From Blautia hansenii DSM 20583 (lineage in GTDB: Bacteria > Bacillota > Clostridia > Lachnospirales > Lachnospiraceae), in assembly GCF_002222595.2 (NCBI RefSeq), contig NZ_CP022413.2, positions 690,501-754,500 on the forward strand: a stretch of 64,000 nucleotides of DNA, in the 5' to 3' direction. Under the pieces are notes generated by a model, which was given only the letters and a program-made list of their open reading frames with translations, ran no database searches and was not told the DNA's origin. Below, piece by piece: positions 1-64,000 of the stretch (positions are counted from its first letter, which is position 1; every line of letters starts with the position of its first letter). The position numbers were made by a program, and so were the translations under genes.

Positions 1-1
1 T

Positions 2-1018
2 CATATCAATGATACCTTCCGTGTTACTTGTGAGGATAACGGGACAACAAGAAGATATATTTTACAGAGAATGAATAAAAATATTTTCTTAAATCCGGAA
101 GAACTTATGGAAAACGTAGTAGGGGTTACTTCTTGGTTGAATAAAAAAATTCAGGAAAATGGCGGAGACCCAGAAAGAGAAACTTTGAATATTGTTTCTA
201 CAAAAGATGGAAAATCTTTTTGCGTAGATGAAGATGGAGAATATTGGAGAGCTTATATCTTTATTGAAGGAGCTAGTACTTATGACTTAGTTCAGAATAA
301 AGAAGATTTCTATCAGAGTGCTGTTGCATTTGGTCATTTTCAGGGACTTCTTGCAGATTATCCGGCAGAAACTCTCCATGAGACAATTGTGAACTTCCAT
401 AATACAGTAGACCGTTTTGCTAAGTTTAAAAAAGCAGTAGAAGAAGATGCCTGCGGTAGAGCAAAAGACGTGCAGGAAGAAATTAATTTTGTATTAGAAA
501 GAGAAAAACTTGCACACATTTTATGTGATATGCAGTCTGAGAAAAAAATTCCTCTCCGCGTAACACATAATGATACAAAATTAAATAATATTATGATTGA
601 TGATGAAACACGTAAAGCAATTTGTGTTATTGACTTAGATACGGTTATGCCGGGACTTGCAGTAAATGACTTTGGTGATTCTATCCGTTTCGGAGCAAGT
701 ACAGGAGAAGAAGACGAAAGAGATTTATCTAAAGTATCTTGTAGTATGGAGTTATTTGACTTGTATACAAAAGGCTTTATTGAAGGATGTAATGGAAGCC
801 TTACAAAAGAAGAATTAGATATGCTTCCAATTGGTGCAATGACAATGACTTATGAATGTGGTATGCGTTTCCTTACAGATTATTTAGAGGGAGACCATTA
901 CTTTAAAGTACACAGAGAAGGTCATAATCTGGATCGTTGTCGTACACAGTTTAAGCTAGTAAAAGATATGGAAGAAAAACTGGAACAGATGAATGAAATT
1001 GTAAACAAATATCGTTAA
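2..1018 (+). CDS. nahK: N-acetylhexosamine 1-kinase, 5' end outside window
   Basis: The open frame continues to the window edge and begins with a GHINDT-like stretch (HINDTFRVT), typical of the ATP-binding N-terminus of this aminoglycoside-phosphotransferase-fold family. The gene therefore starts before the window, and the ATG at 71 is internal. The catalytic loop THNDTKLNN and the metal-binding IDLDTVMPG are present near residues 180-210. In the family, the enzyme phosphorylates GlcNAc/GalNAc at C1 in the lacto-N-biose/galacto-N-biose pathway, in the cytoplasm. The galE gene about 100 bp downstream fits that pathway. A more general sugar kinase role is possible. Confidence 0.85.
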   Translation, partial: HINDTFRVTCEDNGTTRRYILQRMNKNIFLNPEELMENVVGVTSWLNKKIQENGGDPERETLNIVSTKDGKSFCVDEDGEYWRAYIFIEGASTYDLVQNKEDFYQSAVAFGHFQGLLADYPAETLHETIVNFHNTVDRFAKFKKAVEEDACGRAKDVQEEINFVLEREKLAHILCDMQSEKKIPLRVTHNDTKLNNIMIDDETRKAICVIDLDTVMPGLAVNDFGDSIRFGASTGEEDERDLSKVSCSMELFDLYTKGFIEGCNGSLTKEELDMLPIGAMTMTYECGMRFLTDYLEGDHYFKVHREGHNLDRCRTQFKLVKDMEEKLEQMNEIVNKYR

Positions 1019-1119
1019 GCTTTACTTGAATTTTCAGGAAGAAAGTGGTAGAGTATAAACAAACATAAAAAGTGTTTTGAAACATAAAAAATAGTGCTTT
1101 TCTCAAAGGAGGAATAAAA

Positions 1120-2136
1120 ATGGCAATATTAGTAACAGGCGGTGCCGGATATATCGGCAGCCATACAGTAGTAGAACTTCAGAGTGCAGGTTATGATGTA
1201 GTAGTAGTAGATAACCTTTCCAATTCCAGTGAAAAATCTCTGGAAAGAGTAGAAAAAATTACAGGAAAACCTGTTAAATTTTATAAGGCAGATATTTTAG
1301 ACAGAGATGCGTTAAATGAAATCTTTGAAAAAGAAGAGATTGATTCCTGTATTCATTTTGCCGGATTAAAAGCAGTAGGAGAGTCTGTGGCAAAACCATG
1401 GGAATATTATGAAAACAATATTGCCGGTACTCTTACTTTAGTAGATGTTATGAGAAAGCATAATGTGAAAAATATTATCTTTTCATCGTCCGCTACTGTA
1501 TACGGAGATCCTGCAATTATTCCAATCACAGAGGAATGTCCAAAAGGTCAGTGCACCAATCCTTACGGCTGGACAAAATCCATGTTAGAGCAGATTTTAT
1601 CCGATATTCAGAAAGCAGATCCGGAATGGAACATCGTTCTTTTAAGATACTTTAACCCAATCGGAGCACATAAGAGCGGAACAATTGGAGAAAATCCAAA
1701 TGGTATTCCAAACAACCTGATGCCATATATTACACAGGTTGCAGTAGGAAAATTAAAAGAATTAGGTGTGTTCGGAAATGACTACGATACACATGACGGT
1801 ACAGGTGTAAGAGATTATATCCATGTTGTAGACCTTGCAAAAGGCCATGTAAAAGCTTTAAAGAAAATCGAAGAAAAAGCAGGGCTTAAAATTTACAATC
1901 TGGGAACAGGTGTAGGATACAGCGTTCTGGATATGGTAAAGAACTTCGAAGAAGCTACCGGCGTAAAAGTACCTTATGCAATCAAACCACGCCGTCCGGG
2001 CGATATTGCTACCTGCTACTCCAGCGCAAAAAAAGCAGAAGAAGAACTGGGATGGAAAGCAGAATTCGGCATTAAAGAAATGTGCGAAGACTCTTGGAGA
2101 TGGCAGTCAAACAATCCAAACGGATACGAAGAATAA
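1120..2136 (+). CDS. galE: UDP-glucose 4-epimerase
   Basis: This is a full-length 338-residue short-chain dehydrogenase-type epimerase. The N-terminus has the NAD-binding [10 protein letters not shown] motif. SSSATVYG and the catalytic YxxxK in NPYGWTKSM are present, followed by the substrate-binding C-terminal part ([21 protein letters not shown]). It interconverts UDP-Glc/UDP-Gal and, in related gut bacteria, UDP-GlcNAc/UDP-GalNAc. A strong AAAGGAGG site lies 7-8 bases before the ATG. The position right after nahK suggests one unit for host-glycan hexosamine and galactose use. Confidence 0.95.
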
Positions 2137-2152
2137 AATAAAAAAATAAGAT

Positions 2153-2204
2153 AAAAGGAAAGAGCTTGCCATAGTTATATGTGTAAACTCTTTCCTCTTT
2201 TTAG
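2153..2204 (+). terminator. Rho-independent terminator after galE
   Basis: The inverted repeat GGAAAGAG / CTCTTTCC, with a loop of about 23 nt, is followed by a T-rich run (CTTTTTAG) shortly after the galE stop. Confidence 0.7.
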
Positions 2205-2249
2205 TTAAAACTCAACTTCTTTCATATACTGTGTTAGGATATTTTTTAC

Positions 2250-3731
2250 CTAGTATAACTTCTTATGCTCATAAACAGCTTCACAAGTAAGTTGCACTCC
2301 CAACTTTTTAAATATTTTCTTGTCCACTGCTGAAAGCATAACAGAGGAATGTACCTGACACCCTTTTAATTTTGGAAGCTGTGCAAGAGCCAGTTTTGCA
2401 AGGTCACTGGTGGCAGCGGTACTGGAAAGTGCAATTAACACTTCGTCTGTATGCAGGCGTGGGTTCTGGCTTCCCAGATACTCTGTTTTTAACTTCTGGA
2501 TTGGCTCAATGGCTGCCGGAGAGATAACATGTACCTCATGAGGAATATTGGCAAGCTCCTTTAAGGTATTTAACATAAGGGCAGCAGAAGCGCCTAATAA
2601 ATCAGAGGTTTTTCCGGTGATGATTTTTCCGTCCTCCAGTTCAAGTGCAACCGCAGGCGCCCCTGTTTCTTTTGCACAGTTAAGAGCGGCAGTAGTTGCT
2701 TTTCTGTTTTCTGTGGAGATGCCTGCCTGTTTCATCAACAGCTCTAATTTGAATACTTCATCATCGTTGTTTTCCCCTTCCAGATGTCTTTCCAGAGATT
2801 GATAATATCTACGGATAATTTCCTGCTTGGAGGCTTCACGACACACTTCATCATCAATAATGCAGTTTCCAACCATATTTACACCCATGTCTGTAGGAGA
2901 CTGATATGGGCATTTTCCAAAGATACGTTCAAAGATAGCACTTAATACAGGGAAAATTTCTACGTCACGATTGTAATTTACTGTTGTTTCACCATAAGCT
3001 TCCAAATGGAATGGGTCAATCATGTTGACATCATTTAAGTCTGCGGTAGCTGCTTCATAAGCCAGATTTACCGGATGTTTCAGAGGAATATTCCAGATTG
3101 GGAAAGTCTCGAATTTCGCATAACCTGCATGAATTCCACGTTTGTGTTCATGGTAAAGCTGTGAGAGACAGGTTGCCATTTTTCCGCTTCCAGGTCCTGG
3201 TGCAGTGATGATAACCAGAGGACGAGAAGTTTCAATATACTCATTTTTTCCATAGCCTTCATCGCTGACAATGAGAGGAATATTACTTGGATAACCTTCA
3301 ATTGGGTAATGGATATATACTTTAATCCCTAAATTCTCCAATTTTGATTTGAAGATATTTGCGCTGTTTTGCCCGGAATATTGGGTAATAACTACGCTGC
3401 CTACGAAAAAGCCTCTTTCTTTAAAGGCGTCAATTAAACGAATTACGTCAAGGTCATAAGTGATTCCCAAATCCCCTCTTACTTTATTTTTTTCAATGTC
3501 TCCGGCACTGATAACAATTACGATTTCGGCATGCTCAGAAAGTTGCATTAACATTTTAAGCTTGCTGTCTGGGGCAAATCCGGGTAAAACTCTGGAGGCG
3601 TGATAGTCGTCAAAGAGTTTACCGCCAAACTCCAGATACAGCTTGTTATCAAACTTGCTGATACGTTCTTTAATGTGTTCTGATTGCATCGATAAATACT
3701 TGTCATTATCAAATCCTATTTTCATATTCAT
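2250..3731 (-). CDS. DUF1846 family protein
   Basis: This 493-residue protein matches the DUF1846 family in length and in its opening (KIGFDNDKYL...). That family has no agreed function. Internal GPGSGKMATCLSQLYHEH looks like a nucleotide-binding P-loop-like segment (residues about 178-195). No signal peptide or membrane segment is visible, so it is probably cytoplasmic. It is transcribed divergently from ftsH. The start is ATG 3731 or the second ATG at 3725; an AAAGGGG site lies just upstream of both. Confidence 0.85.
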   Translation of the reverse strand: MNMKIGFDNDKYLSMQSEHIKERISKFDNKLYLEFGGKLFDDYHASRVLPGFAPDSKLKMLMQLSEHAEIVIVISAGDIEKNKVRGDLGITYDLDVIRLIDAFKERGFFVGSVVITQYSGQNSANIFKSKLENLGIKVYIHYPIEGYPSNIPLIVSDEGYGKNEYIETSRPLVIITAPGPGSGKMATCLSQLYHEHKRGIHAGYAKFETFPIWNIPLKHPVNLAYEAATADLNDVNMIDPFHLEAYGETTVNYNRDVEIFPVLSAIFERIFGKCPYQSPTDMGVNMVGNCIIDDEVCREASKQEIIRRYYQSLERHLEGENNDDEVFKLELLMKQAGISTENRKATTAALNCAKETGAPAVALELEDGKIITGKTSDLLGASAALMLNTLKELANIPHEVHVISPAAIEPIQKLKTEYLGSQNPRLHTDEVLIALSSTAATSDLAKLALAQLPKLKGCQVHSSVMLSAVDKKIFKKLGVQLTCEAVYEHKKLY

Positions 3732-3888
3732 GCCCCTTTTCTATAAATTTTTTTAAACCACTGCGATAGTATACTACAAAAGCAAGGGGAAATTCCAGTG
3801 GTAAAAAGAAAAATGTTTTATTTTGTGTATATTCAACATAAATTTACAAAAGTTTAATAAATGTGTCCTCTTTTTCACAATCTAAATG

Positions 3889-3917
3889 TTGATTTATAGC
3901 ACAGTAATCCTTATAAT
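3889..3917 (+). promoter_or_regulatory. Sigma-A type promoter for ftsH
   Basis: TTGATT (3889-3894), a 17-base spacer and TATAAT (3912-3917) lie 28 bp before the preferred ftsH start. The rest of 3732-3888 is AT-rich and shows no other gene. Confidence 0.75.
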
Positions 3918-3944
3918 AAAAGAGATAGTATGAGGAGGATGAAA

Positions 3945-5855
3945 ATGGATCAAAATCAAAACCCAAGTCCACAAAATAATAATGAAAATGGACCTAAGAA
4001 TAAACAACCCATACTGATGCTTTTAATTTGCATTATGGTGGTTATGTTTTTAGTAAATCTCCTGACAATGACAATGCAGGGAGGTTCCGGTGAAATTAAA
4101 TACAGTGAGTTTGTAGATTTGCTGGAGCAGGGCAAGGTTCAGGAGGTACAGATTAAAGGGGAAACTTTAAGAGTTACCTTAAAAGAGCAGCAGCGCATGG
4201 GCGTAAAAAAAGAAGTTTATACGGTTCTTTCCGAAGATAAGACCGATTTGGTAAAAAGACTGGAAAGAGCAGGAGTCAATGACTATTATACTGAAAAGCC
4301 CAATGTAGTTATGGAAATTCTGTTCAGTCTGATTAGTCTGATTGTACCGATTGTTTTAATGTTCTTCCTGCTGAATATGCTGTTTCGCCGTATGAATAAA
4401 AACGGCGGCATGATGGGCGGCGTAGGAAAGAGCAAAGCAAAAGCTTACGTACAGAAGGAAACAGGAATTACTTTTAAGGATGTGGCAGGACAGGATGAAG
4501 CAAAAGAGTCCTTACAGGAGGTTGTTGATTTTCTGCATAATCCGGGAAAATACACTGCTATCGGTGCAAAGCTTCCAAAAGGTGCATTGCTTGTAGGACC
4601 TCCGGGTACAGGTAAAACACTTCTGGCAAAAGCAGTTGCCGGAGAAGCGCACGTTCCGTTCTTTTCCTTGTCCGGTTCTGACTTCGTGGAAATGTTTGTC
4701 GGCGTAGGTGCATCACGAGTACGTGATTTGTTTGAAGAAGCAAAGAAAAATGCCCCATGTATCATCTTTATTGATGAAGTGGATGCCATCGGAAAGAGCA
4801 GAGACTCCAGATTTGGAGGAAACGATGAACGTGAGCAGACCTTAAACCAGCTTCTTGCAGAAATGGATGGATTTGATACTTCCAAGGGACTTTTAATTCT
4901 GGCTGCGACAAACAGACCGGAGGTGTTAGACCCTGCGCTTTTAAGACCGGGACGTTTTGACAGACGTGTAATTGTAGACCGTCCTGATTTAAAGGGAAGG
5001 ATTAGTATTCTGAAGGTACATGCAAAAAATGTTTCCTTAGATGAAACCGTAGATTTAGAGGGAATTGCCCTTGCTACTTCCGGAGCTGTGGGTTCAGATT
5101 TGGCAAATATGGTCAATGAAGCTGCTATTTTGGCAGTAAAGAACGGGAGACAGGCTGTATCACAGAAAGACTTATTAGAAGCCGTAGAGGTTGTTCTGGT
5201 AGGTAAGGAAAAGAAAGACAGAATTTTAAGCAAGGAAGAAAGAAAGATTGTTTCTTATCATGAAGTAGGACATGCACTGGTAAGCGCATTGCAGAAGGAC
5301 TCTGAACCGGTACAGAAAATTACCATTGTCCCCAGAACCATGGGTGCGCTGGGATATGTTATGCACGTTCCGGAGGAAGAAAAGTTCTTAAATACCAGAA
5401 AAGAATTAGAGGCAATGCTGGTGGGATATTTAGGTGGACGTGCAGCCGAGGAAATCGTGTTTGACACCGTTACTACCGGCGCAGCAAACGATATTGAGCA
5501 GGCTACAAAAATTGCCAGAGCTATGATTACCCAGTATGGTATGTCTGACCGTTTTGGATTAATGGGGCTTGCAGAGAGTCAGAACCAGTATCTTGACGGA
5601 AGAAGCATGTTAAACTGCGGCGACTCTACGGCTACGGAGATTGACCACGAGGTTATGAAGCTTCTGAAAAAATCATATGATGAAGCAAAGAGACTTTTAA
5701 GTGAAAATCGTGAAGCTCTTGATAAAATTGCAGAATTTCTTATTCAAAAAGAAACTATTACAGGTAAGGAATTTATGAAAATTTTCCATGAGATAAAAGG
5801 AATAAAGGAACCTACAGAAGAAGTAGCGGCTGTAGAAGCAGAAATAAAAGAATAA
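3945..5855 (+). CDS. ftsH: ATP-dependent zinc metalloprotease FtsH
   Basis: This membrane-bound AAA+ protease has two N-terminal membrane segments (about residues 20-45 and 125-150) flanking an external domain. The AAA module follows, with Walker A GPPGTGKT and Walker [12 protein letters not shown], then the zinc site HEVGH in the protease domain. FtsH removes misfolded membrane proteins and regulators. I choose the ATG at 3945 because AGGAGG (3933-3938) sits 6 bases before it. ATGs at 3930 and 3939 overlap that site. Length (about 636 aa) is normal. Confidence 0.97.
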
Positions 5856-5871
5856 ATAAAAGAATAAATAG

Positions 5872-5922
5872 AAATCCTCCTTCTTTTTCAATACAAAAGA
5901 ATAAAAAGAAGGAGGATTTTTT
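5872..5922 (+). terminator. Strong rho-independent terminator between ftsH and uvrC
   Basis: AAATCCTCCTTCTTTTT pairs perfectly with AAAAAGAAGGAGGATTT around a 14-nt loop, followed by TTTT. The stem encloses an AGGAGG-like sequence, but the uvrC site lies beyond it. Confidence 0.85.
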
Positions 5923-5938
5923 GCGAAAGGAGAGCAGA

Positions 5939-7801
5939 ATGTTTCACATAGAAGAAGAGTTGAAAAAACTGCCTTCTCTTCCAGGTGTCTATATTATGCA
6001 CGATGAGCAGGATGCCATTATTTATGTTGGGAAGGCAATCAGTCTGAAAAACAGGGTCAGACAATATTTTCAGAAAAGCAGAAATCTGGGAATTAAAAAG
6101 GAGCAGATGGTAGAACAAATCGCCCGTTTTGAGTATATTGTGACAGACTCAGAACTAGAGGCGCTGGTGTTAGAGTCTAATTTGATTAAAGAGCATTGCC
6201 CAAAATACAACACCATGTTAAAGGACGACAAAAATTATCCTTTTATCAAAGTAACGGCAGGGGAAGCATTTCCACGAATTATGACAGCCAGAAGTATGAA
6301 GAAGGATAAATCCAAATATTTCGGACCATACACCAGCGCAGGAGCTGTTAAAGATGTGATTGAGCTTACACGTAAGCTTTATCATTTAAGAACCTGTAAT
6401 CGAAATCTGCCAAGAGATATCGGAAAAGAGAGACCTTGTCTTTATTATCATATTAAGCAGTGTGATGCGCCTTGTCAGGGTTACATTACAGAAGCGGCTT
6501 ATCAAAAACAGGTGGAGGAGCTCCTTGATTTTTTAAACGGAAATCACAAGAAAATTCTTACGCAGCTGGAGGGGAAAATGTATGAAGCGTCTGAAAAAAT
6601 GGAGTTTGAGGATGCTGCCCAGTACAGAGATTTGATACAAAGTGTGAAAAAAATAGGAGAAAGGCAGAAGATTACCGACCATCCGGGAGAAGATAAGGAT
6701 ATTATTGCAGCGGCAATGGAAGATGCAGATGCAGTGGTGCAGGTATTTTTTGTAAGGGACGGAAAGCTGATTGGCAGAGACCATTTTTATATGAAGTCAG
6801 CGCCGGGAGAAAACAGAAAAGGGATTTTATCCAGCTTTTTAAAACAGTTTTATGCGGGAACTCCTTTTATACCAAAAGAAATTATGCTTCAGGAAGAAGT
6901 GGAAGACATGGAGCTGATAGCCAAGTGGCTGGAGTCCAGAAAAGGGAAAAAAGTGCGTATTTCTGTACCCAAGAAGGGTACAAAGGAAAAGCTGGTAGAA
7001 ATGGCATACCACAATGCAAAATTGGTTTTAAGGCAGGATAAGGAGCGGATAAAAAGAGAAGAGGGGAGGACCATAGGCGCTGTGAAAGAAATCGAGGCGC
7101 TTTTGGGATTGTCCGGTATTCAGAGAATGGAGGCCTACGATATTTCAAATATCAGCGGTTTTCAGTCCGTAGGTTCTATGGTGGTGTACGAAAAAGGAAA
7201 GCCAAAGCGCAGCGATTATAGAAAGTTTAAAATCAAAAGTGTGCAGGGACCAAACGATTATGCCAGTATGGAAGAAGTACTTACACGCCGTTTTGTACAT
7301 GGGATGGACGAGCGGGAAGAACGGAAGCAGCAGCTGGAAGATGAATTTGGAAGCTTTACCCGTTTTCCTGATTTAATTCTCATGGACGGAGGCAAGGGAC
7401 AGGTAAATATTGCTTTGGAGGTTTTGGAAAAGCTGCAGCTTACCATTCCTGTATGCGGTATGGTAAAGGATGATAAGCATCGTACAAGAGGCTTGTATTA
7501 TAACAATCAGGAAATTCCTATCAGCAGAGACAGCGAAGGCTTCAAGCTGATTACCAGAGTACAGGATGAGGCTCACAGATTTGCTATTGAATATCATCGT
7601 TCTCTGCGAAGCAAGGGCCAGGTACATTCTGTTTTAGATGATATTCCGGGGATTGGAGAGACAAGAAGAAAGGCGCTTATGCGGCATTTTAAAGGACTGG
7701 ACGGTATTCGTGAGGCATCTGTGGAAACCCTTTCCAATATTGAGTCTATGAATGAGAAGGCAGCCAGACAGGTCTATGACTTTTTTCATAAAAAGGAGTG
7801 A
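5939..7801 (+). CDS. uvrC: Excinuclease ABC subunit C
   Basis: UvrC makes both incisions in nucleotide excision repair with UvrA and UvrB. The N-terminal GIY-YIG nuclease ([19 protein letters not shown]) is at residues 10-90. The UVR contact segment ([15 protein letters not shown]) is near 200, the RNase H-like second nuclease at about 370-530, and a helix-hairpin-helix end ([18 protein letters not shown]) near 570. The ATG at 5939 follows AAAGGAG at a proper distance. An in-frame TTG at 5921 overlaps the terminator and is less likely. Confidence 0.97.
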
Positions 7802-7820
7802 CAAAGGTCGGGCAGTTTGC

Positions 7821-7849
7821 TTGTCATGTAAAAATAGATATGATAAAAT
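7821..7849 (+). promoter_or_regulatory. Probable promoter for hprK-glcK
   Basis: TTGTCA (7821-7826), a 17-base spacer and TAAAAT (7844-7849) lie about 40 bp before the hprK start, in the 88-bp gap after uvrC. Confidence 0.6.
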
Positions 7850-7889
7850 AAAACAAGAAGTTTAAGACTGAATAGAAGGAGAATGGAAC

Positions 7890-8837
7890 ATGAATGGTGT
7901 AGAATTAAAGAAAATGGTACAGGAATTAAATCTGTATAATAAAACACCGGAAGTTGACATTTCAAAGAAAATGATTAATACGCCGGAAATTAACCGTCCT
8001 GCTTTGCAGCTGACAGGATATTTAGAGCATTTTGAAAATGAGAGAGTACAGATTATCGGATATGTAGAATATACTTATCTTCTTCACCTCAGTAGAGAAG
8101 AAAAAATCGTGGCTTTCGAGAGATTTGTCTCCAGCAAAATTCCATGTGTGGTATTCACTACGATGACAGAGCCGGATGAGGATATGCTGAGTCTGGCAAT
8201 GAAATATGATGTTCCTGTGCTGGTGACACATAATACAACTTCTGTATTTATGGCAGAGATTATCCGATGGCTGAATGTGCAGCTTGCACCATGTATCTCT
8301 ATTCACGGGGTTTTGGTAGATGTTTATGGTGAGGGCGTTTTAATTACCGGTGAAAGCGGTATCGGAAAGAGCGAGGCTGCTCTGGAGCTGATTAAGAGAG
8401 GTCATCGTCTGGTAAGCGATGATGTTGTGGAGCTGCGCCGTGTCAGTGACGTTACCTTGGTAGGCTCTGCGCCGGACATTACCCGTCATTTTATTGAGCT
8501 TCGAGGCATTGGTATTATTGATGTGAAAACACTGTTTGGTGTTGAAAGTGTAAAGGATACCCAGTCTATTGATTTGGTTATTAAATTAGAAGAGTGGAAT
8601 AAAGACAAGGAATATGACCGTCTGGGAATGGAAGAGGAATATACGGAATTTTTAGGTAATAAAATTGTATGCCATTCTCTGCCAATTCGTCCGGGACGTA
8701 ATCTGGCAGTTATCGTAGAGTCAGCGGCAGTTAATCACAGACAGAAGAAAATGGGTTATAATGCAGCTCAGGAATTATACCGGAGAGTGCAGGAAAATAT
8801 GACAAAAAAAAGAGGAATGGAGAATGAGGATGAGTAA
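7890..8837 (+). CDS. hprK: HPr kinase/phosphorylase
   Basis: This bifunctional enzyme phosphorylates and dephosphorylates Ser46 of HPr and so sets carbon catabolite control. The protein has 315 residues, the usual length. Walker A is GESGIGKSE (about residues 153-161), followed by the signature SDDVVELRR and ELRGIGIIDV. The start has a GAAGGAGAATGGAAC leader before the ATG. Its 3' end overlaps the glucokinase gene by 14 bp, indicating an operon linking sugar sensing and phosphorylation. Confidence 0.97.
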   Translation: MNGVELKKMVQELNLYNKTPEVDISKKMINTPEINRPALQLTGYLEHFENERVQIIGYVEYTYLLHLSREEKIVAFERFVSSKIPCVVFTTMTEPDEDMLSLAMKYDVPVLVTHNTTSVFMAEIIRWLNVQLAPCISIHGVLVDVYGEGVLITGESGIGKSEAALELIKRGHRLVSDDVVELRRVSDVTLVGSAPDITRHFIELRGIGIIDVKTLFGVESVKDTQSIDLVIKLEEWNKDKEYDRLGMEEEYTEFLGNKIVCHSLPIRPGRNLAVIVESAAVNHRQKKMGYNAAQELYRRVQENMTKKRGMENEDE

Positions 8838-9771
8838 GTATTGTTTTGGAATTGATGTAGGGGGAACAACGATTAAATGTGCGCTGTTTTTAAATGATGG
8901 AACTATTTTGGATAAATGGGAAATCAAAACAAATACAGACAATGGCGGCGAGAGAATTCTTCCAGATATTGCAGATGGAATTGAAGCAAAGCTGAAAGAA
9001 AAGAAAATAGACAAGGCAGAGGTAGAAGGAATTGGTATTGGATTGCCGGGACCGATTGAAGAAAATGGTGAGATTGCATGTGCGGTCAACCTTCACTGGG
9101 GCAGAAAGAACATTGAAAAAGAATTAAACGAGCTGACAGGAATGGCTGTAAAAGCAGGAAATGACGCAAATGTAGCTGCTCTTGGAGAAATGTGGAGGGG
9201 TGGCGGAAAAGGCGCTAAAAACCTGATTATGGCAACTCTCGGAACTGGCGTAGGCGGCGGAATTATTGTCAACGAGAGGATTGTAACAGGGGCTCACGGT
9301 GCAGGCGGAGAAATCGGACATGCTCTGGTAAATCCTCATGAAACCATTCCTTGTAACTGTGGAAACAAAGGCTGTCTGGAGCAGTATGCGTCTGCAACAG
9401 GAATTGCAAGACTGGCAAGAGAAGCTCTGGAAGCTTCCCAGAAAGCTTCTGTTTTAAGAGAAAAAGAAAGAGTAACTGCAAAGGATGTTTTTGACGCATA
9501 TAAAGAGCAGGATGAATTAGCAGGAGAAATTGTTGAAAAATTCGCAAGATATCTGGGACATGCTCTGGCAATTTTTGCCAGTGTATCAGATCCGGATGTG
9601 ATTGTTATTGGCGGCGGTGTTTCAAAGGCAGGAGAAGTTTTAGTAGACTGTGTACAGAAGCAGTACGAGAAATTTGCATTTTCCGCATGTAAGAAAACAC
9701 CGATTAAGCTGGCTATACTGGGAAATGATGCCGGTATTTGCGGCGCTGCGAAATTGATTTTAAGCAGATAA
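8824..9771 (+). CDS. glcK: ROK-family glucokinase
   Basis: The N-terminal phosphate-binding DVGGTTIKCALF and the ROK zinc/signature motif CNCGNKGCLEQYAS (near residue 180) identify a ROK kinase. GTGVGGGIIV and GGGVSKAGEV are also present. It probably makes glucose 6-phosphate in the cytoplasm. The start is ATG 8824 or, slightly better spaced from the GGAGAATGAGG stretch, ATG 8830. It is coupled to hprK. Confidence 0.92.
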   Translation: MRMSKYCFGIDVGGTTIKCALFLNDGTILDKWEIKTNTDNGGERILPDIADGIEAKLKEKKIDKAEVEGIGIGLPGPIEENGEIACAVNLHWGRKNIEKELNELTGMAVKAGNDANVAALGEMWRGGGKGAKNLIMATLGTGVGGGIIVNERIVTGAHGAGGEIGHALVNPHETIPCNCGNKGCLEQYASATGIARLAREALEASQKASVLREKERVTAKDVFDAYKEQDELAGEIVEKFARYLGHALAIFASVSDPDVIVIGGGVSKAGEVLVDCVQKQYEKFAFSACKKTPIKLAILGNDAGICGAAKLILSR

Positions 9772-9793
9772 AAATCGGAAATAATATGATATA

Positions 9794-9832
9794 GAAAAAG
9801 CAGGTTTTCACTATGGAAAACCTGCTTTTTAT
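9794..9832. terminator. Bidirectional terminator between glcK and the PBP gene
   Basis: AAAAAGCAGGTTTTC pairs with GAAAACCTGCTTTTT around a short loop. The A-run on one side and T-run on the other let it end transcription from both converging genes. Confidence 0.85.
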
Positions 9833-9844
9833 TGCTTTAAAATT

Positions 9845-12379
9845 TTATTGATTTGCCGGAGGAGCTGGCGGTGTTTCCGGTTGCTCCTGAGGTGTTTCCG
9901 GAGTTGGTGGAGTCGGTGTTTCCGGCTCTTGTGGGGTTTGAGGTGTTTCCGGTGTGGTTTCCTCCGGAGCATCTACGGAGTCCTCAGGTTTGGGTTTTTC
10001 GTTCTCCTCAGGTTTTGCTTTTTTATGACCGGAACAATATTTCTTTGGAAGAGTTTCCGTATCATAATATTCTGTTACGGCATCACAGGATGAGCTTGCC
10101 AACAGACCGCTGCTCTTACAAATGGATTTTTTCTCCACTGTGGAAGGAACTTTAAATTCTGTTTCCGGCAAATCATTGTGAATACGCTGCATGATTTTCT
10201 GCCATAGAGTTTGCTGATAGGTTCTTGCCTGTCCTTTTGGAAGGACAATATTATTATCATATCCTGCCCATACAGAGCAAGTATAATACGGAGTAAATCC
10301 GGAGAACCATAAATCCTTGTAGTTATCGGTTGTACCGGTTTTTCCTGCTACCGGCATATTGCTTAACTGTAAGCGAGTACCTGTTCCTTTTTTTACAACG
10401 TCTTCCATTACGGAAGTCAGCAGATAAGCAGTGCTTGGCTTCAGAACCGTTGTTTTTTCAGGGGTGTTGTCAATGACAACATTTCCGTCAGAGTCTAAAA
10501 TCTTTGTATAGAATACAGGTTTAATATAAGTTCCGTTATTTGCAATAGTAGCATAAGCGGCTGTCAATTCCAGATTACTTACACCCTTTGTAATACCACC
10601 GATTGCTGTTGCAGAATTCACGTCTGTGTAGAAATTGCCGCTTCCCTGAGGCAGCTCAGTTAAGGTATCTAAGATAGAAGTAAATCCAAATTTCTTTAAG
10701 TATTCTACGCCGACCTCCGGTGTGATTTCCACCATAGCTTTTACGGCAGGAATATTGTAGGATTTTGTAATTGCAGTACGCATGGTTACAGTTCCGTGAT
10801 ATTGGCGGTCATAGTTGTATAACGGCTGTCCGCTGTCGTATTTAAATGGCTCATCCTTAAAGGTTGTGGATAATGTCATTCCGCCTTCATTTAAGGCAGC
10901 AGCATAAGCGGCTAATGGCTTAAACGTAGAACCCGGCTGACGCAAGGTGTTTGTTGCACGGTTTAAGGAAAGACTGGAGGATTTTTCTCCACGTCCGCCC
11001 ACAATAGCTTTTACATAACCTGTGTGCTGGTCAATGATACAAATAGAAGATTGCGGCTGAGGAGTTAAGTAAATGTTTTCGCTGATTACCTCGCTTCCGT
11101 CTGCCAGAATAGCTGCCTTGTAAGTATCTACATGAGACTGAGCGCTTTCAGGACTGTCAAATAATAAAGTGAAATTTTTATCTTCATTCTGAATGAAATA
11201 TTCCTGAAGCATTTCCTTGCTGTAATTTTCCTGTTCGCCGTTTGGATGCTTTACAGTCAGGCGATAATCCAAGGTTACCTGTGTACCGGAAGGGAAATTA
11301 TCAGGATTTCCATATTCTTCATCGCAAATAAGCTGAATTGCAGGGTCTTGTGTTGTATAAATACGAAGACCGCCGCTGTAAAGTGCGTTGTAAGCCTGAG
11401 CTTCCGTAAATCCACGCTGTTCCTGCAAATCTTTTACAACCTGTTCGGTTAATTCATCAATAAAGTAACTGTAAGTCTGGGTTTCCTCACCCTGTTCTTC
11501 GTCAACGGTTTTAATCCTGTCATATACATTGTCAGCCAGACATTCGTCATACTGTTCTTTGGTAATATATTCCTGTTCCAGCATGTGGTCTAAAACGTCT
11601 TTACGGCGCATAGCATTTTTATCAGGGTTAATAACAGGGTTAAACTTTGTAGGGTTCTGACTGATACCGGCAATTACGGTACACTCAGAAAGTGTTAATT
11701 CACTTACATTTTTACCGAAATAATCCTGAGCAGCAGCCTGTACACCAAAGTTACCGTTTCCCAGGTTAATGGTGTTTAAATAATTTTCGAGGATAATGTT
11801 TTTATCCTTTACCTGTTTTTCTAATTCAATGGCGAGGTACTGCTCCTGAAACTTACGTTTAAAACGCTGTATAACAGACTCATTTGTCCAGCCGGTAAAA
11901 ACGTTATTTTTTAATAACTGCTGTGTAATGGTACTTGCACCTTCGGTAAAGTTTCCTCCGTTTAGGATACCTTTTACACCTGCACGCAGGATACCTTTTA
12001 TGTCAATACCATTATGTTCATAGAAACGTTCATCTTCAATAGCTACCACGGCATGCTGTAAGTCCAGAGGAATTTGCTCAATGCTTACGGGCATACGGTT
12101 GGAATTTGGAGCAGTCAGCTTTTGGAGCTGGTTGCCGTTCGCATCATAAACAAAGGTAGCTTCGCCAACGGGGACGATATTTACTTCTGAAATATCAGGT
12201 GCATTGTCAATCAGACCTTTAAAAGCACCTATACCCATGCAGCCTCCGATAATCAAAATTGCCATCAGAGAGATGAAAATAATACGTAGAAAAGAAACAT
12301 GTGCTTTTTTTCCCAGCATAGAAGAACGGGAAGTAAGAGCGTTGCGTTTCTTGTTCGTGGCACGTTTTCCAAAATTCAT
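9845..12379 (-). CDS. Class A penicillin-binding protein (PBP1A family)
   Basis: A single N-terminal membrane anchor (about residues 30-55) precedes the GT51 glycosyltransferase domain, with EDERFYEHNGIDIKG near residue 115. The transpeptidase has RQPGSTFKP (SxxK), TKSYN (SxN) and GKTGTTDNYKD (KTGT). The last about 55 residues are a Pro/Glu/Thr-rich tail, likely wall-spanning. Length is 844. It polymerises and cross-links peptidoglycan outside the membrane. Its own promoter (12404-12432) was left intact by the prophage inserted just upstream. Confidence 0.93.
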   Translation of the reverse strand: MNFGKRATNKKRNALTSRSSMLGKKAHVSFLRIIFISLMAILIIGGCMGIGAFKGLIDNAPDISEVNIVPVGEATFVYDANGNQLQKLTAPNSNRMPVSIEQIPLDLQHAVVAIEDERFYEHNGIDIKGILRAGVKGILNGGNFTEGASTITQQLLKNNVFTGWTNESVIQRFKRKFQEQYLAIELEKQVKDKNIILENYLNTINLGNGNFGVQAAAQDYFGKNVSELTLSECTVIAGISQNPTKFNPVINPDKNAMRRKDVLDHMLEQEYITKEQYDECLADNVYDRIKTVDEEQGEETQTYSYFIDELTEQVVKDLQEQRGFTEAQAYNALYSGGLRIYTTQDPAIQLICDEEYGNPDNFPSGTQVTLDYRLTVKHPNGEQENYSKEMLQEYFIQNEDKNFTLLFDSPESAQSHVDTYKAAILADGSEVISENIYLTPQPQSSICIIDQHTGYVKAIVGGRGEKSSSLSLNRATNTLRQPGSTFKPLAAYAAALNEGGMTLSTTFKDEPFKYDSGQPLYNYDRQYHGTVTMRTAITKSYNIPAVKAMVEITPEVGVEYLKKFGFTSILDTLTELPQGSGNFYTDVNSATAIGGITKGVSNLELTAAYATIANNGTYIKPVFYTKILDSDGNVVIDNTPEKTTVLKPSTAYLLTSVMEDVVKKGTGTRLQLSNMPVAGKTGTTDNYKDLWFSGFTPYYTCSVWAGYDNNIVLPKGQARTYQQTLWQKIMQRIHNDLPETEFKVPSTVEKKSICKSSGLLASSSCDAVTEYYDTETLPKKYCSGHKKAKPEENEKPKPEDSVDAPEETTPETPQTPQEPETPTPPTPETPQEQPETPPAPPANQ

Positions 12380-12403
12380 GTAGTTTGCCTCCTTTTCCCG
12401 TAC

Positions 12404-12432
12404 ATTATATCAAATGACAGAACCTAATTCAA
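12404..12432 (-). promoter_or_regulatory. Promoter of the penicillin-binding protein gene
   Basis: On the minus strand, TTGAAT (12432-12427), a 17-base spacer and TATAAT (12409-12404) precede the PBP gene. The -35 box ends 10 bp from the left prophage-flanking repeat. Confidence 0.75.
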
Positions 12433-12442
12433 GAAACTTTGA

Positions 12443-12458
12443 GCCGGCGGGTAAGATT
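12443..12458 (+). repeat. Left 16-bp direct repeat flanking the prophage
   Basis: GCCGGCGGGTAAGATT occurs here and again, same orientation, at 60606-60621. Here one base separates it from the terminal inverted repeat. It is either the target duplication made on transposition or an attachment core. Confidence 0.85.
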
Positions 12459-12459
12459 G

Positions 12460-12484
12460 GGAAAAGTCAAGAGTAAATGCGAAA
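12460..12484 (+). repeat. Left terminal inverted repeat
   Basis: Reading inward it begins GGAAAAG and ends TAAATGCGAAA. It matches the inward-read right end (60605-60581) at 21 of 25 positions, with the four differences in the middle. This is the arrangement expected of transposase-recognised ends. Confidence 0.85.
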
Positions 12485-12502
12485 AAAATTAAATAAATTT
12501 TA

Positions 12503-13546
12503 TTAGGCCCCCAAAAGGGCGTCCATTTGCTCTTGAAATACTGCACTGGCTGGCAAAAATCCGAGGATCTTCCGTGGGTAGTTGTTCAGCCAGTTTGTTA
12601 TTGTCTGGATCACTTCGGCGCCGATCTCGTCGAAGTTCGTCCCCTTTGGCAGCCAGCGGCGGATCATCTTGTTGAGGTTCTCGTTGCTTCCGCGCTCGTA
12701 TGAGCTGTACGGGTGGCAGTAGTAGCACTTCGTCCGGGATCCCTCCGCCAGTATGCTACGTTCTATGCCGGGGCAGTCCGCAAACTCGCTGCCGTTGTCT
12801 ACGGTGATCGTTTGGAACACGTGAGGGAAAAGCTCACCCCATTCTTTTTCCAGATCGTCGAGGGCCTGCACCACGCTGGCCGCGCTTTTGTCCGGGAGTT
12901 TGGCCGTGATCTCATTCCGGGTGAGTCTCTCGGTCAGGACGAGGATCGCAGCCTTTCCCGGTCTGGCACTCACTACGGTGTCCATTTCCCAGTGCCCGAA
13001 GGTGGAGCGCTCGCCGATTATATCCGGGCGCTTTTCTATGCTTTCGCCCTTCGGTGCGCGTTTCTGAGCCTGTACCTTGTGGTAGCTGCGCTTCTTGTCT
13101 CCCTTAACCGGGAGGTCTTTGTTTGTGAGTCTGAGGAAGATCCCCTTCTCGATATAACTGTAAATGGTGTTTTTGCTCTTGATCTCCGTGTTGAACTGGA
13201 GCCCTTGTGCCTTGATTTCTCCCAGCACGGCCTCCGGGCTGTACTTTTCGTCTGCGATCTTGGTTTCTATATATTCAGCGAGGCGGTGATCGTTTCCGAT
13301 TTTCAGGTCGGCGCCTTTGGCTGCAAGGTTGGCCCGGTATTTCATTTCGCTGAGGTCTGAACTGTATCGGGTTTCCTCTGTCCAATCACTATTCCGGTGC
13401 GTGTACTGTCCGCGCTGCAGCTCGCGGTATATTGTGCTAATATGCACGCCGACAACTTCCGCGATCTCTTTCGGAGTCTTGCCGTCATTGTTCAGGGTTT
13501 CGATCCGGATCCTGTCGGATTTGCTCAGGTGTTTGAATCTTCTCAT
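12503..13546 (-). CDS. IS30-family DDE transposase (probable phage integrase/transposase)
   Basis: This 347-residue protein starts at ATG 13546, behind GGAGG. The N-terminal HTH (SKSDRIRIETL, GVHISTIYREL; residues 8-45) binds the ends. The catalytic domain carries GHWEMDTV (first Asp), ITVDNGSEF (second Asp) and SSYERGSNENLNKMIRR (Glu), the IS30 DDE pattern. It ends only 19 bp inside the left inverted repeat. No second inverted repeat was seen next to its other side, so it does not look like a lone IS inserted in the phage. It likely moves the whole prophage. It lies in one unit with an XRE regulator 65 bp upstream. Confidence 0.9.
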   Translation of the reverse strand: MRRFKHLSKSDRIRIETLNNDGKTPKEIAEVVGVHISTIYRELQRGQYTHRNSDWTEETRYSSDLSEMKYRANLAAKGADLKIGNDHRLAEYIETKIADEKYSPEAVLGEIKAQGLQFNTEIKSKNTIYSYIEKGIFLRLTNKDLPVKGDKKRSYHKVQAQKRAPKGESIEKRPDIIGERSTFGHWEMDTVVSARPGKAAILVLTERLTRNEITAKLPDKSAASVVQALDDLEKEWGELFPHVFQTITVDNGSEFADCPGIERSILAEGSRTKCYYCHPYSSYERGSNENLNKMIRRWLPKGTNFDEIGAEVIQTITNWLNNYPRKILGFLPASAVFQEQMDALLGA

Positions 13547-13610
13547 GGGTTTACCTCCAATATACAAAAAATGAGGGGCAGCCGAAGCCGCCCCCTTGAA
13601 TGTGTGGTGC

Positions 13611-13871
13611 TTATTTCTCATACTCTGCTAAAAGCTCGGACGTTTCCGCGTCTGTCACTATATCTGAGAGTTTACAACTCAGCGCTTTACAGATCCGCAG
13701 CAGCGTGGAGAGCTGCGCCTTGCTTATATCCCGGTCGCCCTGTTCGTATTTCTGATACATTCGGACGTTTACCCCGGCGGCTTCCGCGAGCTGCGACTGG
13801 GAGAGGCCAGCGGCCTGTCTGAGCTTTTGCAGTTTTTCGTTTTTATAATTTACCTTTACCGTTATTTCCAT
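13611..13871 (-). CDS. XRE-family transcriptional regulator
   Basis: This 86-residue protein carries one Cro/CI-type HTH: KLQKLRQAAGLSQSQLAEAAGVNVRMYQKYEQGDRDIS, residues about 13-50. The C-terminus is short, so it resembles small phage regulators (Cro-like) or antitoxin-type proteins. A GGAGG site precedes the ATG. It lies downstream of a terminator-like hairpin and just before the transposase gene, so it may control transposase expression. Confidence 0.8.
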   Translation of the reverse strand: MEITVKVNYKNEKLQKLRQAAGLSQSQLAEAAGVNVRMYQKYEQGDRDISKAQLSTLLRICKALSCKLSDIVTDAETSELLAEYEK

Positions 13872-13918
13872 GTGTCGGCCTCCTTCTTGACTTTGTTGTA
13901 GCCGGTGGATATAATAAA

Positions 13919-13945
13919 GGCGGTGGGTGGGAATTTCCCACCGCC
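13919..13945 (-). terminator. Terminator-like hairpin after the 41-residue gene
   Basis: GGCGGTGGG pairs perfectly with CCCACCGCC around a 9-nt loop. On the minus strand it is followed by TTTATTAT. It would limit read-through from the promoter at 14152-14180 into the regulator and transposase genes. Confidence 0.65.
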
Positions 13946-13951
13946 GAGCCT

Positions 13952-14077
13952 TTAGGACTGCTTAGGTTTTTGATTTGGCTTTATTGTTATCGTGATCCGT
14001 TCCACCGCTTCACTTCTTAAAGCCTTTTCGAGAACTTCGAGCAGTTCTTTTGTTTGCTTTTCTTTCTGTTCGTCCAC
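13952..14077 (-). CDS. Small 41-residue protein of unknown function
   Basis: A GTG start at 14077 lies 7 bases after a perfect GGAGGA site. The frame runs 41 codons to TAA, and the product begins VDEQKEKQTKELLEVLEKAL. It is charged and helical-looking at the N-terminus, with a basic C-terminus. It is the first gene after the strong promoter at 14152-14180 and is followed by a hairpin. No family is recognised. A small regulatory protein is a guess from position only. Confidence 0.55.
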   Translation of the reverse strand: MDEQKEKQTKELLEVLEKALRSEAVERITITIKPNQKPKQS

Positions 14078-14151
14078 CGTTGTGTCCTCCTTTCGTTTCT
14101 TCTGTTTTCCTCCTTTTTTCTTACTCAGGTTTTCCCTTACCTTGTAATATT

Positions 14152-14180
14152 ATTATACACCTACGGGTGTATATAGTCAA
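14152..14180 (-). promoter_or_regulatory. Near-consensus promoter with palindromic operator
   Basis: On the minus strand, TTGACT (14180-14175), a 17-base spacer and TATAAT (14157-14152) form a strong promoter. A 20-bp palindrome TATACACC-TACG-GGTGTATA (14154-14173) fills the spacer and overlaps the -10 box. A bound repressor would block it. It drives the 41-residue gene and perhaps the regulator-transposase pair. Confidence 0.75.
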
Positions 14181-14235
14181 GCTCATTTCCTATATTTTCG
14201 CGTTTTTTTGCATAAAAAAGAGACGTTTTCACGCC

Positions 14236-14511
14236 TCATTTTTCATATTCCAGAAGTGTGCAAACTGGCACACCGAGCACCGTTGCAAAATAATTTAACT
14301 CGAAGTCTGGCACAACGCGGTCGCCGGTTTCGATCCGGCTCACTGCTTTCTGATTCAGATTCAGCCCAGCCAGTTGCAACTTGGCGGCGAGCTGTTCCTG
14401 AGATATTCCCGCCCTTTCGCGGAGGGCCCGGATCGCAGGGCCGGAGGCGTTGCACGTTCCATTCGTGTGCTTGTAGAGTTTCAACCTTTCACCCTCCTTT
14501 ATCCCAAACAT
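14236..14511 (-). CDS. XRE-family repressor, CI-like candidate
   Basis: An HTH at residues about 25-75 (AIRALRERAGISQEQLAAKLQLAGLNLNQKAVSRIETGDR) is followed by a short hydrophobic end. It belongs to the Cro/CI superfamily. Either ATG 14511 or a TTG at 14483 directly after AAAGGAGGGTGAAAGG is the start; the TTG has the better ribosome site, while the ATG lies inside one of the two 17-bp boxes. It is divergent from the plus-strand gene at 14611, suggesting it represses that gene and itself. Confidence 0.75.
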   Translation of the reverse strand: MFGIKEGERLKLYKHTNGTCNASGPAIRALRERAGISQEQLAAKLQLAGLNLNQKAVSRIETGDRVVPDFELNYFATVLGVPVCTLLEYEK

Positions 14512-14515
14512 GACT
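14499..14515. promoter_or_regulatory. Operator-like box, copy 1
   Basis: TTATCCCAAACATGACT is identical to the box at 14554-14570. It lies upstream of the plus-strand -35 and over the ATG of the repressor candidate. Confidence 0.65.
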
Positions 14516-14524
14516 GATAGCTTC

Positions 14525-14554
14525 TTGACTTTACCATGGCCGGGCGCCTATAAT
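14525..14554 (+). promoter_or_regulatory. Strong plus-strand promoter in the lysogeny region
   Basis: TTGACT (14525-14530), an 18-base spacer and TATAAT (14549-14554) are flanked on both sides by identical 17-bp boxes. This arrangement suits repression by the neighbouring XRE protein. It drives the gene at 14611. Confidence 0.75.
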
Positions 14555-14570
14555 TATCCCAAACATGACT
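14554..14570. promoter_or_regulatory. Operator-like box, copy 2
   Basis: This second identical TTATCCCAAACATGACT starts 55 bp after the first. It covers the -10 edge and expected start of the plus-strand transcript. Confidence 0.65.
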
Positions 14571-14610
14571 AAAAGCGAATAAACGCAAAAAAGAATTAGG
14601 AGGGCATGGC

Positions 14611-15249
14611 ATGGTTGGAAAGAAGGGCCCGTTCGGCGGGTTTTGTAATTATGGAATTTTTGGGATCTGGGGAAAAGATCCGGGGACAGGAAAGAAAAAG
14701 TACAAAAAGGTGGACGCCATTTCAGAAGCGGCAGCAGTAGAGAAGGCGGCAGCTCTTGGCTGTGTGGATCCGCAGAGCGTTGAGGTGATCCCGTTCCTCC
14801 CGCCGTCTGAAAAACAGCAACGGTACGCCGCAGATCTTGGCGTTCGTCTGCCAGAAGGTTGCACGGTTGCGGACGCCACCGCGTTGCTCAGCAGGGCGGA
14901 GAATGGAAGCGATCAGGATCCCGCTCCCGGTCTTGTGGAGTATGCTCAGAGCTGCGGTGTTTGCTTTTCTACACTGGCTGGAGAGGGTGGCCTGCTTGAT
15001 TGTATGGTTTGCCAGCTTCCGATCAGGGAGAAGGCGATCCTTTTCGCTCATGCGGTTGCTGCCAGTGCGGCCGGTTCCGGTTTGACGGATCCTCGAAAAA
15101 CTCCGCAGTATTTGAAGTTTTGCCAGTTTGCCGATCAGGTGGCGGTGGATCCTGCTCTTGCGAAGTCGGTAGAGGGCCGCGATCGCTACGACTTCCAGAA
15201 GCCAAACACGAGATCGAAGGCATACAAGGCGGCGCTGGCCTGCTTATAA
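14611..15249 (+). CDS. Phage protein of unknown function, the only plus-strand prophage gene
   Basis: This 212-residue protein is preceded by AGGAGGG. Residues about 15-62 look like a small domain seen in phage proteins (YGIFGIWGKDPGTGKKKYKK then alternating helices). Residues about 66-95 (SEKQQRYAADLGVRLPEGCT) resemble a short helical DNA-associated motif. The C-terminal part has CGVCF and CMVCQLP cysteines. No family is named with confidence. Its isolated strand, flanked promoter and own terminator suggest a lysogeny-linked or moron gene. Confidence 0.75.
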   Translation: MVGKKGPFGGFCNYGIFGIWGKDPGTGKKKYKKVDAISEAAAVEKAAALGCVDPQSVEVIPFLPPSEKQQRYAADLGVRLPEGCTVADATALLSRAENGSDQDPAPGLVEYAQSCGVCFSTLAGEGGLLDCMVCQLPIREKAILFAHAVAASAAGSGLTDPRKTPQYLKFCQFADQVAVDPALAKSVEGRDRYDFQKPNTRSKAYKAALACL

Positions 15250-15254
15250 AAAAT

Positions 15255-15292
15255 AGCCCGGTAGGAGATAACACTCCCGCCGGGCTTTCTTT
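15255..15292 (+). terminator. Terminator for the plus-strand gene
   Basis: AGCCCGG pairs with CCGGGCT around an 18-nt loop, followed by TTCTTT. Read the other way, an A-rich stretch follows, so it may also help end the late operon. Confidence 0.75.
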
Positions 15293-15314
15293 ATGTCCTG
15301 AACGTGTCAGGGGC

Positions 15315-15842
15315 TTATTCTGTTTTAGTTTCAGCGGCCGGAGCTTCGGCTGCGAGCTGCTGCACCGCAGTGGTGGCGATCGTTGCCGCTACGCTTGCCG
15401 CGGTTGTTGCTGCGTCGGCCGTTGCTGCCTTGATCTGGGACTCGCTGGCGGCCTTGGTTTCTCTGCATACCTGCTCGATCTTGGTTTCGAGCCATGCGTC
15501 GAAGTCGCCGTAAATCTCACGGAGGGCGGCCACGGTTGTGTCGCCGAGGATCTCCAGTGTCTTGTTTTTGGACTTCTCGAAGGCTTCGAGCTGCTTCTCT
15601 TTAGTGAATTTGCCCTCGGCTTTCAGTGAGTCCGTGAACGTCTGGGCTGTATAGGCTACGGCCTGAGCCACGGCGTCCACTGCCATATTCATGTACTTGG
15701 CGGCTGTCTCATTGTCCAGATCTTTCTCGATCTGGGCTGTCTGGCGTTTGAGCAGTGCCACGAGGTAGGCGCCACCGGCAGTAATGAGCAGACAGAGGAT
15801 CGGCGTTGCTGCGTTGATGATCTGAGTCATAGTTTCGTTCAT
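15315..15842 (-). CDS. Phage holin, LL-H-like family
   Basis: This 175-residue protein has one N-terminal membrane segment (ATPILCLLITAGGAYLVALL, about residues 12-31). A long Ala-rich helical tail follows. The shape and the spacing of the conserved AAKYMNMAVDAV region fit the LL-H-like holin family. It would make lysis pores in the host membrane. It is the last gene of the late operon and follows the endolysin. The start follows AAAGGAG. Confidence 0.75.
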   Translation of the reverse strand: MNETMTQIINAATPILCLLITAGGAYLVALLKRQTAQIEKDLDNETAAKYMNMAVDAVAQAVAYTAQTFTDSLKAEGKFTKEKQLEAFEKSKNKTLEILGDTTVAALREIYGDFDAWLETKIEQVCRETKAASESQIKAATADAATTAASVAATIATTAVQQLAAEAPAAETKTE

Positions 15843-16002
15843 GGTGTTGATTCTCCTTTCTGTTTTCTCCCGGATAATACGGGCAGTCTTTACAGTCTGC
15901 TGCGTCGCATGGTGAGCCGTCCCACTCCACGAGGGAGCGGATCCAGATCACATGGACGGCCACGGCCACGATCAGCAGCAGGATATTAGCGGCCGTTCTC
16001 AT
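15709..16002 (-). CDS. Small membrane protein overlapping endolysin stop and holin start
   Basis: The ATG (16002) overlaps the endolysin TGA in an ATGA junction, a strong sign of coupled translation. Residues 5-24 form a hydrophobic segment, then CDAADCKDCPYYPG gives a Cys-rich turn. The frame continues 134 bp into the holin gene with a basic, low-complexity end, so the biological stop could be questioned. It is probably a lysis-cassette accessory protein. No family is recognised. Confidence 0.55.
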   Translation of the reverse strand: MRTAANILLLIVAVAVHVIWIRSLVEWDGSPCDAADCKDCPYYPGENRKENQHHERNYDSDHQRSNADPLSAHYCRWRLPRGTAQTPDSPDRERSGQ

Positions 16003-17591
16003 TTTGAGACGTTGGCCGCATTTACCCAGCCGTAGACGCTGGACTGGCCGTCAGTGTGTACGATATGGTACGGGTGCTTTGCTCCCTTCACAATTCTGGT
16101 GACTTTGGCCGGGCCAGCCTTCGGAGTTCCGGCAGCAGTTGAAGCTGCAGCACTTCCGTAGTGAGGGCCGCCGGAGAACTGAACCACGTCGCCGACTTTA
16201 ATCTCGGAGTTTGCGGATCCGGCAGCGCTTCCACCGTTGGTTGTCACTATTGCGTCGAAGCCCTTCGCTTTCAGCTTTGTGACTTCGGCGTTGGCGTTTT
16301 CTTTCTTGGAGTAGGCTCCAGTCTGCACCTTGTAGAAGCCGCCGGACTGTTTGAGAATAGCGTCAAAACCGGCAGCTTTCACCTTTTTGAGCTGAGCGTC
16401 AGCGTTTGCCTTCTGCTTATAGGCTCCGGTCTGGACGTAGTATTTCACGCCGGAACCGCCGGACGGGGTATTATTTCCGCCGGAGTTGCCGGAGTCAGTA
16501 GAGCCGAGCAGTGCGTTGATTCTGTCGGCGAGTTCCCCATATCTGGAATAAAGCCAGTCGCCGGGGCACGATTTATTCGCGAACCAGCGGTGCGCGGTGA
16601 GGACGATCTCGTTCGCCTTCGGCTCGTATGCGAGAGCCTTCTCCTTGCTGCCGAGCCATAGCACCTTCGTTTTTCCGTTTCTCTTGCAGATGTCAGCGCA
16701 GAGCTCGATCAGTTTCTCGTAAACTGCGGATTTCATGGCGTATGGTTCGGTCTTATCGCTGGCGCACTCGATCGTGATCGCTCGCTGGTCGTTTGCGCCG
16801 CTGGAGCTGCACCAGCTCCGGTTGCACTCGTCCACGATCAGGCAGAAGCGGCCGTCGCATCCGATCCCGTAGTTGCAAGACGCGCCTTCATCGGGATCAT
16901 ATTTCGTAAAGCAGGCGCCGATCGTTTCGGCAGATAACTGGCCGACTACGCAGTGCGGCGTCAGGCGGTCGATCGAGTGGGTTCTCTTTCCACTATGGTT
17001 GGGGCTGTAAACTGTGCAGTCCACTAATGAACTATTGCTCATGGTTTTACCTCCTTGTGTGTCGTTGGTTGTCTTAGTAGCGTATTTGTCGAAGTAGGTC
17101 TGTCCATAGCTGGCCCGCTTCGTTTGGACGCTGGCGCTCTGATCCTTTGGTTGTTCATATTTGAGCAGCACGGCGTCGGAAGCCTGTCTCACGCTGGTGG
17201 CTTTTTTCAGCACGGCCAGCACGGCGGCGTAGCTTTCGGCGAGTTCTTTCCAGAGGAAGCCGAGCTGAGTCTCCAGATCTCCGATCGAGGCACCGGCAGC
17301 CTTGACATAATTCAGGAGCGCCTCCTTGCGGCTCCAGAATGTCCACTGCGCGAGGCCGTAGCCTGCGGAGTCATGCACGAAGCCGGTATACTTTCCGGAG
17401 TCCACCGCGTCGGTGTAGTCGTCGTCTGTATAGCCGAGCTTTTTCTCGTAGGTGTTCTGGAGGTTGTGAGGGTTGAGCCCGCTCTCCGCGAACAGGTTCC
17501 CCATGAGTCCGGCGGCCCCGTATGAGTTCAGGCCCTTGCCGGTGAGAAAATTCCAGATCTTTTCCTCGTTGTTTTTTCCGGTGAGTGACAT
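15999..17591 (-). CDS. Multidomain endolysin with internal start
   Basis: The 530-residue wall hydrolase has a lysozyme-like domain found in phage tail lysozymes (GLMGNLFAESGLNPHNLQN, residues about 1-165). An Amidase_2 domain (about 190-360) has zinc ligands in LTPHCVVGQ and AHRWFANKSCPG. Two SPOR-like repeats (KYYVQTGAYKQK, FYKVQTGAYSKK) follow, then an SH3-like end (VGDVVQFSGG). AAGGAGGTAAAACC precedes an in-frame ATG at 17042 (residue 184), exactly between lysozyme and amidase. A separate 347-residue amidase form is therefore likely. Confidence 0.9.
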   Translation of the reverse strand: MSLTGKNNEEKIWNFLTGKGLNSYGAAGLMGNLFAESGLNPHNLQNTYEKKLGYTDDDYTDAVDSGKYTGFVHDSAGYGLAQWTFWSRKEALLNYVKAAGASIGDLETQLGFLWKELAESYAAVLAVLKKATSVRQASDAVLLKYEQPKDQSASVQTKRASYGQTYFDKYATKTTNDTQGGKTMSNSSLVDCTVYSPNHSGKRTHSIDRLTPHCVVGQLSAETIGACFTKYDPDEGASCNYGIGCDGRFCLIVDECNRSWCSSSGANDQRAITIECASDKTEPYAMKSAVYEKLIELCADICKRNGKTKVLWLGSKEKALAYEPKANEIVLTAHRWFANKSCPGDWLYSRYGELADRINALLGSTDSGNSGGNNTPSGGSGVKYYVQTGAYKQKANADAQLKKVKAAGFDAILKQSGGFYKVQTGAYSKKENANAEVTKLKAKGFDAIVTTNGGSAAGSANSEIKVGDVVQFSGGPHYGSAAASTAAGTPKAGPAKVTRIVKGAKHPYHIVHTDGQSSVYGWVNAANVSK

Positions 17592-17602
17592 GTTCCACCT
17601 CC

Positions 17603-17983
17603 TTAGAAGTCGTTGAAGTTGTCCGCCTCTGGCTGCACGCCGTTGGCGTTCATCAATTTTATTTTGTTTTCAGCCTTGGCCTTCGTGTAGTAAAAACCGG
17701 TCGCGCTCGCCATTTCAGCGAACACGGCCGGGATCAGGTAGGCGAGGGCTGAGGCGTCCATGGTGGAGTAAATAATCCAGCAGGAAAAGACGGTAATTAA
17801 GATCGTCACGATTGAAGCGCCGCAGAAAATAATTTTTGAAAATTCCATCTTTTTGCTGGTGGCTGCAGCCTCTCTCATTCGTTTGATCTGCTTCCGGAGC
17901 CGATGGTTTTCGGCTGTCAGCTCTCGGATCTGTTCCTCCGGATCTGTTTCGGTTTCTACCGGTTCCAGCGTTTCCTCAGTCAT
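17603..17983 (-). CDS. Phage membrane protein with coiled coil
   Basis: Of 126 residues, 1-45 are acidic then coiled-coil (EEQIRELTAENHRLRKQIKRM). Two hydrophobic segments (about 50-72 and 78-98) are followed by a polar end. A strong TAAGGAGGTGACACC site precedes the ATG. It lies between the retroelement and the endolysin and so may belong to the lysis cassette. No family is recognised. Confidence 0.7.
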   Translation of the reverse strand: MTEETLEPVETETDPEEQIRELTAENHRLRKQIKRMREAAATSKKMEFSKIIFCGASIVTILITVFSCWIIYSTMDASALAYLIPAVFAEMASATGFYYTKAKAENKIKLMNANGVQPEADNFNDF

Positions 17984-17995
17984 GGTGTCACCTCC

Positions 17996-18352
17996 TTAGC
18001 TTTCATAAATAGATTCGATCCCCTGCCTCGTCAGGAAGTCCTTCTGCTCATGTTTGACCTTGGCGGCATAGTCGAGGGCCGCGTGCATATCACCGTTGCA
18101 GTGGGCGTCCGGGATCCGCTGCACGGCTCTGGCCGTGGCTTCTCCGAGGGCGATCGCGGCGTTTACTCCCTGCACTAAAAAAAGCTCCTGCTGTTCGTGG
18201 AGCTTTTCGCGCTTGTCCTGAGCTTCTCGTCGCTGTTTTTCTTCCTTCTCCAGTTTCTTGCTCTGTTTCTGGATTTTCTGCTCGATACACCAGAAGCAGA
18301 ACCCAGTGATCGCCGAAGGAAGGCAGGCGATCAAAACTGATTCAATTCCCAT
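17996..18352 (-). CDS. Small membrane-anchored coiled-coil protein
   Basis: I choose ATG 18352 because GCAGGAGGTGACAC lies just before it. The 118 residues begin with a hydrophobic segment (ESVLIACLPSAITGFCFWCI). A charged coiled coil follows (QKIQKQSKKLEKEEKQRREAQDK), then an Ala-rich region. It overlaps the 3' end of the reverse transcriptase by 22 bp. It could be a holin-like or lysis helper protein; the role is not established. Confidence 0.65.
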   Translation of the reverse strand: MGIESVLIACLPSAITGFCFWCIEQKIQKQSKKLEKEEKQRREAQDKREKLHEQQELFLVQGVNAAIALGEATARAVQRIPDAHCNGDMHAALDYAAKVKHEQKDFLTRQGIESIYES

Positions 18353-19476
18353 TGTGTCACCTCCTGCGGCAGCTCTATGTCTGCCATTTCTTTGCGTTTG
18401 AAAATAATATTTTTCTCGATCCATTTCTGGAGCCCGTGAGTGGAGCAGTGGCCCATAAGTCCGAAGTAGCTCTGCATGGTCGCGTCTACCGCGTCGAAGT
18501 CGATCAGCCCGGCCTCGTACTCTTTCGCTATGTAGCGCATACGTGCCTTCATTTTCTTGACCGACTGAGCTGTCGGTTTGCGGTACCCCGGATAGATTCG
18601 GCAGCCCACGAAGGTGATCCCGTGCTTGACGAGTCCGATCGTGGTTTTGCTGTTCAATTCGAGGTGCAGGACTTCGTTCAGATACTTCTCGATCGCAGCC
18701 CTCCACCGGTTCAGTGTGGCTGCGTCAGGATAGAGCAGCGCCATGTCGTCCATGTATCTGTCGTAAAAATGGGCTTTCAGCTCGTGCTTGATATACTGAT
18801 CCAGCTCATTGAGGCAGACGTTCGCGAGTAGCTGGCTCGTGAGGTTTCCGATCGGCATACCTACCTCGAACAGTCTTTCAGACGGTGGGATCTCGTCGGC
18901 AGACTTTCCCGGAGGCAGTCCAAAGGGTGTATGGTCACAATTTATAATCGTTTCCATAAGCCAGAGGTAGCCGTCCTCGTTCGGGAACTTCCGGCGGAGT
19001 ATGTCGAGCAGTACCCGGTGATCCACCCGGTAAAAATACTTTGATACGTCCAGTTTCAGGTAGTACCAATTGCCCGGCTTCCGATCCACGAGCGTGCACC
19101 AGTATTGAAGCCGGTCGGCTGCTCTGGTGGTTCCTTTTCCCACCCTGCACCCGTAGCTGTGGTATATCATGCCATTGTCGAGGTGTTGGTTTGTCTGGAG
19201 GTAGATCGCCCACTGCACGACACGATCCCGGAAGCCCAGAGCCATGACGAGCCGTTTCTTCGGTTCATGGACGTAAAACTGCCGGTACCGGCCCACTTTG
19301 TAGGCGTGCCAGATCAGGTCGTTTTGTATGCTGATCAGGTTTTCCTCCAGATTCGCCGCGAAGGCGGTCACGTCGTTGCGGTACCACTTCTCGCTTGCTG
19401 CCTCGTGGTATGCGTCCAGAAGATTCTCCCACGAGTATATTCTCTCCAGAAGGGAGGGCTGGTTTCTTGGATCCAT
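18331..19476 (-). CDS. Diversity-generating retroelement reverse transcriptase
   Basis: This is a 381-residue reverse transcriptase without maturase or nuclease domains. Fingers/palm motifs include KLDVSKYFYRVDH. The DGR-type signature is GMPIGNLTSQLLANVCLNELD, and the active site is DRYMDDMALL (about residue 243). DGR enzymes copy template RNA and misincorporate opposite adenines. The start at 19476 follows AAGGAGG; the upstream open frame is read-through from the template. Avd, template and variable copy adjoin it. Confidence 0.95.
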   Translation of the reverse strand: MDPRNQPSLLERIYSWENLLDAYHEAASEKWYRNDVTAFAANLEENLISIQNDLIWHAYKVGRYRQFYVHEPKKRLVMALGFRDRVVQWAIYLQTNQHLDNGMIYHSYGCRVGKGTTRAADRLQYWCTLVDRKPGNWYYLKLDVSKYFYRVDHRVLLDILRRKFPNEDGYLWLMETIINCDHTPFGLPPGKSADEIPPSERLFEVGMPIGNLTSQLLANVCLNELDQYIKHELKAHFYDRYMDDMALLYPDAATLNRWRAAIEKYLNEVLHLELNSKTTIGLVKHGITFVGCRIYPGYRKPTAQSVKKMKARMRYIAKEYEAGLIDFDAVDATMQSYFGLMGHCSTHGLQKWIEKNIIFKRKEMADIELPQEVTQWELNQF

Positions 19477-19757
19477 GTCCTCGTTCCTCCTTGTGTTGTC
19501 ATAATTATGGCCCGCGTTGTGACATTCCTCGGCGAGATCTTTCCTCTGCGGTCGCCACGCCGCAGGATCCGGATCCCCCTTCTGCCCGCATAGCAGACAA
19601 CGGCCAGCCTGCGCGGTTTGCTCGGTGTCCCCGGTGGCCTCCACCGGCAGAGCAGCACGAGCGTGTATCTTTGGCCTTGTCGGCCGGGAAATGCATCCCT
19701 TTTGCCTTGGTGTTTCTGCTGGGCCTTGGCCCTCAGAAAATAAACAAATAAGGTAAG

Positions 19758-19872
19758 AGCGGCACGGAAGCCGATGTTCGTGTTCACATTGCTGCGGGAG
19801 TTGTTGCCGTTGAGGTAGAACACACCAGCGTTCGCACCGTTGTTCCAGTTGCCCCCGCGATACACGCAGCGC
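19758..19872 (-). repeat. DGR template repeat (TR)
   Basis: It is the 115-bp unmutated parent of VR1 and VR2. In coding sense it holds many AAC codons (Asn in WNNGANAG, LNGNNSRSN), the usual design for adenine mutagenesis. The low-variation end TCGGCTTCCGTGCCGCT (coding sense) is shared by all three copies and would be the homology anchor where retrohoming starts. The 427-bp gap 19477-19903 holds only this template and the RNA spacer leading to the reverse transcriptase; no separate gene is seen. Confidence 0.95.
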
Positions 19873-19903
19873 CTCCTTTATCTCGACACATTCCCCACGG
19901 GCT

Positions 19904-20248
19904 TTACTCGTTCGACTTTTTCCAGCCGCCGAGCATACGCCCGATTTCGTTCAGCTCCTTGCTCCATATTTCGTGGAGCCCCGGAGAGATCAGGCGATCC
20001 TCCGGAGAAACTGCTGTGTCTACGAGAGAGCGCAGCACGTCCAGCTTGGTGTCCATTTTGTTCTGGAGTTCTACCCGGCGCGAGCCTCTGGCCCGGTTGG
20101 CCTCAATGCAGAGCTCCAGCATATCCATGAACGCCGCCGTCATGTGCTTGCGATACTCGAATTTTTCGGGTTTTCTCATATTTGCGGTGCGTTCGCTCAC
20201 CCGGATCATGCTCCGAACGATACGCTGCCGCAGTTGTAAGTTGTCCAT
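19904..20248 (-). CDS. avd: DGR accessory variability determinant (Avd)
   Basis: This 114-residue, nearly all-helical, basic protein lies between the target and the template. It matches the four-helix-bundle Avd/S23-like family in size and pattern (RKHMTAAFMDMLELCIEANRARGSRRVELQNKM). Avd binds the reverse transcriptase and template RNA and is needed for cDNA priming in studied DGRs. AAGGAGTAACAAC precedes the ATG. Confidence 0.88.
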   Translation of the reverse strand: MDNLQLRQRIVRSMIRVSERTANMRKPEKFEYRKHMTAAFMDMLELCIEANRARGSRRVELQNKMDTKLDVLRSLVDTAVSPEDRLISPGLHEIWSKELNEIGRMLGGWKKSNE

Positions 20249-20270
20249 GTTGTTACTCCTTAAAAGGGTA

Positions 20271-20295
20271 GAGGGTGGCTTGGTGGGCCACCCTC
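20271..20295 (-). other. Hairpin downstream of VR1
   Basis: GAGGGTGGC pairs perfectly with GCCACCCTC around a 7-nt loop, 46 bp past the VR1 anchor and just before avd. It could be the DGR target-recognition hairpin or a weak terminator; on the minus strand it is followed by TACCCTTTT. Confidence 0.6.
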
Positions 20296-20319
20296 ATGCC
20301 AGATTTTCAGATTGCCAGA

Positions 20320-21417
20320 TTACCGGATTTCCGGGATATAAGCGGCACGGAAGCCGAGGTACGTGGACACACCGCTGCGGGAGCCGGTGCCGTAGAGGTA
20401 GAACACACCAGCGTACGCACCGCCGTTCCAGTCGCCCCCGCGATACACGCAGCGCTCGGCTACGCCGTTATTCCACCACATGTAGTCGCCCTCGTATACG
20501 TCAGTAGTGACGTCAGAGTCCGGGAGAAGGGCGAGAGCGCGCAGCATAACTTTGGCAGCGTCTCCGATCGAGCTGTCGGCAGCAACCTGATAAAAGGCGC
20601 AGCTTCGGCTTTCATCTTTGGCGTTGGTGATCGAAGTAGAGTACGTCCACTTGTTGTTCACATAGTCCAGTTTTACGGTTTTACCGGAAACATGGGCGGA
20701 GCTGTCGGTCGTCTTGCTCTCAGGATCCACGAGGGCGCCGTCTGCGGCGTTGATAGCCTTCCAGCATGTGCTCGTTGCGTTCTGAGGGTTGTCCGGATCG
20801 GCTGCGTCGTTGTTTGCAAGGATCTGAAGCTCGCCCCAAACAAGGCGGATTCCTCCCTGCCATTCCCACACGTTGCCGTTCAGATCCCAGATACCAGCCA
20901 TGGTCTTGTCGTGGCTCCATGAGATCGGGCCGGTACCAGTTGCAACTCTCGCGATCTTGCCGCTTTCGTAGTAGCTCGGCACGGCTTTGTAATTACTTTC
21001 GCGGCTGTCTTTGCCGTAGTTGTTGTTACCATACGGGAGGAAGCCGTTTTTCTTGCACCAGAGAGCGATCGCGGCCCATTCTGCGTTAGTGCTCAGGTGC
21101 CAGCCTGCGCCCTTGGCCTCGCAGCGTGCGCGTGCGGTGTCGAAGTTGATACTTGCGGTCGGATCTTCGCCCGGCAGGCTGTACGCTACGGAGTTGTAAA
21201 CCTTGGCCTGATACTTGCCGTAGTAAAAGCCGGGGATTTCCACGCCGTTGACGATAAAGGCCGGGTGGGTGCTGTCATTTCCGCCGGTGAGTACGTCCGA
21301 GTTCTTAAACTTCGGGATATACACCAGAACGGAAGGGAGATCGGTGTCGTCTGTCTTGACGACGTTGTTCGGGCAGATCATTTTTACTGCCAGATTGGTG
21401 AGGTCAAAATTTGCCAT
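20320..21417 (-). CDS. DGR-diversified tail-tip/receptor-binding protein
   Basis: This 365-residue protein has a formylglycine-generating-enzyme/C-type-lectin-like fold. WHLSTNAEWAAIALW, GNVWEWQGG and the C-terminal YRGGDW...SRS...LGFRAA strands are visible. VR1 covers residues about 321-359 and ends 7 codons before the stop. It lies at the end of the tail genes, so it most likely displays the variable surface at the tail tip for host binding. No membrane segment is seen. AAAGGAG precedes the ATG. Confidence 0.9.
   Translation of the reverse strand: MANFDLTNLAVKMICPNNVVKTDDTDLPSVLVYIPKFKNSDVLTGGNDSTHPAFIVNGVEIPGFYYGKYQAKVYNSVAYSLPGEDPTASINFDTARARCEAKGAGWHLSTNAEWAAIALWCKKNGFLPYGNNNYGKDSRESNYKAVPSYYESGKIARVATGTGPISWSHDKTMAGIWDLNGNVWEWQGGIRLVWGELQILANNDAADPDNPQNATSTCWKAINAADGALVDPESKTTDSSAHVSGKTVKLDYVNNKWTYSTSITNAKDESRSCAFYQVAADSSIGDAAKVMLRALALLPDSDVTTDVYEGDYMWWNNGVAERCVYRGGDWNGGAYAGVFYLYGTGSRSGVSTYLGFRAAYIPEIR
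20341..20455 (-). repeat. DGR variable repeat 1 (VR1)
   Basis: It aligns with the template over 115 bp without gaps. By hand I count 14 differences, all at template adenines (coding sense). They change about ten residues, mostly Asn to Asp, Gly, Tyr, Thr or Ser. Confidence 0.95.
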
Positions 21418-21437
21418 TTTCTTGTGCTCCTTTCTGC

Positions 21438-21806
21438 TTATTCAATGCTCCAGAGGATCAGCTTCACCTCTGCCATGTCGAGCGGGTTCTTTGTGCGCTC
21501 TACGGTCTGGCGGTTGGTATCGCCGGACTCGTCGGCGCCTTCCTGCGGTTCGATCGGTGTCTCGGTATAGGTTGCGGCCGGGATCTCGATCTGGGCCACA
21601 TAGCGGCCGCCGGGCTGGGTGCCGAGCATGAGATCACCGCCGCGATCCATGCACACGTCGAGGGTGCGGGCCTCGTCGCCCTGATACTTGGTAACCTTGA
21701 CGCTGAGCGCGTCGTCGTCGAAGCTGAGACGGTAGCCGTCCTGCTCCCACTGGATCTTTTCGCCGGTGTTCTTCTCGATCACCTGCACGTCGTTGATTTT
21801 TGCCAT
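21438..21806 (-). CDS. Phage tail-end structural protein, unknown
   Basis: This 122-residue soluble protein has an AAAGGAGG site. It opens MAKINDVQVIEKNTGEKIQW, and much of it looks beta-rich. It sits between a fibre-like gene and the DGR target, so it may connect or chaperone the tip protein. No family is recognised. Confidence 0.7.
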   Translation of the reverse strand: MAKINDVQVIEKNTGEKIQWEQDGYRLSFDDDALSVKVTKYQGDEARTLDVCMDRGGDLMLGTQPGGRYVAQIEIPAATYTETPIEPQEGADESGDTNRQTVERTKNPLDMAEVKLILWSIE

Positions 21807-21809
21807 GGT

Positions 21810-22235
21810 TTATTTACCTCCTTTGATTCTTAAAATAAGGGTGGCGCTCTCGGCGCTTCCGTCGTACTTGACCTTGAAGCCGTTGAGCTGCTTGTCGTAG
21901 ATCTGGATCTCGCCGACGTTTCCGGTGTGGGCCTGAATATCCACGTCCACGGTGTAGTCTGTGTTGTCGCGAGTGATCGCAAGGCTCACGGTCTTGGTGG
22001 AGTTGTTGAACGGATAGCTCGCCGTGTTTTTCAGTTCTACGACGTGGCGCTCGATCTCTGTCTGAGACTGGAGCTCTCCGGCTGCGATCAGGAGCATGGC
22101 AGCGGCCACGCTGGCGTCTGTGATCCCGCTCTCCATGTTGTTGAAGTGGGCGGCGCTCTGATCGGTTCCGGCTTGAATGACCTCGCCGCTATCGACGTCT
22201 ACCACTTTGTCGAGCCATTTTGTTGCGTTATACAT
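21810..22235 (-). CDS. Probable tail fibre or tip-associated protein
   Basis: The 141-residue product begins YNATKWLDKVVDVDSGEVIQAG and HFNNMESGI. This pattern is common at the start of short fibre proteins of Firmicutes phages. The C-terminal half looks beta-rich. It lies 3 bp from the following gene in a tight string, with GGAAGGAGG before the ATG. Role inferred from position. Confidence 0.65.
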   Translation of the reverse strand: MYNATKWLDKVVDVDSGEVIQAGTDQSAAHFNNMESGITDASVAAAMLLIAAGELQSQTEIERHVVELKNTASYPFNNSTKTVSLAITRDNTDYTVDVDIQAHTGNVGEIQIYDKQLNGFKVKYDGSAESATLILRIKGGK

Positions 22236-22255
22236 GTGTCTGCTTCCTCCTTCCT

Positions 22256-22567
22256 TTATGCTGTGACTTCATAGATCGGGATCGTGATCTTGATCATGGT
22301 TCCCTGTCCGGCCACTTTGTTGATAGTTCTCTGCTGGTATGCTGCCTGCTCCCCGTAGGTGTCGATCAGACGGGAGGCGTTGATCGTGCAGGCGATAGAG
22401 TCCAGCGTCGGGAACGTCGCCATAACTACCACGTTTTCGCCTTCGATCTTTTTCTGGTTGATCGTTCCGCGGTGCCATGTGCCATTTGTCTGAGCCTCGA
22501 CATAGGCGAGAGAGCGGAGCCACTGCTGCCGCCTTCGTCCCATGTAGGCTTCGCCGAAGTATGCCAT
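22256..22567 (-). CDS. Small tail-region protein, unknown
   Basis: This 103-residue protein opens MAYFGEAYMGRRRQQWL, basic then beta-rich (TINQKKIEGENVVVMATFP). GAAAGGAGG precedes the ATG. It sits between tail protein I and fibre-like genes. No family is recognised. Confidence 0.65.
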   Translation of the reverse strand: MAYFGEAYMGRRRQQWLRSLAYVEAQTNGTWHRGTINQKKIEGENVVVMATFPTLDSIACTINASRLIDTYGEQAAYQQRTINKVAGQGTMIKITIPIYEVTA

Positions 22568-22586
22568 TTTGTGCCCTCCTTTCGGT

Positions 22587-23492
22587 TTATTCCCCGCAGC
22601 GCTTAGTTCCGCATTTTACGAACGGATAGCAGAACAGGGCCGCCTTTTCGTTCGTGGCTGCTGCGCGTTTTATAACTGAGCCCAACGTCCCCGGCCGTGG
22701 AGTTATTCCACATTCAGGGTAGTTGTAGCGGAACGCCTCGGTGTCAGGCTCGGCTGCAGCCGCTTGCTTTACGACGGCGCCGAGTGTTCCGGGCTGCGGA
22801 TATGTTCCGCAGGTTGTGGTTCCGGCGTGAGTGTAGTCGTATAGGTACGGCTTCACTTCCGGATCTGTTTCAATGCTCGGCTTTATCACGAAGCCGATCG
22901 TGGCCGTTCGCGGGTTGGTACCGCATTTCACAAAATCATAACGGTGCAGCTCCGTGTTTAGCGCACACTCAATGCCGGGATCCGGCCCCTGCTGCCAGTA
23001 ATAGAAAACGCCCGCGATATGCGAGCGCACATTTTTGGCAGCCTGAACGGCGTCAACAAATTTATTAAAATTTTCGCCGTCGGTGTTCGCGTTTGTGGTT
23101 AGAGCCGCGAAGGTGTACGGGGAGTCGTCCATCTCGAACCACTCCATGACGTAGCCCTCGCCGAAGTATGCGCCGATCAGACGCTCAACGGCCCACTTGG
23201 TACCGCGTTTTCTTTTGATCTGCTGCGCGAGCTTGATTGTGTTCCGCTTCTCTGTCAGGCTCATGCCTTCGGAGTCGTACCAGTCAATGTCCAGCTCCCA
23301 CGCCATTTCGTTGCACTCCGCCTCTGTGAGCTCGTCTACCTTGTCCCATGTGCGGATTGTGGCCAGACGTTTGCCCGGCTCACCTATGAGCTTGTTCACG
23401 GCCTTGCTGAGTGCGATCGCTGCCTCGTCGTCCTGCATGAAGGCGGGCAGCAGTTTTATAAAATCCATGTTTGACACTTTCATGCCGCCCAT
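22587..23492 (-). CDS. Tail protein I (P2 gpI family) with C-terminal repeats
   Basis: The N-terminal half matches the baseplate protein I pattern: FIKLLPAFMQDD, then WELDIDWYD, then KRGTKWAVERLIGAYFG. From about residue 195 a unit of roughly 45 residues is repeated three times, with CGTNPRTATIGFVIK, CGTYPQPGTLGAVVK and CGITPRPGTLGSVIK, and a final partial CGTKRCG. I use ATG 23492 (8 bases after AAAGGAGG) rather than an upstream GTG. It follows gene J, as in P2. Confidence 0.85.
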   Translation of the reverse strand: MGGMKVSNMDFIKLLPAFMQDDEAAIALSKAVNKLIGEPGKRLATIRTWDKVDELTEAECNEMAWELDIDWYDSEGMSLTEKRNTIKLAQQIKRKRGTKWAVERLIGAYFGEGYVMEWFEMDDSPYTFAALTTNANTDGENFNKFVDAVQAAKNVRSHIAGVFYYWQQGPDPGIECALNTELHRYDFVKCGTNPRTATIGFVIKPSIETDPEVKPYLYDYTHAGTTTCGTYPQPGTLGAVVKQAAAAEPDTEAFRYNYPECGITPRPGTLGSVIKRAAATNEKAALFCYPFVKCGTKRCGE

Positions 23493-23506
23493 GCTGTCCA
23501 CCTCCT

Positions 23507-24853
23507 TTATCCTCTGACGATATGCTTCACGGTCTTTTTACCGGAGAACTTGGCCACGGTCGTGCTGTTGAGCTCGGTGTATTCCGGTTTGATGATCTGC
23601 ACGCGGGTGGCTCCGATCAGATCGTCGGCCCAGTCGGGGCAGAGGATCCGCTTCCGGAGCTCGTCTGGGTTTATGTCCTGATTCAGTGTGGAGCCCTGCC
23701 AGTTGATATACTGATCAATAGCCCCGCCGGATCCTTCCACGTTCTGCACTACTTCTGACTCGTTGGCTTTAGTGGTGTAATAGGTGAGCTCTATGTCATA
23801 CTCGTGAGTTTCCGGAGCTTCCACCGTTACCATGTCAGTGAGAGGGCGAACGTCGTCCGCAGAGCAGGCAGCCAGCACGTCGGCCAGCACTTCCTCGCTC
23901 GGAATCTGTCCTCCGGCGCAGATCGGCACGATCTTGACACGGCCGTACATATTGCGGCCGATCTGGATCTTTACCGCCTCGGCTCCAGCGAGAGATCCGG
24001 AGAGTGAGAGAGTCAGAAGCTCGTCTGCATACTCGGCCGTATAGTCGGCCCCTGCTGTGGCTTCGGATCCGTCACTCAGGAAAACCACCAGAGTGTCCGG
24101 CAGGAGATTGGCGCCACCTTGGAAGGCGTGCCCGGCGTATGTTTTCAGAGTTCTGGTGATTGTTTCCTTTTCGGATTCCACCACCGCGTCCGTGACGAGA
24201 GAGTTCGCGGACAGCGCCCAGTATTTGTAGGCTTTGGCCGGGCCTGCGGTGCTGAGTTTGTTCTCAGCCTCTCGGATTCTCTCACGGTACGGTTCGTCCT
24301 CCTCACGGTCGCCTCCGCCTTCTGTTATGGTCAGGTTTGTTACTCCGTCGAGCAGTGGAACGTCGGAGACGTCCACGATCTCGGAGATCTCGCCCTCGTC
24401 TATGTTGTTGTAGTCCGTGCCGCCTTCCTCGGCGGTTGCTGCCACGTCCACATAGAGGCTACCTGCATAAAGCACGGCTGTGGTGTCTGTCAGGAAATAG
24501 TGAACGAAGTCACCAGTTACTCGAAGTCCGGCCGGTATAATGATATTAGAGCCCACCGCTTCGGTAACTGTGAACCGTAGGGTGGTAGTGGCATAGGTAG
24601 GATCGAGACGGATCACGTCTCTGTTTTCTCCCAGAGCGTCCAGAACAGTGCCCCTTGCATATCGGAGCATTTTCTGGCGGCAGGCGTCGTTTACTGTGTT
24701 GTAAACAGTGACGATCACCTTCGCCATGGTGTCGCCGAAGATTCGGCGCTCGTCACCGGGGTAGAGAGGCTCGCCGACGCCGTTCTCTAATTCTTCCAGT
24801 ATGTCGGTGTAGATTGTTTCGTCGGTTGTCTCTATGAATTTGAGCTCGCTCAT
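23507..24853 (-). CDS. Baseplate J-like protein (P2 gpJ / Mu gp47 family)
   Basis: The 448-residue baseplate wedge protein has the typical order: helical N-terminus (DERRIFGDTMAKVIVTVYN), Gly/Ala beta region, and EEDEPYRERIREAENKLSTAGPAKAYKYWA. The late part has the SEEVLADVLAACSADDVRPLTDMV segment. Its ATG overlaps the stop of gene W (ATGA). It forms the baseplate core of a contractile tail. Confidence 0.92.
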   Translation of the reverse strand: MSELKFIETTDETIYTDILEELENGVGEPLYPGDERRIFGDTMAKVIVTVYNTVNDACRQKMLRYARGTVLDALGENRDVIRLDPTYATTTLRFTVTEAVGSNIIIPAGLRVTGDFVHYFLTDTTAVLYAGSLYVDVAATAEEGGTDYNNIDEGEISEIVDVSDVPLLDGVTNLTITEGGGDREEDEPYRERIREAENKLSTAGPAKAYKYWALSANSLVTDAVVESEKETITRTLKTYAGHAFQGGANLLPDTLVVFLSDGSEATAGADYTAEYADELLTLSLSGSLAGAEAVKIQIGRNMYGRVKIVPICAGGQIPSEEVLADVLAACSADDVRPLTDMVTVEAPETHEYDIELTYYTTKANESEVVQNVEGSGGAIDQYINWQGSTLNQDINPDELRKRILCPDWADDLIGATRVQIIKPEYTELNSTTVAKFSGKKTVKHIVRG

Positions 24854-25131
24854 GCGTCCTCGTCCTCCTTTCTTTGGATAATGTTCACGATCATGCCGAA
24901 GTCGCCAGAGAAGGCAGCCGCCGGATCTGAGGCGATACTGTCAGACTCAACGCGGGGCTCGAAGGTTTCCAGAACCCACTCCGCGTCAGCCACGGCCTCG
25001 TCGGTCGCGTTCGGTTTGTCGATCAGAGTCCCGTCAACGCCGCGCACGCGATCGTATGCGACTTCACCGCGGACGATCCTCAGTAGATTGGCGGCGCACA
25101 CTTCTGGGCTCCCGTTTCCGCTTGCTCTCAT
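24850..25131 (-). CDS. Baseplate wedge protein, gpW/gp25 family
   Basis: This 93-residue protein has AANLLRIVRGEVAYDRVRG near its start, as in the gp25-like lysozyme-fold baseplate proteins. The catalytic glutamate is not obvious, as in many structural members. It precedes gene J, as in P2. The neighbouring junction is translationally coupled. Confidence 0.8.
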   Translation of the reverse strand: MRASGNGSPEVCAANLLRIVRGEVAYDRVRGVDGTLIDKPNATDEAVADAEWVLETFEPRVESDSIASDPAAAFSGDFGMIVNIIQRKEDEDA

Positions 25132-25143
25132 GGCGTCACCTCC

Positions 25144-25830
25144 TTATGCGAGAGTTACTTCGGACAGATACACCCAGCTATTGATCCCGTTAGGGTGGCC
25201 CAGTAGCACCTTGTTTTGGCTGCTCTTGATCTGGCTCACCCTATGCTTTCGTTGTTTTACCCAGTTTGGTATCTTCTGGCCGGTTGCGTACCTGCTGCCG
25301 GTCGGCTTCACATAGTCGCCGACTTTGATCGTTTTCTTTGTGGCCTTTTTGGCCGCTGTGTTGGTTGTTTTCTTGACGGACTTCGAGGCGGTGCTCGCTT
25401 TCACATTTAGCGCGGTGGTGCTTACCTTCACGCTGGTGGTGGCCGGATCGTATTCCTTGAATGTGAAGGAAAGAGTGGCCAGAAGCAGCCGCCCCTTGCC
25501 GTCCACCTTTGTGTTGCTTACCGCGACTTTTCGGAGCTGGAGCTTCGGCCCCAGCTTCTTGCCGCCGAGATAGAAATAATTCACTTTTGTGACGAGAGCC
25601 TTCCAGCTCTGGATCTCCGCCCATACGTCAACGCCTGCGCCTGAGTGCAGCACGGTGGTGAATGAGAGAGGGAAAAGCTCGGTGCCTCGTTCGTTAGTCG
25701 TCTTTTTGTCCTCGGTGCTGGTGTTTTCGTCGGCCACCTGCTCGTAGGAAAAGGCCAGCCCCTCCAGCGCGACGACTTGCTTTGATGATACGGCCCATTT
25801 TTTTGAGCCCCACTGTGCCATTGTTGGCAT
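25144..25830 (-). CDS. Tail protein (gpU-like N-terminus) with SH3-like C-terminus
   Basis: Residues 1-125 resemble gpU-type tail proteins (MAQWGSKKWAVSSKQVVALEGLAFSYEQ). Residues about 130-165 form an Ala/Lys/Thr linker. The last about 60 residues (KVGDYVKPTGSRYATGQKIPNW) form an SH3-like module of the kind found at endolysin C-termini, including this phage's own endolysin in outline. The fusion could place a wall-binding module in the tail. gpU assignment is moderate. Confidence 0.65.
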   Translation of the reverse strand: MPTMAQWGSKKWAVSSKQVVALEGLAFSYEQVADENTSTEDKKTTNERGTELFPLSFTTVLHSGAGVDVWAEIQSWKALVTKVNYFYLGGKKLGPKLQLRKVAVSNTKVDGKGRLLLATLSFTFKEYDPATTSVKVSTTALNVKASTASKSVKKTTNTAAKKATKKTIKVGDYVKPTGSRYATGQKIPNWVKQRKHRVSQIKSSQNKVLLGHPNGINSWVYLSEVTLA

Positions 25831-25842
25831 GGCTGTACCTCC

Positions 25843-26193
25843 TTAGTCTGGTTTTTTAGTGGATCCGCTGCCTGTTTCGACGCCTCCGTGGGTGTGTCCG
25901 CTCAGGCTTATGCCGCGAGCTGTGACGTCGCCCTTCGGTACGTTGATATTACCGGCCGAGAGTCTCGGCAGGTAGCACCCCCATTCACCGTCCGCCCGGC
26001 CCAGCAGCAGCCCGGTGGAGTCGTCAAACTCCACATAAACCACCGCCGTGCCTTTTGAGAGGTTTCCGGTGGATCCGCGGAGGTGCCACGGGATCGTGAT
26101 CTTTGCGGTTGGCTTAGCCCCGGCGTCAGACGGTACAACGCGGGCCGTGTTTCCTGATATGCTGGCGATCGTGCCTTTATTGATTTTTCCCAT
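25843..26193 (-). CDS. Baseplate assembly protein V (spike)
   Basis: The 116-residue protein has an OB-like N-terminus (GTIASISGNTARVVPSDAG) and the metal-tip motif SGHTHGGVETGSGSTKKP at the C-terminus, typical of gpV/gp45 spikes. It would form the puncturing tip of the contractile tail. Its ATG overlaps the stop of gene D (TAATG). Confidence 0.88.
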   Translation of the reverse strand: MGKINKGTIASISGNTARVVPSDAGAKPTAKITIPWHLRGSTGNLSKGTAVVYVEFDDSTGLLLGRADGEWGCYLPRLSAGNINVPKGDVTARGISLSGHTHGGVETGSGSTKKPD

Positions 26194-27110
26194 TAGTAGC
26201 CCTCCAGAATGTGTCGGAAGTAGATCGTGGATTTATTTCCGACAAAATCATGCCGGACTTTATACACAAAAACGGTACCGTCCCACATGGTTGCCCTTGG
26301 TGTTGATAGTGTCAAAATGCTGGCGGCTGCATATCCGGTCATAAGTGACTTGGAAAAGTAGCCGGATCGGGCAAACTTGTTCGCGTTCCGCAGCAGCCCC
26401 TTGGCGAAGCGTGCCGCCTCTGCATTGCTGGTTACCTGAATAGGCACCGCAGGGCGGAGCACTGAGCTGTTGGAGCTGTCGGCTATAAATTTTCCGGAGT
26501 AGCTTCCGCTTGCAATTTCGCAGGATCCGTACATTCCGCCCCGGTTGTCCTCATAGGAGAAAACGCCATTTTCATCTACGGAGAGACTACCGGCTGGAGT
26601 CTGCCCCTCTATGTACTGCTCGTTATACGCCAGCAGCTTGCCGTCAAATATAAGCATTTGGCAGCCTTCCAGAGTGCAGAGCCGGTGGAATAGGGCGAAG
26701 TCTGTCTCGTTGTCCTGCTTAATATACGGGTAAACCTGATCCGCGCAGCCGTAGTTCTGGAATGTTAGTCCGTGATTTCCTGCGAACTCATTCGCCAGTT
26801 GCAGGAACCGGACGCCCTCCCAGCTTTTGCTCTTTTTTGTCTTGCCGCTTTTTGGCATGGACATGGCTCGGATCGTAAAAAGCCCGTTTTCTGGTTTCAT
26901 GGAGTGCACGAACATTTTCCCAGTATCACTCGCGCCTTCTTTGAATTGCACGGTGTCACCTTCGGCCGGTTGCCACTTGCTCCATGTTCCCTTGGTGTCA
27001 TTGAAGCGGATCACGAGGGTGTCGGCTTGCTTTTCTGCGAACATTTCGTGCACGCAGTAGTTCACCGACACGTCCCCGTATATATCCACCCCGTTGTAGT
27101 AGAGGTTCAC
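26193..27110 (-). CDS. Phage late control D family protein (baseplate hub)
   Basis: The 305-residue hub protein has ADTLVIRFNDTKGTWSKWQP and FHRLCTLEGCQMLIFDGKLL. These match the D-family hub that links tube and spike. Start is GTG 27110, overlapping the stop of gene X (GTGA). The order X-D-V is as in P2/Mu-like phages. Confidence 0.88.
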   Translation of the reverse strand: MNLYYNGVDIYGDVSVNYCVHEMFAEKQADTLVIRFNDTKGTWSKWQPAEGDTVQFKEGASDTGKMFVHSMKPENGLFTIRAMSMPKSGKTKKSKSWEGVRFLQLANEFAGNHGLTFQNYGCADQVYPYIKQDNETDFALFHRLCTLEGCQMLIFDGKLLAYNEQYIEGQTPAGSLSVDENGVFSYEDNRGGMYGSCEIASGSYSGKFIADSSNSSVLRPAVPIQVTSNAEAARFAKGLLRNANKFARSGYFSKSLMTGYAAASILTLSTPRATMWDGTVFVYKVRHDFVGNKSTIYFRHILEGY

Positions 27111-27355
27111 GCGCTGTCGTCCTCGTCCTCAGAGTCCCGACGCCACGGCGGCAGAGTTTCCGGCGTCTCTGCACCTTCGACGATCGGCAGCCGGAGGGCC
27201 ACGTTCGCGTCGAAGATCAGCACGTCCGCATAGTCGGGGTTAAATTCTGCGATATAGTGCGCCAGCATTTCCTCCCCGTACGTTTCGAGGGCCAGCGCGT
27301 CGAAGGTGTCCCCTTCGCGTGTCGTGTAGTCTTTGTAGCCTGTTACTCTACGCAT
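27107..27355 (-). CDS. Tail protein X (LysM-like)
   Basis: This 82-residue protein opens with a LysM-like segment (TTREGDTFDALALETYGEEMLAHYIAEFNP), as in P2 gpX. An acidic tail follows. It overlaps the tape measure stop by 8 bp and precedes gene D. It may bind peptidoglycan or cap the hub. Confidence 0.88.
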   Translation of the reverse strand: MRRVTGYKDYTTREGDTFDALALETYGEEMLAHYIAEFNPDYADVLIFDANVALRLPIVEGAETPETLPPWRRDSEDEDDSA

Positions 27356-30300
27356 ATTGAGCCACCTCCCGCATTTTTATAAATTCTTCCAGCCAGTCGA
27401 AGAACTCGGCCTCGTGGGCTTTGAGCTTCGCCATGAAGTCGTCCGCGTCGTCGCCGGTTCCTTCTGTCTGGATCTGTGGGCTCCATGTGAAGCCGGAGAA
27501 GTCGTAGTAAACTACCATGCCGCCACTGTCTGCCAGACTTCCGAGAGAGAAGTCGTCCAGAGTCAGAAGCCTTCCGGCCGTGCTTGTGAGTCCTTCGCCA
27601 GAAGATCCGCCGGTTGTGCTTGCAGTGTTGAACACTGAGGTGATCATGGTTTCCAACTTATCCCAGAGGGTTGCAAGAGGAACCACCGCCTCGGCGCCAG
27701 CTTCACCACCAGCCAGAAGATTGTTACCTGCTGCGCCGAAAATAGTCGGGCGCGTCAGAATACCGCCGTCCTTGTACCATGAAATACCGAAGTGTGGTAC
27801 GCTTGGCGGGTTGATCGAGAAGCTGCCGCTGATACTCACATGAGGGAGTTTCAGGTGTGGCAGGCTCCACGAGAAGTTAAACTTTGATTTTAGGGCGCTG
27901 ATCGCGTTTCCTACGGCGTCCCTTGCTGCCGACATTTTGCTGCTGATCGTCGAGTAAATACTGGAGAACTTACCCGACACTGTGCTGAGTGCGGAGCTGA
28001 GTCCTGAACTCATGGTGGAAGTGATTCCACTCATTAAGCTGGAAACGGTAGACTTTGCGCTGCTCAGTTTGCTGCTGATCGTGCTCCGGATACTTTCCCA
28101 TTGAGAGGAAGCGGTAGAGCTCACACTTGACCACGCAGAGCTTGCCACGCTGGTGATCGTACTCGTTGCCGAGCTTACGGCGGAACTGGCCGCCGAGATC
28201 TTGCTGCTCACTGTGGAGCTGATTGTATTCCAGAGAGAGGAAGCCGTGGAGCTTACGCTTGACCATGCGGAACTTGCCACGCTGGTGATCGCACTCGTCG
28301 CGGTGCTTACTTTCTCCTTGGCTGCGTCGATTTTGGAACCGATCGTGCCTTTGATCCCTTCCCAGAGGGAGGAAGCCGTGGAGCTGATCGCGTTCCATGC
28401 TGCGCTTGCTACGTTGGAGATCGCAGTCGTCACCGTGGTGATCTTTTCTTTTACGGCGTCGATTTTTTCGCCGATCACGCTCTTGATAGTCTCCCAGATA
28501 GAGAGCACCGTGTCCTTGCAGTTTTCCCAGATAAACCGAAACGGCAGCGTGATGATCTGGAAGGCTGCGCTGATAATTTCCTTCACGGCCATGATCCCGA
28601 CGGTCACAATGTTTTTAATTGTTTCCCATGCTCCGGACAAAAATCCGGTGATTGAGTCCCAGATATTCGTGAAGGTGTCGTGGATCTCGGTCATGGTTCC
28701 GGTAACGCTCGAATAAATTCCGGATAAAATTCCGGAGAAAAACGAGACGATCGCGTTCCATGTGTCCGTGAAAAATGTTTTGATTCCCGTCAGGATTCCG
28801 GAGAAAAACGACGAGATCGCGTTCCATGTGTCTGAGAAAAATGTTTTAACATTCGTCCAGACGGTTTCCCAGTCGGTGCCGAACCAGCCCAGAACGGTGT
28901 CCGCCAGAGAGGTGAACGTGCTGATCCAGTTCTCGAAGGTTGCCACAACGAAGTCCCAGACTGCGCCGAAAACTTCTTGGACGCCCTGCCATACCATGTC
29001 CCAGTCACCGGTAAAAATTCCGGCGAAGATGTCAAACAGGCCGGTCAGAATGTCGAGGGCCTCGTTCAGAATATTGCTGATCTGCTGGAATACGCCCTCG
29101 AAAATCGGAGCGAGCACCTCGCAGAAGCCGTCCCAGACTGCCTTCATTACTTCGGTTATGTCCTCGAACTCGAACCCCAGCGCGTTGAGCCTGTCCACAA
29201 TTCCTTGCCCGAACTCGTCGAACTTGGCCTTGATTCCGTCCCAGATCGCTGTGATCTTGTTCCTAAATTCTTCGTTGTTTTTCCATAAATTCGTAAAGGC
29301 GAGAGCCACGGCCGTGATCACTGCGATAATAGCAATAGCCGGAAGCGATACGCCTCCCAGTGCTGCAGCGAGTTTTACCAGTGCGCCCTTCACCATTGCG
29401 ATCTTGCTCGATATGGTTCCCCAGTTCATAGCCGCGATAACGGCACCGAGGCCGCTCACCGCTATGGTCACTTCTGGGATATGTCCGCCGAGCCATTCGA
29501 TCGCCGGGATCACGCCGTTAGTGATAAACTGCACACCTGCTCGTAGCTTACTTTCCAGCGCGTCGTAAATTTTGAGCCCCAGTTCCTCGAAGGCGCTGTT
29601 CATTGCCGCCACGTCGCCGCTGAGGTTGTCGTTCATAATATTGGCCATTTCCTCAGCGGATCCAGAAGCTCCGCGGAGTTCTTCCTCGTACCCGGCGATA
29701 TTGTCCATGCCTTCGTTGAGGATCAGGTTCAGGCCCTTGGTGGAGTCTGCGGTAAAAGTGGAAGATAGCGCGACGGCTCGTTCTGCGTCGCCCATTCCAT
29801 TTGTGGCGGCTTCCACTTCTGTGAGAATGTCGGTGAGATCTCGGAAGTTGCCCTGTGCGTCCATTACGGCCACGGAGGTTTCTCCGATCTTGATCGCGCC
29901 GTCCTTCATTCCGTTGGTTATGTCTCGCATAATCGCGGCCATGGCGGTTCCGGCTTCGGATCCTTTATAACCTTGGTTTGCCATTCCTTCGAGCAGTGAG
30001 GTGACGGTTTCGACGTCCTGCCCGGCTGCGTTTAAGTTGGCTGCGCAGTTCTTGTAGGCTTCGCCCAGCGCTTCGGCCGTGGTGTTACTGTGGCTTTGCG
30101 CGTAGGAGAGCAGATCTGCGAAGTATGCGGCGTCTCCGGCCTCCATGGCGAAGGCGCTCAGGTAGTCCGTTACCATATCGGAAGCCGCTCCCAGTTCCAT
30201 GCCGGAAGCGGCGGCCAGATTCAGAACGCCACCCAGCGCACTTGTGGACTGATCAGCGTCCCACCCGGCGAGGCTCATGTATTTGAGGGCCTCTGCTGCA

Positions 30301-31139
30301 TTGCTGGCAGAGAAAACCGTGGTGGCGCCGTATTCTCTGGCGCAGGCTTCCAGTTTCTCGAAGTCCTCACCGGTTGCGCCACTGATTGCCGATACCTCGG
30401 ACATGGTGCTGGTGAAGTTTTGGCCCAACTCTATGACATTTCCGACCAGATTTTTGATACCGTCCACCGCTCGCATGATCGCGTCGGCTGCGAGATTTGC
30501 CAACGTAGCCTTAAACATGGTGAAGCCGTCGTCTGCCTTTTTGGCCGAGCTTTCGACTTCCTCCAGAGAATTGTCCAGTTTGTCCGCTGCGTACTCTGCG
30601 TCCGAGAGCTTGGTTTTGTTCTCGTGCAGTTCGCTGGATAGGTCTTGGATCTGTCGAGCGAGTTCCCGCGCTTCGTCGCTGGTTTCCCCTTGTTCGGTTG
30701 CAACGTCAACGTATCGCTGTTTTAACTGTTGGAGGGTGTCCTCCTGTTTGGAGATTGTAGAGCGCAGCGTTTCAGCTTCTCCGCCTGCGTCGTCCATGGT
30801 TTCGGACAGGGCACGGGCGGCTTTCTCTGCCGCGTCCAACGTGCCGCGATTTTCCGTCAGTTCACCGGACAGTTCTTGGATTGTACTCGCGAGCTGTTCG
30901 GCTTCCTCGGTTCCTTCTTGGCCGGTCACAATGTAGTCGGCGTAGCCTTGTTCCAGATTTTTGAGTACTGTCTCCTGCGTGCTGATCTTTGCCGCCAACT
31001 GTGCGGAAGCACCGGCGGCTTCGAGCGTTTCTTTGCTCATTTCCTCCAGACGAGAGACGGCCGCGTTTATAGCCGATTGAAGGGAGGGGCTGAGGGATCC
31101 GGCGATCTCTATCGTAGATTGTAGAGTATGGTCTGCCAC
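27348..31139 (-). CDS. Tail tape measure protein
   Basis: 1263 residues, the longest gene. The N-terminal 200 residues are coiled coil. A TP901-type core follows (about 230-560: ACAREYGATTVFSASNAAEALKYMSLAGWD). Hydrophobic helices lie near 575-610, with tryptophan-rich repeats after 650. Residues about 880-1080 are Ser/Ala-rich tandem repeats (SSAWSSVSSTASSLW units). The GTG start follows AAGGAGGTGAGGAC. It sets tail length and may help DNA entry. Confidence 0.95.
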   Translation of the reverse strand: MADHTLQSTIEIAGSLSPSLQSAINAAVSRLEEMSKETLEAAGASAQLAAKISTQETVLKNLEQGYADYIVTGQEGTEEAEQLASTIQELSGELTENRGTLDAAEKAARALSETMDDAGGEAETLRSTISKQEDTLQQLKQRYVDVATEQGETSDEARELARQIQDLSSELHENKTKLSDAEYAADKLDNSLEEVESSAKKADDGFTMFKATLANLAADAIMRAVDGIKNLVGNVIELGQNFTSTMSEVSAISGATGEDFEKLEACAREYGATTVFSASNAAEALKYMSLAGWDADQSTSALGGVLNLAAASGMELGAASDMVTDYLSAFAMEAGDAAYFADLLSYAQSHSNTTAEALGEAYKNCAANLNAAGQDVETVTSLLEGMANQGYKGSEAGTAMAAIMRDITNGMKDGAIKIGETSVAVMDAQGNFRDLTDILTEVEAATNGMGDAERAVALSSTFTADSTKGLNLILNEGMDNIAGYEEELRGASGSAEEMANIMNDNLSGDVAAMNSAFEELGLKIYDALESKLRAGVQFITNGVIPAIEWLGGHIPEVTIAVSGLGAVIAAMNWGTISSKIAMVKGALVKLAAALGGVSLPAIAIIAVITAVALAFTNLWKNNEEFRNKITAIWDGIKAKFDEFGQGIVDRLNALGFEFEDITEVMKAVWDGFCEVLAPIFEGVFQQISNILNEALDILTGLFDIFAGIFTGDWDMVWQGVQEVFGAVWDFVVATFENWISTFTSLADTVLGWFGTDWETVWTNVKTFFSDTWNAISSFFSGILTGIKTFFTDTWNAIVSFFSGILSGIYSSVTGTMTEIHDTFTNIWDSITGFLSGAWETIKNIVTVGIMAVKEIISAAFQIITLPFRFIWENCKDTVLSIWETIKSVIGEKIDAVKEKITTVTTAISNVASAAWNAISSTASSLWEGIKGTIGSKIDAAKEKVSTATSAITSVASSAWSSVSSTASSLWNTISSTVSSKISAASSAVSSATSTITSVASSAWSSVSSTASSQWESIRSTISSKLSSAKSTVSSLMSGITSTMSSGLSSALSTVSGKFSSIYSTISSKMSAARDAVGNAISALKSKFNFSWSLPHLKLPHVSISGSFSINPPSVPHFGISWYKDGGILTRPTIFGAAGNNLLAGGEAGAEAVVPLATLWDKLETMITSVFNTASTTGGSSGEGLTSTAGRLLTLDDFSLGSLADSGGMVVYYDFSGFTWSPQIQTEGTGDDADDFMAKLKAHEAEFFDWLEEFIKMREVAQYA

Positions 31140-31143
31140 GTCC

Positions 31144-31664
31144 TCACCTCCTTGTGTGCTTTGGCCTCCTTATGTTTAGCGGCCGATTTTTCTCAGCGCG
31201 TTTTTTTTCGGCTGCGAGATCCTCGGCCGCTTCTGCATACTCTATGATGAAGTCAGTTACTCGCTTTTTTTCGAGCTCTGTCGTGCTGGTGTGGTAGACT
31301 CTGGCGTAGTCGCGGTAGGCTCTGCGGAGTCGTTTTCCTGTGGTTCCGACTCCGATTTCAGCATAAAATTTCGGCCGATGGCCATTACCTCCACAACGTC
31401 CGCGCCCTTCATGCGCTCCAGATCGGAAAAGTCATAAGTCGGATTCACGGCCACGATCGCAGCATAGCCGAGGTAGAGGTGGAGGCCGAAGTCAAACTCT
31501 GCCGCTGCGGACACGGACAGGTTCTTCATGCCTGCGGCCGCTTTTCTCTTTGCCTCAGCAGTTGCGAAAAGCACGCCGTCGATCTCGTTCGTGTCGTACT
31601 TCATTTCTGTGATTTTGTCCCCGTTGATCATCACGGGATTTTTCAGAGTGAGGGTTCCGTTCAT
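31144..31664 (-). CDS. Tail chaperone frameshift product (E-E' type)
   Basis: The chaperone gene ends with a run of seven A on the coding strand (31271-31265) just before its stop. A -1 slip there enters a second frame that stays open for 40 codons (KRVTDFIIEYAEAAEDLAAE...) and stops at 31144, five bases before the tape measure start. Position and arrangement match the -1 frameshift of P2 E/E' and lambda G/GT. The extension would recruit the tape measure protein. Confidence 0.75.
31257..31664 (-). CDS. Tail assembly chaperone (P2 gpE-like)
   Basis: This 135-residue protein lies between tube and tape measure. It opens MNGTLTLKNPVMINGDKI, which fits the E/Mu gp41-like family (beta start, VNPTYDFSDLERMKGADVVEVM). 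It has a disordered Thr/Ser-rich end containing the slippery run. The normal stop at 31257 gives the short form. AAAGGAGAACAAA precedes the ATG. Confidence 0.85.
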   Translation of the reverse strand: MNGTLTLKNPVMINGDKITEMKYDTNEIDGVLFATAEAKRKAAAGMKNLSVSAAAEFDFGLHLYLGYAAIVAVNPTYDFSDLERMKGADVVEVMAIGRNFMLKSESEPQENDSAEPTATTPESTTPARQSSKKSE

Positions 31665-31682
31665 TTTGTTCTCCTTTCAAAC

Positions 31683-31715
31683 AAAAAGAGCCCGCCAGTG
31701 ACTTGACCGGCGGGC
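31683..31715 (-). terminator. Hairpin terminator after the tube gene
   Basis: On the minus strand GCCCGCC pairs with GGCGGGC around a 12-nt loop, followed by TCTTTTTG. It probably gives partial termination, raising sheath/tube mRNA over downstream genes. Confidence 0.75.
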
Positions 31716-31739
31716 CGTGGTTATTTTTTGATTACTGCA

Positions 31740-32249
31740 TTAAAGCAGGTTGTTGATCTGGCTCATGTAGTCCTTGCCGTTGATACGGAGGATCTGAGCC
31801 AAACGGTCAACGCAGCAGATCTCGACGCCGTTTGCGTAGATCTGGAGCCTTGTCACGTTATAAGCGTTCTCGGCTTCGGTTGCGCTGCCGACTTCGACGC
31901 CCAACTCAGGGAATGATCCCGGCATAGTACGCACAAAAGCCTTGCAGCCTTCGGTTGCGGTGGATCCGTCGGATTTTACGACATTCTGAACCCAGCGGAA
32001 CTCGAAGCTCTGCTTTTCGAGGCGGTTCATGCGGCGCAGGCCGTTGTCTACGCCGATCTTTGTAATGGAGAGCTCCATGTTCTCCAGAAGTCCGATCAGT
32101 GGTACGGTCATGTTACCCATGGCCTGCACGTCAGCAGTTAAAAATTCAATACCGGGCAGAGTGAAGGCGACGTCCTTCGCCACCAGAGTGCTGTCCGCGT
32201 ATACAGTGTCGGCCACTACCGGGCCTTTAATATCGAGCCATTTTGCCAT
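31740..32249 (-). CDS. Major tail tube protein (P2 FII family)
   Basis: This 169-residue protein has the FII pattern: GIEFLTADVQAMGNMTVPLIGLLENMELSITKIG near the start and the beta-rich C-terminus ending QINNLL. It forms the inner tube of the contractile tail and lies directly after the sheath gene. AAGGAGGTGCAGAAC precedes the ATG. Confidence 0.92.
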   Translation of the reverse strand: MAKWLDIKGPVVADTVYADSTLVAKDVAFTLPGIEFLTADVQAMGNMTVPLIGLLENMELSITKIGVDNGLRRMNRLEKQSFEFRWVQNVVKSDGSTATEGCKAFVRTMPGSFPELGVEVGSATEAENAYNVTRLQIYANGVEICCVDRLAQILRINGKDYMSQINNLL

Positions 32250-32263
32250 TGTTCTGCACCTCC

Positions 32264-33733
32264 TTATTCAGTAGCAAAAAAGGACTGGAAGCCTTCGTCT
32301 GTGTAGCATACGCGAGCGGTGCCAGACTTGAACGGAGGCGTATTGGTTACGGAGAAGTCCCAAACAAAGTCGCCGTTCAGCATGTTGCTGGTAGGGTTCG
32401 CGCTCTCCACAAATTCCACGGACGGGGTACCGATCAGGGCACCGATTCCCAGAAGGGTGTCGAGCTTTTCCTTTTCAAAATTCAGCACGCTGTCCTTGTC
32501 CTGCGGAGTCATGGGGCTGTCGATCTCAGTTCCGTGATCCTTCTGGAAGCTGTTCGTGATATGCTCCAGCATACGGATATTTACGTCGAAGATCGCGCGG
32601 GCGTCCATGCTGCCGTTGTACTTGTACGCAGCAGTATGAGGGCCCCACAATACCCAGCGGCCACCCCAGAAGCAGGCCGTTGTGATTCCTTTTTCGTTGA
32701 GCTTGTTCGCAGTTTCCTGATCGAAGCCGCGGCTCTTGGAGTCCTCACCGAAATACTGGCTCGTGGCCATGATTTCCTTGTTGGACGGAGATTCAAACGG
32801 AACGCCGTCGTGGCTCAGGTCTACGCGCTGCATAGTGGCGGCGCCTACTGTGGACAGCCAGAAGATCCGGCCGCTGCCGTCCTTAATTTTAGGCCAGTAT
32901 ACCTTCGAGAACTCGCTGGTGTAGCCGTTGTCAATAGCCCATTTCTGAGCCTTTGCGAGTGTGTCGATCTTGGTTCCTTTGTCCTCCAGAGGAACGTCGG
33001 CGTGAACGAAGCCGTCCCAGTGGCCGTTGAGTTTCTGGACAGTGCTTACCATAGCCTTATATACGGCCGGGATATGACTCCAGCCCGGAGCTGCCAGAAT
33101 ATTGAGCACGACGTTGTGATACTGATAGAGTAGAGCCATGGAAGCCAGTCCGGTATATTCTCCAGTTTCGGTTCTCTCACCGATAATGTCGGCCGCCTGC
33201 ACCTTGGAAGTGTCCACGGTGTCGAAGGTTGCGGAGAGTTCGGCCCCGTCAGTCTCTTTGAGCAGTGTCACGGTTACTGTGTGCTTTGCCATGCTATAAG
33301 AGAGAGCATAGTCCACGCCCTCGGCCTTGTCTGCGATCGCGAAGGTGTCGAGAATGATCTTGTCGCTCTCAAACTCTGCCTTGCCGTCCGTGAAGGTCAG
33401 GGCCTTTGTGGTTTTCTGTGCGGATTTATGCACCGCAGGATCGAGCACGTTCACGATATAGATCGGGCCTACATTTCCGACGGTGTTGTCGAAGTGCTCA
33501 GCGAACGCAGAACCGAGGGTGAATGTTTCCCAGTCGTCGGAGTAGCCGACGAGGCTCTGGACTTCGCTCATATTGGTTACTTTTACCGGCATATTAACGA
33601 GATCTTTGTCAGCGTAACCCCTGATCAGGTTCACCGGTGCGGTGCCGATATACGCGGCCACCACGTCGGCCTGAGTGACGGAAGCCACTTTGCTTTCGCC
33701 GATTTCGCCATATGCGCCATGCAAATATGCCAT
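32264..33733 (-). CDS. Contractile tail sheath protein
   Basis: The 489-residue sheath protein has HGAYGEIGESKVASVTQADVVAAYIGTAP at the N-terminus. The late domain has LNEKGITTACFWGGRWVLWGPHTA and IRMLEHITNSF, typical of P2 FI-like sheaths. It identifies the virus as myovirus-like. AAGGAGGACTAAAAC precedes the ATG. Confidence 0.95.
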   Translation of the reverse strand: MAYLHGAYGEIGESKVASVTQADVVAAYIGTAPVNLIRGYADKDLVNMPVKVTNMSEVQSLVGYSDDWETFTLGSAFAEHFDNTVGNVGPIYIVNVLDPAVHKSAQKTTKALTFTDGKAEFESDKIILDTFAIADKAEGVDYALSYSMAKHTVTVTLLKETDGAELSATFDTVDTSKVQAADIIGERTETGEYTGLASMALLYQYHNVVLNILAAPGWSHIPAVYKAMVSTVQKLNGHWDGFVHADVPLEDKGTKIDTLAKAQKWAIDNGYTSEFSKVYWPKIKDGSGRIFWLSTVGAATMQRVDLSHDGVPFESPSNKEIMATSQYFGEDSKSRGFDQETANKLNEKGITTACFWGGRWVLWGPHTAAYKYNGSMDARAIFDVNIRMLEHITNSFQKDHGTEIDSPMTPQDKDSVLNFEKEKLDTLLGIGALIGTPSVEFVESANPTSNMLNGDFVWDFSVTNTPPFKSGTARVCYTDEGFQSFFATE

Positions 33734-33746
33734 GTTTTAGTCCTCC

Positions 33747-34376
33747 TTATAAAAATTCTTCGTATTCTTTCGGGATCGCCGGAGTCGTTCCGATTTCCAG
33801 CGCGAAGCTGATCCAGCTATGCCAGTACGGGTAGTAGTCCCAGACATTGCCGTCCTCTGTGAACGGGCCGAACTTGATCCCTTGCTCTTTTACGAGCCTA
33901 TGGCCTGCGATATATTCCGCAGTTTCGATCTCGCGGAGTACGAGGTCGGCCAGATTGTAGCAATCGCGCCAGCCGTCCATGTTTCGCGAGTATGTTTTGG
34001 CAGCTTCTCCGGTATTGACGTAGTAGGAGTAGCCGCCGGTTGCCTTCGCGTTTTCGCGAGGGTTGAAAATCTCCCCGCCGTGTTGGCCGGGATTCCAGCA
34101 GGCGAGGCAGAGCCGGATCTGGAGCTGCCTCTTTTTCTGAATAAGCTCGTCGCTTCCTTCCATGAGCTGCACGCAGACGGAAGGGATCGGAGCGGCCACG
34201 TTTGGCGGCAGCCGATCCTTTCCCGGAACGTATAAAGGGAACGCCGCGGGGTTCACCATAACGACGTCGTAGCCGGTGTCGTTCCGGTAGTCGTCCGGCA
34301 GTTTGAGGGTGATCTTGCTGCATACGTTTTCAGTGAGCCAGCTCACTATTTTGTCGATACTGTTTACCAGTGTCAT
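33747..34376 (-). CDS. Probable tail terminator/completion protein
   Basis: This 209-residue protein sits between neck proteins and sheath, where tail completion proteins are encoded. Features include PSVCVQLMEGSDELIQKKRQLQIRLCLACWNPG and a YYPYWHSWISFALEIG end. GAGGTGACGGCAGC precedes the ATG. Family assignment is by position and pattern only. Confidence 0.65.
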   Translation of the reverse strand: MTLVNSIDKIVSWLTENVCSKITLKLPDDYRNDTGYDVVMVNPAAFPLYVPGKDRLPPNVAAPIPSVCVQLMEGSDELIQKKRQLQIRLCLACWNPGQHGGEIFNPRENAKATGGYSYYVNTGEAAKTYSRNMDGWRDCYNLADLVLREIETAEYIAGHRLVKEQGIKFGPFTEDGNVWDYYPYWHSWISFALEIGTTPAIPKEYEEFL

Positions 34377-34391
34377 GCTGCCGTCACCTCC

Positions 34392-34718
34392 TTAGCTCAT
34401 GCGATTCTGGCGAACCGCGATCTGTACGAGTCCCATTTCCGACGTGGTAGTGACAACGATCATCTCGCGGCCGTCCAGATTGAGAAGGCGGCCGGGATCC
34501 AGATTTTCTGGAAGGTCGGAGGCTTTTCCCATGATTACCATATCGGCCTCGTCCATTCCATGAATACGGTTGTCGCCGATTTTACTCAGCTTGGCCATTA
34601 TGTCGCTGTCAATTACCACCGGGACTTCCTTCCCTTCGATTCGATGAAGGTCTGCGAACTCGTCCAGATTCAGGAAAATGTCTGAGAGATCCTGCTTTAT
34701 TTGGTCTTTGAAGCTCAC
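34392..34718 (-). CDS. Probable head-tail joining protein
   Basis: This 108-residue protein (GTG start) opens SFKDQIKQDLSDIFLNLDEFADLH. That is the usual start of small neck proteins that follow capsid genes in Firmicutes phages. The rest is beta-rich (REMIVVTTTSEMGLVQIAVRQNRMS). The next upstream gene ends 4 bp before it. Confidence 0.65.
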   Translation of the reverse strand: MSFKDQIKQDLSDIFLNLDEFADLHRIEGKEVPVVIDSDIMAKLSKIGDNRIHGMDEADMVIMGKASDLPENLDPGRLLNLDGREMIVVTTTSEMGLVQIAVRQNRMS

Positions 34719-34722
34719 GAGC

Positions 34723-35049
34723 TTACGCCTCGGAAGGTTCCGCCTCGATTTTTGCGGAGCTGTCGGCTTTGACCTTGGCTGCCTCGATCAGGGCGATCAC
34801 TTCCTTTTTGCTGCGGACTGCGCTCGCGTCTACGCCATACGCTGATGCAGCTTCTCTGAGCTCTGTCATGTTCAGGCCGTTGTATTCTGAGAAAGTGCTT
34901 TCCGGCTCCGCCTCATACACGGCCACGCCAGCCTCCACCAGCTCAGCCTCGCGGGCTGCGTTGATAGAGAAGGCAGGAGAGTGTTTCGTCATAGGTTCCA
35001 CGGTTCCGTTTTTAACGAGCCCGTAGGTGCCTTTGATCATTCGGATCAT
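34723..35049 (-). CDS. Small head-region protein with SAP/HeH-like C-terminus
   Basis: This 108-residue protein has a short SH3-like opening (GTYGLVKNGTVEPMTKHSPAFSI). A helix-extended-loop-helix follows (LNMTELREAASAYGVDASAVRSKKEVIALIEA, about 58-90), then an acidic end. It is related in layout to the next upstream gene. Probably a minor head or neck protein. Confidence 0.65.
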   Translation of the reverse strand: MIRMIKGTYGLVKNGTVEPMTKHSPAFSINAAREAELVEAGVAVYEAEPESTFSEYNGLNMTELREAASAYGVDASAVRSKKEVIALIEAAKVKADSSAKIEAEPSEA

Positions 35050-35062
35050 GTGCTCACCTCCA

Positions 35063-35467
35063 TTATTCCGGATCTGCTGCGTTCAGATCCGGGAGATCGT
35101 CGCCGTCTGTGTCCTCGTCGTCAACCATGCCGCCAGCGTTTACTTCTGCGGCTGCGATCGCGTCCACATAATCGGCTTTCTTTTTGCAGCCGGTAACGTC
35201 AACGCCGAGATCCCCGGCGAGGTTCTGGAGCTGCTGGATCGTCATTTCTTCGAGCTGGCTCTTTGCAAGGTGGCCGGTCACTTCCTGCTCGTCCGCCTCG
35301 TCTACTTCGATTGCGCCGCCGACGTATTCAGCGACACCAGCAGAGACGAAGTGCTCCGCCTGAGTGTCCTCGCACTCAAACGGGCCGTCCGCTGCTGTCA
35401 TTCTTTTGTGGGCGTGCTTGGCGTCATAATAGCCGACGGTTCCCACTGTTACCCTGATTTTTCTCAT
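35063..35467 (-). CDS. Second small head protein with SAP/HeH-like segment
   Basis: This 134-residue protein has a short beta opening (MRKIRVTVGTVGYY). Its LEEMTIQQLQNLAGDLGVDVTGCKKKADYVDAIAAAE segment is like that in the next gene, and the tail is very acidic (DDEDTDGDD). The shared layout suggests duplication. It directly follows the capsid gene. AAAGGAGCAAAACC precedes the ATG. Confidence 0.65.
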   Translation of the reverse strand: MRKIRVTVGTVGYYDAKHAHKRMTAADGPFECEDTQAEHFVSAGVAEYVGGAIEVDEADEQEVTGHLAKSQLEEMTIQQLQNLAGDLGVDVTGCKKKADYVDAIAAAEVNAGGMVDDEDTDGDDLPDLNAADPE

Positions 35468-35494
35468 GGTTTTGCTCCTTTCTACTCGGTACGC

Positions 35495-36571
35495 TTAGTT
35501 GATAACTTTCGCCACGCTGAACGGGCACTCGTTGTTAGGCATAGGCAGCGGTGCAGAGCTGAGAGTGAGCTCGCGGATGTTGTGAGCAGCGTCGCTGATA
35601 TACTTCGGCACGTTCACGCCGGTGTAAGTATGGAACTCGCCGTCGGTCTGCTCCACCTGAGTGATCGCGCCGTAAACAGTACGGCCAGCAGCCGGAGCGC
35701 CTACCGCGATCATGCCCTGCGGGATATACTGCTTTACAGTTCCGTCCAGCTCGGTGTATGTGTCCTCATAAGTGAGGAAGTCGATCATTCGGCCCTTGAT
35801 ATTCAGGCGGGCGATCTTGGAAGCACCGGCAGGCAGAGTCTCAGGATCTACGCCTCCGATATTGTAGTTGCGGTTGTCGAGCAGTTTCAGGATCCACGGA
35901 TTGCGGAGGAAAAGATCCGCAACGTCTGGAGCCATGAGGCACTCGGTCGCAGGGAGCCCTCTTTTACTCAACATGGAGATCATGGCGGCCACGTCGTCGA
36001 TCATCTGCTTGCCGACTGCCTCAGTGTCGGCCCAGTCTGCGGAAGGGGTATATTTTGCCGGGTTGCTGGTGCCGTCATAGTAACGGACTTCCTTTTCCTC
36101 GTAAGTGCCGAGGTCGTCCGTGTACTCGTGCATAATGCAGCCGTTGGTGAAGATTACCTCGGCAGCCATGGCCTCTTTTCTGCGGGTGTTCATGTCGCGG
36201 AGTTCGTCGAGATCTCCGAGCATGATCACGCCCTGCCTCTGGGCCGGAGTCAGGTTAGTATAAAGAGCCTCCCCGAAGCCTCTCTTTTTCAGGTCGTCAA
36301 TGGAGAGTGGGCGCTTCGGTGCCATATGCGCCGGAGTGAAGCGCTTCATGGTGTAGCCTTCGCGCAGGATCGTGATCCCGCCCTTGCGAGGTGCTACAAA
36401 AGGTGCCGCTTTCTTGGATCCCTTGCGGTATTCCACCAGCACGTCGTCAGTGGCGAACACGTCAGAGGCGGCGTTAGTAGGGAAATAGCGATCCAAAAGG
36501 AAAGAGTGAAGCGGCGGGAGCTGCTGCACGGAGGCGAGCAGTGTGTGGGTATCATAAAAATTAAAAGCCAT
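35495..36571 (-). CDS. Major capsid protein E (lambda gpE-like)
   Basis: The 358-residue capsid protein has FLLDRYFPTNAASDVFATDDVLVEY and KRFTPAHMAPKRPLSIDDLKKRG. It ends with the P-domain-like FSVAKVIN, fitting the phage major capsid protein E family (HK97 fold). It lies after the decoration gene, as in lambda D-E. AGGAGGACAGACAA precedes the ATG. Confidence 0.93.
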   Translation of the reverse strand: MAFNFYDTHTLLASVQQLPPLHSFLLDRYFPTNAASDVFATDDVLVEYRKGSKKAAPFVAPRKGGITILREGYTMKRFTPAHMAPKRPLSIDDLKKRGFGEALYTNLTPAQRQGVIMLGDLDELRDMNTRRKEAMAAEVIFTNGCIMHEYTDDLGTYEEKEVRYYDGTSNPAKYTPSADWADTEAVGKQMIDDVAAMISMLSKRGLPATECLMAPDVADLFLRNPWILKLLDNRNYNIGGVDPETLPAGASKIARLNIKGRMIDFLTYEDTYTELDGTVKQYIPQGMIAVGAPAAGRTVYGAITQVEQTDGEFHTYTGVNVPKYISDAAHNIRELTLSSAPLPMPNNECPFSVAKVIN

Positions 36572-36591
36572 TTGTCTGTCCTCCTTGTTTT

Positions 36592-36999
36592 TTAGTATGC
36601 TACGGCGTCAGAGAGCAGGATTCCGGCAGAGCGGAGCGCTTCCTTGTCCGTTTCGCTGATCGCATGGCTGTTGTCAGTGATCAGGCTGTTCTCGTTAAAA
36701 TGGCCGGTACGGTATGCAGTCGCCACCGCGTCGGAAGCCGTTCCGACTTCCACGTCGTCAGCCAGCACGCAGTTGGCCGTCAGCGTCTCGTTGCTTTTCG
36801 CAGTGGTACCGAGAATTACACGCAAGCCGTCGCCTGCTGTACCGGTGGAGAGTGCCAGAACAGTGCCGCGCTTGTAGATTTTGGCTTCTGTGGCTTCCTT
36901 GCGGATCTTCACAGTGAAAACCTCTGCGGGCGGGTACTGGCCATTGATCAGGTTGTCGAAGCCTACGGCCCCGATCGTCTCGTCGAGTCTTTTACTCAT
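36592..36999 (-). CDS. Head decoration protein (lambda gpD-like)
   Basis: This 135-residue protein has KIRKEATEAKIYKRGTVLALSTGTAGDGL and ASDAVATAYRTGHFNENSL, as in gpD-family trimers that stabilise the capsid. The start codon overlaps the protease stop (TAATG), so the two are translationally coupled. Confidence 0.88.
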   Translation of the reverse strand: MSKRLDETIGAVGFDNLINGQYPPAEVFTVKIRKEATEAKIYKRGTVLALSTGTAGDGLRVILGTTAKSNETLTANCVLADDVEVGTASDAVATAYRTGHFNENSLITDNSHAISETDKEALRSAGILLSDAVAY

Positions 37000-38249
37000 T
37001 ACTTCATACCTCCTTTGGTCTGGTTATAGGCGGAAACTACCGCCTGAATGTCTGCTGCGTCCTGTTCCTGAGCGCTTGCAGGCGTGCCGCCGTTAGGTGC
37101 TGCGCCTACGTCTGCGGCTCCGGATTTTGCTCCCTCTGCCTGATATGCTGCGAGGAAATTCTGGCCGGACGCTGCGCTGGCCTGCATAACACGGAAGCAA
37201 AGCTCCTGAGCTGTGCAAGGGTTGTCGCCGTACTTGGCGTCGTGTACGAGCTGCTGATCCGGGATAGAGGCGGCGATCGAGTCGATCTGCTCGATTCTCT
37301 GGCGTTCTGCTGCCACGGCCTCACCGGAAGCGTTCTGCGCTTCGGTTCTTGCGCTGGCCTCGATCTGGGCCACGATCTCCGGGTATGTTGCCCTCAGTTC
37401 CTTCTCGTCCATAGGTTTGTTACCTCCTTCTTTTTTTGCCGCCTTTGTGGTCGGCTTCTTTTTATTTGCTCCGGGCTTTGCAGCCGGTGGAGTCGCGATT
37501 GCTTTCACCGGGATAGTGCCCGGCACATGCTGGAGACCGTCAACGTTGTGGCGTACTCCATTAACAAAAAGCACCTTTCTGTCGGCGCTCATGCTCATTT
37601 CTGGATCGTCCTCGTCCTCTTTGATTGCGTCAGCGAAGCCCTTCTCCAGAGCTTCGCGGCCGGTGAACCACGTCTCCTTGGTCATCATGCTGCGGAGAGT
37701 ATCGACTTCGATCCCTGTCTTGCTGTTGTAGATCTCGGCCACGGCCCGCTCGCTGGCGTCCATTCCTTTCATAAGCTGCTTCATGTCCTGCATGTTCATG
37801 TAGTCCCAGAGCATAACGCTTACGCCGTGGATCATAATTAGGGAACCGGGGTACACGGTCACGGTGTCGCCCGCGCACATGATAACGCTCGCAGCGCTGG
37901 CCGCGATCCCCTCGACAATGACGTTCACCTCACCGCTGAGAGCTTTCAGTGCGTTGTGGATTGCGATCCCGGTGTAGAGATCGCCGCCGCAGCTATTGAG
38001 CTTGACGGTGATGTGCCCCTTGTCTTTAACTGCTGCCAGATCCTCCATGAAGCCCTCCGGTGTGATAAAAAGGCCGGGCTCCGGTTCGCCTGTCCACCAG
38101 TCAACGGGCTGCTGGCTCATAACGTCGCCGTAGAGAGTGATCTCTCCCTCGTCGTCGCCGGTGCTGGCCATATTCCAGAACTTTGTCGCCGCGGGAGCTT
38201 GTGGAGCAGCAGCCGGGCCCATGATTAGGCCGCTATGTTTGGTTTTCAT
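36999..38249 (-). CDS. Head maturation protease, ClpP/S14-related
   Basis: The 416-residue protease has a ClpP-like domain at residues 30-210: KLNSCGGDLYTG, catalytic Ser in EGIAASAASVIMCAG, His in IMIHGVS. The C-terminal 150 residues are helical and low-complexity, consistent with a fused scaffold function as in related phages. It processes the prohead. TAAGGAGGATAAGCC precedes the ATG. Confidence 0.93.
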   Translation of the reverse strand: MKTKHSGLIMGPAAAPQAPAATKFWNMASTGDDEGEITLYGDVMSQQPVDWWTGEPEPGLFITPEGFMEDLAAVKDKGHITVKLNSCGGDLYTGIAIHNALKALSGEVNVIVEGIAASAASVIMCAGDTVTVYPGSLIMIHGVSVMLWDYMNMQDMKQLMKGMDASERAVAEIYNSKTGIEVDTLRSMMTKETWFTGREALEKGFADAIKEDEDDPEMSMSADRKVLFVNGVRHNVDGLQHVPGTIPVKAIATPPAAKPGANKKKPTTKAAKKEGGNKPMDEKELRATYPEIVAQIEASARTEAQNASGEAVAAERQRIEQIDSIAASIPDQQLVHDAKYGDNPCTAQELCFRVMQASAASGQNFLAAYQAEGAKSGAADVGAAPNGGTPASAQEQDAADIQAVVSAYNQTKGGMK

Positions 38250-38253
38250 TGGC

Positions 38254-39948
38254 TTATCCTCCTTGTATGGTTTGCTTTATCTGCTCGCCGATCACGAGGC
38301 TGCGGAGAGCCACCGTGCCCCTCTTGCGAGCTGTTTCAGGGTTGTGCGGATTGTCGTCGCCTTCTGGCGGATCCTGTTCGCCGTCCGGTTCCGCTGTTCC
38401 GGTGCCGCTCTGGTGCGGATCTGGCGGATTGCCTCCGAGCTTTTCATTTTCACGTCTGAGCTGTTCCACGTTGCTGTCCCATTGGCCACCGTTGAGGCGG
38501 ATCGTGCTCTGCTCGTGAGTGGAGAAGCCTTCACTGCACGCGAGGATCTCGGCCGTGATTTCCTTCACTGGATCGAGCTGTCCCTGAGACGGGCCGAGCC
38601 ATTCGCTGCCGAGATACGCGGCGCGGATTGCTGGATTCTGGAAAAAGCCCGGCGCATATATGCGGCCACGGGCCACGGCTTCGCTCATCCACACTTCATA
38701 GCACGGGCGGCAGAAGTCGTCCGCCAGCCATTCGCGGCGCATTTTGAACGCCTTCCACGCTTCCAGCAGAGCAGCACGGCTCGCACTGTATGAGGCGTTG
38801 AAGGATTTCAGGAGCAGATCGCTGGGAATTTCCAGCGCGGCGCCTACTTGCGCACTGATCGCTACGGCGAACTTGTCGAAGCTGCCGTTCGGGTGCGTCG
38901 GGTTTGCAAATTCTACGCTTTCACCCGGCCCCATGACATTGATCTGGCCCGGCCCCATGCTGTACTCGTTCGGGTTCCGCATTTCTCCGGGTGGTACCGG
39001 ATCCACCTCATTGAATGGCATTTCATCAGTCGGGGCTTCTGTCTTAATGAAGGCAGTGTAAAAGCTCTCGACGACTGCGGCCATGAGTTCGGACTCGGTA
39101 TACCTGCGAAGCTGCAGCAGCGGCTCGATCACCTGCGCGAGATAACTCACGCCGCGGTACTGATCCGGGCGCTCTGTGTCAATGACGTGGAGCACATTCG
39201 GAAGGCCGGTTCTTTGCTGGTATGCCAGAACGCGGGCCCATTCAGTAACCGGAGCGCCGAGCTCATACGGGTAGTTGCTGCGTATGTGATACGCCACCAC
39301 CATGCCGTTCTTGTCTACTTCCACGCCGTCGTATATGGTGTTGCCCGTTTCCGGGTTCTTTCCGGTTGTGTAGTAGAGCGTAGTCCCGGCCCCGTAGTTG
39401 TTCGGTGTTGCGATTCTGTCGGACTCGATCAGGTGGACGCGGAGAGAGTAGGGGAGTAGCTGAGTGGTTTCGTACTGCTTGATTAACCCTATGCAGTCAC
39501 CGGAGAGCAGCCACGAGATCAGCGCGAGCTGCTGGAGCCCGTAGAAGTTATTCATGCCGGTGGCGTCGCAGGCTCTCTTGTTGCTGGCCCAGAGGGAAAA
39601 CTCTCGCTCTGTTTCTTTCTGCCACCGTTCTGCCTGATCCGGTGAGAGTCCGAGCACTTCGCGGTCGATCCGGCTTTTAAGCCTGAGCCCGACGCCTACC
39701 ACGTTTGTGCGGTTGGTTTTGATCGCCGAGGTAGCGATCGGCGCGGCCATGTATAACATGCGGGCACGCTGTCGCATGGTGTAGTTGTTGAAGTCTATGT
39801 CCTCGTGAGCGGATCCGCTGGGAGCATTAAAGCCTTTCACGGCTTTTTTTCTCCAGCTTGCGCCTGCCTCTCCGTAGCCCTTATTCTGAGGGCGCACGTT
39901 ATCCGGGAGATATAGCCCCCTCGTTTGGTCGTACTTCGTTTTTCTCAC
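38254..39948 (-). CDS. Portal protein (lambda gpB family)
   Basis: The 564-residue portal has RARMLYMAAPIATSAIKTNRTNVVGVGL, GDCIGLIKQYETTQLLPYSLRVHLIESDRI and YSASRAALLEAWKAFKMRREWL, as in lambda-type portals. It forms the DNA gate at one capsid vertex. The GTG at 39948 abuts its AAGGAG, giving almost no spacing, so the exact start is unsure. The 108 bp before it holds only a 22-codon frame of doubtful meaning. Confidence 0.92.
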   Translation of the reverse strand: MRKTKYDQTRGLYLPDNVRPQNKGYGEAGASWRKKAVKGFNAPSGSAHEDIDFNNYTMRQRARMLYMAAPIATSAIKTNRTNVVGVGLRLKSRIDREVLGLSPDQAERWQKETEREFSLWASNKRACDATGMNNFYGLQQLALISWLLSGDCIGLIKQYETTQLLPYSLRVHLIESDRIATPNNYGAGTTLYYTTGKNPETGNTIYDGVEVDKNGMVVAYHIRSNYPYELGAPVTEWARVLAYQQRTGLPNVLHVIDTERPDQYRGVSYLAQVIEPLLQLRRYTESELMAAVVESFYTAFIKTEAPTDEMPFNEVDPVPPGEMRNPNEYSMGPGQINVMGPGESVEFANPTHPNGSFDKFAVAISAQVGAALEIPSDLLLKSFNASYSASRAALLEAWKAFKMRREWLADDFCRPCYEVWMSEAVARGRIYAPGFFQNPAIRAAYLGSEWLGPSQGQLDPVKEITAEILACSEGFSTHEQSTIRLNGGQWDSNVEQLRRENEKLGGNPPDPHQSGTGTAEPDGEQDPPEGDDNPHNPETARKRGTVALRSLVIGEQIKQTIQGG

Positions 39949-40056
39949 CTCCTTGCAAGTAATTAAAAACGGCAGCGGCCGCGGTATCTAAAGGAGCAAA
40001 AATGTCCCGCAGTCGTCGCCGTAGTAAAGCCAGCCGATCGGCCAGCGTTTACCCAT

Positions 40057-40323
40057 TTACCAGTCGCGGGGGACTACCCCCACGGCGCGGCGAGCAGATC
40101 CGCCCGCCAGTTCGGCCTCCAGCTCGCGGACTCGCTTTTGCAGCTTCGCGATCATGTCCTGAACGGAAGCGAGCGAAGTCTGGTACCGTTGCAGGTTTCT
40201 GGAGCCGATTGTGTAGAGCTGCACCCCGTCCTTGCTGAGCATGTCAGCCTCACGGGCCAGATACGCACTGAGTCGCGTCCTCGTTTCTGTGAGCTCTTGC
40301 TGTATGGTTTCTTTTGATCTCAT
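40057..40323 (-). CDS. Small neck protein, gpW/DUF6148-like
   Basis: This 88-residue helical protein (ETIQQELTETRTRLSAYLAREADMLS, VQDMIAKLQKRVRELEAEL) lies between large terminase and portal, where lambda encodes gpW. It probably closes the head-tail channel. AAGGAGGTGAACCC precedes the ATG. Confidence 0.75.
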   Translation of the reverse strand: MRSKETIQQELTETRTRLSAYLAREADMLSKDGVQLYTIGSRNLQRYQTSLASVQDMIAKLQKRVRELEAELAGGSARRAVGVVPRDW

Positions 40324-40335
40324 GGGTTCACCTCC

Positions 40336-42258
40336 TTACCACTCGTCGAAGTAGTTCCGGGCTGCCGGTTTTGGTTTTCGGCGCTGCGCCGGTTTGGTTT
40401 GCGGCGTTTCTTGGACATTTTTCAGGCGTCGCTCCACCGCGAACATGTCCGGATCTATGATTTTTAACCCTGCGTTCGCATAGTTTCGGCAGTCGAGGGC
40501 CTCGTTCCGGTTGTGTCCGGGGATTTTTACCCAGTGCCACTGGTTGCCGCGCTTTGTTTGCGTGAGCTCCAGACGCTCGGAGAGCAGTCCATTGAAATAA
40601 TAGGTATCGTAGCCGCATGACTCGTGGATCGGGAAATGGCAATATTTCGGGCCAGCTTCCTGAACCTTTAGGCTCGACATGATCGTTTCTTTTCCAGCGT
40701 CAACGCCGAGCGTGTAGAGCCAGCAGGTGATCCGCTTGTTGTCCTTGATCGGAACCTTTGACGGAGGCGTCACGAACGGGATCCCGTCGCCGCCCTTGCC
40801 CTTGATAGCAAAAACACGCTTGTTTTTACGCTCACGGCAGCGAGTGTATACCTCTTGGGTGTAGTGGCCGCCAGAGTCCACGCAGGTGATTGAGATCCGC
40901 AGCCCTTTTCCGTCATTGAAGCGGTAAACGTGATCGATCACGTCGTCGAGCTGCTGCCATACCTCGTCGGTGTCTGGCTTTCCCATGATGTAGCCCTTTT
41001 TTATGCCCCACGTTTCACCGTAGAAGCCATGGCCCACGACTTCATACTCCAAACGGTTGTCCTGAGTATCTACGCCGCAGGTGAGAACGAGAACACCCTC
41101 CGGAACTTCGACGGGAGAGCCGTCGGCATTGGTGCCGTAGTCCTCGCGCCGGGCCAGCATGGTGTCTTCGTCGGCTATGTCGCCGCGATCCTCCCAGAGC
41201 TCACCCAGCAGTGTGTTGTAAACTACTTTGAGCTTTTGTGGATCGTCCTTAGCTTGCAGAAATTTGAGCGCGATCTTTTCCCACGGAGTCCATGGAGAAG
41301 AAAAAGCGTTCAGCCAGAAGGAGCGGACGCCCTCGTCGTAGGCCGCCGGGTTCTCGGCGATCCACTTTGCGGGCTGCTTCCGCATTTTTTCCTCCGGTAC
41401 TATGCAGCCGCAGGAGGGGCAGCACCATGTAATCGGGCCCACGATCTTGTACGCCTTTTTCCCGCGGACTTTGGCCACCGTATGTTCAAAGTGTACGCGG
41501 TCGAAGGTGATCTCGCCGTACTCTCCACACTCAGGGCACTGGTGGCACCAGCGTTCCTGTGTTCCGAGGTAGTAGCTGCTTTCGATATTTGAAGCGCCTT
41601 TTATGGTCGGAGTTGATACCTCGACGGCCTTCGCATTGTAGAACGTGGCCTGTCTGGCTTCGGCCAGAGCCCACGGATCACCCTCAGCACCGGCAGACAC
41701 GGCCCAGCGGTCGCGCTCGTCGCCGAGAATGTAGCGGGCGGGAGTGGAAGCCAGAGCGGAGGCGCTGTTGGATCCTGTGATCGTGAGCATACCGCCGGGG
41801 AATGACTTCTGGAGGATTGTGTTCCCGGAGTCTTTGCTTTTGACGTCGGAAACTTTCGCCCTCAGCACCTTGCTGTCTCGTATCATTGGAGCGATACGGA
41901 GGCGTGAGAACTTTCGGGCGTCGTCGAGGGAAGGCTGGACGAACAGGATCGAGCCGGGATCTTGGTCGATAATGTAGCCGATTATGTTCAGCTCCAGCTC
42001 AGATTTTCCCACCTGAGACGCTGCCACCATTACGATCTTACGGATCTTCGGATCCGTGAACGCTTCCATAGGTTCCCGCAGGTACGGCGTGCGCGAAGTG
42101 CGCCACGGGCCAGACTCCGCGGAGTTCTCCGGGGATAGGCGGCGGTGTCTATCGGCCCATTCGGCCACCGTCAGATCTTCGGGTGGCTTAAAGTTGCGAA
42201 TGGCCGGTGCTATGGCTGCGTTGAGTTTCGCGGTGGATTTTTTAGTCGTCGGCTTCAT
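40336..42258 (-). CDS. Terminase large subunit (GpA family)
   Basis: The 640-residue packaging motor and nuclease has a Walker-A-like ASQVGKSELELNIIGYI near residue 80 and the ATPase WHCQCPEC-type zinc region. The nuclease domain carries VLTCGVDTQDNRLEYEVVG and CVDSGGHYTQEV aspartates. The lambda GpA family is usually cos-cutting. Its ATG overlaps the small subunit end by 17 bp. Confidence 0.95.
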   Translation of the reverse strand: MKPTTKKSTAKLNAAIAPAIRNFKPPEDLTVAEWADRHRRLSPENSAESGPWRTSRTPYLREPMEAFTDPKIRKIVMVAASQVGKSELELNIIGYIIDQDPGSILFVQPSLDDARKFSRLRIAPMIRDSKVLRAKVSDVKSKDSGNTILQKSFPGGMLTITGSNSASALASTPARYILGDERDRWAVSAGAEGDPWALAEARQATFYNAKAVEVSTPTIKGASNIESSYYLGTQERWCHQCPECGEYGEITFDRVHFEHTVAKVRGKKAYKIVGPITWCCPSCGCIVPEEKMRKQPAKWIAENPAAYDEGVRSFWLNAFSSPWTPWEKIALKFLQAKDDPQKLKVVYNTLLGELWEDRGDIADEDTMLARREDYGTNADGSPVEVPEGVLVLTCGVDTQDNRLEYEVVGHGFYGETWGIKKGYIMGKPDTDEVWQQLDDVIDHVYRFNDGKGLRISITCVDSGGHYTQEVYTRCRERKNKRVFAIKGKGGDGIPFVTPPSKVPIKDNKRITCWLYTLGVDAGKETIMSSLKVQEAGPKYCHFPIHESCGYDTYYFNGLLSERLELTQTKRGNQWHWVKIPGHNRNEALDCRNYANAGLKIIDPDMFAVERRLKNVQETPQTKPAQRRKPKPAARNYFDEW

Positions 42259-42820
42259 CAGCGGCCACTATAACGTCGCTCCAGCCTTCACGATCCCGCA
42301 CCCGCCGCTGATATACCGCCGGATCGTAGTTGTAGTTTGCGAGCTCGTTCAGAATTTTGTAGCACTCAGCCCGGATCAGTGCCGAGGCTTCGTTGGCGCT
42401 TGCCACCTGCACAACGTCCATGGCCAAACGTCCGGGGAGTGCCATTATCATGCTGCGGACAGTGTAAACGAGGTCATTCGTCACGGCCTCCACGTCCTCG
42501 CTGCGGTGCATTTTGCCTTCGAGCTCTTTCAGTTGCATGGCTGCCATGTCTGCCTTACTGCGTTTCATGTCAGCCTCAGCCCGCAGCTTCTCCATTTCAA
42601 CCTGAGCGGTGTCGGCGCTTTTGGCCTCTCGGCCGTTGGCTTTGTCACTCAGGTAACGGATGTAAGATTGCACCGTCGGAAGCAGGTCGAACATATACGG
42701 CCGCTTCTGGGCGGCTGGAATAATTCCCTCTTTTGCGAGCTGCTGGATCCGGCGGTCGGTGACGCCGAAAAGCTTCGCAATAATGGCAGCGTTTTGGAGA
42801 TTCTGCTTGCCCTCCGCCAT
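42242..42820 (-). CDS. Terminase small subunit (Nu1-like)
   Basis: This 192-residue protein has a Nu1-type winged helix at the N-terminus (AAIIAKLFGVTDRRIQQLAKEGIIP) and a long helical region with VEMEKLRAEADMKRSKADMAAMQLKELEG. It selects phage DNA for packaging. AAAGGAGGTGGCGCC precedes the ATG. The frame stays open for over 300 bp upstream through the A-poor stretch, probably by composition rather than coding. Confidence 0.9.
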   Translation of the reverse strand: MAEGKQNLQNAAIIAKLFGVTDRRIQQLAKEGIIPAAQKRPYMFDLLPTVQSYIRYLSDKANGREAKSADTAQVEMEKLRAEADMKRSKADMAAMQLKELEGKMHRSEDVEAVTNDLVYTVRSMIMALPGRLAMDVVQVASANEASALIRAECYKILNELANYNYDPAVYQRRVRDREGWSDVIVAADEADD

Positions 42821-42954
42821 GGCGCCACCTCCTTTCTTTGAGGCAAACGAAACGAAACGGCCTGAAAAAATTTTTCTGAGTCTGCGCGTGTTTTGGGCTC
42901 GCCAGCACCGCAGGCGTTTGGCGGCCCGGACAGTACCTTCGGGCTGCGGAAAAA

Positions 42955-43128
42955 TTTCGGCGCGGTTGCTCGGTCGAGTTGCTTTGCCTTTTGCTTCTTT
43001 GCTTTGGTCGCTTTGTTTCGCTGTTCTTTGTTGCTGTTGCTTTTGGTTTCGCTTTGGCTTTGCTGTTCGATTGCTTCGCGCTTGGCTTGCTGCTTGGCGC
43101 GTGTTCGTTGGCTTGGCTTTGGCTCGTG
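42955..43128 (-). other. Almost U-free stretch before the terminase genes
   Basis: The 324-bp gap between the gpZ-like gene and the small terminase contains 174 bases with only two A on the plus strand. The late transcript is therefore almost free of U (repeating AGCAAAGCCAAAGC-like text). All three minus frames are open here. A packaging (cos/pac) site or unstructured leader is possible; no gene is claimed. Confidence 0.6.
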
Positions 43129-43144
43129 AGCTCGGAGCGTTTGG

Positions 43145-43837
43145 CTATTTCATTACTTGATCTATGTAATGGTTGAAGCGTTCGCCGAGCTTCTCGGAGA
43201 TTGTTGTCTCAATGGTTTGGCGTGCTTTGCCGTCGATCATCTGAGGCACGGACAGAGTACGCACGGCCTCGATCGGGGAGCGCCCCCTCCCAGTCTTTTG
43301 AAACGGAAGCATGGAGCCGCCGTTTCCGCCAGTGAGGAACACGTTCGAGCCGAGGCTCACACGGGATCCCTTAATGATCGTCGCCTTGACTTGGTACGGC
43401 CGCGGTGGTCGAACCATTGCAACGTCACCAGCTCCGGCGATCAGTTGGCCGGGGATTCTGATCGGCTTCTTTTGCTGAGCGCTTGGTCTGGACTTCGGGC
43501 TCATTTTGAAATGCGTCGGCGTCAGTGTCCGCCCCTTATAAATGAGGGAGGCACTATCAACTTGAACCCCCGCCACTTGGATTGAGCTCTGCCCCCTCCG
43601 AGGTTGTTGTTTGGCCTCGTTGATTGCGGCAGTGTCTACCCCGTAGTGTTCGCGGATTCCCTTCGATACCCACGCAGGCGCACGGCTCATAAAGTCGTTG
43701 ACGGTTTTCTTGATTGCCGTCTGTCCGCCGTTCTCCAGTTTGTTGAGTCGCTTCACAATGTCCTCAGCTCCGGAGCATGTCACGGTGAAGCTGCCAGAGG
43801 TTCGGCGGCTTTGGCCGGTATAGAATAGACCGCCCAT
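43145..43837 (-). CDS. Minor tail protein Z-like (gpZ family)
   Basis: This 230-residue protein starts at ATG 43837 behind GGAAGGAGC. KKTVNDFMSRAPAWVSKGIREHYG and a late PYQVKATIIKGSRVSLGSNVFL fit the prophage minor tail protein Z family. That family is usually encoded with tail genes; here it is the first late gene, before terminase. Confidence 0.75.
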   Translation of the reverse strand: MGGLFYTGQSRRTSGSFTVTCSGAEDIVKRLNKLENGGQTAIKKTVNDFMSRAPAWVSKGIREHYGVDTAAINEAKQQPRRGQSSIQVAGVQVDSASLIYKGRTLTPTHFKMSPKSRPSAQQKKPIRIPGQLIAGAGDVAMVRPPRPYQVKATIIKGSRVSLGSNVFLTGGNGGSMLPFQKTGRGRSPIEAVRTLSVPQMIDGKARQTIETTISEKLGERFNHYIDQVMK

Positions 43838-43947
43838 GTGTTTGCTCCTTCCTGTGGAAAATTTGCACCCCTCCCAGTTCTTTTCTGAGGGTAGGCACAT
43901 AGGAAAAACCGCCCGGATCTTTATCATGTCCCCGGACGGCTTTCGCT

Positions 43948-44010
43948 GTTATACAGAGTAGCACGGTGGTTTATCCCCTTTTATCCCTTTTTGTCCCTTT
44001 TTATCCCCCT
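43948..44010 (-). promoter_or_regulatory. Likely late promoter with four tandem 10-bp repeats
   Basis: On the minus strand, TATAAC with an upstream TG (43953-43948) is preceded, 16-17 bases up, by four contiguous 10-bp units (43971-44010). On the plus strand these read TTATCCCCTT, TTATCCCTTT, TTGTCCCTTT and TTATCCCCCT. No good -35 is present, which suits an activator. The RinA/ArpU-like gene next door is the natural candidate. The rest of 43838-44074 shows no gene. Confidence 0.7.
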
Positions 44011-44074
44011 GTGTGCTCGTGAGCGCTCCGTCTGCGGCTTTCTCCTGAGTGTGTGCGTATTTCTTCTGGCACAC

Positions 44075-44117
44075 AAAAAAAAGCCCGCCGTCGGCCTTCC
44101 TGTGGCTTCTGGCGGGC
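44075..44117 (-). terminator. Terminator closing the early operon
   Basis: On the minus strand GCCCGCC pairs with GGCGGGC across a 21-nt loop, followed by eight T. It lies just past the late-regulator stop and separates early and late transcription. Confidence 0.85.
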
Positions 44118-44121
44118 GTTG

Positions 44122-44625
44122 TTATCCCTGTTCTTGTTTTGCTCTGTATATTTTGGCCAGCGATTGAAGCGCCGAGCCGTGCAGCTTGAATGTTCTTTTG
44201 AGGTAGCGCTGCTCGTGTTCGTCGTAGTCCTCCCGGCTACCATGAAGGGCGGCGCACACCGTCCACCAGTTCGCTGCGTCGAAGTAGTGCATTTCTAACA
44301 CGGTCTGCTCGTCCGGCTTTTCCATTTCGGAGATCAGGGCCTCCAGTTCGCTGCGTTCCTGATCCTCGTCTGCGATCATGCGGCGGATCGTTTCCTCCAG
44401 TGTTACCTTCTGGATCACTTGCCGTTCTTGTTTGCTGGTTCCGTCGCCACCGCCTCCGGATATTCCGTCGAAGCTCGGCGAGGATATGGAGCCCATGACG
44501 GCCTCCAGATTCTCCAGCCGTTCGATCTGGTTGTCGATCCTGCGGTGGAGTGCTGCGTAGCTTTCCAGCTTTTTCTTGATCTCGTCGGTTTCCTTCGGCT
44601 GTTTTGCCTCACTGTTCTGGTGCAT
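44122..44625 (-). CDS. RinA/ArpU-type late transcription regulator (DUF1492)
   Basis: The product (167 residues from ATG 44625, 8 bases after GGAGG) is coiled-coil then sigma-4-like. It has IEALISEMEKPDEQTVLEMHYFDAANWWTV and SREDYDEHEQRYLKRTFKLHGSALQSL. Such proteins sit last in early operons of Firmicutes phages and activate late genes. Here a terminator and a repeat-bearing promoter follow. An upstream ATG at 44634 is possible. Confidence 0.85.
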   Translation of the reverse strand: MHQNSEAKQPKETDEIKKKLESYAALHRRIDNQIERLENLEAVMGSISSPSFDGISGGGGDGTSKQERQVIQKVTLEETIRRMIADEDQERSELEALISEMEKPDEQTVLEMHYFDAANWWTVCAALHGSREDYDEHEQRYLKRTFKLHGSALQSLAKIYRAKQEQG

Positions 44626-44648
44626 GGGTTCCACCTCCTTTCGCTGGC

Positions 44649-45986
44649 TTATTCCGTGAACATTCTCTCGAAGTGCTCGCGGCCCAGCTCTTTGCCCTTC
44701 CTGAACAGTCGGATCCCGGTCGTCTTGCCGGTTGTCCTTATGTAGCGTTTTACGATTGTATCAACAAACTGAGGACTCAGCTCCATGAGGTACGACTTCT
44801 GGCCTATACTTTCCGCAGCGATCAGAGTCGTGCCAGATCCTCCGAAGGCGTCCATGACTCCCTCGGCCCACTGTGTATTGTCCAGCAGTTTCTCCAGTAT
44901 CTCCACTGGCTTTTGTGTCGGATGGAGTTCATTCCCGGAGCGGGTGGCTTCGATCACGTTCCCGTAGCCCTTGTGGTTGTCCCATGCTGGCTTTGTACGG
45001 TGTGCGAACATTATCAGCTCGTGCTGAGTTCTCCAGCCCATACCCATGCCCGGCGTTTTCTTATTCCAGACGATCATATTCTTGACGCCGAACCCGCTTT
45101 CCTCCATTACGTCGTAGAGATAGAGCCACATTCTCCAGTCGGTGAAGCAATAAACCACGGTACCGGTGAACTGTTTCAGGATCGAGCGCATGAGCTGCTG
45201 GTATCCGCGAGTGCTGAGGGAATCGTTCGCGATCGTCACTTTGATTTCCTTCCCGTTTGCGTCGTAGCGTTTGGTTCCGATACTTCCGGTGCTGCGTCCG
45301 GATTCCTGAAAACCTCCGGAGCAGTACGGCGGATCCATGAGAAGGATCTGAGGCTCGGCTCCGTCGAGTAGGAGAGCGCGATCGGCTTCGTTTGTACTGT
45401 CTCCGCACACGAGGCGGTGGTTTCCGAGAATCCAGAGATCGCCGCGTTGCGTGATTGTCTGATCTTCCTCCGGAAGCTCTGGGATCTCGTCCGGCTCTGT
45501 GAGGTCATTGTGCAGGGCTTCGGCCAGTCCAGTGACGAGGCTTTCCACTTCCTTGTCGGTGTAGCCGGTCAGCTCCATTGGGATCTCGCCGGTGTCAATG
45601 TCGGCGAAAATGTCAGCCAGCAGCTTGTTGTCGATCTCTGCCAGCTCTGCGATCCGGTTGTCGGCCACCAGATCGGCGTATTCCTCGGCCTCGTTCGTGT
45701 AGTTCTGGTAGTCCACCGGCACTTCGGTGAGTCCTTCGAGCTTGGCAGCAGCGAGGCGGCCGTGGCCCTTTACTATGAAGCCGGAGCGCTTCGACACTGT
45801 GATCGGCGCCCTCCACCCGGTCTGGCGGATAATGCGGCCGAGTGCTTGGATCTGTGCGTCCGGGTGTGTGTTCGGATTCTTCGGGTTGGGGATCAGCTTC
45901 TCTATGGCCACGATCGCGTCATGTGCGCAGAATACCGGTACCCCTCCAGCGGTTGCCTTTGGCTGCGCTTCTGTTTTATAGTCCAT
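44649..45986 (-). CDS. DNA methyltransferase with ParB-like N-terminal domain
   Basis: Residues about 15-110 form a ParB/Srx-like domain (IPNPKNPNTHPDAQIQALGRII, VKGHGRLAAAKLEGL). The rest is a DNA methyltransferase with MDPPYC (catalytic motif IV) and DAFGGSGTTLIAAE (SAM binding), in beta-class order, DPPY pointing to adenine. This fusion is common in phages and may protect phage DNA from restriction. It overlaps the neighbouring membrane protein gene. Confidence 0.92.
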   Translation of the reverse strand: MDYKTEAQPKATAGGVPVFCAHDAIVAIEKLIPNPKNPNTHPDAQIQALGRIIRQTGWRAPITVSKRSGFIVKGHGRLAAAKLEGLTEVPVDYQNYTNEAEEYADLVADNRIAELAEIDNKLLADIFADIDTGEIPMELTGYTDKEVESLVTGLAEALHNDLTEPDEIPELPEEDQTITQRGDLWILGNHRLVCGDSTNEADRALLLDGAEPQILLMDPPYCSGGFQESGRSTGSIGTKRYDANGKEIKVTIANDSLSTRGYQQLMRSILKQFTGTVVYCFTDWRMWLYLYDVMEESGFGVKNMIVWNKKTPGMGMGWRTQHELIMFAHRTKPAWDNHKGYGNVIEATRSGNELHPTQKPVEILEKLLDNTQWAEGVMDAFGGSGTTLIAAESIGQKSYLMELSPQFVDTIVKRYIRTTGKTTGIRLFRKGKELGREHFERMFTE

Positions 45987-46620
45987 GTTTTCGTTCCTCC
46001 TTTATTTTGATAGGCCGGTGGCAATACGGGCACGTCCTGGCTTTGATATCTGTCCGGCGGTCGCCCGGTGCGCACTTGCCGGTTGGTAGTTGTACGGTAT
46101 CAATAGTTTGGGCTGCTTTCAGGATTCTGCGGCGGTAGTGCTTCCAGCTTTCGTCCTGTTTCTTTACGACGCCATAGATCGGGCCCACATTGGAGAGGGT
46201 GAGCTGTTCCATGGTTTCGTATTTCGGTAGACTGCGAGGGGAGAGCCCCAGCTTTTCGCGGATCCTTTTCTCGTAGTCGGTGTTGTTTTCGCCTTTATTT
46301 CTTCTAATACCATAAATGGGGCCGACGCCGTTTAGCGTGAGCCCTTTCATGGATTCGTCCAGAGTGCGGGAGATCTTTCTCCTGCGATTGTATTCCCTGA
46401 TCTTTTTCCCGGTTCGCCCGATCCAGATCAGGAGAGTGGCCACCCAGAGAGTGATCAGCAGCAGCGCGGTGGGTACCCACACGAGCCCGGCGATCACCAC
46501 CGGCCAGCTCATTGATATAATGCCGCAGGCTTTCAGGATTGCCAGCATGGCCACGCCTGCGAGTGTTGCCAGTGTGTAGAGTAACGGCAAGCCCATAGGC
46601 TTGTTCTTGTTATCGTCCAT
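45976..46620 (-). CDS. Membrane protein with duplicated motif and zinc knuckle
   Basis: ATG 46620 follows AAGGAGGACGAA. Two hydrophobic segments at about 12-32 and 40-65 are followed by a basic stretch. Two similar units come next (LTLNGVGPIYGIRRNKGENN and LTLSNVGPIYGVVKKQDES), then CPYCHRPI, a half zinc finger. It is not a recognised family; two repeats facing the cytoplasm could bind nucleic acid or protein. It lies in the early operon next to a methyltransferase. Confidence 0.65.
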   Translation of the reverse strand: MDDNKNKPMGLPLLYTLATLAGVAMLAILKACGIISMSWPVVIAGLVWVPTALLLITLWVATLLIWIGRTGKKIREYNRRRKISRTLDESMKGLTLNGVGPIYGIRRNKGENNTDYEKRIREKLGLSPRSLPKYETMEQLTLSNVGPIYGVVKKQDESWKHYRRRILKAAQTIDTVQLPTGKCAPGDRRTDIKARTCPYCHRPIKIKEERKHGL

Positions 46621-46972
46621 TTCGTCCTCCTTTTCTTTTAGCTGCTCGTCTGGCTGCACGGTTCGGCCGCACCGGTTCTTGTCTGATAGGCCAGAGGGAG
46701 AGTGGGGCCGGTTTTTCCTGCTTGCTCCGCAGCATATCTCCGCCGATCTTGTGGAGCGCTTCCGAGTAGCTCAGCGCGGTGCTTTCCGCGAGTCTGCGAG
46801 CTTGTTTTTCTATGTCGTCGAGGTCACACTCCAGATAGAAGGCCAGCACTTCGGCGTATTGCCTGCACCTGAGCGCCTCCAGCACGTCCCTTGCTATTTT
46901 TCCGTCGGGGAAGTAGTGCCTCGCGTCTATTTTGAGGTAGTAGAGCCCATCTGTGTTATTTTCTTCTTTCAC
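46610..46972 (-). CDS. Early phage protein, unknown
   Basis: This 120-residue protein has a GTG start behind GAAGGAGGGCAAAGC. The N-terminus has YYLKIDARHYFPDGKIARDVLEAL; it ends in a very basic tail (RPNRAARRAAKRKGG) resembling the neighbouring gene's basic end. It overlaps both neighbours slightly. No family is recognised. Confidence 0.65.
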   Translation of the reverse strand: MKEENNTDGLYYLKIDARHYFPDGKIARDVLEALRCRQYAEVLAFYLECDLDDIEKQARRLAESTALSYSEALHKIGGDMLRSKQEKPAPLSLWPIRQEPVRPNRAARRAAKRKGGRNGR

Positions 46973-47597
46973 GCTTTGCCCTCCTTCGCTGCGCGCGGTT
47001 TGGGCCTTCCTTTCGGAACGGTGACAGAAGCCCGGCTTTGATCGCGCACTCAGTACAGAGCATTTTCGCGTCCTGTTCTTTGGCGAGGCGGTCAGCTTCC
47101 GGGTGTTTCCAGCATTTCCGGCCGCATGTCGGGCACTCGACGGGCTCCCAGTCCGGGTGCTTGGCCTGCACGTCGCCGTTCAGGTTCTTGTCCAGTGGTA
47201 GGCAGATGATCCCGCCCCTGTCAGTCTGCTTTCTCGGTGTCAGATCGAAGCCGTGGGCCCGGAGCTGTTCGCGGGTGTTGTTGGTGCTTTCTTCCTGCTT
47301 TACCTCCAGCACTTCCACCTTGTCCAATGGCAGGCAGAACGAGCCCTGCGGCTCCCATTTCTTCGCCTTCCAATTCTCTGCGAACTTCTCCAGCGTATCG
47401 AACAGGCAGAGGCCAGCCTCGGTTTCGGTCTGGAATACGGTCTGCATGACTGCCTCGTCCTCTGAGTCCTCCCAGCCGTAGAGGTGCCAGTTCTCGCGGT
47501 TGTCGTAGTCCCACTGTGAGAACCAGAGCACATGGCCGTCGATCGGCCAGCCGGTGCCGGTCACTTTTCCGGTGATAACTTTCGGTTTATATTCCAT
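46956..47597 (-). CDS. Early phage protein with zinc ribbon
   Basis: This 213-residue protein has a beta-rich first half (VTGTGWPIDGHVLWFSQWDYDN). A CPTCGRKCWKH...CTEC zinc ribbon is near 155-185, and a basic end follows (NRAQRRRAKRERR). No family is named. GGGAGGACAAAACC precedes the ATG. Confidence 0.68.
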   Translation of the reverse strand: MEYKPKVITGKVTGTGWPIDGHVLWFSQWDYDNRENWHLYGWEDSEDEAVMQTVFQTETEAGLCLFDTLEKFAENWKAKKWEPQGSFCLPLDKVEVLEVKQEESTNNTREQLRAHGFDLTPRKQTDRGGIICLPLDKNLNGDVQAKHPDWEPVECPTCGRKCWKHPEADRLAKEQDAKMLCTECAIKAGLLSPFRKEGPNRAQRRRAKRERRK

Positions 47598-47611
47598 GGT
47601 TTTGTCCTCCC

Positions 47612-47761
47612 TTAGAAAAATCTATTTAATGCGATAATGAGCACGATCACGGCCACGAAGGCGATCGTGATGTTCTGCTGTCTGAGCCCGTCCTTTTCTC
47701 CAATAACTCCAAAAAGCAGGAGAGCAGCCACGAGGGCCAGCACTATGTTTATGATCAGCAT
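47612..47761 (-). CDS. Small two-segment membrane protein
   Basis: I choose ATG 47761 (AAAGGAGGACAAGAAC before it). The 49 residues are almost all hydrophobic, in two segments (MLIINIVLALVAALLLFGV and TIAFVAVIVLIIAL). The function is unknown; holin-like shape but in the early operon. An inverted repeat (CCGGGAGGG / CCTCCCGG type) lies just upstream without a T-run. Confidence 0.6.
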   Translation of the reverse strand: MLIINIVLALVAALLLFGVIGEKDGLRQQNITIAFVAVIVLIIALNRFF

Positions 47762-47834
47762 GTTCTTGTCCTCCTTTGGTTTGCCGGGAGAGCTTGGCCC
47801 TCCCGGTATGTTCCCGACATTTATGTCGGCCACA

Positions 47835-48578
47835 TTATGCAATGATCGTGATCCTTTCACGTTCCGGAACGTCTGCCAGTGCTTTGACGAGGTAGTTCTT
47901 CACGTTGTCCACCGCCTGAGACTTCCAAAGGCCACCGTCAGCAGCCACCAGCTTGAAGGCAGGGGCTCCGCCGCGTCCCTCGCTGATTCTGAACACGAAG
48001 TCACTCGCGGGCTGCGGAACTTCCAAAAATGTGCGGTACGGGATCAGGCTCACCGGATTAGGAACGAAGGCGGCGTCCTTCGTGGTTACTCCGGTTTTGA
48101 TGATTGCCTGTTGACTTACGCCGTCGTCTGAGAAGGTTCCCTGCTGTGTGTTCACGATATTGCTCGCCATAATGGTGACGGCTTCGCGGTCGTCTGTTTT
48201 CTGGAAGCATGACTGCATGGCCACGAGGAAGCTCTCCTGATCATATTCGCGGCCGTATTCAAACTGCGGCAGCAGGGCGTTGACCTCGAACAGAGTCTCA
48301 CGGTCACGCTCGGCCAGCAGCCCGGAGTAGAGCAGCACCTTTGTGGCGCTTACCACCTGAATGATCATTCTGTCGCGGAGTTCCTCGCGGCTTTCCTTGA
48401 TATAGTCCACCAGAGAGGTGAGAGTGGTCGCTTTGATCGGCTCGGCCTTGTCGGCTGCGTCGTAGCGTCTGAGATCCTTCGTGCAGTATGTCCGGCCGTT
48501 GATCTCGATTGTTTCTGGCTTCTCAGCCTTTACGGCCAGCCCTGTGATATATGCGATTGCTTCTTTGATTCCTTCCAT
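47835..48578 (-). CDS. Early phage protein, possibly DUF2303-like
   Basis: This 247-residue soluble protein opens IKEAIAYITGLAVKAEKPETIEINGRTY, and contains IKATTLTSLVDYIKESREEL and FLEVPQPASDFVFRISEG. The pattern recalls the phage DUF2303 family, but the match is not certain. AAGGAGGTCAAGAAA precedes the ATG. It lies with the next gene in the early operon. Confidence 0.65.
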   Translation of the reverse strand: MEGIKEAIAYITGLAVKAEKPETIEINGRTYCTKDLRRYDAADKAEPIKATTLTSLVDYIKESREELRDRMIIQVVSATKVLLYSGLLAERDRETLFEVNALLPQFEYGREYDQESFLVAMQSCFQKTDDREAVTIMASNIVNTQQGTFSDDGVSQQAIIKTGVTTKDAAFVPNPVSLIPYRTFLEVPQPASDFVFRISEGRGGAPAFKLVAADGGLWKSQAVDNVKNYLVKALADVPERERITIIA

Positions 48579-48591
48579 TTTCTTGACCTCC

Positions 48592-49194
48592 TTATGCTTC
48601 TTTTGCTGGTGCGATTTTTACCACCTTCATGTTATTGCGTCCGCCGGTTGTCTGGCGGTCGTCCGTAGGCTGTCCGGCGGTTTCGTATACCTCGCCGGTG
48701 TCCGGATCGTAGTCACGGCCCGGAACTAATTCAGTAGCGGCAGCAGGTGCCTGTTTTCCCCTGTTTTTAAGATCCAGAGGCTTGCCGGTCGGATTCTGTC
48801 CCGGTGTAGGAGCTGCAGCTTGTGTTTCCTCTGATTCCTGATCCTGATCGGCGTCCGTGAAGTCGGAGAGATCCATCTGTCCACGGATCTGCCCGTCGTA
48901 TTCGGCGATCTCGATCTGGCCGGTTCTCATATTGACGCCCATCACCATTTGCGTGTCGATTGCTTCGGTAGCTGCGAGCTTGGTCGTGACAGCAATCTGG
49001 GTTCCTACCATTTGGCGGGTTTTGTTCGGCGTAAATTTAATATTTACCGTGATCTGGCGCTTAGTGGTTGCTTCTGTGTTCGGATTCTGAATATTTTCAG
49101 CCACCTGCATGAGCGCCTCGTTGAGTTTCTCGGCGAAGGCTCCGCCTGCGAGAGCTTCGAGGTTGATCTTTGCCTGTACTTTCTGCTTTTTCAT
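48592..49194 (-). CDS. Early phage protein of the kind annotated as replication terminator protein
   Basis: This 200-residue protein opens INLEALAGGAFAEKLNEALMQVAENIQNPNTEATTKRQITVNIKFTPN. That pattern is shared by Clostridia phage proteins often labelled replication terminator protein, though function is unproven. The C-terminal third is disordered. AAGGAGGTAAGCAC precedes the ATG. Confidence 0.7.
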   Translation of the reverse strand: MKKQKVQAKINLEALAGGAFAEKLNEALMQVAENIQNPNTEATTKRQITVNIKFTPNKTRQMVGTQIAVTTKLAATEAIDTQMVMGVNMRTGQIEIAEYDGQIRGQMDLSDFTDADQDQESEETQAAAPTPGQNPTGKPLDLKNRGKQAPAAATELVPGRDYDPDTGEVYETAGQPTDDRQTTGGRNNMKVVKIAPAKEA

Positions 49195-49198
49195 GTGC

Positions 49199-49486
49199 TT
49201 ACCTCCTTACCGCAGCCCATACGGCTGTATTTTTTCCGGTTCTTTTGCTCGGTTTCTTTCCGACGACTTCCAGAACTCCGGCGCCTTTCAGCTCTGTGAG
49301 TCTCGGCGCCACGAAGTTGCGGTCGTAGTATTTCAGGTGGCCAGCAGCCACCAGCTCGTCGGTGATTTCTTCCACGGTCATTGACCGATTTCCGAGGGTT
49401 TCCAGTATTAGCTTGCAACGCTCGCCGCTGCGTGTTCGTATGCCGTCGTAACTTTGGCGGCGTGTCTGTTTAGTAATCCCGTTCAT
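49199..49486 (-). CDS. Winged-helix DNA-binding protein
   Basis: This 95-residue protein has a winged helix: GERCKLILETLGNRSMTVEEITDELVAAG and VAPRLTELKGAGVLEVVGKK. AAGGAGGAAACC precedes the ATG. It lies in the early operon and likely regulates or assists replication; its target is not known. Confidence 0.72.
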   Translation of the reverse strand: MNGITKQTRRQSYDGIRTRSGERCKLILETLGNRSMTVEEITDELVAAGHLKYYDRNFVAPRLTELKGAGVLEVVGKKPSKRTGKNTAVWAAVRR

Positions 49487-49540
49487 GGTTTCCTCCTTAT
49501 CTGAACCGGCGGAGCAGTGGCCCCGCTGGCTCTGGTTCTT

Positions 49541-50017
49541 TTATATGTGCCATGTGGCAAACTCGCGTCCGGTGCTTTCCGGACTCCGCCACACTATGAC
49601 GGCAGAAGGAAACGGAGCTGCGTCCTCGCCGTTTCCGTCCTCGTCGGTGAATTTCAGGCGGCCGCGGAGGAATCTCACCTCGCTGGCCTTGCCGAAGATC
49701 CAGTCGTGAAAATATGCCGTGTCAGTCCGCGAAGGAATGAGCATAACCACGGTGGTGCCGGGCTTCCGGCTTTCTTCGTAGCCTTTGCGTACCCAGTCTG
49801 CGATCGCTCGGCCGTATGGCGGATTGCAGAACACGCGATACCCCCCCAGTCTTGCTTTAGGCCGTCGTCGTCCGGCGTGAAGTGTTTCGCGCACTTGGCG
49901 CTTTTGTCGGTGCTGGCCGGATCCAGTTCAAAATGAAACTCGCGATCCAGTTCCGCGAAAAAAATCCGGCGGAGTGCACCAGCACATGTTTTTACTGCTC
50001 AGCAGTGCGTCGTTCAT
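49541..50017 (-). pseudogene. Dam-type phage adenine methyltransferase, two frameshifts
   Basis: ATG 50017 begins MNDALLSSKNMCWCTPPDFF. After a run of seven T the family sequence continues one frame off (ELDREFHFELDPASTDKSAKC). It returns to the first frame after a run of seven G to give GGYRVFCNPPYGRAIADWV with the catalytic NPPY. Frame 1 alone hits a stop between. Both shifts are at homopolymers, so either true decay or sequencing error fits. Confidence 0.75.
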
Positions 50018-50219
50018 TGGCTTGATCTCCTTTCTGTGATTTGTAGAGCCCGCAGCCGTTCCCGTTGTTCATACACGGATCCGGGGAGGCCATGTGGTGC
50101 ATACAAATTTTTAACGGTTCGCCCGTCTGTTTGTTTATGAGCTTTCCGCTCAGCATGGCGCAGGCTTTTGAAATTACAAAAGGCCCGACTCTGCGGAGCT
50201 CGCAGTATTCGCATTTCAT
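49992..50219 (-). CDS. Small Cys-rich early protein
   Basis: ATG 50219 follows GAAGGAGGCACGCC. The 75 residues contain MKCEYCELR, CMHHM and CGLY, a possible metal site, with a polar C-terminus. It overlaps the methyltransferase start. No family is recognised. Confidence 0.65.
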   Translation of the reverse strand: MKCEYCELRRVGPFVISKACAMLSGKLINKQTGEPLKICMHHMASPDPCMNNGNGCGLYKSQKGDQANERRTAEQ

Positions 50220-50824
50220 GGCGTGCCTCCTTCCTCGGTGTAGTCGATCTCCACACCTTCCAGCAGTTTGAGGATCCCGGCGATATATTGCACGCGGTAC
50301 GGTTCCAGATCTTCGAGCTTCATGTGTTTGCGCCCGTAGATCTGCTTCATGTCTCGCCATACTTCCCACGGTACCCGGTAGAAGTTTTCCAGCCCCACGC
50401 TCACCATGATGAAGGCAGCAGCTCCGAGCTTGTGGTGCAGCGTCAGACTTTCCACCTGCTCAGGAGTGAGGCGGCTCTGGTCGATCTTGTCGCTGTCGGT
50501 GTGTTTCGCCTCAAATACCACGGCCCGGCCACCGGTGAGCGTTCCCTTGAAGTCCGGCTGTCCGGCTTTGGTGTAGCAAGCAAGGAAACGGCCCTGTCGG
50601 TCTGGCTTCCTGAGTGGCTTCATGGGCTCCGGAGTCTTTTCAACGAAGGCCACGCCCTTGTCGCAGTACCAGTTCAGGCTTGCGGTGATCATATTCTCGA
50701 AGTGTTCACCGGCTCGCTTGCTCTGGAGTCCTTTCTGGCTATGCTGCACCCGTGCAAGGGCGGTGCTTGCTGTTGGATCCGGGTAGCCTTCGCCATTTCT
50801 TCCCGGAACCGTGTCCCAGCTCAT
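50216..50824 (-). CDS. RecU-type Holliday junction resolvase
   Basis: The 202-residue nuclease of the RecU-like fold has KAGQPDFKGTLTGGRAVVFEAKHT (active-site Asp, Glu, Lys), then LTPEQVESLTLHHKLGAAAFIMVS. It resolves recombination or replication junctions, fitting a phage with ERF and SSB. The start overlaps the previous stop (ATGA). Confidence 0.85.
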   Translation of the reverse strand: MSWDTVPGRNGEGYPDPTASTALARVQHSQKGLQSKRAGEHFENMITASLNWYCDKGVAFVEKTPEPMKPLRKPDRQGRFLACYTKAGQPDFKGTLTGGRAVVFEAKHTDSDKIDQSRLTPEQVESLTLHHKLGAAAFIMVSVGLENFYRVPWEVWRDMKQIYGRKHMKLEDLEPYRVQYIAGILKLLEGVEIDYTEEGGTP

Positions 50825-51360
50825 TGATCTACCTCCGAGTCTGCGCCTTTGTCGGCCTCCAGTGTGATGTCGTGGCCGGGGTGTCGTCTGAGCTCGATCG
50901 CAAGGTCTAAGATCATTTCGCCATTGATCCGCACGGTGGTGGATTCAATCGCGGCGACGCCGTTCAGGTGCCCGACGTGAGAAGGGAGAACGATCAGTGC
51001 GTCACCGATCGGAAGTGTTTCGGCTTCGCGGTTTCTGTAAAGCTCGGCAGCGTCCCGGATCGGGATCTGGTGCTGCTTTGCGTATTCGATCTCGCTCCTC
51101 ATGCCCTCGCTCGGATTCTCGATACCGTAAACCCAGAGCTCGTCACACATGGCCAGAAGTGAGAGGCCCATGTCCATGCCCGCGGCGCGTTCCTCCTGCT
51201 TGGTGTCGTCAAGAAACTGGGTAAAATATACATGAGGCGCGATCGGGATCACGTCGTCCCAGAGCTCGACGGCTTCGCGACAGTAGCGCTGGGCTTTTTC
51301 TATGTTCTTTTCAACGTCCCCGCGGCACGGGGAGCAGATGTAAACCAGTTTTTTTCTCAT
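50821..51360 (-). CDS. DUF4406/nucleoside deoxyribosyltransferase-like protein
   Basis: Residues 1-125 have the Rossmann-like pattern KLVYICSPCRGDVEKNIEKAQRYC and MDMGLSLLAMCDELWVYG, as in DUF4406/deoxyribosyltransferase-like phage proteins. The C-terminal 50 residues are distinct. It may act on nucleotides; unproven. It is coupled by ATGA to the toxin-like gene. Confidence 0.75.
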   Translation of the reverse strand: MRKKLVYICSPCRGDVEKNIEKAQRYCREAVELWDDVIPIAPHVYFTQFLDDTKQEERAAGMDMGLSLLAMCDELWVYGIENPSEGMRSEIEYAKQHQIPIRDAAELYRNREAETLPIGDALIVLPSHVGHLNGVAAIESTTVRINGEMILDLAIELRRHPGHDITLEADKGADSEVDQ

Positions 51361-51866
51361 GCACTTGCTCCTTTCATGGTTTTGCTCAGCAGCTCATTGT
51401 ATAAATTCCGGTAGAGATCGCGCTCAGTTTCGAGCTTGATCTTTTCAACGTCTGGATCCTGCTGGACGATCCGGAGTGGCTGCTTGCTTATTTCTTCCAG
51501 TAAATGCTCCGCTTCTTTGACTGCGGGCTTCGGATCCATGAAGTCGATCCCCAGAGAGATTGCCAGAGCAGAGTCCACGGCTGCGAGCTCGCTCTTTGTC
51601 AATTTTCCGATCAGCGTCCCGATCCTTTTCACGCTTACGCTGTTTACCTGTTCGCATAAGACGGTAGAAGGGGAGAGTGCGCTCCGGATAAATACATGAG
51701 TTGGGAGGTCGTTTTTTGGTTTGGTGGTCATGTATACCACTTCCACAACCTCGCTGTTTTCGTTGTTCTTGTCATTGGAGACGATCACCGCAGGACGGCC
51801 GCCTCTCTGCTCGCTTCCGGTTTCCCGGTATGTGCTTTCGATATAATAAATTTCACCGCGTTTCAT
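51357..51866 (-). CDS. MazF/PemK-like endoribonuclease with C-terminal extension
   Basis: Residues 1-115 match MazF/PemK: KRGEIYYIESTYRETGSEQRGGRPAVIVSN, then PSTVLCEQVNSVSVKRIG. A further 55-residue helical extension follows. MazF cleaves RNA. No antitoxin gene is visible on either side, unlike chromosomal pairs. It may be a host-takeover nuclease or be tamed by its own extension. AAGGAGCCAAACC precedes the ATG. Confidence 0.85.
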   Translation of the reverse strand: MKRGEIYYIESTYRETGSEQRGGRPAVIVSNDKNNENSEVVEVVYMTTKPKNDLPTHVFIRSALSPSTVLCEQVNSVSVKRIGTLIGKLTKSELAAVDSALAISLGIDFMDPKPAVKEAEHLLEEISKQPLRIVQQDPDVEKIKLETERDLYRNLYNELLSKTMKGASA

Positions 51867-52753
51867 GGTTTGGCTCCTTCCTGAGCAGCCTCAGCGAGTC
51901 GCTGCTCTTGTATTTTGCAGGTGTCGGGGTTAATCTCTATCCCGATATAGTTCCGCCCTTCTTTGAGGGCTGCGGCTCCTGTGGTTCCACTTCCTGAGAA
52001 TGGATCCAGAACCGTGTCGCCCGGTTTGCTCCCGGCCAGTATGCAGATCTTGGCCAGTTCCTCCGGGAACGTGGAGAGGTGGGCGCCCTTATATGGCCGT
52101 GTGGCGATCGTCCAGACGTCCCGGCGGTTTCGTTTGCCGGTTTCATTTCTCTGGAGCCCGTGGCTGCCTCGATCCACCTCGGCGCTGTTGGCTTTGGCCT
52201 GATCGTGAGTGTAGGCAGTGCCGCCGCGGAAGGTTTTCGCGTTGCCGCGCTTCCGGCCGGGCTTTTTCGGATCGTACCCGACGGCCAGCTCCTTGACGGC
52301 CTCGGCGTCGTAGTAATAGGCGGCCGCTTTACTGAGTAAAAAAACATACTCGTGAGATCTTGCCGGTCTGTCTTTGGCGCTTTCTGGCATGGCGTTGGGC
52401 TTGTTCCAGATAATGTCCGCCCGGAGGTACCAGCCGTCACTTCTGAGAGCCAGAGCCAGCAGCCACGGGATCCCGATCAGATCCTTGCGCTTGATCCCTC
52501 CGTCCTCGATATGCCTCGCGTAGCTGTCGCCGATATTTAGCCAGAGGGTGCCGTCGTCTTTCAGGACTCTGGCGACTTCCCGGAAGGCTTCCACCAGCTT
52601 GCGGGTGTATTCCTCCGGAGAGCTTTCGGTTCCGAGCTGATCGGCGGCTCCGTAGTCTCTGGCGTTGTAGTAGGGTGGTGAAGTTACGCAGACGCTGCAG
52701 CATTTGTCCGGCAGCTTTCTGAGTTCCTCCAGTGCGTCACCTTGTAGGATCAT
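51863..52753 (-). CDS. Site-specific DNA methyltransferase (TSPPYY type)
   Basis: The 296-residue beta-class enzyme has VTSPPYYNARDYG (catalytic) near residue 25 and DPFSGSGTTGAAAL (SAM) near 255. SPPY suggests N4-cytosine or N6-adenine activity. It probably protects phage DNA. It is coupled by ATGA to its neighbours. No nuclease partner is seen. Confidence 0.9.
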   Translation of the reverse strand: MILQGDALEELRKLPDKCCSVCVTSPPYYNARDYGAADQLGTESSPEEYTRKLVEAFREVARVLKDDGTLWLNIGDSYARHIEDGGIKRKDLIGIPWLLALALRSDGWYLRADIIWNKPNAMPESAKDRPARSHEYVFLLSKAAAYYYDAEAVKELAVGYDPKKPGRKRGNAKTFRGGTAYTHDQAKANSAEVDRGSHGLQRNETGKRNRRDVWTIATRPYKGAHLSTFPEELAKICILAGSKPGDTVLDPFSGSGTTGAAALKEGRNYIGIEINPDTCKIQEQRLAEAAQEGAKP

Positions 52754-53433
52754 CCCAGCACCTCCCCTCTGAGTTCGAGCTTCGTTTGTTCGACGATCTG
52801 GCTCTCCAGTCGGAGGGCACCGCGGGTGATAGCCTCCATTTCCTGCTCTTTCCTGCGGCGTTCGCTTTCCCTGTACTCTATCAGGCGTTGGCCTTTGTCC
52901 GGAAGGGATCCGGCCGCGTTGTCGATCTTCTCGGTTAATTGTGCCGGTGTCATGCTGCGAGACTTTTCCCGTTCGTACATTGGCGTGTACTGTTGCATGA
53001 AGGCTACCCGATCCATGCCGGGCTTGCCGCCTATGTATGCGCTGCGGTGCATTTCCCAGAGGGAAGTCCAGCCGATTGACTCAACGGCCCGCGCCACCAG
53101 AGGCGGGAGCTGGTGGGAGAGATCTCCGTGGTTGAATTGTCCGGCGCTGTACATGAGGTCGCTCACGGCCAGCCATGCCTTGTCCGGCTCTATGAGTTCC
53201 GGGTGCTGGATCTCCAGCATGATCTCCCGGACTTCGGCCACACTCGGCGGCCATTTGTTTGTTGCAATGTGTTTTTTTACTGCCAGCGCTACGATCCCGG
53301 ATTCGTCTTGCTCAAACATCATGGCCCAGAGATTCACCGTGGCCTCGATTGCTTTCGCGTCCTTGAACTTGTCAAAATTCGGGTAGGCGGTGACGACGAT
53401 CGCCACCAGTCGAGCCGCGTCTGCTTTTGTCAT
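52750..53433 (-). CDS. Replicative helicase loader/inhibitor (G39P-like)
   Basis: This 227-residue protein fits the loader/inhibitor of phage helicase family: KFKDAKAIEATVNLWAMMFEQDE and NKWPPSVAEVREIM. Such proteins load the host or phage DnaB helicase at the phage origin. It follows the initiator gene, overlapping by 4 bp. Confidence 0.8.
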   Translation of the reverse strand: MTKADAARLVAIVVTAYPNFDKFKDAKAIEATVNLWAMMFEQDESGIVALAVKKHIATNKWPPSVAEVREIMLEIQHPELIEPDKAWLAVSDLMYSAGQFNHGDLSHQLPPLVARAVESIGWTSLWEMHRSAYIGGKPGMDRVAFMQQYTPMYEREKSRSMTPAQLTEKIDNAAGSLPDKGQRLIEYRESERRRKEQEMEAITRGALRLESQIVEQTKLELRGEVLG

Positions 53434-54296
53434 ATCTCGAAGCCTCCTTCCTCGTCTGCGATTATCCCCGCGAGCACGTCCATGGTGTCAGGTTTTCCAC
53501 AATTTCCACCCGGTCGCTGTTGATAGCTTCCGGATCCGGCAGGTGGGAGAGGTTCGTCGTCCCAGCGTCCCTGATTGATCCATGTTGACGGGTTGGGAAT
53601 GAAGCGGCCACCTTCTCGCAGCCATTGTTCCGAGGTTTTAGCTGTTGCCACTGCCTGCATGATCTTCTCGAACAGTTCAGCGTCGGGTTTTGCCTTTTCC
53701 CATGCCTTCTGTGCTGCTTTCTTGCCGACTTTCTTCGGGTATGCAGTCCAGAACTCTGCGAAACGTCGTTCCTGAGCGTTTGGCTGCTTCTCGGCTGCGG
53801 GGGTTATGGGGGCATCCCCCTTATTTTCTGGTCTACTCTGGTCTACTCTGGTCTGGTCTACTCTACCTGCGGTCTTTTTCTGGTCGCTCTTGCTTACGTC
53901 CGCATACTGTCCGGCGGTCGTCCTCCGGTCGTTTGACTTGGCAGCAGCGCGGCGGGCTCTCGAACGGTTTTTCTCATTTTCTCGTTGTTCGATCAGCTTT
54001 CCGGTGTACTCGCTCCAGTCGTGGATCTCCAGAACGCCGTCCTCCGTTACGTCCAGCAGAGACGCAGAGGTCAGGGCGGCCACAAATTCCTCCGGATCTT
54101 TGTCCCACTGGGCCGCTCTTGCGATCATTCTGTCGGATATTCCAGCGAGGGATCCGTCCGGTGCGTTATCAATGGCCCAGAGCCAGAACGAGATCAGCAG
54201 GCCGAGCATGTGAGCCGGTTCAATATCGAGCTCGTCAGCAGCAGCCAGCACCTTGCGGTGGTCTTTCAGTTGTTGGTGAATTTGGATCCATGCCAC
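53430..54296 (-). CDS. Phage replication initiator (DnaD-like organiser)
   Basis: The N-terminal winged-helix-like domain (WIQIHQQLKDHRKVLAAADEL) occupies residues 1-110. A charged linker includes tandem RVDQTRVDQ. A C-terminal domain (RFAEFWTAYPKKVGKKAAQKAW) is typical of replisome organisers. I prefer GTG 54296, 8 bases after AGGAGG, over GTG 54305. Repeats in its middle may be the origin. Confidence 0.82.
   Translation of the reverse strand: MAWIQIHQQLKDHRKVLAAADELDIEPAHMLGLLISFWLWAIDNAPDGSLAGISDRMIARAAQWDKDPEEFVAALTSASLLDVTEDGVLEIHDWSEYTGKLIEQRENEKNRSRARRAAAKSNDRRTTAGQYADVSKSDQKKTAGRVDQTRVDQSRPENKGDAPITPAAEKQPNAQERRFAEFWTAYPKKVGKKAAQKAWEKAKPDAELFEKIMQAVATAKTSEQWLREGGRFIPNPSTWINQGRWDDEPLPPAGSGSYQQRPGGNCGKPDTMDVLAGIIADEEGGFEI
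53827..53867. repeat. Tandem repeats, candidate phage origin
   Basis: TCTGGTCTAC occurs at 53827, 53837 and 53852, with partial copies at 53847 and 53862, inside the initiator gene. Lambda and several Firmicutes phages also place origin iterons inside the initiator gene. Confidence 0.55.
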
Positions 54297-54382
54297 TGTC
54301 GGCACCTCCTTTCGTGGTTTGTTTCTGGTTCGGCCGTAGAGTTCCGCCGGTCTGTCCGGCGGTCGTCCTTCGGTCGGTGTTA

Positions 54383-54784
54383 TTAGTTAAAAGGAAGCTG
54401 TCCGTCGTCCGGTATGTCCATGAATCCGTCGTTGTTGGCGGGCTGAGGATTGCCATTTGCGTTGCCTCCGTTGCTGTCTGCGAAGTAAATGTTTGAGGCC
54501 ACAACTTCCACGGCCTTGCGGTTCTGCCCGGTTTTCTCGTCCTTCCATTTACGGGTGGAGATCCGGCCCTCAACTACGATCTGGCGGCCTTTGGAGAGGT
54601 AGCGGCCGCAAAACTCGGCGCGTTCTCTCCAGCACACGATCGGGATATAGTCCGGAGCGGCGTCTTTGTTCTTACTCGGTACCTGCACGGCGAGGTCGAA
54701 GCTCGCCACTGGTGTGCCACTCTGTGTGTATCTGATTTCAGGCTCCTGAGCCAGACGGCCCAGAAGCTCCACATGATTAAGCAT
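54383..54784 (-). CDS. ssb: Single-stranded DNA-binding protein
   Basis: The 133-residue OB-fold SSB has LLGRLAQEPEIRYTQSGTPVASFDLAV and YIPIVCWRERAEFCGRYL. It has a Gly/Asn-rich linker and an acidic tip ending DDGQLPFN. It covers single-stranded DNA in replication and recombination. It overlaps the ERF gene by 8 bp. Confidence 0.93.
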   Translation of the reverse strand: MLNHVELLGRLAQEPEIRYTQSGTPVASFDLAVQVPSKNKDAAPDYIPIVCWRERAEFCGRYLSKGRQIVVEGRISTRKWKDEKTGQNRKAVEVVASNIYFADSNGGNANGNPQPANNDGFMDIPDDGQLPFN

Positions 54785-55607
54785 TGTCTTGTCCTCCTTG
54801 CTGCTTTGCGTTGTCCATAGCGGCGCAGGCTTCGTCGTACTGGGCCCGCGTCAGGTTGTGCGGATCCTGCTGTCCGTATTTTTTCAGGATCCATTCGTTG
54901 ATCGACTGCTGAGAGTACCCGGCGTCCTCGCCTTTACGGTAGAGGCGGGAGAGCTGAGCGTCTGAGAGTGGTCGTGCGGCGCCTGAGCGCCCCGTCTGGC
55001 CATTTTGTGCCTGCGGCTGGGTGTTTCCTTGCCGGTTCCCGTTCTGAGCTCCTGTGTGCTGTTTCTGGCTCTGCTGAGGCGGTTCGCTGCTGTGGTCGCT
55101 CATGTCTGGATCGTCGTCGCCCTGATCAATGCCGAACTTCTCGAACAGGTAGTATTTGAGGCAGTACGTCCACGCGGAGCCTTTGGCCTTGTCCGGGCCT
55201 CCGTCGTTCGTTCCGATTGCGTGTAGAGTAACTTCCAGAGTCTCATCCGGGTTGTCTGCGTTCGTCCAGCGGATCGTGAGGTCGGCCTCGTACACCCAGA
55301 CAATGCGGTCGCCGTTTCTGGTGTGCTGCGTGAAGTTGGAGTAGTAGATCGGATCCCCGTTTTCGCTGTGCCGGGTTGCCTGCTCGCCTACAATGTCAAA
55401 ATTGACGCCGAACTCATTCATGGCCGGAGTGAGAAGCTGGTACACGTCGAAGATCTTCGCGAACTTGTACTTTACGCCGTCGCTGTGGGCCTTCTGGGTG
55501 ATAGAGGGAACGGCTTCGCGCAACTTGATGAACTTCTGCTGCAGCGTCAGCGGTACCGGTGGGGTGGTGGCCGTCTTTGTGGCCGCCGTTTCCTTTGCTG
55601 TTGCCAT
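54777..55607 (-). CDS. ERF-family single-strand annealing protein
   Basis: The 276-residue recombinase of the ERF type has YKFAKIFDVYQLLTPAMNEFGVNF and ADLTIRWTNAD, and GSAWTYCLKYYLFEKFGID matches its signature. A Gln-rich linker and a small C-terminal helical domain follow. It pairs complementary strands. Gene order is Gam-ERF-SSB. Confidence 0.92.
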   Translation of the reverse strand: MATAKETAATKTATTPPVPLTLQQKFIKLREAVPSITQKAHSDGVKYKFAKIFDVYQLLTPAMNEFGVNFDIVGEQATRHSENGDPIYYSNFTQHTRNGDRIVWVYEADLTIRWTNADNPDETLEVTLHAIGTNDGGPDKAKGSAWTYCLKYYLFEKFGIDQGDDDPDMSDHSSEPPQQSQKQHTGAQNGNRQGNTQPQAQNGQTGRSGAARPLSDAQLSRLYRKGEDAGYSQQSINEWILKKYGQQDPHNLTRAQYDEACAAMDNAKQQGGQDNA

Positions 55608-55618
55608 GTGTTACCTCC

Positions 55619-56275
55619 TTACACGTCCACCGTGAAGGTGTCCGGTTTCTCAATGATCTGCACGCCATCCACCAGCTCGCCGGTGGTTTTGTCTACGATC
55701 TGGCCGCCTACAATTTCGAGGCGCTTCCTGAACTCGCCCCACTTCGGCTTTTCAGTGTTCTGGATCATATCCTCATTGCCGGAGGCTTTCAGATAGGCCA
55801 GCAGTGTGTCGTCGTCCTGTTTCATGGTGCTGCCGCCGATTTTCTTCACCAGAGTGCCGGAGAGAAGGCGGTAGCTGTGTTTTGTCTTGGTTGTCTTGTG
55901 CGGGACTGTCTCGAAGTATTCCGCGAGCTTTCCAGTGAGAAAACGGGTGCCGTTTTCATATCTGCGCTGAGCAGCGTCGATTCTCTGCTGGATCTTCTCG
56001 ATCTGGCTTTCGCCCAGTGCGGTGATCCGGTCGAGCTCGGTCTTTTCTTCTGCGATTTTTCGGCAGGCCCAGTCGGCGCAGCCGTCGTCAGTGATACGCC
56101 ATGCCGGGCGCGGAGCGCTTTCGGTTTCCTCTGCGTCGAACATGTTCATGTCCATGCTTTCCAGTTCGTCCAGTGTTACAGCCGGAGTTCCCGGCTCTGT
56201 GGTGGGTGCTGCGATTGTTTCTTTGATTTCTGCGGCCTGCTCAGCCTCAGCTATTGCTTTCTTTGTCGTTGCCAT
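55619..56275 (-). CDS. Host-nuclease inhibitor Gam-like protein
   Basis: The 218-residue protein matches the Mu-Gam family: CRKIAEEKTELDRITALGESQIEKIQQRIDAAQRRYENGTRFLTGKLAEYFETVP. Gam protects linear DNA ends from host exonucleases. It overlaps the coiled-coil gene upstream. Confidence 0.9.
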   Translation of the reverse strand: MATTKKAIAEAEQAAEIKETIAAPTTEPGTPAVTLDELESMDMNMFDAEETESAPRPAWRITDDGCADWACRKIAEEKTELDRITALGESQIEKIQQRIDAAQRRYENGTRFLTGKLAEYFETVPHKTTKTKHSYRLLSGTLVKKIGGSTMKQDDDTLLAYLKASGNEDMIQNTEKPKWGEFRKRLEIVGGQIVDKTTGELVDGVQIIEKPDTFTVDV

Positions 56276-56498
56276 GGTTCTGTTCTCCTTCCTTTGCTTC
56301 CAGAGCCTTGCGGGCTTTCTGGAGTTCTGCCTGCGTGTCTCTCAGTTCCTTGTCCTTGCTGGTGAAAAACTGGTACCACTCGCCTGAGCTTTTCTTGTAC
56401 TGCTCGGCTTCGGCCTCGGCAGCGGCGGCGCGTTCCGCCATGCTGGCAAGTGCAGCCGTGAGCTCTGCGATCACGCTTGGCTTGTTTTCGTTATTCAT
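56247..56498 (-). CDS. Small coiled-coil protein beside Gam
   Basis: This 83-residue, mostly coiled-coil acidic protein (ELTAALASMAERAAAAEAEAEQYKK) may partner Gam. AAGGAGGCAACCG precedes the ATG. No family is recognised. Confidence 0.65.
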   Translation of the reverse strand: MNNENKPSVIAELTAALASMAERAAAAEAEAEQYKKSSGEWYQFFTSKDKELRDTQAELQKARKALEAKEGEQNHGNDKESNS

Positions 56499-57250
56499 TC
56501 GGTTGCCTCCTTAAAAAATCGGTGTCCGTTAATGGTCATTACATAGATCTGGGACTCGTGCCACTCGCTGTCCGTGAGAGCGGGAGCGTAAAAGTATTTG
56601 ATCGGCTCGGTCGTTGCCACGATCCCGAAGTCGAACACGTCCTGCACGGCTTCGAGGGCTTCCTGAGTCGGTTCCGGGCGGCGCTTGCTATATGCGTACA
56701 CGCGCAGCACTTCGTCCGGTCGGATCCCTTCATCCTCGCAGGTCTGGAGAATACACTGAGCTACTGCGATCTTTCCGGCGAAGGGTTCGCCTCCAGCTTC
56801 GGCCGTGAGCACCTGAGCAATCTCCAGTCGCTCGGCGTCAGTGAGAGCGTAGCGCTTCTGGATCCCTGCCTCTGCGGCCCATGCGTCTGTGACGTCCTCC
56901 CAGCTTACGGCTTGCCCGTCCTTGTAGTAAAAAACGTAGGGCTGAGATTCCTCGGCCGCCGGGCTGCTGGTTGTGATCGGGGCTGTTTTTGTTTGGGTGT
57001 GTTCTGAGAACATACCCACGACGCCGCGCACTGCGAACACGATCACCACTGTGGTGACTGCCAGCCCGCCGATCCCTTTCCAGTTCAGGCGCTTGCAAAA
57101 ACGGCGCAGCTGGTATAAAATAGGCTTAGGCTTTCGCGTGGTTTTTCGATTGCCTGTGCGGCTTCCCGGTTCCGACGGGTGGCCGCTTCTTTTTTCTTTG
57201 TACCCGGTGTATTCCACCGGGCTGTATACTCTCAGCGAGCTACTTCGCAT
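56495..57250 (-). CDS. Membrane-anchored SleB-like cell-wall hydrolase
   Basis: The basic N-terminus (residues 1-55) precedes one membrane segment (GIGGLAVTTVVIVFAVRGVVG). The outer Hydrolase_2/SleB domain follows: LTDAERLEIAQVLTAEAGGEPFAGKIAVAQCILQTC, then FYAPALTDSEWHESQ. SleB-type enzymes cut peptidoglycan. Here it is early, far from the lysis genes, which is unusual. GGAGGTAACAGAA precedes the ATG. Confidence 0.85.
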   Translation of the reverse strand: MRSSSLRVYSPVEYTGYKEKRSGHPSEPGSRTGNRKTTRKPKPILYQLRRFCKRLNWKGIGGLAVTTVVIVFAVRGVVGMFSEHTQTKTAPITTSSPAAEESQPYVFYYKDGQAVSWEDVTDAWAAEAGIQKRYALTDAERLEIAQVLTAEAGGEPFAGKIAVAQCILQTCEDEGIRPDEVLRVYAYSKRRPEPTQEALEAVQDVFDFGIVATTEPIKYFYAPALTDSEWHESQIYVMTINGHRFFKEATE

Positions 57251-57255
57251 TTCTG

Positions 57256-57990
57256 TTACCTCCTTCTTTGTCTGAGTTTGGCCGGGAGCGTATAGCTCGG
57301 AGCCTGCATGTATTTGTTGAAATTCTGTGGCCAGTAGGCCACCTTTTCGATCCGTTTCCCACTTACTCCATACTTCGGGTTATATCCGAACACGTTCACA
57401 TAGCTGAGAAGATCGGAGCGTTCCGCGTCCATGGCCTTGCACACCTCAAACAGTGCCGCCACGTCGTCGATCGCTCTGTGGGAGTTCTGAACCTTGTCCT
57501 CCAGCTTATAGGTGAGGATCGCGTTCGCCAGCTTGTGAGGATATGCCCGGCGGTCTTTGTAAACGGTTAGGCTGTCCAGATAGTCGGCAGCTTTCAGGGC
57601 TTCCGGGCCACCGTTTCCGTGTCTCCGGAGCATTTCAGCAGTAAACAGGAGATCAAACTGTGCATTGTGGGCTACCAGAAGGACGCGGCCGCCGCCGATC
57701 AACTCAGTGAAGCGAGCGGCAGCCTCAGCCTCGGTGATTCCTTCGTTTTCGAGCTGCTCGTCTGTGATTCCTGTTAGCTCGACGATCTTCTGAGGGATCC
57801 GCTCACCTTCCGGCAGCTTCACGAACACGTCGGCGCTGTCGGCCATGCGGAGGGTGCCCCGTTCGGTTTTCTCGACTCTGATCGCTGCCAGTTCAATGAT
57901 CTGGCAGCTTTCAGCTTCGAGCCCGGTTGTCTCAGTGTCAAAAAATACGACTGCTTTGTATTTCGTGAATACGTCCCGGAGCTCATTCAT
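57256..57990 (-). CDS. DnaQ-like 3'-5' exonuclease
   Basis: The 244-residue DEDD exonuclease has VVFFDTETTGLEAESCQIIELAAI (ExoI) and LVAHNAQFDLLFTAEML (ExoII). NSHRAIDDVAALFEVCKAM (ExoIII) completes it. It may proofread or process ends. It overlaps the DGR target 2 stop by 8 bp. Confidence 0.9.
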   Translation of the reverse strand: MNELRDVFTKYKAVVFFDTETTGLEAESCQIIELAAIRVEKTERGTLRMADSADVFVKLPEGERIPQKIVELTGITDEQLENEGITEAEAAARFTELIGGGRVLLVAHNAQFDLLFTAEMLRRHGNGGPEALKAADYLDSLTVYKDRRAYPHKLANAILTYKLEDKVQNSHRAIDDVAALFEVCKAMDAERSDLLSYVNVFGYNPKYGVSGKRIEKVAYWPQNFNKYMQAPSYTLPAKLRQRRR

Positions 57991-59245
57991 GGTCGTTCAC
58001 CTCCGTTTTAATCGTGATCAAGGTCGTGGTTGCGAGCTTTAACTGCTTAGAGGTCAGCTCGTACATGTCCACGGCTGCGTTCACCTGAGCCAGTGTAGCG
58101 CTGAGCCTTGCGGCCTTGGCGAGTTCTTCGTCTGTTGCCTTCTCGGCCAGTTCAGCGAAGCCTTCCGGATCCTCGCCGTGCGCGGCTTCGTAGAGCTTCT
58201 GAAACTGCCGGGCGAGTGCCTGCTTGATTCGTCCGATAAAGTCCGGAGCTAAAATGCTACGCTTTTTCGGTTCTGGCTGCTTCTTGTCAGAGTCCAGATC
58301 GTCCAGAGTGTCAGAGTCGCAGATAAACCGAACGCAAGCGGCACGGAAGCCGAGGTACGTGTACACATAGCTGCGGGAGTAGGTGCCGCAGAGGCAGAAC
58401 ACACCAGCGTACGCACCGTTGCCCCAGCCGCCCCCGCGATAAATAACCCGCTCGCCGTTAGAGTCGAGCCAGAAGTATTCGTCGCTTTCGTAGTCGTCGG
58501 CAGGATAGAGGCCGAGGTCTTTCAGCTTGTCCGGTGCGTCCATGTCGCTGCGAACTTCCAGATCCGTGAACTTTACGCCGTCGTAGTCGGTGCCGTCCGG
58601 GTGTACCGGTTGGAGGGTGATCTCTCCGTCGTGTACGTTGTAGTAAACCGGATCGCCGTCCTCGGTGTAGATCGCCTCCCACTCCGGCGAGTCTTTGGAC
58701 TGATCCGAGCCATAGGCTGCGCCGTTGTTCGGGATCACCTGCGGCATACCGTTCATAAATCGAACGCCGCCGACGTGCTCCCAGATATTGCCGCACATGT
58801 CAGCTACGCCGTAGGCCGTGCCGTCATGGTTCCACTGAACCGGGCCGGATCCGGTCAAGGTCTTGCCGCAGCCTCCTTCGTATGTAGTGCCGGTCTGCTC
58901 CGAGTGGCTGTGACTCTTGCCGCTTGCGGTGTTTCCGGTCGGCATGGTGTCGTTGTCCCAGCTCCAGAAGCCGAGAGCCACCCACTCGTCGTTTGTGATC
59001 AGGTGCCAGCCTTCGCCCTTGCTCTCGCAGAGGCGGATCGCTTCGTCGTGGCTGATATTCACAGCCGGTTTCATAAATGGGAGAGAGTACGGAACGCCGT
59101 CGATCAATGTGTTCGGGTATTTGCTTATCGCGTATTCCTTGACCTTGCGGCCTCTCAGGGTGTCAGGGAGTCCCAGCTCGGACGGGGTAAAAACCACCAT
59201 AATGTCCGGGCGCCCGTTTTTGTCGTAAATTACTTCGTTTCTCAT
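57983..59245 (-). CDS. Second DGR target protein, in the early operon
   Basis: ATG 59245 follows AAAAGGAGCAAAACC and overlaps a TGA (ATGA). The 420 residues hold a lectin-like/formylglycine-generating fold (WHLITNDEWVALGFWSW, GNIWEHVGGVRF). VR2 lies at about residues 269-303 (YRGGGWGNGAYAG). About 117 further residues follow (helical, KKRSILAPDFIGRIKQAL...). The fold is shared with the tail-tip target, but the setting among replication genes and the internal VR are unlike tail tips. No membrane segment or signal is seen. Confidence 0.88.
   Translation of the reverse strand: MRNEVIYDKNGRPDIMVVFTPSELGLPDTLRGRKVKEYAISKYPNTLIDGVPYSLPFMKPAVNISHDEAIRLCESKGEGWHLITNDEWVALGFWSWDNDTMPTGNTASGKSHSHSEQTGTTYEGGCGKTLTGSGPVQWNHDGTAYGVADMCGNIWEHVGGVRFMNGMPQVIPNNGAAYGSDQSKDSPEWEAIYTEDGDPVYYNVHDGEITLQPVHPDGTDYDGVKFTDLEVRSDMDAPDKLKDLGLYPADDYESDEYFWLDSNGERVIYRGGGWGNGAYAGVFCLCGTYSRSYVYTYLGFRAACVRFICDSDTLDDLDSDKKQPEPKKRSILAPDFIGRIKQALARQFQKLYEAAHGEDPEGFAELAEKATDEELAKAARLSATLAQVNAAVDMYELTSKQLKLATTTLITIKTEVNDHE
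58337..58441 (-). repeat. DGR variable repeat 2 (VR2)
   Basis: It aligns to the template over 105 bp without gaps, with 14 differences by hand count, all at template adenines (coding sense). Homology ends in the YRGG region on one side and at the shared TCGGCTTCCGTGCCGCT anchor on the other. It lies 38.5 kb from the template. Confidence 0.93.
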
Positions 59246-59420
59246 GGTTTTGCTCCTTTTCTGTATTTGCTGCGGCAGATCGGGCACTTGTAGCCGTACC
59301 ACGGGATCACCGCCTGCTTGCTTACATTCCAGTCCAGCCCGCACTCTTGGCATACTTCATAGCGGCAGCCGTCGCGCCGGGCATGAGTACGGGCCCGCTT
59401 AGGTTTCGCGAGTCGTTCAT
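59242..59420 (-). pseudogene. Zinc-ribbon protein, start frame broken or unresolved
   Basis: ATG 59420 has an excellent GGAGGTGATCCC site, but its frame stops at 59322 after 32 codons. The neighbouring frame encodes a convincing zinc ribbon (RYEVCQECGLDWN, YKCPICRSKYRKG). It ends with TGA at 59242, overlapping the next gene's ATG. A one-base shift just after the ATG would join them. Decay, sequencing error or translational shift are all possible. Confidence 0.55.
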
Positions 59421-59431
59421 GGGATCACCTC

Positions 59432-60247
59432 CTATCCAGCGGCCAGCCTGCTGCATAGCTGCCTCATAAGCAGCCGCTTGTATTTCTTCCGGGTTCTCCA
59501 TTTCCGTGCGTGTTTGTATAGGTGCCACCATTTCTGGTGGGTGTTGGCTCTATATAGTAGGGAGTCCACAAAAGTGTCCACGGCTTTTCGTGCGTATTGC
59601 CGGAACTTCTGGAACCGTTCCGCAAGCTCGTCCATGAGTTGTCGGACTGCGCGAGCTGCTGCCTTCATTGCGTCGGCGAGAGCGTCGAGCAGGGCAGTGG
59701 CGGCAGGTGGGCCGATCTGGATCGTGAGCTCTGTGTGCTGAGGTTCTGGTGGCGACTCGTCCGGGAGTGGATCGCTTCGCGCCTGATCCGCAGCTATGAG
59801 CTGCTGGCGTTTCTCGTAGTCCTCGACGCTCATGTAGCCGTCGAATATATATGGATCCGGTTCCTCGGTGGTTTCCTTGCCGTACCATGGCATATCTGCC
59901 GGGAGATTTTCCGGGCGTGGTATCGGCTCAGGAGGGAAGGCTGTCGAGTTTTTCAGGAGATTGCAGCCGCCTTCGTAGTGCCAGAGAATACCGGCCTCCA
60001 GTTCTGCGATCGTCATGTTCTCGCCGAAGTGCCCGCAGTAGTAGCCGTTCACCATGACAGCGTTCGGATCCTGTTCCAAAATTTCGGCGGCAGTGCTCAG
60101 ATCCTCCAGCTCGAAGGTGTCGGAGTCTTGGTTGAGCCAGACGCTTTCAGCGTGCCAGCTTCGGCCAGTTTTCCATATAATCACCCACGCTATACCGTCG
60201 CGGATTTCTTCGGCGTACTGCCGAGCTATTTCGTGTAATGCTGCCAT
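59432..60247 (-). CDS. Large early protein, unknown
   Basis: ATG 60247 follows AAAGGAGCGACAAC. The 271 residues open ALHEIARQYAEEIRDGIAWVIIWKTGRSWHAESVWL, then a Pro-rich linker near 165-185. The basic helical end has KYKRLLMRQL. It is among the first genes of the early operon. No family is recognised. Confidence 0.68.
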   Translation of the reverse strand: MAALHEIARQYAEEIRDGIAWVIIWKTGRSWHAESVWLNQDSDTFELEDLSTAAEILEQDPNAVMVNGYYCGHFGENMTIAELEAGILWHYEGGCNLLKNSTAFPPEPIPRPENLPADMPWYGKETTEEPDPYIFDGYMSVEDYEKRQQLIAADQARSDPLPDESPPEPQHTELTIQIGPPAATALLDALADAMKAAARAVRQLMDELAERFQKFRQYARKAVDTFVDSLLYRANTHQKWWHLYKHARKWRTRKKYKRLLMRQLCSRLAAG

Positions 60248-60267
60248 GTTGTCGCTCCTTTCTTTTT

Positions 60268-60516
60268 TTATATAGTGGTGGATTTTCGCCCGCGGCACTT
60301 AAAGCTCTCAATGAGTCGGCGCTGGGCGAGTTCGGCGCTATACTCTCGGCGCATGTTCTTGTCGAGCTGGCCGGTGTCGCCTCTTTTCAGTTCTTTATAG
60401 ATAGTCGCCACATGGACGCCGAGGTCGATCGCAATGTCGGCCGGACGTCCTCCGGCTGCGTATTCCGTCTCGATTTTCTCGCGGTCGCCGAATGTCAAAT
60501 ATCGGTAGTTTCGCAC
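60268..60516 (-). CDS. IS30-type HTH protein at the right end
   Basis: A GTG start (60516) follows AGAGAGGTGAG; an upstream ATG lies inside the terminal repeat and has no such site. The 82 residues match the start of the phage's own transposase: LTFGDREKIETEYAAGG, IAIDLGVHVATIYKELKRGD and YSAEL. No catalytic domain is present. It is placed beside the right terminal repeat. It may regulate transposition or early transcription by binding ends. Confidence 0.75.
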   Translation of the reverse strand: MRNYRYLTFGDREKIETEYAAGGRPADIAIDLGVHVATIYKELKRGDTGQLDKNMRREYSAELAQRRLIESFKCRGRKSTTI

Positions 60517-60580
60517 GTTCTCACCTCTCTTTCTGTGCTTTTCAGGTAAAAAAATAATGCGTCCGGAGGCTTTCGCTTCC

Positions 60581-60605
60581 TTTCGCATTTAATATTATCT
60601 TTTCC
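60581..60605 (-). repeat. Right terminal inverted repeat
   Basis: Read inward (minus strand) it begins GGAAAAG and ends TAAATGCGAAA, matching the left end at 21 of 25 positions. It directly adjoins the right direct repeat. Confidence 0.85.
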
Positions 60606-60621
60606 GCCGGCGGGTAAGATT
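60606..60621 (+). repeat. Right 16-bp direct repeat flanking the prophage
   Basis: GCCGGCGGGTAAGATT is identical to 12443-12458. Here it lies inside a weak terminator-like hairpin of the host (GGCGG ... CCGC followed by T6). Confidence 0.85.
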
Positions 60622-60643
60622 TCCGCTTTTTTAGTCATAAATA

Positions 60644-60673
60644 TTCCCAATTTCAGGGAGAATATGCTAAAAT
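60644..60673 (+). promoter_or_regulatory. Likely promoter of the yigZ-like gene
   Basis: TGCTAAAAT forms an extended -10 box (60668-60673 for TAAAAT). TTCCCA (60644-60649) is a weak -35 at an 18-base spacing. It lies beyond the prophage end and so is intact. Confidence 0.5.
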
Positions 60674-60704
60674 AGCAGGAAAGAAAAAAGAAATGAGGAA
60701 TATT

Positions 60705-61361
60705 ATGTTAGAGCAATACAGGACAATCTATGAAGGCGGGCAGGGAGAAATAACAGAGAAAAAATCCAGATTTATCGCTACGGTCCGTCTTGTGAAGACA
60801 GAAGAGGAAGCCGTAAAATTTATAGAAGAGATGAAAAAGAAGTATTGGGACGCTACGCATAATTGCTCCGCTTATGTAATCGGAGAACGGAGGGAGATTA
60901 TGCGGTGCAGTGATGACGGAGAGCCTCAGGGAACAGCGGGAAAGCCAATGCTGGACGTGCTTTTAGGAGAAGAGCTCTATAATACAGCTGTTGTAGTTAC
61001 CCGATATTTCGGAGGAACACTTCTGGGAACAGGCGGGCTTGTAAGAGCTTATTCAAAATCTGTACAGGAAGGGCTGGCACAAAGCAGAATAATTACGAAG
61101 TATCACGGTGTACTTACAGAAGTGGGAACAGATTACAATGGAGTGGGAAAGCTTCAATATCTGTTTGCTCAAAAGGAAATTCCAATTATGAATTCGCAGT
61201 ATGAGGAGGCTGTAAAAATGCAGGTTCTTATACCGGCAAACAGAGTTGATGAAATAAAAAAGGCCGTAACAGAAGCTACTAATGCGAGAGCCTCTGTTAC
61301 GGATTTAAAAGAACTGTATTTTGCAGTTTCAGAAGGCGAATACCTTCTGTTTAATGATTAA
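60705..61361 (+). CDS. YigZ/IMPACT family protein
   Basis: This protein of about 218 residues has KSRFIATVRLVKTEEEA, HNCSAYVIGERREIMRCSDDGEPQGTAGKPML and VVVTRYFGGTLLGTGGLVRAYSKS, the family hallmarks. It may act in translation stress; in E. coli YigZ has no proven reaction. ATG 60705 (6 bases after GAGG) or 60693 is the start. Confidence 0.9.
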   Translation: MLEQYRTIYEGGQGEITEKKSRFIATVRLVKTEEEAVKFIEEMKKKYWDATHNCSAYVIGERREIMRCSDDGEPQGTAGKPMLDVLLGEELYNTAVVVTRYFGGTLLGTGGLVRAYSKSVQEGLAQSRIITKYHGVLTEVGTDYNGVGKLQYLFAQKEIPIMNSQYEEAVKMQVLIPANRVDEIKKAVTEATNARASVTDLKELYFAVSEGEYLLFND

Positions 61362-61362
61362 A

Positions 61363-61881
61363 TTAGCATTTTTCAGGAGCAGGATATTCCACACCGAAGG
61401 TTTCCACTGTCATAGTCTGGATTTTCTGCTCTTCTAAAGGACGGTCGCTGTAATCTGTGCGTGTTTCCGCAATTTTATTTACTACGTCCATGCCTTCTGT
61501 GATTTTTCCGAAAGCAGCGTAAGCGCCGTCTAAGTGAGGAGAAGCTTCGTGCATGATGAAGAACTGGCTGCCTGCGGAATTTGGGTGCATTGCACGAGCC
61601 ATGGAAAGAACTCCCGGTGTGTGTGCCAGATTATTTTCAAAATGGTTCTGAGAAAATTCACCTTTGATGGAGTAACCTGGACCGCCCATGCCTGTACCGT
61701 CGGGACAACCGCCCTGTATCATGAAGCCACAGATGACTCTGTGGAAAATCAGACCGTCATAAAAGCCGTCTTTAATCAGGCTGATAAAGTTGTTTACTGT
61801 ATTTGGGGCGATTTCAGGATATAATTCCGCTTTCATAACATCGCCGTTTGCCATTGTAATGGTTACGATTGGATTTGCCAT
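61363..61881 (-). CDS. Cyclophilin-type peptidyl-prolyl isomerase
   Basis: The 172-residue PpiB-type enzyme has FISLIKDGFYDGLIFHRVICGFMIQGG, GVLSMARAMHPNSAGSQFFIMH and HLDGAYAAFGKI. It speeds proline isomerisation in the cytoplasm; no signal is seen. It ends 2 bp from the yigZ-like stop, converging. Confidence 0.93.
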   Translation of the reverse strand: MANPIVTITMANGDVMKAELYPEIAPNTVNNFISLIKDGFYDGLIFHRVICGFMIQGGCPDGTGMGGPGYSIKGEFSQNHFENNLAHTPGVLSMARAMHPNSAGSQFFIMHEASPHLDGAYAAFGKITEGMDVVNKIAETRTDYSDRPLEEQKIQTMTVETFGVEYPAPEKC

Positions 61882-62009
61882 AATAAAATTCTCCTTTATT
61901 TCAGTAGTTTATTTGAACATTATAAGCGGAAAAAATAAAAGGTGCAAGCCGGAATTTTGTGTGTTATACTAATGAACTGAACTTATAGTAAAGATAAAGA
62001 GGACAATCT

Positions 62010-62447
62010 ATGATAATAGAAACATATAATGCAAAAGAAACCTTTTGTTTAGGTGAAAAAATAGGACAACAGGCTCTTCCCGGACAGGTTTACACCTTAA
62101 ACGGTGATTTGGGAGTGGGAAAAACGGTGTTCACCCAAGGGGTAGCGAAAGGACTTGGAATTACAGAGCCGGTAAACAGCCCGACTTTTACCATTATTCA
62201 GGAATATGAGGAGGGAAGACTTCCTTTCTATCATTTTGATGTGTATCGCATTGGCGACATAGAGGAAATGGAAGAAATCGGATACGATGATTACTTTTTC
62301 GGGCAGGGCGTATGTCTCATTGAATGGGCAGAGCTGATAAAGGAGATTTTACCCTCTGATATCATTTCCATTACCATTGAAAAGGATTTGGAAAAGGGAT
62401 TTGACTATCGAAAAATTACCATTACAGGTTTGGAATTGGAGATGTAG
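62010..62447 (+). CDS. tsaE: tRNA threonylcarbamoyladenosine ATPase TsaE
   Basis: The 145-residue P-loop ATPase has GDLGVGKTVFTQGVAKGLG and SPTFTIIQEYE. It works with TsaB and TsaD on tRNA t6A. It is followed by tsaB and rimI, the usual Firmicutes order. Confidence 0.95.
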   Translation: MIIETYNAKETFCLGEKIGQQALPGQVYTLNGDLGVGKTVFTQGVAKGLGITEPVNSPTFTIIQEYEEGRLPFYHFDVYRIGDIEEMEEIGYDDYFFGQGVCLIEWAELIKEILPSDIISITIEKDLEKGFDYRKITITGLELEM

Positions 62448-62462
62448 AAAGGAGCGCTTTAC

Positions 62463-63185
62463 ATGAAAATATTAGCGTTAGACAGTTCAGGACTGGTAGC
62501 ATCTGTTGCAGTGATGGAAAATGATACACTTGTGGCAGAATATACCATGAATTATAAAAAAACACATTCACAGACCTTGTTGCCTATGCTGGATGAAATA
62601 AAAAATAACATTCAGGTTGATTTAAGCAGCATTGATGCTATTGCAGTGGCAGCAGGTCCGGGCTCATTTACAGGACTTCGTATCGGTTCTGCTACGGCAA
62701 AGGGATTGGGACTGGCTCTTGATAAGCCTTTGATTGCAGTGCCCACAGTAGATGCGCTGGCATATAACCTTTATGATACAGGGGAAGATACCGTTGTATG
62801 CCCGATTATGGACGCAAGAAGAAATCAGGTGTATACAGGTATTTATAAATTTCAAAATCATGAGATGGCTATTGTGAAAGAGCAGGATGCGTTATCTATT
62901 CAGGAGCTTTTAGAGGTGTTAAACGGAATAGGAAAGAAGGTTATCTTTTTAGGTGATGGAGTTCCCGTTTTTAAAGAAATCATAAAAGAAAAGTGTAAGG
63001 TAGAATACAGTTTTGCTCCTGCTCATTTAAGCCGTCAAAGGGCAGGGGCAGTGGCTGCCTTGGCAGGTATTTATTTTGCGCAGGGAAGAATTCAGACTGC
63101 CACAGAGCATCAGCCGGATTATTTACGGGTATCTCAGGCAGAAAGGGAGCGGGCAGAACGCCTTGCGAAAACAGAAAATGCTTGA
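62463..63185 (+). CDS. tsaB: tRNA threonylcarbamoyladenosine protein TsaB
   Basis: The 240-residue ASKHA-fold partner has ILALDSSGLVASVAVM and AAGPGSFTGLRIGSATAKGL. It forms the TsaBDE complex for t6A. AGAAAGGAGC precedes the ATG. It overlaps rimI by 8 bp. Confidence 0.95.
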   Translation: MKILALDSSGLVASVAVMENDTLVAEYTMNYKKTHSQTLLPMLDEIKNNIQVDLSSIDAIAVAAGPGSFTGLRIGSATAKGLGLALDKPLIAVPTVDALAYNLYDTGEDTVVCPIMDARRNQVYTGIYKFQNHEMAIVKEQDALSIQELLEVLNGIGKKVIFLGDGVPVFKEIIKEKCKVEYSFAPAHLSRQRAGAVAALAGIYFAQGRIQTATEHQPDYLRVSQAERERAERLAKTENA

Positions 63186-63612
63186 AATCAGAGAGATGCG
63201 GGAGCAGGATGCGGCAGCAGTGGCACAGATAGAAGCGGAGAATTTTTCAAAGCCTTGGAAAGAGGCTGATTTTCTGGGAGCTGTAAGGGATGAAAAGGCT
63301 CTCTATCTTGTGGCATATCTGGATAAGATACTGGTAGGGTACATAGGAATGTGGATGGTGCTGGATGAAGGCGAAATTACCAATGTTTCTGTGAAAAAGG
63401 AATATCAGGGACAGAAAATCGGCAGGGCATTATTAGAAAAACTGGAAATTTCAGGCAGGGCAAAAGGGGTAAGCACATATTTTCTGGAGGTGCGTGAAAG
63501 TAATCAAAATGCCCGCAGACTATATGAGTCCTGTGGATTTTCTGTTTTGAGTATAAGAAAAAATTTTTATGATGAACCTGTGGAAAACGGAATTGTTATG
63601 TGTAAAAGATAG
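63178..63612 (+). CDS. rimI: Ribosomal protein S18 N-acetyltransferase
   Basis: The 144-residue GNAT enzyme starts at ATG 63178 inside the tsaB end. ITNVSVKKEYQGQKIGRALLEKLE binds acetyl-CoA and ARRLYESCGFSVLSIRKNFY is the RimI end. It acetylates protein N-termini. Confidence 0.93.
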   Translation: MLEIREMREQDAAAVAQIEAENFSKPWKEADFLGAVRDEKALYLVAYLDKILVGYIGMWMVLDEGEITNVSVKKEYQGQKIGRALLEKLEISGRAKGVSTYFLEVRESNQNARRLYESCGFSVLSIRKNFYDEPVENGIVMCKR

Positions 63613-63630
63613 CAGAAGTGCTATCTTTTT
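63604..63630 (+). terminator. Terminator after rimI
   Basis: AAAGATAGCA pairs with TGCTATCTTT around GAAG, followed by TT. It overlaps the rimI stop. Confidence 0.8.
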
Positions 63631-63725
63631 CTAAATTTAGCGTGATTTCCCACTGGGTTTTGAAAGAACCTTCATGTATAATAAACAGCGTAGTCAAATA
63701 ATTATTCCACAAGCAGGAGGAGGAA

Positions 63726-63974
63726 ATGAGAAAATACGAAGAAAAAAAGGAAAATCAGGTTGTTGAAGTATACTGTAATTGTTGTGGAAAAAAATTAGCT
63801 GTAAAAGATGGCATGATTATGGAAGGGGTTCTGCCTGTGACGGCTTTCTGGGGATATTTTTCAGAAAAAGACGGGGAACACCATACTTTTGATTTATGTG
63901 AAAGCTGTTATGATAAATGGATTGCAGGGTTTCAAATTCCGGTGGAAAAGAAAATAGAGAATGAAATGTTGTAG
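63726..63974 (+). CDS. Small zinc-finger protein, unknown
   Basis: The 82-residue protein has YCNCCGKKL and LCESCYDKW, a likely four-Cys zinc site. It is conserved-looking in layout but has no known function. AGGAGGAGG precedes the ATG. Confidence 0.75.
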   Translation: MRKYEEKKENQVVEVYCNCCGKKLAVKDGMIMEGVLPVTAFWGYFSEKDGEHHTFDLCESCYDKWIAGFQIPVEKKIENEML

Positions 63975-64000
63975 CACGAAAAAAACTGTGCTATGATAAG

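Follow-up and report, generated by a model that had tools for sequence, protein, structure and literature searches.

The best-known phage retroelements diversify receptor-binding proteins. In BPP-1, Mtd is rewritten by adenine mutagenesis from a template repeat (TR) to a variable repeat (VR), with the accessory protein Avd and a reverse transcriptase (RT), and a recipient element lies 3' of the VR (Guo 2011, PMC3240598). This system carries an IMH and a GRNA-loop hairpin and has no CTG chain; the hairpin strongly promotes homing there (PMC3240598), and has been reported as not strictly required (PMC12875486). According to a large survey, VRs usually lie at the C-terminus because recipient signals escape coding constraint only when they stand outside genes (PMC8144416). 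Closest to the locus studied here is Faecalibacterium phage FP_Lagaffe, for which one VR was described (Cornuault 2018, PMC5883640), a count shared by a later study that reports a second variable region in Lagaffe_CP (Gulyaeva 2024, PMC11792537). That study documents elevated variability, with loss of adenines, at the two VRs in Lagaffe_CP and 18 cognate genomes, describes both targets as Mtd-like, and reads them as receptor binding, with the suggestion that they broaden host range; since the second region is in print, the two-target arrangement is not new. FP_Lagaffe and Lagaffe_CP belong to the same phage genus as our element, with the same RT, Avd, TR, VR1 and VR2. The available excerpts of these two papers leave undescribed the operon slot, the TCTG arrays, the missing hairpin, the TR-marker test and the C-terminal tail. 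New here are the TR-marker test, the arrays, the conserved slot and the absence of a late-type N-terminal segment.

Second targets outside the tail genes are also found in nd4 and in Roseburia phage Shimadzu. Like VR2, target 2 of nd4 is a second target of one TR, occupies a slot between an LPD15 gene and an exonuclease gene with an 8-nt overlap, and continues into a C-terminal tail after its VR; it differs in belonging to another lectin family (Pfam DUF6273) and in being a slot target with no TCTG array. Its VR is separated from the nd4 TR by nine adenine differences and one other. Receptor binding was proposed for this protein in the tentaclin paper (PMC10743442), in whose available text a word search returned none of the terms early, replication and exonuclease. 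Our description of the nd4 slot protein as unrelated to the VR2 protein was softened given weak local similarity, 26% over 136 columns running from the VR into the tail (E 3e-4, for a single comparison). Shimadzu orf43 resembles VR2 as a second target in an early operon, just before ERF/SSB, but has a C-terminal VR, is of DUF6273 type, lies apart from the exonuclease, and has no TCTG array.

The window analysed here, a stretch of 64,000 nt from the 3.07-Mb genome of Blautia hansenii DSM 20583 (NZ_CP022413.2, positions 690,501 to 754,500), contains a prophage with 97.5% identity to FP_Lagaffe over 78% of a 22.5-kb query. This prophage holds a complete DGR, with an RT of DGR type and Avd (profile matches PHROG 1423 and PF22296) in the same element as two targets, one tail-side and one at 57983-59245. 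The DGR components are as follows.

18331..19644, minus strand: DGR reverse transcriptase (PHROG 1423)
19758..19862, minus strand: TR core, 105 nt
19904..20248, minus strand: Avd accessory protein (bAvd, PF22296)
20320..21417, minus strand: first DGR target, late, tail-side, 365 aa
20341..20445, minus strand: VR1, 105 nt
57983..59245, minus strand: second DGR target gene, 420 aa, with ATG at 59245 behind aaaggag
58337..58441, minus strand: VR2, 105 nt, residues 269-303 of the 420-aa protein

The RT was sought in 22 records and matched in 14; the host genome carries six further RVT_1 matches elsewhere, one with an in-frame stop. Genes in the FP_Lagaffe record run from head, tail, VR1 target, Avd, RT, lysis and regulators to an IS30 transposase, then through HTH, a hypothetical gene, VR2 target, exonuclease, Gam, ERF, SSB and replication; tblastn identified the hypothetical gene as the LPD15 protein of the window. 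Comparison of the two gene orders would place the attachment site between the IS30 transposase and the HTH gene. As integration at such a site separates TR from VR2, the 38-kb separation given in the initial annotation applies to the integrated prophage (38,475 nt) and not to the FP_Lagaffe record, where the distance is 9,456 nt. The IS30-family transposase of the window (12503-13621; HTH_38, with rve below cut-off) has been reported as the Lagaffe integrase.

Comparison of the repeats shows adenine-linked rewriting of both targets. VR1 and VR2 each differ from the TR at 14 of 105 sites, and in both all 14 are template adenines, as the initial annotation had recorded for VR2 with coordinates and counts that hold; with 25 adenines in the 105-nt TR, the hypergeometric chance of this outcome is 5e-11 for each VR. 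The comparison was extended to eight of 11 paired phages (the window, Lagaffe and six others), leaving out G006 (one-base shift in VR2), G012 (a single ambiguous copy, at the end of a contig) and G015 (no copy on the RT-side contig). Against their own TRs, VR2 copies were changed at 103 of 193 adenine sites and at 4 of 647 other sites, while VR1 copies from six of these phages (those of G011 and G004, each one codon short, being omitted) were changed at 88 of 146 and 0 of 484, respectively. A VR2 held constant while VR1 varies, or differences at non-adenine sites in relatives, had been named beforehand as arguing against diversification; with 103 of 107 VR2 differences at adenines, neither pattern was found.

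As the TRs of different phages also differ at non-adenine sites, these positions serve as markers of descent from a given template. Non-adenine mismatches of VR2 numbered four in all against the TR of the same phage and averaged 10.25 against that of another phage, and only 2 of 40,320 possible TR-VR2 pairings were as good as the true one, a tie that arises because two TRs are identical. Likewise, a T/C difference between the window and Lagaffe at site 76 is common to the TR, VR1 and VR2 of each phage. Such tracking is predicted by repeated homing into VR2 and marks it as a live target; taken with the adenine counts, these sequence comparisons make the VR2 gene almost certainly a true second target of the prophage DGR. 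The four exceptions, T>G at site 45 in G003 and G011 and two C>T changes in G014, show that the repeat is not restored at every homing event, or else that ordinary mutations can survive in it.

Also examined was whether VR2 might be a decaying by-product, a repeat in a barely functional protein that is rewritten just because homing strikes whatever TR-like sequence carries an array. Frameshifts in VR2 were found in 6 of 109 homologue clusters and in L019, compared with 0 of 111 for VR1, or 1 when P0196, a VR1/VR2 join, is included (p 0.014 or 0.064); the genes affected in or near the repeat are those of L019, P0027, P0030, P0033, P0034, P0035 and P0039, which indicates that VR2 may be dispensable. 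Set against this, scaffold residues and the tail are conserved in 94 listed homologues down to 63% identity (those of 415-440 aa without a TR join, from 120 listed among 1,270 matches), and the operon slot described below is retained. Within this set, the adenine-derived residues 273, 275, 276, 279, 286, 288, 289, 293, 295 and 297 reach entropies of 2.5-3.3 bits, while 10 of the 36 residues from 268 to 303 are invariant (270, 271, 272, 274, 280, 281, 291, 299, 301 and 303). Tyrosine is enriched in VR2 to 0.197 from the 0.046 expected under a simple model, of which RT context bias may explain part. Decay to a by-product is a very improbable account of VR2.

The 420-residue protein carries VR2 internally, at residues 269-303, with 117 more residues after it, as first described. 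The accompanying remark that most VRs end their protein is correct in general (PMC8144416, in the portion available), with the qualification that other internal VRs exist, including nd4 target 1 and Mushu. The predicted architecture comprises an FGE-type C-type lectin (1-309), a disordered linker (about 310-333) and helices (336-417), with mean pLDDT of at least 90 in most blocks of residues 1-309 and 79 at 271-280. VR2 falls within the predicted lectin fold, for which the nearest structural match is TaqVP, the Thermus aquaticus DGR variable protein (PDB 5vf4), which aligns to residues 1-306 only and not to the tail; Mtd is more remote, and aligns only from its residue 164 or 165 onward.

These similarities raise the possibility that the VR2 protein is a paralogue of the late target that serves the virion as a second receptor-binding or adhesion protein, although its gene happens to lie outside the late operon, such that diversifying both would widen host range. 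The fold is shared with the late target family at 34-41% identity, the protein matches PHROG 5302 'tail protein' (E 1.4e-7; the late target matches more strongly), and several of its BFVD structure matches are tail-fibre proteins. Variable residues of VR1 and VR2 have the same composition (chi-square p 0.12), so both could bind similar ligands; a distinct ligand read from VR2 composition was rejected accordingly. This role is also the one proposed by Gulyaeva 2024 (PMC11792537) and, for nd4 target 2, in PMC10743442. Against it, the VR2 protein lacks the N-terminal segment of late targets. A (F/Y)(D/E) segment was seen by eye in 42 of 45 late rows, the other three being perhaps cut, and in 0 of 36 early rows; the strict motif M(A/P)NFDL occurs in 21 of the 45. 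This absence suggests that the protein stays in the cytoplasm. Early targets (10 rows, including Dulem virus 37 on a long branch) and late targets (15 rows, labelled by likeness to VR1) fall on opposite sides of a tree branch with 99/95 support, six further rows belonging to no group and some of these lying on the late side; the division looks old.

Genomic context weighs further on the question of virion function. The neighbours of the VR2 gene are listed here in the order of the window.

53430..54305, minus strand: replication initiation protein
54383..54784, minus strand: SSB
54777..55607, minus strand: ERF single-strand annealing protein
55619..56275, minus strand: Mu Gam-like end-protection protein
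56495..57250, minus strand: Hydrolase_2 cell-wall hydrolase family protein
57256..57990, minus strand: DnaQ/RNase_T-type (DEDDh) exonuclease, whose start overlaps the VR2 gene end by 8 nt
59242..59424, minus strand: zinc-ribbon-like CxxC...CxxC frame, 60 aa stop to stop, overlapping the VR2 gene start
59432..60298, minus strand: LPD15-domain protein, upstream neighbour in the conserved slot
60268..60588, minus strand: HTH_38 DNA-binding protein, beside the inferred prophage end

The initial annotation set the gene between a zinc-ribbon gene and a DnaQ-like exonuclease; the latter was borne out, with its 8-nt overlap, while the former is a putative gene, a CxxC...CxxC frame in which no ATG, GTG or TTG was seen. 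Across 21 VR2-orthologue loci, which include near-copies (such as L012, L013, L015 and L027), a conserved order of LPD15, target, exonuclease, ERF and SSB was recovered: the exonuclease lies downstream in 19, ERF likewise in 18 (the other three contigs end before reaching it), and LPD15 precedes in 17. The orthologues thus lie outside the late or tail module, occupying the early-operon slot in 19 of 21 loci, which confirms the placement of the gene in a recombination and replication operon with Gam, ERF, SSB and replication genes downstream. The 8-nt overlap is present in all 20 unbroken VR2-type genes that stand beside the exonuclease, L153 included.

Viewed from the exonuclease, the slot is more varied. 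Among 20 exonuclease loci (18 of 44 found, plus nd4 and Shimadzu), five carry a lectin-type target in the slot (L102, L148, L149, L150 and L153), that of L102 having a VR1-like body and a VR2-type tail on a short contig. In three more, namely nd4 and, on inspection by eye, the nd4-like L151 and L152, the slot holds a DUF6273-type target that also overlaps the exonuclease by 8 nt. At L155 a small frame separates an nd4-like protein from the exonuclease, and the remaining 11 have no such target. Two lectin families can therefore replace one another in one operon slot. Both this conserved slot with its exonuclease overlap and the filling of the slot by another lectin family in nd4 argue against a virion adhesin, and we regard a place in the virion as possible but somewhat doubtful.

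Co-expression of the VR2 gene with the early operon is very likely from this arrangement. The early expression originally proposed is read from gene order only, which does not prove it, and a promoter scan found nothing decisive. A transcript study of the Lagaffe host, in the part available, reports 39 Lagaffe genes lowered together by supernatants (PMC7650636).

The elements 3' of the two VRs are as follows.

20271..20295, minus strand: 9-bp GC-rich hairpin 3' of VR1, with none equivalent at VR2
20300..20319, minus strand: TCTG array, 3 copies at spacing 8, 3' of VR1 and just past the stop codon
58288..58323, minus strand: TCTG array, 5 copies at spacing 7-9, in coding sequence 3' of VR2, a candidate recipient signal
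57983..58336, minus strand: coding sequence of the C-terminal tail, 117 residues after VR2, including the TCTG array and the helical region

At VR1, AATCTGGCAATCTGAAAATCTGG directly follows the stop codon that ends the gene, and at VR2 five TCTG copies lie in frame within 36 bases, encoding a linker such as YSGDSGDLDNLD. The coding strand of the window has chains of at least three TCTG (spacing 7-9) in just two places, 3' of VR1 and 3' of VR2; the opposite strand has a single further chain near 4,320, away from the phage genes. By phage, such chains were found at 0 of 8 TRs, 6 of 6 VR1 copies (three motifs each) and 8 of 8 VR2 copies (three to five). Among VR1-like targets on other viral contigs, a CTG chain of at least three was present in 37 of 40 loci (of 54 VR1-like loci, 40 entered the count), compared with 33 of 2,000 random windows. 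Codon choice within the VR2 array is one-sided: over the 21 loci, serine is TCT in 44 of 44 cases and leucine CTG in 40 of 40, compared with 8.6% of 477 serines and 43% of 632 leucines elsewhere in the same genes. Counting only the nine distinct array elements, 20 of 20 serines are TCT, and no more than 1 in 10,000 synonymous redraws did as well as the observed array in the six genes tried. From this one-sided codon use, a recipient signal seems to be embedded in the coding sequence, and the TCTG array is probably that signal.

Of the two VRs, only VR1 has a hairpin. GC-rich hairpins of 9-11 bp lie 44-47 bases downstream of VR1 in 6 of 6 cases, while a stem of at least 6 bp was found within 100 bases of VR2 at 0 of 10 loci, the TCTG array being present instead; the array may thus stand in for the hairpin, with VR2 presumably working without one. 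As the hairpin has been reported as not strictly required, this limits the description 'BPP-1-like' and not that of a DGR target. A survey of ten named phages, in which one further repeat pair on the opposite strand of Dulem virus 37 was not counted as a VR, found the array at 7 of 14 VRs; it was absent from BPP-1, Bise, Epona, both Shimadzu VRs and nd4 target 2, and VHML has two copies only. No title on such an array was returned by a full-text literature search, whose coverage left out most subscription papers. The available text of PMC3240598 contains neither 'ctg' nor 'direct repeat' as word starts, with 'tctg' twice inside words, and in that of PMC12875486 the sole 'tctg' falls within a probe oligo. 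An array of this kind would account for a variable repeat in the interior of a gene, and offers a short signal open to direct test.

Also annotated as a variable region in BPP-1 is variable region 2 (bbp36; NC_005357, 33229-33558), which also has an exonuclease and a single-strand annealing protein encoded downstream of it. We rejected it as a TR copy (best 40/100), and it has been described as a 24-bp repeat array (PMC2884959).

The residues that follow VR2 vary in number, the L020 gene ending inside the array, L153 having 21, L016 having 52 and others 117-146; the series is consistent with a tail that was extended in steps. The 117-residue tail, used as a query, gave 42 matches, of which 28 still have the lectin-domain end and are therefore pieces of VR2-type genes, while four of the other 14 comprise one LPD15-tail join, two tails fused to unrelated bacterial domains and one garbled copy. 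On these 32 of the 42 matches, an origin of the tail as a former separate gene was set aside, although a stand-alone tail gene may exist. The tail was likewise considered as a dock for the exonuclease, since L016 and L020 have neither a long tail nor an exonuclease, but L153 has an exonuclease with a tail of 21 residues, and docking is retained as a possibility. ExoI has been reported to limit DGR activity in a manner that does not need its nuclease function (PMC12875486), which makes the exonuclease beside VR2 an interesting neighbour, although any link is putative.

In the reading we prefer, the VR2 gene encodes an early, soluble, diversified lectin-fold binder that acts inside the infected cell and is likely marked by its in-gene TCTG array, a proposal that we hold with even confidence. 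By known DGR chemistry, TR RNA would be reverse transcribed with adenine errors and the cDNA would replace VR1 and VR2, each of which we suggest is marked by its own array. The recombination operon would then supply the VR2 protein, its synthesis coupled to that of the exonuclease, and the protein might remain cytoplasmic. Its variable face could bind a polymorphic partner that differs between hosts, perhaps a DNA-handling or defence protein of the host or of a rival phage, and the helical tail may hold the protein to a partner from the same operon. For the predicted intracellular role itself the balance is about equal. If the protein is indeed conserved, early and probably cytoplasmic, diversification by phages would extend to their activities within the cell.

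A related possibility is that the protein serves lysogeny or superinfection, acting within the lysogen to block rival phages or to bind the variable proteins of such phages. The HTH gene stands nearby, the inferred prophage end is about 1.3 kb away from the VR2 gene, and the exonuclease is followed by the cell-wall hydrolase (56495-57250), which has a hydrophobic N-terminal stretch and is encoded in the recombination operon, not with the lysis genes. Conversely, Gam, ERF, SSB and replication genes in the same operon are not expected to be active in a quiet prophage, and the VR2 protein has no match among PADLOC defence models. We consider such a role unlikely. Returning to the early, soluble binder, temperate phages of gut Clostridia may more generally keep an early slot for a DGR-diversified intracellular binder, an antibody-like repertoire encoded with exonuclease and ERF/SSB, filled from two lectin families, one of which has an in-gene TCTG signal replacing the hairpin; we offer this generalization tentatively.

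Several further observations concern the repeats themselves. VR1 copies of L076 and L083 are one codon shorter than their own TRs, and homing may therefore leave in-frame deletions. Database proteins P0018-P0026, P0029, P0031 and P0129-P0162 (476 and 488 aa) join separate repeats, with VR2 joined to TR in 11 of 11 proteins of 432 aa, VR1 to TR in 9 of 9 of 488 aa, and VR1 to the VR2 tail in 9 of 9 of 476 aa. These are probably assembly joins through the shared repeat, and a trap for automatic target calls. Finally, the tape-measure gene of the window contains three 110-nt copies at 132-nt spacing (28069-28442), with two more copies of 65 nt at 28717-28847.
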